Virus record (IMG/VR): IMGVR_UViG_3300028844_001605
Location: 1 to 20,777 of that record
Direction: 5' to 3' (one strand)
Source: a virus
DNA length: 20,777 nt
Positions 1 to 20,777 of this stretch are shown here, in pieces. Position 1 is the first letter of the stretch. Every line of letters begins with the position of its first letter. The translations under genes and the position numbers were made by a program. The notes below the pieces were generated by a model, which saw nothing but the letters and a program-made list of their open reading frames with translations, ran no database searches and was not told the DNA's origin.

Positions 1-1
1 G

Positions 2-79
2 AAAAAAGCTAGATATGACAGTTCAGATTATGTACTATTGAGTGTGAACAGATTAAAACAATCATTAACGAGGACTTAA
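2..79 (+). CDS. C-terminal fragment of an upstream gene (partial)
   Basis: Only the last 25 codons and a TAA stop (77-79) of an open frame entering from the left edge are visible. The other two forward frames are stopped early (TAG at 10-12, TGA at 39-41), so this is the only frame that could carry an upstream gene into the window. The tail is basic and ends LKQSLTRT; no family can be named from it. It ends 2 bases before the next ATG, which fits the tight packing of the rest of the strand. Whether it is truly coding is inferred from that packing only. Confidence 0.45.
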   Translation, partial: KKARYDSSDYVLLSVNRLKQSLTRT

Positions 80-81
80 AA

Positions 82-423
82 ATGACTAAAGAAGAATTTT
101 TATTATTAAGATGCAAGAACATTGAGAGTGCAGGAAATAAAATTGATACTCTTTTAAAGAAGTTTGATAAGCAATTAAAAGCACCTTTACAGGCAGATAT
201 TGATCCACGACACTTTGATTTCATTATGGAAGATGGGGTTCAAGATGTTATATCGTACAGGGAAGGTGTCAGGGATTGCATGGAAGGAAATGTTTATCAA
301 AGAGATAGAGTCTTAAAAGGTGATTCGTCTTATGATATAGGTTACAATAATGAATACGGGCTTGAGCAACTTAAAGATGTTGAATCAAGAACTGAAGAAC
401 CAACATATGAGGATTTAGGATAA
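82..423 (+). CDS. hypothetical protein, 113 aa
   Basis: I do not recognise this protein. The ATG at 82 is preceded by an AGGA Shine-Dalgarno-like sequence at 71-74, which supports this start. The product is hydrophilic and charged, with a Lys-rich N-terminal third (likely helical, about residues 1-40) and an acidic C-terminal half ending EEPTYEDLG. No signal peptide, membrane segment or cysteine motif is seen. It leads a run of small + strand genes ahead of two regulators, the usual position of early, often host-directed, phage genes; that role is inference. Its stop overlaps the next start by one base (TAATG), implying coupled translation. Confidence 0.8.
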   Translation: MTKEEFLLLRCKNIESAGNKIDTLLKKFDKQLKAPLQADIDPRHFDFIMEDGVQDVISYREGVRDCMEGNVYQRDRVLKGDSSYDIGYNNEYGLEQLKDVESRTEEPTYEDLG

Positions 424-677
424 TGGATAATCACGATAAGTACATATACGCTACAAGTTTTAATGAATATGAAGATGAGAAACTAACTGAATGTTTTGAG
501 CAATTCATTAATGATGAAGATTTTAGAGTTGAGGCTCTATGTATTATAAATAAAAATTATCCAGAATATATGCTCGAATGCCATATCAATGGATCTAACC
601 CCGAAGAAGGTTTATTGTTTGAGGATACAATATTAGATATGGCTAAAGAACAAGTTAATGAATCTAGGGATATGTAA
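423..677 (+). CDS. hypothetical acidic protein, 84 aa
   Basis: The gene starts at the ATG formed by the TAATG junction with the previous stop, so its translation is probably coupled. The 84-residue product is strongly acidic (many Asp and Glu, for example YEDEKLTECFEQ and NDEDFRVEAL) with no visible membrane segment or known motif. Small acidic early proteins in phages sometimes inhibit or mimic DNA-binding host proteins, but nothing here proves that. It is followed by the only sizeable gap in the + strand module before the regulators, so it may end an early transcription unit. No family is recognised. Confidence 0.75.
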   Translation: MDNHDKYIYATSFNEYEDEKLTECFEQFINDEDFRVEALCIINKNYPEYMLECHINGSNPEEGLLFEDTILDMAKEQVNESRDM

Positions 678-680
678 ATA

Positions 681-720
681 GAATATTATAAGAATATTTT
701 ATCATATTTTTTCGTATAAC
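681..720 (+). promoter_or_regulatory. AT-rich gap with 11-bp-period GAATATT repeat; candidate operator/promoter
   Basis: This gap holds GAATATT at 681-687 and again at 692-698, a direct repeat spaced one helical turn, each copy containing the palindrome AATATT. A TATAAC hexamer at 715-720 resembles a -10 element, and TATTAT at 684-689 is another possibility. No good -35 box is seen. It sits directly upstream of the two LuxR-type helix-turn-helix genes, so it could be their promoter and autoregulatory operator. That is inference from position; AT-rich phage DNA easily produces such motifs by chance. Confidence 0.3.
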
Positions 721-742
721 AATGCAACCAAAAGGACAATTA

Positions 743-1027
743 ATGAAAACAAATGACATATCAGCGTTCAGAAAGCATAATAAGCATGATCTTTCTGAGC
801 GTTTACAAGAGTGCTTATTCTATCTTTTACTGGGGTTACCTACTAAAGCTATAGCTGATAAGATGGAATGCTCATTTCGTACTTGTAGACAACATACCAG
901 GTTCGTTTACGATCAATTTGGTGTTAATTCGCACACTGAGTTACTAGCTAAGTTTATTACTCCAGAAACTCTGCAAGAGGAGCAAGAGCGAATGATGTGG
1001 AGGGCTTCTGATAATGAAAAAAGATAA
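743..1027 (+). CDS. LuxR/GerE-type helix-turn-helix protein, 94 aa
   Basis: A probable DNA-binding transcription regulator made of little more than a LuxR C-terminal (GerE) helix-turn-helix. About residues 20-70 follow the family pattern: leading Glu and Leu residues, GLPTKAIADKM (first helix of the HTH), SFRTCRQHTRFVYDQFGV (recognition helix and following helix), then a region matching the usual 'SRxELxA' end. There is no receiver or autoinducer-binding domain, so it cannot sense a signal in the classical way. An in-frame ATG lies at 722, but AAAGGA at 731-736 sits 6 bases before the ATG at 743, so I chose 743. It overlaps a second gene of the same type by 14 bases. Family placement is firm; its target is unknown. 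Confidence 0.82.
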   Translation: MKTNDISAFRKHNKHDLSERLQECLFYLLLGLPTKAIADKMECSFRTCRQHTRFVYDQFGVNSHTELLAKFITPETLQEEQERMMWRASDNEKR

Positions 1028-1262
1028 GCTAGATCCTACCTGTCAAGCAGTCTTGGTTGGCATCTTAAAAGGTTTAAGCAACACTGAGATAGCAAACAAG
1101 CTAGGTAAATCAGATAATCATATTCGTATGCAACTCTATAAAATCTTAGAGTATTATGAATTACGTTCTCGTCCTCAGTTGCTTGCGGAATATGTTTGCG
1201 AATATGCCTTAGAGTGGGAAACTAAACAATTAGAGGGTACAAAATATCATGGAATTATTTGA
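1014..1262 (+). CDS. second LuxR/GerE-type helix-turn-helix protein, 82 aa
   Basis: Residues 11-60 again fit the LuxR-type helix-turn-helix: AVLVGILKGLSNTEIANKLG, then a recognition helix around SDNHIRMQLYKILEYYEL and the closing RSRPQLLAEYV. The LSNTEIA stretch is close to the family consensus LSNKEIA. No sensory domain is present. GGAGGG at 999-1004, inside the upstream gene, is placed 9 bases before the ATG. The 14-base overlap with the previous gene and shared fold suggest an old tandem duplication, though the two differ greatly in sequence. LuxR-type HTH domains usually act as dimers, so the pair could form a heterodimer; that is inference. Confidence 0.82.
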   Translation: MKKDKLDPTCQAVLVGILKGLSNTEIANKLGKSDNHIRMQLYKILEYYELRSRPQLLAEYVCEYALEWETKQLEGTKYHGII

Positions 1263-1419
1263 TGTGCTAATATTGAGTGTGTATGAAAAGCCAAAAAGAA
1301 TAAGAACAGGAATTACTAGCAAGGAATTCGATACTTTTAATAGAGAGTGGGATCAAGTTAAAGATAAGGGTACAACACTATGCCTAGTGCCACATTATAA
1401 GGAAGGTCTTGATGAATAG
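1249..1419 (+). CDS. small hypothetical ORF, 56 aa
   Basis: This short frame starts at ATG 1249, overlapping the preceding gene by 14 bases, the same overlap as between the two regulators. It ends TAG at 1417-1419, overlapping the primase-helicase start at 1412 by 8 bases. GAGGG at 1233-1237 is a possible, somewhat distant, ribosome site. The product starts MELFDVLILSVYEKPKRI and is mixed in charge with no known motif. The frame fills what would otherwise be a 149-base gap in a genome with almost no gaps, the main argument that it is real. Confidence 0.6.
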   Translation: MELFDVLILSVYEKPKRIRTGITSKEFDTFNREWDQVKDKGTTLCLVPHYKEGLDE

Positions 1420-3094
1420 TCCGCAGAAAGGTAACCCAATTTATAAGAAATCGTGTGAAAAGTGTGGCTCAAGCGATGCGAACCAAGTTTTTTCCTACGA
1501 CAATAAACCAAACGATAGCTGGTGCTTCGCTTGTGAAACATACTTTCCAAGTGATGATAGCTTGGACAAAGTAGTACCAATAAAACAACAGTACAACAAG
1601 GTTAGCACAATGGAAATTGAAGATATTAAGAAATTGCCTATCAGAGCATTAGAAGATAGAAAGATCAGAAAAGAAACTTGTGCTGCTTACAGGGTAAGAG
1701 TTGCTTTATCTCAGGAAGATGGTGAAACAATCACCAGTATATTCTCACCTGATACAAGCGAGGGTATCCTGGTTGGTTATGAGCAAAAGCAAGTCAAAGA
1801 TAAAAGATTTATGTCTATAGGTGATCGTAAGGGCAGTTTAGATTTATGGGGCAAACACCATGCTTCAGCTTGTAATGGTCATAAACTTTATATTACTGAA
1901 GGCAGGCTTGATGCTCTGAGTTTATATCAGGTTATCAAAGATCACACTGCTGAGAAGTACAAGCATCTTAAACCATCTGTCGTTAGCTTAACTAAAGGTT
2001 GTTCAGGTGCAGTAAAAGATTTGATCAACAATAGAAACTTTGTCGAGTCATTCAAAGAGATCATTTTATGCTTTGATAATGATCAGGCAGGTGAGAAGGC
2101 TGTTAAAGAAGTCTTAAAAGTATTTCCAATGGCAAAGGTCGCTACGTTACCATTAAAAGATGCCAGCGATATGCTTGTAGCCGACAGGGGTAAAGAGTTG
2201 TTTGAACAAGCTGTATGGAGATCGTCAGTCCAAAGACAGGGAGAAGTGGTCGAGGTTAATGATGAATTAATCAAGAAAGCCTTACAAAGACCGACAAAAG
2301 GATTATCTACTTGTTGGTCTACTTTAGATGCAGTAACTCACAATGGTATATTAAGACCTAATAACATAGTTGTACTAGCTTCTTATCCTAAGGGTGGTAA
2401 GAGCGAATTTAAAAACCAATTAGTTAAACACATAATCATAGAGCATGGTAGACCAGTGGGTGTTTATGACCTTGAAGTCCACCCAATAAAAACCTTAAAA
2501 CAGATAGCCTCTAAGTTAGCAAGAACAAACTTTTTGTTACCTGACAATAACTATGACGATAGGTTGTTAGCGTCTACATTAGATAGGTTTAAAGGTAATC
2601 TCTTTTTGTACGATAGAACAGGCAGTAGAGATTGGCAAGACATCAAGGCTTGTATCATTGAGCAGCACTTGATTGATGGGGTCTGTGAGTTCTTTTTAGA
2701 TCCACTTACAGCACTAATATCGAGGTACACTAGCTCAGAAGCTAATGATAAGTTAAATGAGATAATGACTGACCTAGCTGACCTGGTAAACTGTTATCCT
2801 ATTACTATCCTGTGCTTCAGTCACGTTAATCCACCCAGTAAGGGCAACAAGAGTCACGAAGAAGGTGGTAAGGTACTGTCTGGACAGATGACAGGATCAA
2901 GGGCTATCGAGAAATGGAGTCATATTGGCTTGGGCTTAGAGCGTGATAGATCAGCAGACTGCCCTCCTGAGAAAGTTAATCACAGTCAAGTTAAGATTTT
3001 ATATGATCGTGAGTTTGGTACGAGTGGTTCAGTAGATATGTTTTATGATAGTGAAACTACTGAGTATTTAGAACCTAAAACGAGGAGTTGGTGA
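1412..3094 (+). CDS. T7 gp4-like DNA primase-helicase, 560 aa
   Basis: A replicative primase fused to a hexameric 5'-3' helicase that unwinds the fork and makes lagging-strand primers. An N-terminal zinc finger is visible (C15, C18, C38, C41). The Toprim fold has its Glu motif TEGRLDAL (E163) and acidic motif FDNDQAG (D222, D224). The RecA-like helicase part has a Walker A loop PKGGKS (K330), a likely catalytic Glu in YDLEVHP (E355), a Walker B FFLDPLTAL and an H-type motif LCFSHVNPP, then GSRAIEKWSH as in the T7 gp4 C-terminal core. Length is close to T7 gp4 (566 aa), so both halves seem intact. I prefer ATG 1412 to the TTG at 1409: GGAAGG at 1401-1406 is well placed. Confidence 0.95.
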   Translation: MNSPQKGNPIYKKSCEKCGSSDANQVFSYDNKPNDSWCFACETYFPSDDSLDKVVPIKQQYNKVSTMEIEDIKKLPIRALEDRKIRKETCAAYRVRVALSQEDGETITSIFSPDTSEGILVGYEQKQVKDKRFMSIGDRKGSLDLWGKHHASACNGHKLYITEGRLDALSLYQVIKDHTAEKYKHLKPSVVSLTKGCSGAVKDLINNRNFVESFKEIILCFDNDQAGEKAVKEVLKVFPMAKVATLPLKDASDMLVADRGKELFEQAVWRSSVQRQGEVVEVNDELIKKALQRPTKGLSTCWSTLDAVTHNGILRPNNIVVLASYPKGGKSEFKNQLVKHIIIEHGRPVGVYDLEVHPIKTLKQIASKLARTNFLLPDNNYDDRLLASTLDRFKGNLFLYDRTGSRDWQDIKACIIEQHLIDGVCEFFLDPLTALISRYTSSEANDKLNEIMTDLADLVNCYPITILCFSHVNPPSKGNKSHEEGGKVLSGQMTGSRAIEKWSHIGLGLERDRSADCPPEKVNHSQVKILYDREFGTSGSVDMFYDSETTEYLEPKTRSW

Positions 3095-3095
3095 T

Positions 3096-3584
3096 ATGTT
3101 AAATCAAAAAACTTTGAAGAAATATTTAAATTATGATCCTGAAACTGGAGTGTTTAAAAGAAAGATAAATAGTGGTAAAGCTAAAATTGGAGATGTTGCT
3201 GGTGGTATTAATGGTTCGGGCTATATTTGTATAAGAATTAATAGTGTTAAATATAGGGCTCATAGGTTAGCTTGGTTGTATGTCCATGGTAAGTTTCCAG
3301 ACAATCAAATAGATCACATTAACAGAATAAAAACTGATAACAGGATAGAAAACCTTAGAGATGTCACTCAATCTGTAAATGCTAAGAATAGAGATCTTCC
3401 ATCTAATAATACCTCTGGTCATATAGGAGTTAAATGGAACAAAAAACAACAGGCTTGGAAAGTTGCAGTGTGTCAAGGTCATTATGGTAGTTTTAAATGT
3501 AAACTAGACGCTGTAGCTAAAGCTAAAGAGGTCTACAAAGAACTTGGATACCATGAAAACCATGGAAGGGCTTGCAATGACTGA
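3096..3584 (+). CDS. free-standing HNH endonuclease with AP2-like DNA-binding domain, 162 aa
   Basis: A homing-type HNH endonuclease that would nick or cut DNA at a specific site to spread its own gene. The core lies around residues 54-90: YRAHRLAWLYVHGKFP, then IDHINRIKTDNRIENLR, the typical 'HRLAW...DHINxxxxDNRIENL' pattern of intron- and phage-borne HNH proteins. The C-terminal part (SGHIGVKWNKKQQAWKV, then a GSF and AxAKxxY region) fits the AP2-like DNA-recognition fold common in these enzymes. GAGGAG at 3082-3087 serves the ATG at 3096. It sits between primase-helicase and polymerase, one base from the former and overlapping the latter by 8 bases, so it is an inserted passenger that now supplies the polymerase ribosome site. 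No intron is evident. Confidence 0.92.
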   Translation: MLNQKTLKKYLNYDPETGVFKRKINSGKAKIGDVAGGINGSGYICIRINSVKYRAHRLAWLYVHGKFPDNQIDHINRIKTDNRIENLRDVTQSVNAKNRDLPSNNTSGHIGVKWNKKQQAWKVAVCQGHYGSFKCKLDAVAKAKEVYKELGYHENHGRACND

Positions 3585-5385
3585 GTATGTATTTGATATA
3601 GAAGCTGATGGTATTGATGCAACAAAGATACATTGCATGATTGCTAATGGAGAAGAAGTAAATAGATTCTTCTTTAAGAACCTTACCAGTGATGATGTAC
3701 TTATCGGACATAATATTATTCGTTACGACATACCAACTATTGAGAGGTTGTTAAACATTCGGATCAAAGCTCAACTAATAGATACCCTAGCTTTATCCTG
3801 GTACTTGTTTCCTACAATTAACAGACATGGCTTAGAGCAGTGGGGTGAGCGTTTAAACATTGAGAAGCCAGTCATTACTGATTGGGAGAACCTAACAAGA
3901 GAAGAGTACATTCACAGGTGCAAGGAAGATGTGAAGATTAACACCAAGCTCTGGGGTTTACAGAAGTCTTTGTTGATTAAGATTTATGATGGTGACTACC
4001 AACCATTAGTTCGTTACCTTTCATTCAAGATGAAAATGGCTATGCTGCAAGAGAAATCAAAGTGGAAGCTAGACGTAGATAAAGCTAACACCTTACTCAA
4101 TGAGTTAGAGTTAAAGAACGAGCAAGCAATCAATGAACTATCTAAAGTTATGCCTACAGTTCCTAAGATAGCCAAGCGTAAAAAACCCAAGCTCCCTTTC
4201 AAACAAGATGGAAGTTTATCTGTGGCAGGTGAGAGGTGGAAAGTCTTAGCAGAAGAAAACGGGTTTACTATTCAATACGACAAAGAAATAGAAGAAGTAG
4301 TAGGTCAAGAAGAACCCAATCCTACTAGCAGTAAGCAGATTAAAGACTGGTTATTTACTTTAGGTTGGAAGCCAATGACATTTAACTTTGTAGATGACAG
4401 GGAGATACCCCAAGTAAAAACTAAAGATGGTGAGTTGTGTAAGTCTATTAAGAAGCTATCCCTACTACACCCAGAGGTCTTAGTTCTCGATTCTATGGCA
4501 GTTGTTAAGCATCGTATAGGGTTGGTCAAAGGGTTACTAAAGAATGAGCAGAATGGCTTTGTACAGGCTTGTATACAAGGATTAACTAACACTCTTAGAT
4601 TCAAACACGCAGTATGCGTTAATCTACCCTCTGCGAGGAAGCCTTACGGATTAGAAATTAGAGGTTTATTGACAGCTAAAACTAATGATACAGAGTTATG
4701 TGGTAGTGATATGTGTAGCTTAGAGGATAGAGTCAAGCAACACCTAATGTGGGATCATGATAAAGAGTATGTGCTTGAAATGTCTAAGCCAGACTTTGAC
4801 CCACACCTTGACCTTGCACTATCTGCTAAAGCTATTACTCAACAAGAGGTGCAAGATTATAAAGATGGTAACAAACTTGATAGGATTTCTCAGTTACGAT
4901 ACAACTACAAGGGTGGTAACTATGCACTTCAGTATGGTGCAGGAATTAAAACCCTAGCAAAACAGTTGGGTATTACCATGAAGGAAGCTAAAGTAATCAG
5001 TGAAGCCTATTGGGAAAGAAACTGGAGTGTTAAGGCTATCAGTGACAGTATGGTAACTAAAGAAGTTGAAGGTGATACCTGGCAGTTCAACCCTGTGTCT
5101 AAGCTATGGTACTCATTAAGAAGTGACAAGGATAAGTTCTCAACTTTATGTCAAGGTACAGGAACTTACTTGTTTGATATGTGGGTGGGGTTCATCTTAA
5201 AAGAAAGAGAGCAACTAACAGCTAACTTTCATGATGAAATAATATTGGAGGTAAAGAAAGGCAATAGAGATAATTGTGTTAAATTGTTGGAAAATAGTAT
5301 AAAAAAAGTAAATCGTATGCTAAAATTGAATCGAGAGTTGCAGGTTGACGTTCAGTTTGGTGAAAATTATTCAGAAATACATTAA
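3577..5385 (+). CDS. family A DNA polymerase, T7 gp5-like, 602 aa
   Basis: The phage replicative DNA polymerase. The 3'-5' proofreading domain shows FDIEADG (D7, E9), GHNIIRYD (D51) and HRCKEDV (D118). The polymerase domain shows a NLPSARKPYG stretch like that of T7, motif A SDMCSLEDR (D378), motif B from R441 through K445 and Y449 to QYGAG, and motif C FHDE (H552, D553, E554). All catalytic acids are present. It is about 100 residues shorter than T7 gp5 (704 aa). An in-frame TTG at 3544 is possible, but GGAAGG at 3564-3569 fits ATG 3577. The Exo III position usually held by Tyr (YxxxD) reads R114 here. A tyrosine at the O-helix position (Y449) matches T7 Y526. Confidence 0.96.
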   Translation: MTEYVFDIEADGIDATKIHCMIANGEEVNRFFFKNLTSDDVLIGHNIIRYDIPTIERLLNIRIKAQLIDTLALSWYLFPTINRHGLEQWGERLNIEKPVITDWENLTREEYIHRCKEDVKINTKLWGLQKSLLIKIYDGDYQPLVRYLSFKMKMAMLQEKSKWKLDVDKANTLLNELELKNEQAINELSKVMPTVPKIAKRKKPKLPFKQDGSLSVAGERWKVLAEENGFTIQYDKEIEEVVGQEEPNPTSSKQIKDWLFTLGWKPMTFNFVDDREIPQVKTKDGELCKSIKKLSLLHPEVLVLDSMAVVKHRIGLVKGLLKNEQNGFVQACIQGLTNTLRFKHAVCVNLPSARKPYGLEIRGLLTAKTNDTELCGSDMCSLEDRVKQHLMWDHDKEYVLEMSKPDFDPHLDLALSAKAITQQEVQDYKDGNKLDRISQLRYNYKGGNYALQYGAGIKTLAKQLGITMKEAKVISEAYWERNWSVKAISDSMVTKEVEGDTWQFNPVSKLWYSLRSDKDKFSTLCQGTGTYLFDMWVGFILKEREQLTANFHDEIILEVKKGNRDNCVKLLENSIKKVNRMLKLNRELQVDVQFGENYSEIH

Positions 5386-5396
5386 GGAGATTAAAA

Positions 5397-6032
5397 ATGG
5401 GATTTGAAAGGAAGTCACAACCAAGAGTTGCTAGCACCATGGAGTATGAAAACCTAACAGAGGGCGAACATGAAGCAAGGTTAATCTATGTAGCTGACTT
5501 GGGTATGCAAAACAGAGAGTACAAGGGTGAGGTTAAACCACCTGCACAACAAATATCTTTGTGCTTTGAAGTGCTAGGCTCTACTATTAAGATAGATGAT
5601 GTAGAACAACCTAGAATTATTTGGTCTAAACCTTTTAATATATTTGGTACTATGTCTGGCTTGTCAACAGAGTATGATTACTTTAAGGCTTTTGTACCTA
5701 CTGCTAAAGAGGATACAACTGCTGATTGGGAATCAGTATTAGGTGAACCAGTTAATATTATTATCAAACACGTCCACAAAGATGGTGCTGTGTACGATAA
5801 TGTATCTGGTATTACTGCTATTCCTAGCAAGTATCGTTCTAAGGTAGATAAGGCTGTTACTACTGAGTTTGCTATAGCTGGCTCTGAAGATGTTGATAGT
5901 CCTGCTATTAAAACTTTGTTTGGTTTAGCTAAACACGTTCACGATAAACGTATTACTGGTAATGTTGCACCAGCTAAAGAGCCACAGCCAGTAATAGAAG
6001 AAGAAGTTTTTGATGATGCTGTTCCTTTCTAA
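5397..6032 (+). CDS. single-stranded DNA-binding protein (T7 gp2.5-type role), 211 aa
   Basis: Probably the phage single-stranded DNA-binding protein. The body is a mixed beta-rich stretch without cysteines in a motif (about residues 20-150), followed by a linker with KEPQPVIEEEVFDDAVPF at the very end. An acidic tail closing with a Pro-Phe tip is the hallmark of SSBs (E. coli SSB ends DDDIPF; T7 gp2.5 ends in an acidic Phe tail), where it recruits polymerase and helicase. The place directly after the polymerase and before the exonuclease agrees. AAGGAG at 5384-5389 precedes the ATG well. I could not align the core to a known family by eye, so the call rests on the tail, size and context. Confidence 0.75.
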   Translation: MGFERKSQPRVASTMEYENLTEGEHEARLIYVADLGMQNREYKGEVKPPAQQISLCFEVLGSTIKIDDVEQPRIIWSKPFNIFGTMSGLSTEYDYFKAFVPTAKEDTTADWESVLGEPVNIIIKHVHKDGAVYDNVSGITAIPSKYRSKVDKAVTTEFAIAGSEDVDSPAIKTLFGLAKHVHDKRITGNVAPAKEPQPVIEEEVFDDAVPF

Positions 6033-6755
6033 GTGAAAGCCTTAATAGATGGTGACATCATAGCTTACAGGGTAGGCTTTGCTTGTCAAAAGAAGGATAA
6101 GGAAACAGGGTTAGTTACGGCTGACCCTAAACCTTATGCTCTCCATTCTACTAAGCTCTATGTCAATCAGATAATAGACGACTGTGGCTGCAATAGCTAC
6201 ACCATATACCTCACACCTAAGACAACCTTTCGTAACAAAGTAAGAGATGACTACAAAGGCAATAGGAAAGACATTGCTAAACCAGTTCATCTTGAGGCTA
6301 TCCGTACCTACCTGGTTAATATTTACAAAGCTAAAGTGGTAGATAATATAGAAGCTGATGATGCGTTAGGTCTTAAACAAGATCCTGGTACTATGATATG
6401 TAGCATAGATAAAGACTTGTTGATGTGTGAGGGTAATCATTACAACTTTGTAAATAAAACTTTTACAAACGTAACTAAAAAGCAAGGCACTGAATTCTTT
6501 TATCAACAGATGCTGACTGGTGACAGTGCAGATAACATCTTAGGTATTAGAGGTTTGGGTAATGTCAAAGCAAAGAAGATCTTAAATAATACCCTAAGAA
6601 AAAATTGGGATAATATGATTATTGATAGATACATAGAAGAGTTCGGTTATGATGAAGGTCGTAACAGATGCGTTCAGAATAGCCAACTCTTATGGATATT
6701 ACAAAAAAACAAACAAATGCCAATGGACTTTAGTTATGAACAAGTACAGAAGTAA
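6033..6755 (+). CDS. 5'-3' exonuclease (FEN/T7 gp6-like), 240 aa
   Basis: A structure-specific 5' nuclease that would remove RNA primers and degrade host DNA. Metal-binding acids are seen in order: LIDGDIIAYR (D6, D8), the helical arch RDDYKGNRK, NIEADDALG, SIDKDLL, and TGDSADNILGIRGLG followed by NVKAKKIL, the helix-three-turn-helix that grips DNA. This is the full set expected for the family. The start is GTG at 6033, immediately after the SSB stop (TAAGTG); no ribosome site is seen, so translation is probably coupled. The first Met-Lys-Ala-Leu strand leads straight into the catalytic Asp, so no later start would do. The 3' end overlaps endonuclease I by 20 bases. Confidence 0.92.
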   Translation: MKALIDGDIIAYRVGFACQKKDKETGLVTADPKPYALHSTKLYVNQIIDDCGCNSYTIYLTPKTTFRNKVRDDYKGNRKDIAKPVHLEAIRTYLVNIYKAKVVDNIEADDALGLKQDPGTMICSIDKDLLMCEGNHYNFVNKTFTNVTKKQGTEFFYQQMLTGDSADNILGIRGLGNVKAKKILNNTLRKNWDNMIIDRYIEEFGYDEGRNRCVQNSQLLWILQKNKQMPMDFSYEQVQK

Positions 6756-7146
6756 GTATGAAGCTAATATAGCTAAAGACTTAAAAGCTAGAAGAATTAA
6801 ATTTGAGTACGAAACTATAAAGATACCTTACTATTTAAGTAAGAAAGGTAGATGTAAGTTTTGTTCGTCTGGTGTGGTGTTTGTTCACAAAGTATATACA
6901 CCCGACTTTATAATAGGTTCAATTATAGTAGAAGCAAAAGGTAGATTCACTTCAGTTGACAGAACTAAGATGGCTCAAGTGGTAAAAGAGAATCCAAGCC
7001 TTGACATTCGTATGTTGTTTATGCGTGACCAGTGGTGTACTAAAAAGAAAAGAAAAAGATACTCTGATTGGTGTAACGATCATGGTATTAAGTTTGCTTT
7101 TGGTACAGCACTGCCTAAAGATTGGTTAAAGGAGTCAAGAAAATGA
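6736..7146 (+). CDS. T7 gp3-like endonuclease I (Holliday junction resolvase), 136 aa
   Basis: A resolvase that cuts branched DNA, needed to debranch replicating phage DNA and to break up the host chromosome. Alignment by eye to T7 endonuclease I is clear: RSKYEANIAKDL (E9, as T7 E20), IKFEYETIKIPY, YTPDF (D57, as D55), IIVEAKG (E66 and K68, as E65 and K67), SLDIRMLF, then DHGIKFAFGTALPKDWLKE. A frame open back to 6649 exists, but homology begins at the ATG at 6736. Unlike T7, the loop before YTPDF is longer and contains CKFC (C40, C43), with H51 nearby and two more Cys downstream (C101, C113), so a structural metal is possible. Length is near the 149 aa of T7. Confidence 0.94.
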   Translation: MNKYRSKYEANIAKDLKARRIKFEYETIKIPYYLSKKGRCKFCSSGVVFVHKVYTPDFIIGSIIVEAKGRFTSVDRTKMAQVVKENPSLDIRMLFMRDQWCTKKKRKRYSDWCNDHGIKFAFGTALPKDWLKESRK

Positions 7147-7445
7147 TGGATACACTTTATTGCATTTCCTGCGGTACTTGTAATCCTGAGTACAGAATAA
7201 TTAAAGGAATGAAGTCCTGCAAGATTTGTAGAGATGGTGCTGTACTGACTGTCAATGAGATGATAGATGTTATTAATGACCTACAAGTACAAGGGTTATT
7301 ACCTAACAATTTCTTGAGTGACAGAGTAGAGCAACAGTTTCAACGAGGGGAGATAGATTTTGATGATGACCTCCTATCCGTTGAACAAGCAATAGCATTA
7401 GAAGATGCTATGCGTGATATGTACGACATAGATGAGGAGCGTTAA
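7143..7445 (+). CDS. hypothetical zinc-ribbon protein, 100 aa
   Basis: Function unknown. The N-terminus carries a zinc-ribbon-like set of cysteines, C7, C10 and C13 followed by C26 and C29 (YCISCGTC ... KSCKIC), which would make a small treble-strand metal site. The remainder is acidic and helical (VEQQFQRGEIDFDDDLLSVE and an MYDIDEER end). AAAGGAG at 7128-7134 lies 8 bases before the ATG at 7143, which overlaps the endonuclease stop (ATGA); a TTG at 7122 is less likely. Phage zinc-ribbon proteins of this size often bind nucleic acid or polymerase. Placed between endonuclease I and a phosphoesterase, it may belong to DNA processing, but that is a guess. Confidence 0.78.
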   Translation: MMDTLYCISCGTCNPEYRIIKGMKSCKICRDGAVLTVNEMIDVINDLQVQGLLPNNFLSDRVEQQFQRGEIDFDDDLLSVEQAIALEDAMRDMYDIDEER

Positions 7446-7446
7446 A

Positions 7447-8205
7447 ATGAAAATATGCGTGATACCAGATACACAGGTTAAGCCTGATGTACCACTAGAC
7501 CACTTGCTGTACGCAGGTAGGTACATAGCATCTAAGAAACCTGATGTTATTGTAATGATAGGTGATTGGTGGGATATGGAATCTCTCTGTTCATACGATA
7601 AAGGCAAAGCATCTTTTGAAGGCAGGAGATACAAGAAGGACATAGATGCAGGTAACTTGGCTATGGACTTGTTCTTACAACCTATCAAAGCAGAGCGTGA
7701 GAGATTAAAGGTAAACAAGAAGAAGCAGTGGAAGCCTAGAATGGTATTTACCATTGGTAACCACGAGCAAAGAATTGAAAGAGCTATTGAGAACGATTGT
7801 ATTCTAGAAGATACTATAGGCTACCAGGATCTTAATTTAGATGATTGGGAAGTAGCTGACTTCTTACAGCCTGTTATAATAGAAGGTGTAGCTTTCTCTC
7901 ATTACTTTACTACTGGTGTTATGGGTAGACCTGTAACCAGTGCTAGAGCTATGCTCACTAAGAAGATGATGTCCTGTGTAATGGGTCATGTACAAGATAG
8001 AGATATAGCTTATGGTAAACGAGCAGACAACGCTAGATTAACAGGATTGTTTGCTGGTATGTTTACTCAACATGATGAAGGATATTTAGGTAATCAAGGT
8101 AACAGTTCTTGGAAAGGTATATGGTTGTTAAACGAAGTAGAGAATGGTAGCTTTGATGAGTTGCCTGTATCACTTAATTATTTAAAGAATAAGTATGGAG
8201 GATAA
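7447..8205 (+). CDS. calcineurin-like metallophosphoesterase, 252 aa
   Basis: A dimetal phosphoesterase hydrolysing a phosphate ester that cannot be named from sequence. The order of metal ligands is clear: PDTQ (D8, with Q10 where DxH is usual), MIGDWWD (D40), IGNHE (N105, H106, with E107 for the usual D), then SHY (H153) and GHVQ (H182). DxQ variants occur in phage-borne members of this fold. GAGGAG at 7434-7439 is correctly spaced for ATG 7447; an upstream in-frame ATG at 7432 would place the start inside the previous gene without a ribosome site. It lies in the replication and nucleotide block, so a nucleotide, cyclic nucleotide or DNA-end substrate is plausible. Confidence 0.88.
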   Translation: MKICVIPDTQVKPDVPLDHLLYAGRYIASKKPDVIVMIGDWWDMESLCSYDKGKASFEGRRYKKDIDAGNLAMDLFLQPIKAERERLKVNKKKQWKPRMVFTIGNHEQRIERAIENDCILEDTIGYQDLNLDDWEVADFLQPVIIEGVAFSHYFTTGVMGRPVTSARAMLTKKMMSCVMGHVQDRDIAYGKRADNARLTGLFAGMFTQHDEGYLGNQGNSSWKGIWLLNEVENGSFDELPVSLNYLKNKYGG

Positions 8206-8206
8206 A

Positions 8207-8440
8207 ATGACTAAAGTGGTTAAAGGTGTTAGCAGCTTTCAGTGGGGTGGAGATCACTATAGAAAACTACCTATCCAAGTATGGGATTTTATTGCTGCTA
8301 ACAAATTAGATTACTTTCAAGGTAATGTAGTTAAGTATGTATCAAGATACAAAGAGAAAAATGGCTTAGAAGATTTAAAGAAAGCTAAACATTACATAGA
8401 TAAAATTATTGAAAACGACTATACGGAGTACGAAAAATGA
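8207..8440 (+). CDS. DUF3310 protein, 77 aa
   Basis: A small phage protein of the DUF3310 family, recognised by GGDHYRKLPIQVWDFI, then GNVVKYVSRYKEKNGLEDL and a KKAKHYIDKII end, which match the family consensus almost throughout. The family is common in phages infecting diverse bacteria. Annotations sometimes suggest a nucleotide kinase, but no P-loop is visible here, and its biochemical role is not established. GGAGG at 8197-8201 is 5 bases before ATG 8207; the in-frame ATG at 8195 lacks a site. It overlaps the ribonucleotide reductase start by 4 bases (ATGA), suggesting coupled expression and perhaps a role in nucleotide metabolism. Confidence 0.9.
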   Translation: MTKVVKGVSSFQWGGDHYRKLPIQVWDFIAANKLDYFQGNVVKYVSRYKEKNGLEDLKKAKHYIDKIIENDYTEYEK

Positions 8441-10323
8441 ATCAGTATCAGCAGTACATAGCCCTATCAAGATACGCAAGATGGATACCAGAACTAAACA
8501 GAAGGGAAACTTGGAAGGAAACAGTTGATAGATATATGCAGAATGTTGTATCTGATAAAGTAAGTAAAGATACTTACAAGCAATTAGAAGATGCAATCTA
8601 CAATCTAAATGTCATGCCTAGTATGAGAGCAATGATGACTGCTGGTCAAGCTATGGAACGAGATAACACTTGTGCTTACAACTGTAGCTACTTAGCAGTA
8701 GATGACCCTAAATGTTTTGATGAAGCAATGTTTATCTTATTGTGTGGCACTGGTGTTGGATTCTCTGTTGAGCGTCAGTACATTAGTAAGCTACCAGAAG
8801 TACCAGATGAGCTATATAAGAGCGATACTACCATAGTGGTTAGTGATAGTAAAGAAGGTTGGGCTAAAGCCCTCAGACAGCTAATCTCGTTGTTGTATGC
8901 AGGTGAGATACCTAAGTGGGATACACACAAAGTAAGACCAGCAGGTGCTAAGTTAAAAACATTTGGTGGTAGAGCATCTGGTGCTGAACCACTAGAGGAT
9001 TTGTTTAGGTTTACTTGTGAAACATTTGTAGCAGCAAAAGGTAAAAAGCTATCTAGTATTCAATCCCATGACTTGATGTGTAAGATTGGAGAGGTGGTAG
9101 TAGTAGGTGGTGTTCGTAGGTCAGCTATGATCTCCTTATCTAACCTATCTGATGATCGTATGCGTCACGCTAAATCAGGTGATTGGTTTGTCTTAGATCC
9201 ACAAAGAGGTTTAGCTAATAACTCTGTATCGTACACAGAGAAACCTGATATGGAAACTTTTCTTCGTGAATGGACTGCCCTGGTAGAGTCTAAGTCTGGT
9301 GAGCGTGGTATCTTCTCTAGGGTTGCATCTAAGAAGCAAGCAGCTAAGAATGGTAGACGAGAGCCTGACCATGAGTTTGGTACTAACCCTTGCTCTGAGA
9401 TTATTTTAAGACCTAATCAGTTCTGTAATTTAACAGAGGTTGTAGTTAGGAATGATGATGACCTTGATACCTTAACTAACAAGACAAGATTAGCTACTAT
9501 CTTAGGTACAATACAAGCTACCTATACTAAGTTCCCTTACCTAAGAAAAATATGGCAACGAAATACAGAAGAAGAAAGATTGCTTGGTGTTAGTATGACA
9601 GGGATTATGGATAACAAGTTAGTATCTACAGGTAAAGATGCTAAAGAAATATTGGAGCAACTAAGAGATGTTTCTATACAAACTAATAAAGAATTTAGTA
9701 AAAGATTGGGGATTCCACAATCTGCTGCTATTACTTGTGTTAAGCCCTCTGGTACTGTTAGCCAACTTGTTGATGCTAGTAGCGGGATTCATACTAGACA
9801 TAGCCAGTTTTATATACGGACGGTTAGAGGTGACAACAAAGACCCCCTCACAAGATTCTTAATAGACAGTGGTGTACCAGCAGAACCTTGTGTTATGAAG
9901 CCTGATACCACTACTGTGTTTAGCTTTCCTACTAAAGCACCTAAAGGTTGTGTTACTAGAGATGACTTAAATGCTATTGAGCAACTAGAAGTGTGGCTCA
10001 TGTATCAAAGACATTGGTGTGAGCATAAGCCAAGTGTTACTATTACTGTAAGAGAGCATGAGTGGCTAGAGGTAGGAGCATGGGTGTTTAAAAACTTTGA
10101 TGAAATGAGTGGTGTATCATTCCTTCCTCACAGTGACCACTCTTACAAACAAGCACCTTACCAAGAGATAGAACAAGACGAATACAAAGAACTTAATAAG
10201 TTGATGCCAAAAAATATAGATTGGGAGAAACTATCTGAGTACGAAGTAGAAGACACCACTGTTGGTTCACAGACCCTAGCTTGTTCAGGTGATAGCTGTG
10301 AGATAGTAGATATAGGAGCTTAA
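8437..10323 (+). CDS. class II (adenosylcobalamin-dependent) ribonucleoside-triphosphate reductase, 628 aa
   Basis: Makes deoxynucleoside triphosphates for phage DNA synthesis, using coenzyme B12 instead of a second subunit. Active-site features follow the monomeric Lactobacillus leichmannii enzyme: NPCSEI with the thiyl-radical Cys C319 and Glu E321, C330 in FCNLTEV at the same 11-residue spacing as C408/C419 there, and a CVKPSGTVSQL phosphate-binding loop. The N-terminal reducing Cys lies in the CAYNC pair (C79 or C83). The C-terminal shuttle pair is in LACSGDSCEI, spaced five residues as C731/C736. It is about 110 residues shorter than the 739-aa enzyme. Start ATG 8437 overlaps the DUF3310 stop. 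B12 dependence suggests a host that makes or imports cobalamin. Confidence 0.95.
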   Translation: MNQYQQYIALSRYARWIPELNRRETWKETVDRYMQNVVSDKVSKDTYKQLEDAIYNLNVMPSMRAMMTAGQAMERDNTCAYNCSYLAVDDPKCFDEAMFILLCGTGVGFSVERQYISKLPEVPDELYKSDTTIVVSDSKEGWAKALRQLISLLYAGEIPKWDTHKVRPAGAKLKTFGGRASGAEPLEDLFRFTCETFVAAKGKKLSSIQSHDLMCKIGEVVVVGGVRRSAMISLSNLSDDRMRHAKSGDWFVLDPQRGLANNSVSYTEKPDMETFLREWTALVESKSGERGIFSRVASKKQAAKNGRREPDHEFGTNPCSEIILRPNQFCNLTEVVVRNDDDLDTLTNKTRLATILGTIQATYTKFPYLRKIWQRNTEEERLLGVSMTGIMDNKLVSTGKDAKEILEQLRDVSIQTNKEFSKRLGIPQSAAITCVKPSGTVSQLVDASSGIHTRHSQFYIRTVRGDNKDPLTRFLIDSGVPAEPCVMKPDTTTVFSFPTKAPKGCVTRDDLNAIEQLEVWLMYQRHWCEHKPSVTITVREHEWLEVGAWVFKNFDEMSGVSFLPHSDHSYKQAPYQEIEQDEYKELNKLMPKNIDWEKLSEYEVEDTTVGSQTLACSGDSCEIVDIGA

Positions 10324-10327
10324 ACTA

Positions 10328-10462
10328 GTGTTTATCTCAAATGAAGAATACGAGCTACTAGTTCAGTACACTGAATGGTTACGAAGCCAATCAGAAGATG
10401 AGTTAGAACTATGGCACTCAGAAAGAGTGGTAGCTGAGTTTCTTGATACAATAGAAAATTAA
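10328..10462 (+). CDS. small acidic ORF at the end of the + operon, 44 aa
   Basis: A 44-codon frame from GTG 10328 to TAA 10460-10462, with AGGAG at 10314-10318, 9 bases upstream and inside the reductase end. The product (starting MFISNEEYELLVQYTEWL) is acidic and helical, with several Trp, Glu and Asp residues, and no family is recognised. It fills the space between the reductase and the terminator hairpin. The GTG start and short length keep confidence modest, but a ribosome site and absence of other features favour a real gene. Confidence 0.55.
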   Translation: MFISNEEYELLVQYTEWLRSQSEDELELWHSERVVAEFLDTIEN

Positions 10463-10465
10463 AAA

Positions 10466-10481
10466 GCCCCCAACAGGGGGC
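10466..10481. terminator. hairpin terminator between converging modules
   Basis: A perfect 6-bp GC stem GCCCCC/GGGGGC with the loop AACA. On the - strand it is followed at once by TTTTT (10465-10461) and then AATTTTC, the form of an intrinsic terminator for the structural operon ending at 10493. On the + strand the following sequence is AAATCTGTTTATT, a weaker U-tract, so termination there may be partial. It is the only strong hairpin I noticed and lies exactly where the two transcription units meet, so it probably serves both. Confidence 0.85.
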
Positions 10482-10492
10482 AAATCTGTTTA

Positions 10493-12220
10493 TTAACGTG
10501 GTGCATATTCAGGTTCTGGTTCACTTGACTGCCTACTAGTACTATCTTTAGCTATAACTCTATTTATAACTTTAGCAAATTCTTCAACAACACGTACCCT
10601 TGTTGCTGATTTTTTTTGTTTAGCAGCAAGTTCAGCAGCATTTTCTAATATTTTAGAATCCCAAGCAGGGTCAGTAATAAGTTCTAACATAGCTTTACTA
10701 TAAGCACCTTTACCAATACGCAATGATTCTGTTAATGCTAAACCTGCTTCTGCTTGCCCAACAGTACGTAACCCTTCTACTGCTCCGGGGGCTGGTTTAA
10801 ATAATTTTTTTAATGGTGATGATTCAATGGCTGATAGTACAGTACGTAAATCAGATATTTTTTGTAGTGCATTAGGGTTGTCTGATAAATTAATTATTAA
10901 ATTTTCATAAGTTTCACCTGATTTTAAAAATTTTTGATAAAACTGTATAGCGTCTGGCACTGGTCTACCAGCGTCATCTAACACACCACTACCTTTTATT
11001 TTTGACATTTCTTTAATTATATTTTTCTTTATAATATCTAATTGAGCTACTCGCCTAGCTACAGCGTACTCAGGTACAGCTTGATCTACAAAATTTTGCA
11101 GTTCTTTTCGTTTATCGTTTACAACTTTTCCAGCTCTGTTTTTTCCTGCTTTATAAAAAGTTTTTGTTTTTTCATTAAGAAATTCGTTAAAATGATCTAA
11201 CCTTGATAGGCTGTTTTCTGGTACGTCAGCAATAGATTCTTTATAACCTTTAGCTTTTAAAAATGTAGTGTAATATGGGCCTAGTGTTTTATCATTAGCA
11301 ATATTTTCTAGTAGTTTTGGAGTCATTTTAGTTCTAGCAAGTGCTTCATAACCTTCAGAAATAAGTGTTGCTCTTTCTGGAGTATTTGGAGCTATTTCTT
11401 CTAATAAATCGTTAATTGATTGTTTTAATGTTGCTTCTCTTCCTCGTACAGCTACACCAAGAGATTGTAATGCCGGGTCATCTAATCTAAGACTGCTTTC
11501 TCTAACAACTAACTCACCAAAACCTGTAGCTTCAGCAGGTGTTAAGAATGTATTTAGATTTGTTGCTGATTGTATTGCACCTTTTGTATCTGACCTAGTT
11601 ACTGAACCAGATACATCTTTTAACACAGTACTTGGTCTAAAACCTTTAGTAATTTCACTTAATTTATTTCCTGCATATTTAACACCAGAAATTGCTAATG
11701 GGCCACTTGTACCTAATGTTGTATTTACAACAGTATTTACTACTCTTTGCTCATTCCAAAACTCTGGGCTATCTGTTGGTGCTGCAATACCACCTATACC
11801 ACCAGCAGCTGCACCAGTAACCATACGTCTTGTTACACCCCCAACTATACCTCCGGGTATTACAATAGTTGGCAATATTTCACCTGTAAATTGACCAACT
11901 TTACCTGCTGTTGAAGAACCTACAGGGCTGTTTCTAAACTCTTCTCTTTCTGCATTTATTTTATCTGACAGTGCTTGTGTTGTACCGGGGTCTACATAAA
12001 AGTTTTTTTCTAAAAAACCAGTTCCTATTTTTTCAGCTTCTTGCCCTATGTTTTTAAATCCTTCTTGTACACCAGTAAAAAAACTTAAAGTAGTACCTTC
12101 TTCTCTAACAGGTGGTGGTGGTAAAAGTTCTCCAGTTATTGCACGAGATGCTGGCGTATCAAAATTTTGGTTTTGATTAGGTTGTTCTTTTTTAACTTTA
12201 AAAAAGTCTAGTGTACTCAT
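10493..12220 (-). CDS. putative internal virion/ejection protein, 575 aa
   Basis: Last gene of the structural operon, in the place of T7 gp16. No catalytic motif is recognised, and I see no lytic transglycosylase signature. The N-terminal 100 residues are hydrophilic, with a PPPP run. About residues 110-170 form a Gly- and hydrophobic-rich segment (ILPTIVIPGGIVGGV, then GAAAGGIGGIAAP) that could insert in membranes, as ejection proteins do. The rest is mostly helical and charged, ending in an EPEPEYAPR tail. At 575 aa it is far smaller than T7 gp16 (1318 aa). The start overlaps the preceding stop (ATGA). The role is inferred from position and composition; homology to a known ejection protein is not shown. 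Confidence 0.72.
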   Translation of the reverse strand: MSTLDFFKVKKEQPNQNQNFDTPASRAITGELLPPPPVREEGTTLSFFTGVQEGFKNIGQEAEKIGTGFLEKNFYVDPGTTQALSDKINAEREEFRNSPVGSSTAGKVGQFTGEILPTIVIPGGIVGGVTRRMVTGAAAGGIGGIAAPTDSPEFWNEQRVVNTVVNTTLGTSGPLAISGVKYAGNKLSEITKGFRPSTVLKDVSGSVTRSDTKGAIQSATNLNTFLTPAEATGFGELVVRESSLRLDDPALQSLGVAVRGREATLKQSINDLLEEIAPNTPERATLISEGYEALARTKMTPKLLENIANDKTLGPYYTTFLKAKGYKESIADVPENSLSRLDHFNEFLNEKTKTFYKAGKNRAGKVVNDKRKELQNFVDQAVPEYAVARRVAQLDIIKKNIIKEMSKIKGSGVLDDAGRPVPDAIQFYQKFLKSGETYENLIINLSDNPNALQKISDLRTVLSAIESSPLKKLFKPAPGAVEGLRTVGQAEAGLALTESLRIGKGAYSKAMLELITDPAWDSKILENAAELAAKQKKSATRVRVVEEFAKVINRVIAKDSTSRQSSEPEPEYAPR

Positions 12221-13527
12221 TTATTTGTACCTTTTTTAGTTACTTTTTTTAAATTGCCTTTTAATATATACTGATCTATTGTTAAACCATCTGTTTTTGC
12301 CAAAGCTTTTATTATAGGTAATGTAAGCGCCCTACCTTCAGCAGGAGAACCAACTGGGCCTTCCCAAAATTGTTGTTTCTTTGAAGCTGGAAAGTTAATA
12401 ATTTCTTCTACTTTTGGTAGTAACCCAATAATTGTTCCTATTTCAGACTGTGCCATTTTTGGATTTATTACTTGACTTGCTAAATCTAAAGCAACTAGTG
12501 GAGATGCAGAAAAACGTACTTCAGACAATACTTTAGGTATAAAACTACCTGTGTACCATGCTCTGGCCTCTTTAGCACTACCAAAAGTAATTCCGGGTGC
12601 TAATTGTTTCATTAACAAATTAACATCTACCTCAGTGACAGGTGCTAATATTCTAGCAACATCTAAAACACGTTCTGTAACAAACCTGTTGTATTTATTT
12701 TTTAATTCTGTTGATTCACCAGCAACTCGACCTTCTGTTACTGAACCTAGCATTGGTCGTGCTTCAAACAAACCAAATATAGTATCTAAGTTATCTTCAA
12801 AGAAAATATTTGACCCTTCTCTTAGAGCTTTAATAGATTTACCTTTTAATTCATTAATTTCTGCTAATCTAGCAGGAGTAGTTGTTGTTGATGGAGTACC
12901 ACTTAATACAGTTTCTTTGTTAGTAATTGGGTTTCTATGAACTTTTTGTTTTAACACACCACCAAATTGATCTCTACCAATTTCTTGTTCGTAAATCTCT
13001 CCAGCTTTTGCTCTTTCTATTTCTAATTTGTCTTCTTCTAACTTTTCTTTAAAGTCTTGAGCTTCTTGTAATCTTTGTTCTGTCGTTTTAAACTCTTCAC
13101 CCTTTCTAAACTCTGTTATATCAAACTCTTTACCTTCTCTAAATTCTTTTGCTGCATTTATTGCTAATTGTCCTTGTGTATTTTGAAGATTGCCTACACT
13201 TATAGCAGACGATAACCTATCTCTAAGAGATTCTCTTTCAATTTTATTAGCAGCTAATTGGTTATTATAAGTTTGTTGTCGAGTTTTACCAAAAGCATTA
13301 GCACTATTAATAAGAGCTGTACCAGCATCTCTACCACTTAGTAAACTAGCAACCCCAGCTATGCCAGCATTAACTTGTGCTTGGTCAGGGTTAGCTAAAA
13401 CATCACCAAAGTTTTGTTGGTCACCTGATAACAACCCAGAGTTAAACACAGGTTGTGTTTGGGTTTGTTGTTGTTGATTAAACAACCTAAGTATGTCTTC
13501 ATTAATATTCATCATATCTTGGGCCAT
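12217..13527 (-). CDS. putative internal virion protein with central coiled coil, 436 aa
   Basis: Unrecognised by motif. It has a Gln-rich start (FNQQQQTQTQPV), then a long charged helical stretch rich in Glu, Lys and Arg (about residues 85-195), likely coiled coil, and an Ala/Leu-rich C-terminal half ending KKVTKKGTNK. Composition and order (after an Ala/Gly-rich protein, before the last large protein) match the internal core or ejection proteins of podoviruses, the gp15 place in T7. The ATG is formed at a TAATG overlap with the preceding stop and has AAGGAG just upstream, a strong ribosome site lying inside the previous gene. Function in DNA ejection is inference. Confidence 0.72.
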   Translation of the reverse strand: MAQDMMNINEDILRLFNQQQQTQTQPVFNSGLLSGDQQNFGDVLANPDQAQVNAGIAGVASLLSGRDAGTALINSANAFGKTRQQTYNNQLAANKIERESLRDRLSSAISVGNLQNTQGQLAINAAKEFREGKEFDITEFRKGEEFKTTEQRLQEAQDFKEKLEEDKLEIERAKAGEIYEQEIGRDQFGGVLKQKVHRNPITNKETVLSGTPSTTTTPARLAEINELKGKSIKALREGSNIFFEDNLDTIFGLFEARPMLGSVTEGRVAGESTELKNKYNRFVTERVLDVARILAPVTEVDVNLLMKQLAPGITFGSAKEARAWYTGSFIPKVLSEVRFSASPLVALDLASQVINPKMAQSEIGTIIGLLPKVEEIINFPASKKQQFWEGPVGSPAEGRALTLPIIKALAKTDGLTIDQYILKGNLKKVTKKGTNK

Positions 13528-14204
13528 TATGTTTTTCTCCTTTTAAATCTCAGGTATAGGTTTTCAGGCCCAGCTATTGGTGGAACTCTTAATGAAGGGC
13601 CAGAAGATGCTGGTGCTGGTTTTTCTTTTTCTTTAGGAAGAAATGAAGGAGCTTGTTGCAAAAGACCTATTTGTAATTTTTCTTTAAAGCCCGGTGTTTT
13701 TGCCACATTTGGGTTGTTTTGTAACAAATTACTTTCAAACCCTTGTTGTGTTAAAGAAGTACCCGGATTAACTGAAGTAGCTGTACTAGGTGTTGCTAAA
13801 CCACTTACTGGATTTTGCATTAAAGCAGCATCAACACCAAATGGGTCTGCTAATATATTAGCACTTGTTGTAGCTTGTTCAGCTGCTAATAGTGGGTCTG
13901 CTGGGTTTAAATATGTTATTGGTGCATTAGTAAGACTTCCTAATGCTGCTTGTTCAGTAGCTAAATTAGCACTAGGGGCTAACAGACCGGTGCTAGTTGC
14001 ACCTGCTCCAGTAGCTGCTGTAGGTACTGCTGTACCAGCTGCTGTTGCTGCTGTTGTCCCTGCTTGAGTTGCCCCAGCTGTTCCACCTGCTGCTAAAAGT
14101 TGCCCACCACCGTAGGCTAAAGCTGCACCTTTAAGCGCACCCTCAATTGGGTTGTCATCTATTAAAGCTCCAGCTGTTGCAAAACCTGCTATAACCCATG
14201 TCAT
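13527..14204 (-). CDS. Ala/Gly/Thr-rich structural protein, 225 aa
   Basis: A low-complexity protein. The N-terminal part is hydrophobic and Gly/Ala-rich (WVIAGFATAGALI, then AALAYGGGQLLAAGG), followed by a Thr/Ala/Gly tract around residues 44-72 and many Asn, Pro and Leu residues. The C-terminus turns basic (LRFKRRKT). Such membrane-active, small-residue-rich proteins appear among podovirus ejection proteins (P22 gp7- or T7 gp14-like in style), but no homology is claimed. GGAG lies before the TAATG overlap with the cupin stop. A long opposite-strand frame at 13453-14067 mirrors its Ala/Gly codons and is not a gene. Confidence 0.7.
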   Translation of the reverse strand: MTWVIAGFATAGALIDDNPIEGALKGAALAYGGGQLLAAGGTAGATQAGTTAATAAGTAVPTAATGAGATSTGLLAPSANLATEQAALGSLTNAPITYLNPADPLLAAEQATTSANILADPFGVDAALMQNPVSGLATPSTATSVNPGTSLTQQGFESNLLQNNPNVAKTPGFKEKLQIGLLQQAPSFLPKEKEKPAPASSGPSLRVPPIAGPENLYLRFKRRKT

Positions 14205-14623
14205 TATTTATTCTCCAAATTAAGTACATCCGAATAGTCCGGTAGTATAATGTCTTCTTCAATTTCTTTAAGATCAGTTTTTTCTGTAGGATGAAAAGTA
14301 ATCCATGTTGTTTCTGTTACTGCGTACACTGCACGTTTAGTGTCAGGCTTTGATTCAAAGATACATGGCCCTTTTAATGTTTCAGTACCAAACGGAGTAG
14401 TAACTCTGCACTCACCTTTTAATATAACATTTAAATGAGGGTGTTTATGTATTTTACCAGTAACAACAGACTGAGCAGGTAAAGTTAATTCACGAGCGTA
14501 CAAACCAAGGCTAAAATAATGTACAGGTTCTAATTTAAGTTGTTCTTGTTTAAGAGCTTCAACTTCTAAAGCTTTAATATTAGACCTGAGTTGTTTTACA
14601 TTTTTAGTTATTGCTTGCATCAT
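14204..14623 (-). CDS. cupin-fold protein, 139 aa
   Basis: Residues about 58-112 show a single cupin: KIHKHPHLNVILKGECRV with His ligands and the VILKGE turn, then TPFGTETLKGPCIFES and a PDTKRAVYAVTETTWITFHP closing strand with a late His. The N-terminal 35 residues form a charged helix. Cupins bind a metal or small ligand and serve as enzymes, sensors or structural pieces; the substrate here is unknown. It lies between the gp14-like protein and the Ala/Gly-rich protein, overlapping them by 4 and 1 bases, so it is made with the virion proteins. It could be a virion component or a late enzyme. Confidence 0.85.
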   Translation of the reverse strand: MMQAITKNVKQLRSNIKALEVEALKQEQLKLEPVHYFSLGLYARELTLPAQSVVTGKIHKHPHLNVILKGECRVTTPFGTETLKGPCIFESKPDTKRAVYAVTETTWITFHPTEKTDLKEIEEDIILPDYSDVLNLENK

Positions 14624-15423
14624 TTACCTAACAGTCCTCCACCACCACCACTTGTTTTAGATGTAGTGTTTTGTCCAAAGTTAATACCGGATAAAATTGA
14701 ATTAACTCTTTGTGCTGTATCAGTAGGTGCAAATTCACCAAACTCAAAACGCGCTCTAGCATCATCAATTCTAGCTTGTTCTCCACTTTGCATATCTCGA
14801 CCTACACCTGTTACTAATGAAGAAGGTGTTAACACACCTTGTTGTATACTAGGTAAAGAATTTAAAATATTTAATTGTTGATTCATACCAGTTCGTTGTG
14901 CATCAGCAAATACTTTTGCTCTAGTGTCACCTAACGTCTGATTAAAGTTTCTAGTAGCTTGGTTAGTTAAAACATTTTGACGATCACCACCAAAAGCACC
15001 TTGAGAAACAGCGGCTGAACCAATACTAGGTAACGTGCTTTCTCGAAACCGTTGTTCCATTGGACGAGTAACTGCTTGAGCATAAGCTTCTGTACGAGGA
15101 TCATTAACTAGATCAGCATTTAAACCTCTTTGAGCTGCACCCATAATATCAGGTGACAACCCACTATTAAGTAATTGAGCAACATCTAATTGTCCTTGTT
15201 GTCCCATACCTATTAGTGCGTTTTCTGATGCTAATGTTTGTTCAGGGTAATAAGTTAAATCACCTTGTGCATCAAGACGGTTAGCAATTTCTAATTGTTT
15301 ATTTAATATTGCAGTTTGTGCAGGGTTTGGAGCAGTAGTTTGTGTTGTTTTACTACCACCACCTTTGCAATGTAAACGAGAATTAAGAAAACACCCTATC
15401 TCTGAATCGTATTGTAATTTCAT
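14620..15423 (-). CDS. internal virion protein, T7 gp14-like position, 267 aa
   Basis: A helical, Gln/Asn/Ala-rich protein with the stretch AAVSQGAFGGDRQNVLTN, then QATRNFNQTLGDTRAKVF, a pattern I associate with podovirus internal or injection proteins. It ends in a flexible Gly run (SGGGGGLLGK). An early KGGGSKTTQTTAPNPAQ linker follows a short N-terminal segment containing two Cys. It directly follows the gp13-position gene and precedes the cupin, each by an ATGA overlap. AGGAAA upstream supports the ATG at 15423. T7 gp14 is 196 aa; this is longer. The assignment is by pattern and gene order. Confidence 0.75.
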   Translation of the reverse strand: MKLQYDSEIGCFLNSRLHCKGGGSKTTQTTAPNPAQTAILNKQLEIANRLDAQGDLTYYPEQTLASENALIGMGQQGQLDVAQLLNSGLSPDIMGAAQRGLNADLVNDPRTEAYAQAVTRPMEQRFRESTLPSIGSAAVSQGAFGGDRQNVLTNQATRNFNQTLGDTRAKVFADAQRTGMNQQLNILNSLPSIQQGVLTPSSLVTGVGRDMQSGEQARIDDARARFEFGEFAPTDTAQRVNSILSGINFGQNTTSKTSGGGGGLLGK

Positions 15424-15824
15424 AATGTTTTTCCTACAGTTATATATCGTTGTTCATATCCAAAATTTTTAAGTGAGCGAGAAAGGTATTTTCTGCCAAC
15501 CGCTTGTATATCAGAGCAACCATTTAATATTGCCCACTCCTCTATAACATCTAATTCAGGTAATGCTTTAATCATACCTGATCCACCTGAATAAACTATT
15601 TCACAAGTTTTTTTTAATGGATATTCATTAATTTGAGTAACAATACAAAAATCGAACTCTTTATCTGTTGAGTGCAACCACATTTGTTTGATACCTGTTT
15701 TAATGTCTTGTTGTACATCTTTAACAGTACGTTCTTTATTACCATGCTCTAAGGCTAATGATACCCAATCCCAAACTACAACAGGTAAAAAATCAAATAC
15801 ATCTTTATGCCAGTGTGCAATCAT
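15420..15824 (-). CDS. T7 gp13-position protein, acetyltransferase-like family, 134 aa
   Basis: It occupies the place of T7 gp13, between the tail tube protein and the gp14-like protein. The C-terminal part (EEWAILNGCSDIQAVGRKYL, then SRSLKNFGYE) fits a phage family with a closing 'GR..W.R.L...Gf' pattern, often listed as GNAT-like. The N-terminus MIAHWHKDVFDFLPV looks globular. Catalytic activity cannot be judged by eye. A GTG at 15839 is in frame, but the ATG at 15824 makes an ATGA overlap with the preceding stop, the junction type used throughout this operon, so I chose it. T7 gp13 is needed for assembly; a similar role is inference. Confidence 0.7.
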   Translation of the reverse strand: MIAHWHKDVFDFLPVVVWDWVSLALEHGNKERTVKDVQQDIKTGIKQMWLHSTDKEFDFCIVTQINEYPLKKTCEIVYSGGSGMIKALPELDVIEEWAILNGCSDIQAVGRKYLSRSLKNFGYEQRYITVGKTL

Positions 15825-16060
15825 CCTAAATGTACCCACGCTGTAGTAGCTAAATTGTACCTGTAAAGGCCAGCTCCTGACGATCCATCAAAACCTGAAC
15901 CTGTTCCATCAGATATAGCTAACCAACCGTCAAATGGATCAATAGGAGCCGCTGAAAGGGGTATTAAACTTACATTATGTGTTAGTGTTCTTAATTTTTC
16001 TTTTAAATCATCAAACTCTTGTTGTATTAAAGTTTGATCGTATTCTTCTGGTAATATCAT
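15821..16060 (-). CDS. small hypothetical protein, 79 aa
   Basis: The N-terminal 30 residues look helical and charged (EEYDQTLIQQEFDDLKEKL), perhaps a short coiled coil. The C-terminal half is compact and Gly/Ser-rich with aromatic residues (ISDGTGSGFDGSSGAGLYRY), ending TTAWVHLG. The design, a coil joined to a small beta motif, suggests a minor tail or fibre-associated subunit, but no family is recognised. It overlaps both neighbours by 4 bases (ATGA), between the tail tube protein and the gp13-position protein. Confidence 0.72.
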   Translation of the reverse strand: MILPEEYDQTLIQQEFDDLKEKLRTLTHNVSLIPLSAAPIDPFDGWLAISDGTGSGFDGSSGAGLYRYNLATTAWVHLG

Positions 16061-17805
16061 CGTGTACCACCTGTTCTACCTTGAACTTCCATATTAGTTA
16101 ATTCCCATGTGTCAGTAGGTGAATTAGCTGAAACTTTTAAAAATAAATATCTACCAGCTGTTCGTAATATTTCTTCTTTAAATGTTTCGTTTACTGTAAA
16201 AGAATCAGTATAAGTTGGAACATCATTAATATTTTCTCCCCAACCTATTTGTATTACTGGGTTACCTAACCCTCTTTTACCAACTCTTATACTAGTAAGT
16301 TCTTTAATTAAATTAGCATCACCTAGATCATGCGCCCTAGTCTCACCTGTAGTAGTTTGAGCTGAAATTCCTGTACCTTCAAAATAAATATTTCCTAAAA
16401 TATCTCCAGAAATAGCATTATCAAAAACACTTGATTCTGTAAATGCTGAAATACTACCGGTTCTAACACCAAACGCTCCGGTTTTATAATTATAATATAT
16501 TTCTTCAGTAGGTTCAGCTGCATTAATAGGTAATGACCAAACTACTTCATCGTTTTTAATATTATGATAAGCTGATACTTGTGGATATTCTGTTTTAGCA
16601 ATATTTTCTCTAATGTATGCTTCAATACCTTCCGCTACGCCAATTTGTTCAACTGTACTACCATTAGTTACAAACAAACCCCTTCTTGATAGTCCGTAAT
16701 TTTGACGACCTACTGATACTACAGCGTTGCTTGACACAGCTCCAATACCTGAAGAAGTAACTACTCTATAACCAAAATAAAAAGGCGCACCAGTATAGTT
16801 TATTAAAAACATTTGATCTTCTGAATAAACAGCTAATCCTGAACCTAATGGTACAATACATTTAAGCTCTGTGTTTGATTCACGAATAGTTAAACTACCT
16901 GCTGAATTAGTAGCTGAAGCTACCCAAGTGTCTGGGTCATCAGCTGAACACCAAGCAAAATCAAAAGGAGAATCATTAGTTGAAGTACTGTAATTAATAG
17001 CTAATATGTGTGGCCCTTGTCTAGCTACAGCTCTGACTCTAGTAAAAAGACAATCAGGTACAGTTACTTTTAATTGAAAACCAGAACCAGATCCTGAAGT
17101 ACTTGCTTGGGTTAATGTATCATTATTAGTAAACCCTGTACCAAAATTAGTTATTTCAAAACTTGTAATAGCACCACCAGTAACAGTGGCTACTGTAGTA
17201 GTAAAACCTGATCCTGAACCACCTGTATGTGTTATAGTGTCTCCTATTACATATCCTGAACCACCAGCATAAACTGTAGCACCTGACACTTTAGTAGCTT
17301 GTAAATCATTAAAATTAATATTAGATTTTTTAATTTGCATAGGGCCAGTATTATTAGCTCCAATAACAAAATTACCAAAACGTGTAAAACTCCACCGTGA
17401 AGCTTGTACAATACTTTCATCCCACACTGTAAGTGTTGAGTCCCAAGTAGTTGAGCCTGAATCCCAATTAGTGTCTCCTGCTTGTTTTACTAACGAGTAA
17501 CCAGTACCAACTGTATTTTTTGTATTAGTATCAAGACGGTAACTATATAAATTGCTTAAATCGCCAGCATATACAATTTTAGTTTCGTATTCATTAAGTG
17601 CTATTAACCCACGAACTGGTTCAGTATTAAAATTAAAAATTAATTCTCTTCCCGGTTTACGTTTTACTGAGTTTTCAGTAAATTGAAGACCATCAACATT
17701 TTTCCAAAAAGAAACATTTTTATCAAATTTATTAAGTTGTACACCTGAACGTATAAGTTCTGTAAGGTCTATATTAAACCCTGTTTCTGTTAATGGTTTA
17801 GGCAT
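16057..17805 (-). CDS. tail tubular protein B / gp12-like (P22 gp10-type fold), 582 aa
   Basis: A late tail protein closing the connector and forming the tail tube, as T7 gp12 or P22 gp10 do. Family-like features: an N-terminal GVQLNKFDKNVSFWKNVDGL region with KRKPGRELIF, a WSFTRFGNFVIGANNTGP blade, AVARQGPHILAINY, FAWCSADDPDTW, a long blade region with LSRRGLFVTNGSTVEQIG, and EIYYNYKTGAFGVR. These repeated beta blades fit a propeller. Between FNDLQATKVSG and PDCLFTRVRAV lies an inserted Gly/Thr-rich domain of about 75 residues (176-250) with GGSGYVIGDTITHTG and NFGTGF repeats. AAAGGA lies 10 bases before the ATG at 17805, which directly follows the fibre stop. Confidence 0.85.
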   Translation of the reverse strand: MPKPLTETGFNIDLTELIRSGVQLNKFDKNVSFWKNVDGLQFTENSVKRKPGRELIFNFNTEPVRGLIALNEYETKIVYAGDLSNLYSYRLDTNTKNTVGTGYSLVKQAGDTNWDSGSTTWDSTLTVWDESIVQASRWSFTRFGNFVIGANNTGPMQIKKSNINFNDLQATKVSGATVYAGGSGYVIGDTITHTGGSGSGFTTTVATVTGGAITSFEITNFGTGFTNNDTLTQASTSGSGSGFQLKVTVPDCLFTRVRAVARQGPHILAINYSTSTNDSPFDFAWCSADDPDTWVASATNSAGSLTIRESNTELKCIVPLGSGLAVYSEDQMFLINYTGAPFYFGYRVVTSSGIGAVSSNAVVSVGRQNYGLSRRGLFVTNGSTVEQIGVAEGIEAYIRENIAKTEYPQVSAYHNIKNDEVVWSLPINAAEPTEEIYYNYKTGAFGVRTGSISAFTESSVFDNAISGDILGNIYFEGTGISAQTTTGETRAHDLGDANLIKELTSIRVGKRGLGNPVIQIGWGENINDVPTYTDSFTVNETFKEEILRTAGRYLFLKVSANSPTDTWELTNMEVQGRTGGTR

Positions 17806-18660
17806 TTACGCAGTCCTTTTCCACATGTAAACTGTTATGAATGGTTGGTAGTTAGAATTAGTGCCATCATATGTAATACCATGAGTGTGACCTGCTCCAC
17901 CACCTTGACTAGGTATAAAACTAGTTGAAGTGCTTGGTGTTAAATACCCTCTTAATCTTGATAATAAACCTTGCGCACCTTGAATAGTAAAATCACCAAT
18001 ACCTGATGTAGAATGTGCATCACCGGGGTGAGTGTGAGCTGGCATTTCATCTATTGTTAAAGTGTGTGAATCTGTAGTACTAGAAATAGTAATATCAGCA
18101 TCACCACCTGTTTCTTCAACTGTGTCAAACAATGCATTACCACTATCAATACCAATCATAACACGACCAGTGCCAAATGCAGCCCATGTACCAAACCCTA
18201 GTAATGTAGCAGGATTAGTAGCTACAGCAGCGTTTGTATAAATACTACCTACTGGATAAAGAGTTCCAGTTTCAGCTGGGTTTATTAATATCCAAACAGT
18301 ATTAGAAGCATCGTATTTAAGAATAAGACGATGGTTTGATCCAGCAATATTACCAGCTACTAAAGCAGCTCCTGAATTTTTAACAATAGTTTTAGCACCA
18401 GTGCCATCTACATCTAATGTAGGTGTAGCAGTAGTGTTAGCTAAAGCAGCTTTAATACATATTGTTACACCTTCAGCTAAAACAATATTATTAACAAAAT
18501 CAGCAGTTAAAACATCAGCAGTTCCACCAGCTGTAACTTGATCTTCAGTTGCTCTCATGAGTTCGTTTAACTCACCTTTAGCTAATGTAAAATTATCTCT
18601 TACTGAAGAGGTTGTTGCTGTACCTGTTGTTGGTTTAGTTGCATCAATACTTGAAGCCAT
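17806..18660 (-). CDS. tail fibre with collar-type C-terminal domain, 284 aa
   Basis: A likely receptor-binding or tail-tip protein. The N-terminal half is Thr/Ala-rich and repetitive (ASSIDATKPTTGTATTSS at the start), as in fibre shafts. The C-terminal half is a phage tail collar-like domain: LYPVGSIYTN, LGFGTWAAFGTGRVMIGID, EETGGDADI, EMPAHTHPGDAHS, GGGAGHTHGITYDG and a YQPFITVYMWKRTA end. The HTH and HxH pairs are typical of trimeric knobs that bind metal. GGAG at 18668-18665 (reading leftward) precedes ATG 18660; a non-ATG start at 18690 is less likely. It lies one base after the 106-aa gene and abuts the tail tube gene. Confidence 0.88.
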   Translation of the reverse strand: MASSIDATKPTTGTATTSSVRDNFTLAKGELNELMRATEDQVTAGGTADVLTADFVNNIVLAEGVTICIKAALANTTATPTLDVDGTGAKTIVKNSGAALVAGNIAGSNHRLILKYDASNTVWILINPAETGTLYPVGSIYTNAAVATNPATLLGFGTWAAFGTGRVMIGIDSGNALFDTVEETGGDADITISSTTDSHTLTIDEMPAHTHPGDAHSTSGIGDFTIQGAQGLLSRLRGYLTPSTSTSFIPSQGGGAGHTHGITYDGTNSNYQPFITVYMWKRTA

Positions 18661-18661
18661 T

Positions 18662-18982
18662 TTATTCTCCGTTGTTCCAGAAACCACCACCTGTTCCGGG
18701 GGTTTTTGTTATGTTGCCGTACAGACTGCCTGTACCTGTTTTAGTACTTGTGTTCCAAAATCCAGAACCTTTATTATCATTGTTTTCTGGTAAAAAAGCT
18801 GGTTCATAAAAACCACCTAACCCTGTTGTTGATTCAGTTACAATTACAGATGTTAAATTATTTAATGTATTAGACAATGTTGCAATAGTTATTACTTCAA
18901 AATTAATAGTCCTAGATGCAAAAGGGGTATCAGCAAAAGCTGAGTCTCCAAAACCACCACGTATTTGTCTAATAGCTGTCAT
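18662..18982 (-). CDS. hypothetical structural-type protein, 106 aa
   Basis: No family recognised. The N-terminus reads MTAIRQIRGGFGDSAFADTP. The middle is hydroxyl- and branched-residue-rich (IATLSNTLNNLTSVIV) and the C-terminus is Gly/Asn-rich with two similar pieces, GSGFWNTS and GGGFWNNGE. Composition and position directly upstream of the fibre gene suggest a small tail or fibre-attachment protein or decoration. AAGG lies upstream of the ATG, within a 10-base spacer after the preceding gene. The repeated GFWN pieces may be a short structural repeat. Confidence 0.68.
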   Translation of the reverse strand: MTAIRQIRGGFGDSAFADTPFASRTINFEVITIATLSNTLNNLTSVIVTESTTGLGGFYEPAFLPENNDNKGSGFWNTSTKTGTGSLYGNITKTPGTGGGFWNNGE

Positions 18983-18992
18983 TTATAATACC

Positions 18993-19217
18993 TTAATTTA
19001 ACCACTTACTAAATATTTGACTACCAAGGCCACCTAGTCCCATTGCTATAAATATAGCTCCAGCAAACATTCCCTTTCCTTTAGCCATTTGTTTTTCTAA
19101 TTCATTTACTCGTTCAGATAACATAGTGCAAGTTTTATTCATTTCACTTATTTCATTATTAAGCTGAGTAACTACTGCTACTAACTGTCCTGCTTCGTAA
19201 TCTGTCATGTTAGACAT
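18993..19217 (-). CDS. small coiled-coil membrane protein, 74 aa
   Basis: An N-terminal helical stretch (about residues 5-45, with NNEISEMNKTCTMLSERV and NELEKQM) that looks like a coiled coil is followed by a C-terminal hydrophobic segment, GMFAGAIFIAMGLGGLG, ending FSKWLN. A coil plus a single membrane anchor is seen in phage spanin- or holin-associated and tail-tip proteins, but no family can be named. AGGTG sits before ATG 19217; a GTG at 19223 is also in frame. It lies in a cluster of tiny membrane and basic proteins near a holin, so a lysis role is plausible but unproven. Confidence 0.68.
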   Translation of the reverse strand: MSNMTDYEAGQLVAVVTQLNNEISEMNKTCTMLSERVNELEKQMAKGKGMFAGAIFIAMGLGGLGSQIFSKWLN

Positions 19218-19229
19218 TCTCACACCTAT

Positions 19230-19361
19230 TTATTTTTTCTTTTTAGGAAACCCAGCTTTCATATTTTTATAAGCTTTAGCAGAAACTGTTGATTTGCTTT
19301 TAGGTCTGCTTATACCTTTCTTTTTTCTTGCGTTAATATTAGCGTACAATCCTTTAGCCAT
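19230..19361 (-). CDS. very basic small protein, 43 aa
   Basis: A 43-codon frame from ATG 19361 to TAA at 19232-19230. The product starts MAKGLYANINARKKKGISR and ends GFPKKKK, with 12 Lys and 3 Arg residues and only neutral residues otherwise. Similar Lys-rich peptides starting M-x-KGLYANI are familiar from tailed phages, but their role is not known to me. The stop of the preceding gene and this ATG share one base (TAATG), so translation is coupled. The charge suggests nucleic-acid or membrane binding, or a minor virion part. Confidence 0.72.
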   Translation of the reverse strand: MAKGLYANINARKKKGISRPKSKSTVSAKAYKNMKAGFPKKKK

Positions 19362-19504
19362 TATTTTTTTCCTTTTGGTTTAGTGTGTGTTAAATATTCA
19401 CTACTAGCAGTATGTTTAGCACCTGTCATTAATTTACCATTAGTTTTATGTGTTTTACCTTTGTACAACTTACCATTTTTTTTGTAATGTGAAACACCTT
19501 TCAT
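19361..19504 (-). CDS. very basic small protein with internal repeat, 47 aa
   Basis: A 47-codon frame from ATG 19504 with AAGGAAAA upstream. It contains two adjacent similar units, KKNGKLYKGKTHK and KTNGKLMTGAKHT, a simple NGKLxxGxxH repeat that would make a short repeated beta-hairpin. The C-terminus is SSEYLTHTKPKGKK. Strongly basic, no membrane segment. Small repeat peptides of this type occur in marine phage genomes, to my recollection, but no function is known. It overlaps the next gene by one base and follows a 53-aa membrane protein gene. Confidence 0.72.
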   Translation of the reverse strand: MKGVSHYKKNGKLYKGKTHKTNGKLMTGAKHTASSEYLTHTKPKGKK

Positions 19505-19518
19505 ATTATTTTCCTTAA

Positions 19519-19680
19519 TTACCATTGGTGTATACAGTTAGCTATTATAGCTATACAAGTTGCTATGTTTAACAACACCCAAAAAGTTCTAATTAGTGCA
19601 ACCTTGTCTGATTTTTTATTATCTTTAAATGCTTTGTGACCTAATGCCTTGCACCAAAGCTCCCACCAACTCTTTACCAT
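19519..19680 (-). CDS. small membrane protein, 53 aa
   Basis: A 53-codon frame from ATG 19680 to TAA at 19521-19519. The first half is polar and basic with WWELWCKALGHKAF. The second half has one hydrophobic segment, FWVLLNIATCIAIIANCI, and a short HQW end, so it is likely a single-span inner-membrane protein. The start lies inside the DUF6321 gene (ATGGTAA, 7-base overlap), so translation is probably coupled. Near a holin and other membrane proteins, it may be a holin partner, antiholin or superinfection factor; that is speculation. Confidence 0.6.
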   Translation of the reverse strand: MVKSWWELWCKALGHKAFKDNKKSDKVALIRTFWVLLNIATCIAIIANCIHQW

Positions 19681-19955
19681 TTAACTTTATCAGCCCAGTA
19701 AGCTGCTGACATTTTACCTTTTGCTATATTAGCACCGTGTCTAGCTTTAAATGATTTTCGTTTAGCTTTCATTCTAGCAGATTCACCAGCTTTTGGTTTA
19801 CCAGCAGTACTAGCACCCTGTTGTCCAAATCTAATAGTTTTTGTTTTATCTCCACTTTTAGCTACAACTACATGAGATTTTTTAGGGTGGCTAGGTGTAC
19901 GCTTTGGTTTGTTATAACCACTAACACCAGCTTTTTTTAATTTAGTATCTTTCAT
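19674..19955 (-). CDS. DUF6321 protein, 93 aa
   Basis: A conserved basic phage protein. Features match the family I know as DUF6321: AGVSGYNKPKRTPSHPKKSH, VVVAKSGDKTKTIRFGQQG, STAGKPKAGESARMKAKRKS, then FKARHGANIAKGKMSAAYWA and a DKVKW end. Very Lys/Arg-rich with one predicted beta strand pair and no membrane segment. Members occur widely in marine bacterial and cyanobacterial phages; the function is unknown, with DNA or virion binding suggested only by charge. The ATG overlaps the holin stop (ATGA) with no clear ribosome site, implying coupling. Confidence 0.88.
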   Translation of the reverse strand: MKDTKLKKAGVSGYNKPKRTPSHPKKSHVVVAKSGDKTKTIRFGQQGASTAGKPKAGESARMKAKRKSFKARHGANIAKGKMSAAYWADKVKW

Positions 19956-20326
19956 TTTTTAAACATCTTAGTCATAGCTTTAACACCAAATGATGCAGCA
20001 AATACAACACCTACTGCTGTTTTGTAAAAATCAGGCATAGCTTCTAGTGCTACAAACCCCCTCATTACTACATCTTCATATCCCACAAAAGCTAAAATTA
20101 ATGGAATTGAAACAAGTATTGTAAGGTACTCATCTTTCCAAGAATTAGCACTAGCATCAGCCATTTTGTTATCCCAAGCAATTTCACCACTAGCTATTTT
20201 TCTTTTAACTTCTGCATCAGCAGTAATAGTAACTAATTTTGCTTTTTGTTTTACTTTAGCTAAGTCTTGTTTACCTTTAACAAAAGATGAAACTAAACCA
20301 ACTAATGGTGATATTAAACCTAACAT
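19952..20326 (-). CDS. holin, GTA-type three-membrane-segment family, 124 aa
   Basis: Probably the phage holin, which permeabilises the inner membrane at lysis. Three hydrophobic stretches appear: residues 1-16 (LGLISPLVGLVSSFV), about 65-84 (YLTILVSIPLILAFVG) and about 102-118 (KTAVGVVFAASFGVKAM). The middle carries the A...NSWKDEY motif preceding the second segment that is typical of the 'holin of 3TMs, for gene-transfer release' family. The C-terminus is basic (MTKMFKK). AGGAAA precedes the ATG. It lies 9 bases after the 111-aa membrane protein and overlaps DUF6321 by 4 bases. The endolysin is not in the window. Confidence 0.8.
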   Translation of the reverse strand: MLGLISPLVGLVSSFVKGKQDLAKVKQKAKLVTITADAEVKRKIASGEIAWDNKMADASANSWKDEYLTILVSIPLILAFVGYEDVVMRGFVALEAMPDFYKTAVGVVFAASFGVKAMTKMFKK

Positions 20327-20335
20327 AATAATTTC

Positions 20336-20671
20336 CTAATAGTTCAACGGATTTTCTAATGCTTTAGTTATTTTCTTATCTATTCGTTCTTCTATCTTGT
20401 ACATATCAGTAGATAGCTTTTCTATAATCTTTACTTGTTGTTCCATAGTCTGACGAATAGTGAGGTTCTCTGCTTGAAACACTGCTACTTGTTGCTTAAT
20501 ACCACTTAGGTCTGGTGCAACATAACTCATAATCTGTGCTTTCATATCTGTGTAATCTTTGTAAAACTCAAACCCACCCCACAAACCACCTACAATACTT
20601 GTAACTAAGGGTACGATAAGTAGTAGTTTACTGCCACCTACTTTGATTCCTTGATATTCTATCTCTGCCAT
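20336..20671 (-). CDS. membrane-anchored coiled-coil protein, 111 aa
   Basis: The N-terminal tail (AEIEYQGIKVGGS) leads to one hydrophobic segment at about residues 15-36 (KLLLIVPLVTSIVGGLWGGF), followed by a long helical part with heptad-like spacing (QTMEQQVKIIEKLSTDMYKI, then EERIDKKIT). The layout, one span then a coil, fits a spanin-like or holin-associated protein, but there is no lipobox and no firm family. AAAGGA upstream supports the ATG at 20671. It is the first complete gene of the - strand module in the window and sits directly before the holin. Confidence 0.68.
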   Translation of the reverse strand: MAEIEYQGIKVGGSKLLLIVPLVTSIVGGLWGGFEFYKDYTDMKAQIMSYVAPDLSGIKQQVAVFQAENLTIRQTMEQQVKIIEKLSTDMYKIEERIDKKITKALENPLNY

Positions 20672-20775
20672 TGTGTATTCCTTTGTGGATATTGTAAGTC
20701 TTCTAACCTTATAAAGTTTTTATCGTTTACAAACCATCTAGCAAAAGCATTATCTACATTATCTTTACTAGGGTA
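20659..20775 (-). CDS. C-terminal fragment of a gene cut by the right window edge
   Basis: On the - strand only one frame stays open from the right edge: 38 codons ending TAG at 20661-20659, overlapping the 111-aa gene start by 13 bases. The other two frames meet stops within the first 24 bases. The visible tail contains DNAFARWFVNDKNFIRLEDL and ends NTQWQR; no family can be named from so short a piece. The overlap with a good ribosome site inside it fits the operon style, so it is probably coding. Confidence 0.6.
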   Translation of the reverse strand, partial: YPSKDNVDNAFARWFVNDKNFIRLEDLQYPQRNTQWQR

Positions 20776-20777
20776 GA

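Follow-up and report, generated by a model that had tools for sequence, protein, structure and literature searches.

Two-component spanins, such as lambda Rz/Rz1 and T7 18.5/18.7, are needed for disruption of the outer membrane at lysis. Unimolecular spanins, including T1 gp11 and the u-spanin of cobaviruses, consist of a single lipoprotein with an N-terminal lipobox and a C-terminal transmembrane segment. In PMC6139136, the o-spanin subunit of the two-component type is defined as an outer-membrane lipoprotein carrying the lipobox [LVI][ASTVI][GAS]C, and a survey is reported in which no spanin was found in 91 of 677 phages. In PMC9004378, a study of a marine methylophage invokes phage-encoded curli pores (CsgGF), which are proposed to serve lysis in OM43 and SAR11 myophages. 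How phages that infect SAR11 and other dominant marine bacteria get through the outer membrane is largely unassigned.

We analysed a 20,777-base virus fragment (IMG/VR record IMGVR_UViG_3300028844_001605), the whole of which is referred to as the window. Judging by sequence conservation, the right edge of the window, comprising gene C and the end of gene B, belongs to a conserved unit of three genes, designated A-B-C.

Results

Small late genes of the window

The initial annotation had reported seven small ORFs at 18993-20671, and all of them were found there on the minus strand. Their tight packing was borne out: neighbouring genes overlap by 1-7 nt or are separated by 9-15 nt, a layout that permits coupled translation. 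Listed from the right edge, with the E-values of PHROGs matches in brackets, the features are:

20659..20775, minus strand: C-terminal 38 aa of protein B, cut by the right edge of the window; 100% identical to the end of a 529-aa ORF of locus L083
20336..20671, minus strand: protein C, 111 aa, with an N-terminal transmembrane segment, a coil and the end ...ALENPLNY; assigned from its relatives, B upstream, the NPL motif and the transmembrane segment
19952..20326, minus strand: 124-aa holin-type membrane protein; phrog_2524 (6e-25); relatives adjoin endolysins
19674..19955, minus strand: 93-aa basic DUF6321/DUF5754-like protein; phrog_7595 (8e-42); gene moving independently
19519..19680, minus strand: 53-aa single-span protein; phrog_1679 (1e-14); order kept in relatives; dN/dS given below
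19361..19504, minus strand: 47-aa basic peptide (54 aa if translation starts at the ATG at 19525, further upstream); relatives in 23 loci; dN/dS given below
19230..19361, minus strand: 43-aa basic peptide; phrog_25774 (3e-22); relatives in 25 phage records
18993..19214, minus strand: 73-aa protein, a coil followed by a C-terminal transmembrane segment (76 aa from a GTG at 19223); 42 loci; gene moving independently

The row continues downstream on the minus strand with a 106-aa gene and then with tail genes; a 294-aa protein contains the Pfam tail domain Gp10_C (E 1.6e-28). The closest relatives found, L284 and L285, show the order 111-124-53-47-43-74-106-294-582 (lengths in aa) with 66-98% protein identity, and contain the whole row except the 93-aa gene. 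In comparison with L284, dN/dS was 0.19 for the 111-aa protein, 0.03 for the holin-type protein, and 0.13, 0.21, 0.15 and 0.34 for the 53-, 47-, 43- and 74-aa proteins, respectively, which indicates that these six small genes are under purifying selection. Values of 0.03-0.34 show that these genes shared with L284 are translated; together with the order recurring in L284 and L285, they set the genes of the row apart from chance ORFs.

With regard to lysis enzymes, Pfam and PHROGs searches of the late-gene proteins of this 20.8-kb fragment (10 at the right end and 7 further ones on the minus strand) revealed no wall hydrolase. The earlier remark that no endolysin is visible therefore holds for the proteins scanned in this fragment. 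The edge-cut ORF at 20659-20775 was considered as the missing endolysin and rejected, as its full-length relatives contain no hydrolase domain recognised by Pfam or PHROGs. A lipobox scan found no lipoprotein-like ORF in the window.

Exchange of single genes

The row had been proposed to form a co-translated module; a fixed set of genes around DUF6321 was not supported. When the window was compared at the DNA level with the loci of its relatives, the matches were found to stop at gene borders. Positions 20337-20777 are 99.5% identical to L082/L083, a match whose border is a single base away from the end of the 111-aa gene. The 93-aa gene has matches in dozens of loci that extend to neither flank, and represents a clean insertion relative to L284, in which 19947-20599 aligns to 15-667 and 13219-19669 to 667-7067. 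The 73-aa gene was found in 42 loci, in most of which the DNA match is confined to 18978-19217 and the other genes of the row are absent. The survey of DUF6321 neighbours suggested in the initial annotation was carried out and revealed, to a large extent, the freely varying neighbours that would speak against a conserved set: the commonest neighbour cluster within 3 kb of the DUF-like gene was present in only 16 of 80 DUF loci. Within 2 kb of this gene, in a sample of 115 loci enriched by the scans with the holin-type and 111-aa proteins, relatives of the window's holin-type protein were found in 24 loci, of the 47-aa peptide in 8, of the 111-aa protein in 6 and of the 43-aa peptide in 2.

Some combinations do recur. 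C, the DUF-like gene and the 43-aa gene occur together in L121, and C with the DUF-like gene in L111, L113 and L114; CRP-207 encodes C-like gp73 and DUF-like gp71, and CRP-810 encodes C-like gp51 and DUF-like gp50. Such recurrence in L121, L111, L113 and L114, the tight packing of the row and the gene order, which L284 and L285 share apart from lacking the DUF-like gene, would all be expected if 18993-20671 were inherited as one lysis module. This explanation is nevertheless highly improbable, having already been largely refuted by the gene-precise mosaicism, by the 73-aa gene occurring without the rest of the row and by the varying neighbours of the DUF-like gene. The observation underlying the initial annotation is real, but the seven genes are not one unit. 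From the sequence comparisons, the region is best seen as a zone of one-by-one exchange of small late genes, situated between the end of the A-B-C unit and the tail genes.

Holin-type, DUF-like and basic proteins

The 124-aa protein, previously labelled a GTA-type holin, matched no Pfam family at E up to 1 and did not reach the cut-off of PF11351 (GTA_holin_3TM). In this it differs from GTA-type 3TM holins (PF11351, DUF3154) such as gp203 of phage Mosig, which is encoded upstream of A and scores 25.8 bits against a cut-off of 24.8. What speaks for the label comes from its relatives, some of which, identified by tblastn, fall under DUF3154 annotations, and which adjoin endolysins in HMO-2011, CRP-13 and HTVC033P. 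In HMO-2011, gp58 lies two genes from the lysozyme gp56; in CRP-13, gp72 (holin-type), the endolysin gp70 and the DUF-like gp69 stand in a row; and in HTVC033P, gp49 overlaps gp50, annotated as a lysozyme. Given this gene company and the DUF3154 labels, the 124-aa protein is probably a holin. The presumption that the row serves partly in lysis is upheld to the extent of this gene and of the holin-type and DUF-like relatives in the lysis zones of cultured phages.

The assignment of the 93-aa protein to DUF6321 is weaker than first stated and amounts to a distant relatedness. DUF6321 (PF19846) was matched by 4 of 37 family members (best E 0.0058), the window protein not being among them, and DUF5754 by 16 of 37 (best E 0.0056); the window protein itself scored 16.4 bits against PF19058 (DUF5754), below the cut-off of 27.4. 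On the basis of these profile matches, we regard it as a distant relative of both families. Its dN/dS was 0.34 in comparison with L245 and 0.07 in comparison with L005, a pair close to saturation (dS 1.5). Its predicted fold is confident (pLDDT 88.2) and showed no PDB match at E 0.001 or better; in BFVD it matched parts of larger phage proteins and, weakly, a Tunisvirus protein (E 8.8e-3). Searches with the 93-, 43- and 54-aa proteins returned no solved structure at E up to 1, and our literature search found no paper on DUF6321.

The basic and DUF-like small proteins could also be virion or DNA-binding components that merely share a late operon with membrane genes, which we consider quite possible, if somewhat short of probable. 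A weak match (3e-4) links the 93-aa protein to phrog_220, a family of minor head proteins and DNA pilots; its fold resembles parts of larger phage proteins and the Tunisvirus protein, and its relative in KBS-S-2A is located between a minor head protein and a coat protein. Similarly, the 43-aa peptide has relatives in pelagiphages and in cyanophage Syn5, where gp59 lies between a structural gene and the terminase, which it precedes. The DUF-like gene is, however, found directly after the endolysin in CRP-13; in roseophages it occurs in the lysis zone. A virion or DNA-binding role would account for the basic proteins and does not extend to A-B-C.

Anatomy of the A-B-C unit

Protein C has 374 relatives in viral_contigs. 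All 79 that were scored contain one transmembrane segment near the N-terminus, starting at residue 8-18 and followed by a C-terminal part of 76-178 aa, a predicted layout that corresponds to that of an i-spanin (N-terminal transmembrane segment and periplasmic helical or coiled-coil domain). Only coiled-coil-type matches were obtained among solved structures (E 0.011-0.097). The motif NPL lies within the last 12 residues in each of the 81 C proteins with a complete end and within the last 8 in 69 of them, compared with 1 of 913 neighbouring ORFs for the last 8 residues. In an alignment of 28 C proteins with 16-83% identity to that of the window, N and P are the sole invariant columns, and L is present in 27. 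As the C-terminus has been kept through such divergence, the NPL end is most easily explained as a putative binding site.

Upstream of C, an ORF of the B cluster was found in 72 of the 80 best loci among the 374 relatives. In six of the remaining eight, no more than 110 nt separate C from the start of the contig; in the seventh, L103, the sequence breaks off about 1 kb upstream, and the eighth, L134, carries its own 225-aa ORF. The overlap between B and C is exactly 13 nt in 36 of 73 cases. Conversely, C follows B, either directly or past one to three small ORFs, in all 21 B loci with downstream sequence, from a set of 23 (two being cut) that is not independent, the majority of its contigs being shared with the C set.

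B is a protein of 400-750 aa, predicted to be secreted, with an export-type hydrophobic N-terminus in 48 of the 50 copies that include a start (background: 25 of 178 other ORFs of at least 200 aa). Its N-terminal part varies strongly between groups, some of which show repeats of the form C-x-LYD-x-C-x-GY there; next come an extended acidic linker and a segment rich in Lys, which lead to a C-terminal part that is conserved. Searches of Pfam and PHROGs gave no family above threshold for B, and its AF2 model is unusable (mean pLDDT 40.8). The lipobox [LVI][ASTVI][GAS]C was absent from all 50 complete B sequences, five of which contain a looser pattern; B thus lacks the feature that defines both o-spanins and unimolecular spanins. 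A is a small, Cys-containing protein with 14 invariant columns over 20 sequences and an export-type N-terminus in 17 of 17; it matches only phrog_20531 (function not assigned) and no solved structure. Clustering placed it ahead of B in 20 loci; the same order holds in L083, L094 and L095, where A overlaps B. Domain searches with A, B and C revealed neither a hydrolase nor any known lysis domain. The anatomy of A-B-C, that is its sequence layout, gene order, conservation, export-type N-termini and the missing lipobox of B, is well supported.

Distribution of the unit

Searching with a profile of A yielded at least 600 viral stretches, together with 23 genome_contigs loci. The best 80 of these viral stretches and the 23 loci formed a sample of 103, of which 76 extended at least 3 kb downstream. 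A B-like ORF (at least 200 aa, export-type N-terminus, within 2.5 kb of A) was present in 71 of these 76, a C-like ORF (N-terminal transmembrane segment, NPL or NPM close to the C-terminus; within 4.5 kb of A) in 73, and both in 68; in the background, 194 windows of DUF loci of which some carry the unit, a B-like ORF was present in 18 and a C-like ORF in 4.

A was also found in 11 annotated phage records. The order A-B-C was recognised by eye in HTVC115P, Mosig, HTVC023P, HTVC202P, HTVC033P, Baldr and MedDCM-S28-C10, most of the B and C proteins being too diverged for BLAST. In CRP-207 and CRP-810, A is followed by a smaller protein and C; ct7L0027 encodes A and a C-like protein ending in NPM, and in ctXG6705, which carries A, no C was found by eye. 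Among 50,697 phage records, B queries from L094 and L100 had no match, and the B query from L148 and the C query matched only HTVC115P, in which B is gp53, with a signal-type sequence upstream of the annotated start. The carriers are marine and other phages, T4-like, T7-like or of other types, including cultured pelagiphages, and range in size from genomes of roughly 32 kb up to contigs exceeding 350 kb; the genes are unnamed or named otherwise. CRP-207 gp73 and CRP-810 gp51, although labelled lysozyme, were not taken as signs of an endolysin in these phages, as both look like transmembrane-coil proteins ending in NPL and have no hydrolase match.

Our literature search, which covered open-licence PMC papers, found no prior description of the unit. 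The suggestion of an undescribed system is therefore retained in a different form: the 111-aa anchored coil belongs to an apparently undescribed set, which lies mostly outside the window and includes two secreted proteins upstream.

Gene neighbourhood and lysis context

A-B-C often adjoins a holin-type gene, TerL or an endolysin. In T7, the gene slots follow the order holin, TerS, two Rz-like spanins and TerL; in L083, a holin-type gene (protein 73% identical to that of the window) comes first, the TerS slot is filled by the gene for a 121-aa AT-hook protein, and A, B and C follow, ahead of a gene related to one in L090 that was confirmed as TerL. Family searches did not confirm the 121-aa protein as TerS. 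MedDCM-S28-C10, classed in the Autographiviridae, has the gene for a 143-aa membrane-type protein ahead of A-B-C, with two small ORFs between C and TerL, and both HTVC202P and Baldr show A-B-C-TerL. An M15 endolysin follows C in HTVC023P, and in HTVC033P the annotated lysozyme and the phrog_2524 holin-type gene are upstream of A, as is the GTA_holin_3TM gene in Mosig.

Relatives of the holin-type protein were found in 31 of the 76 A loci and an endolysin in 24 or 25, the latter being weak evidence, since the loci span no more than about 10.5 kb and just 18 enzymes served as queries. Across 50 records of the C family, the wall hydrolases were SleB (13), glucosaminidase (5), Peptidase_M15_3 (3), lysozyme (6, of which 5 over cut-off) and SLT (0). 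By their coordinates, those of L103-L106, L107, L134 and L154 share the strand and are no more than about 3 kb away; the others are on the opposite strand or 10-24 kb away, with 10-17 kb in several contigs and 24 kb in HTVC115P. The T7 endolysin lies apart as well.

A lipobox scan, which recovered the T7 o-spanin and flagged the lipoprotein-like P12053L_39 as controls (a u-spanin is reported for P12053L), revealed no coding-strand candidate for a lipoprotein spanin in HTVC202P, in 50,000 of 53,075 bases of HTVC033P or in 28,417 of 54,819 bases of HTVC115P. One minus-strand candidate each in S28-C10 and HTVC023P (50,000 of 60,878 bases) was judged spurious. A lipoprotein-like ORF lies just upstream of A in CRP-810, and 6 of 44 C loci have a candidate in their vicinity, A itself accounting for two of the six; such ORFs may be ordinary spanins.

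Discussion

This study revealed that A-B-C is widespread and, as far as the literature search goes, undescribed, and that a function in lysis is plausible. The two exported proteins and the inner-membrane coil suggest a complex across the periplasm, and the genomic position of the unit, in T7-like slots and beside holin-type genes, TerL and endolysins, suggests a role in lysis. We consider the likeliest reading to be a trans-envelope complex acting as an unconventional spanin, a proposal to which we give roughly even chances. In its favour count the conserved gene order with its frequent B-C overlap, the export-type N-termini of A and B, the NPL end of C, the T7-like slots and lysis neighbours, and the result of the lipobox scan in HTVC202P and in the 50,000 bases covered of HTVC033P. 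A and B would be exported; B would span the periplasm by its acidic linker and bind the outer envelope through its N-terminal domain. C, anchored in the inner membrane with its N-terminus inside, would reach outwards as a coil and dock on B or A by its terminal NPL motif. Together with the holin and the endolysin, the complex could then disrupt or fuse the outer membrane at lysis, performing the task of a spanin with no spanin lipoprotein.

Several observations were counted against a spanin: B has no lipobox, the unit is often far from the endolysin, and some units have lipoprotein-like ORFs nearby. The same applies to the lack of a lysis domain in A, B and C, the lack of a usable B structure and the weak endolysin counts in the A sample.

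The main rival is a device for surface remodelling or superinfection exclusion, in which A and B would be exported during infection, the N-terminal domain of B would bind host glycans or receptors, and C would tether the complex to the inner membrane. The high variability of this domain next to a conserved C-terminal part would fit such a function, as would the annotation of two B proteins as 'putative carbohydrate binding domain containing protein' and the frequent distance from endolysins. However, the unit lies among the late genes, close to TerL and to genes of holin type, and known exclusion factors are usually single small proteins; we regard this function as rather unlikely.

As a conserved module whose A gene is present in at least 600 viral stretches, and which occurs in cultured phages, A-B-C opens the question of outer-membrane breach in phages of dominant marine bacteria to direct testing, and the NPL end provides an easily recognised marker for many unnamed genes.

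Among the known systems, curli pores resemble A-B-C as another proposed envelope lysis aid of marine phages (PMC9004378); they differ in being described as outer-membrane pore proteins. Unimolecular spanins would share with A-B-C the proposed final step, disruption of the outer membrane, but unite in one lipoprotein what is here spread over two or three proteins. Two-component spanins are similar in having an inner-membrane protein with an N-terminal transmembrane segment and a coil, together with an exported partner from an overlapping or neighbouring gene, and one A-B-C phage lineage has the same gene slots as T7. Their subunits bind via their C-termini; the C-termini of B and C are conserved, and any binding through them would be putative. 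In contrast, their partner is a small lipoprotein, whereas B has 400-750 aa and no lipobox, for which reason, the test being negative in 50 of 50 sequences, A-B-C was not filed with them. A-B-C further differs in that the partner gene comes first, an additional exported protein, A, is present and C ends in the invariant NPL. Tentatively, and with somewhat less confidence than would make it an even bet, A-B-C may represent a third kind of machine for outer-membrane disruption or envelope bridging besides two-component and unimolecular spanins, built from two exported proteins and a coil with an NPL docking motif.

Annotation of C and B relatives in phages

Two phage proteins carrying the annotation lysozyme or putative lysozyme read as an N-terminal transmembrane segment followed by a coil, with NPL at the end:

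L316:3292-3873, CRP-207 gp73
L317:4662-5084, CRP-810 gp51

A hydrolase match was sought for both and none was found. Judging from their sequences, these labels are probable misannotations of C, the inner-membrane anchor and coil of the A-B-C unit. The annotated start of HTVC115P gp53 (L286:11831-13294) is probably too late, because an upstream in-frame ATG adds a signal-type sequence. In two further viral loci, L155 (about 7338-8378), which lies within a 356-kb contig, and L153 (about 3309-4305), a second ORF upstream of C likewise ends in KALDNPL, suggesting that C may be duplicated there.

Other small proteins in and around the unit

Small proteins of 106-108 aa occupy the interval between B, the large secreted protein of the unit, and C in two loci; two contigs carry, some 3.6 kb upstream of C, an ORF of 140 aa that resembles a lipoprotein (LSSC):

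L298:6536-6862, small protein
L098:918-1241, small protein
L100:4008-4430, lipoprotein-like ORF
L101:3974-4396, lipoprotein-like ORF

The L298 protein has the C-terminal end ...GLDFKF, which suggests an outer-membrane beta-barrel. The LSSC ORF may be a conventional o-spanin, the outer-membrane lipoprotein partner of a two-component spanin.

The 43-aa basic protein of the window (19230-19361, minus strand) is carried by 25 phage records, mostly pelagiphages; its Syn5 copy, gp59, is flanked by a structural gene on one side and the terminase on the other.

The 93-aa protein family (window 19674-19955, minus strand) weakly matches both DUF6321 and DUF5754, and DUF5754 comes up in papers on a haptophyte virus and polinton-like viruses. 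A Tunisvirus protein is a weak match to the fold of the window protein. This family may link marine phages with viruses of protists.
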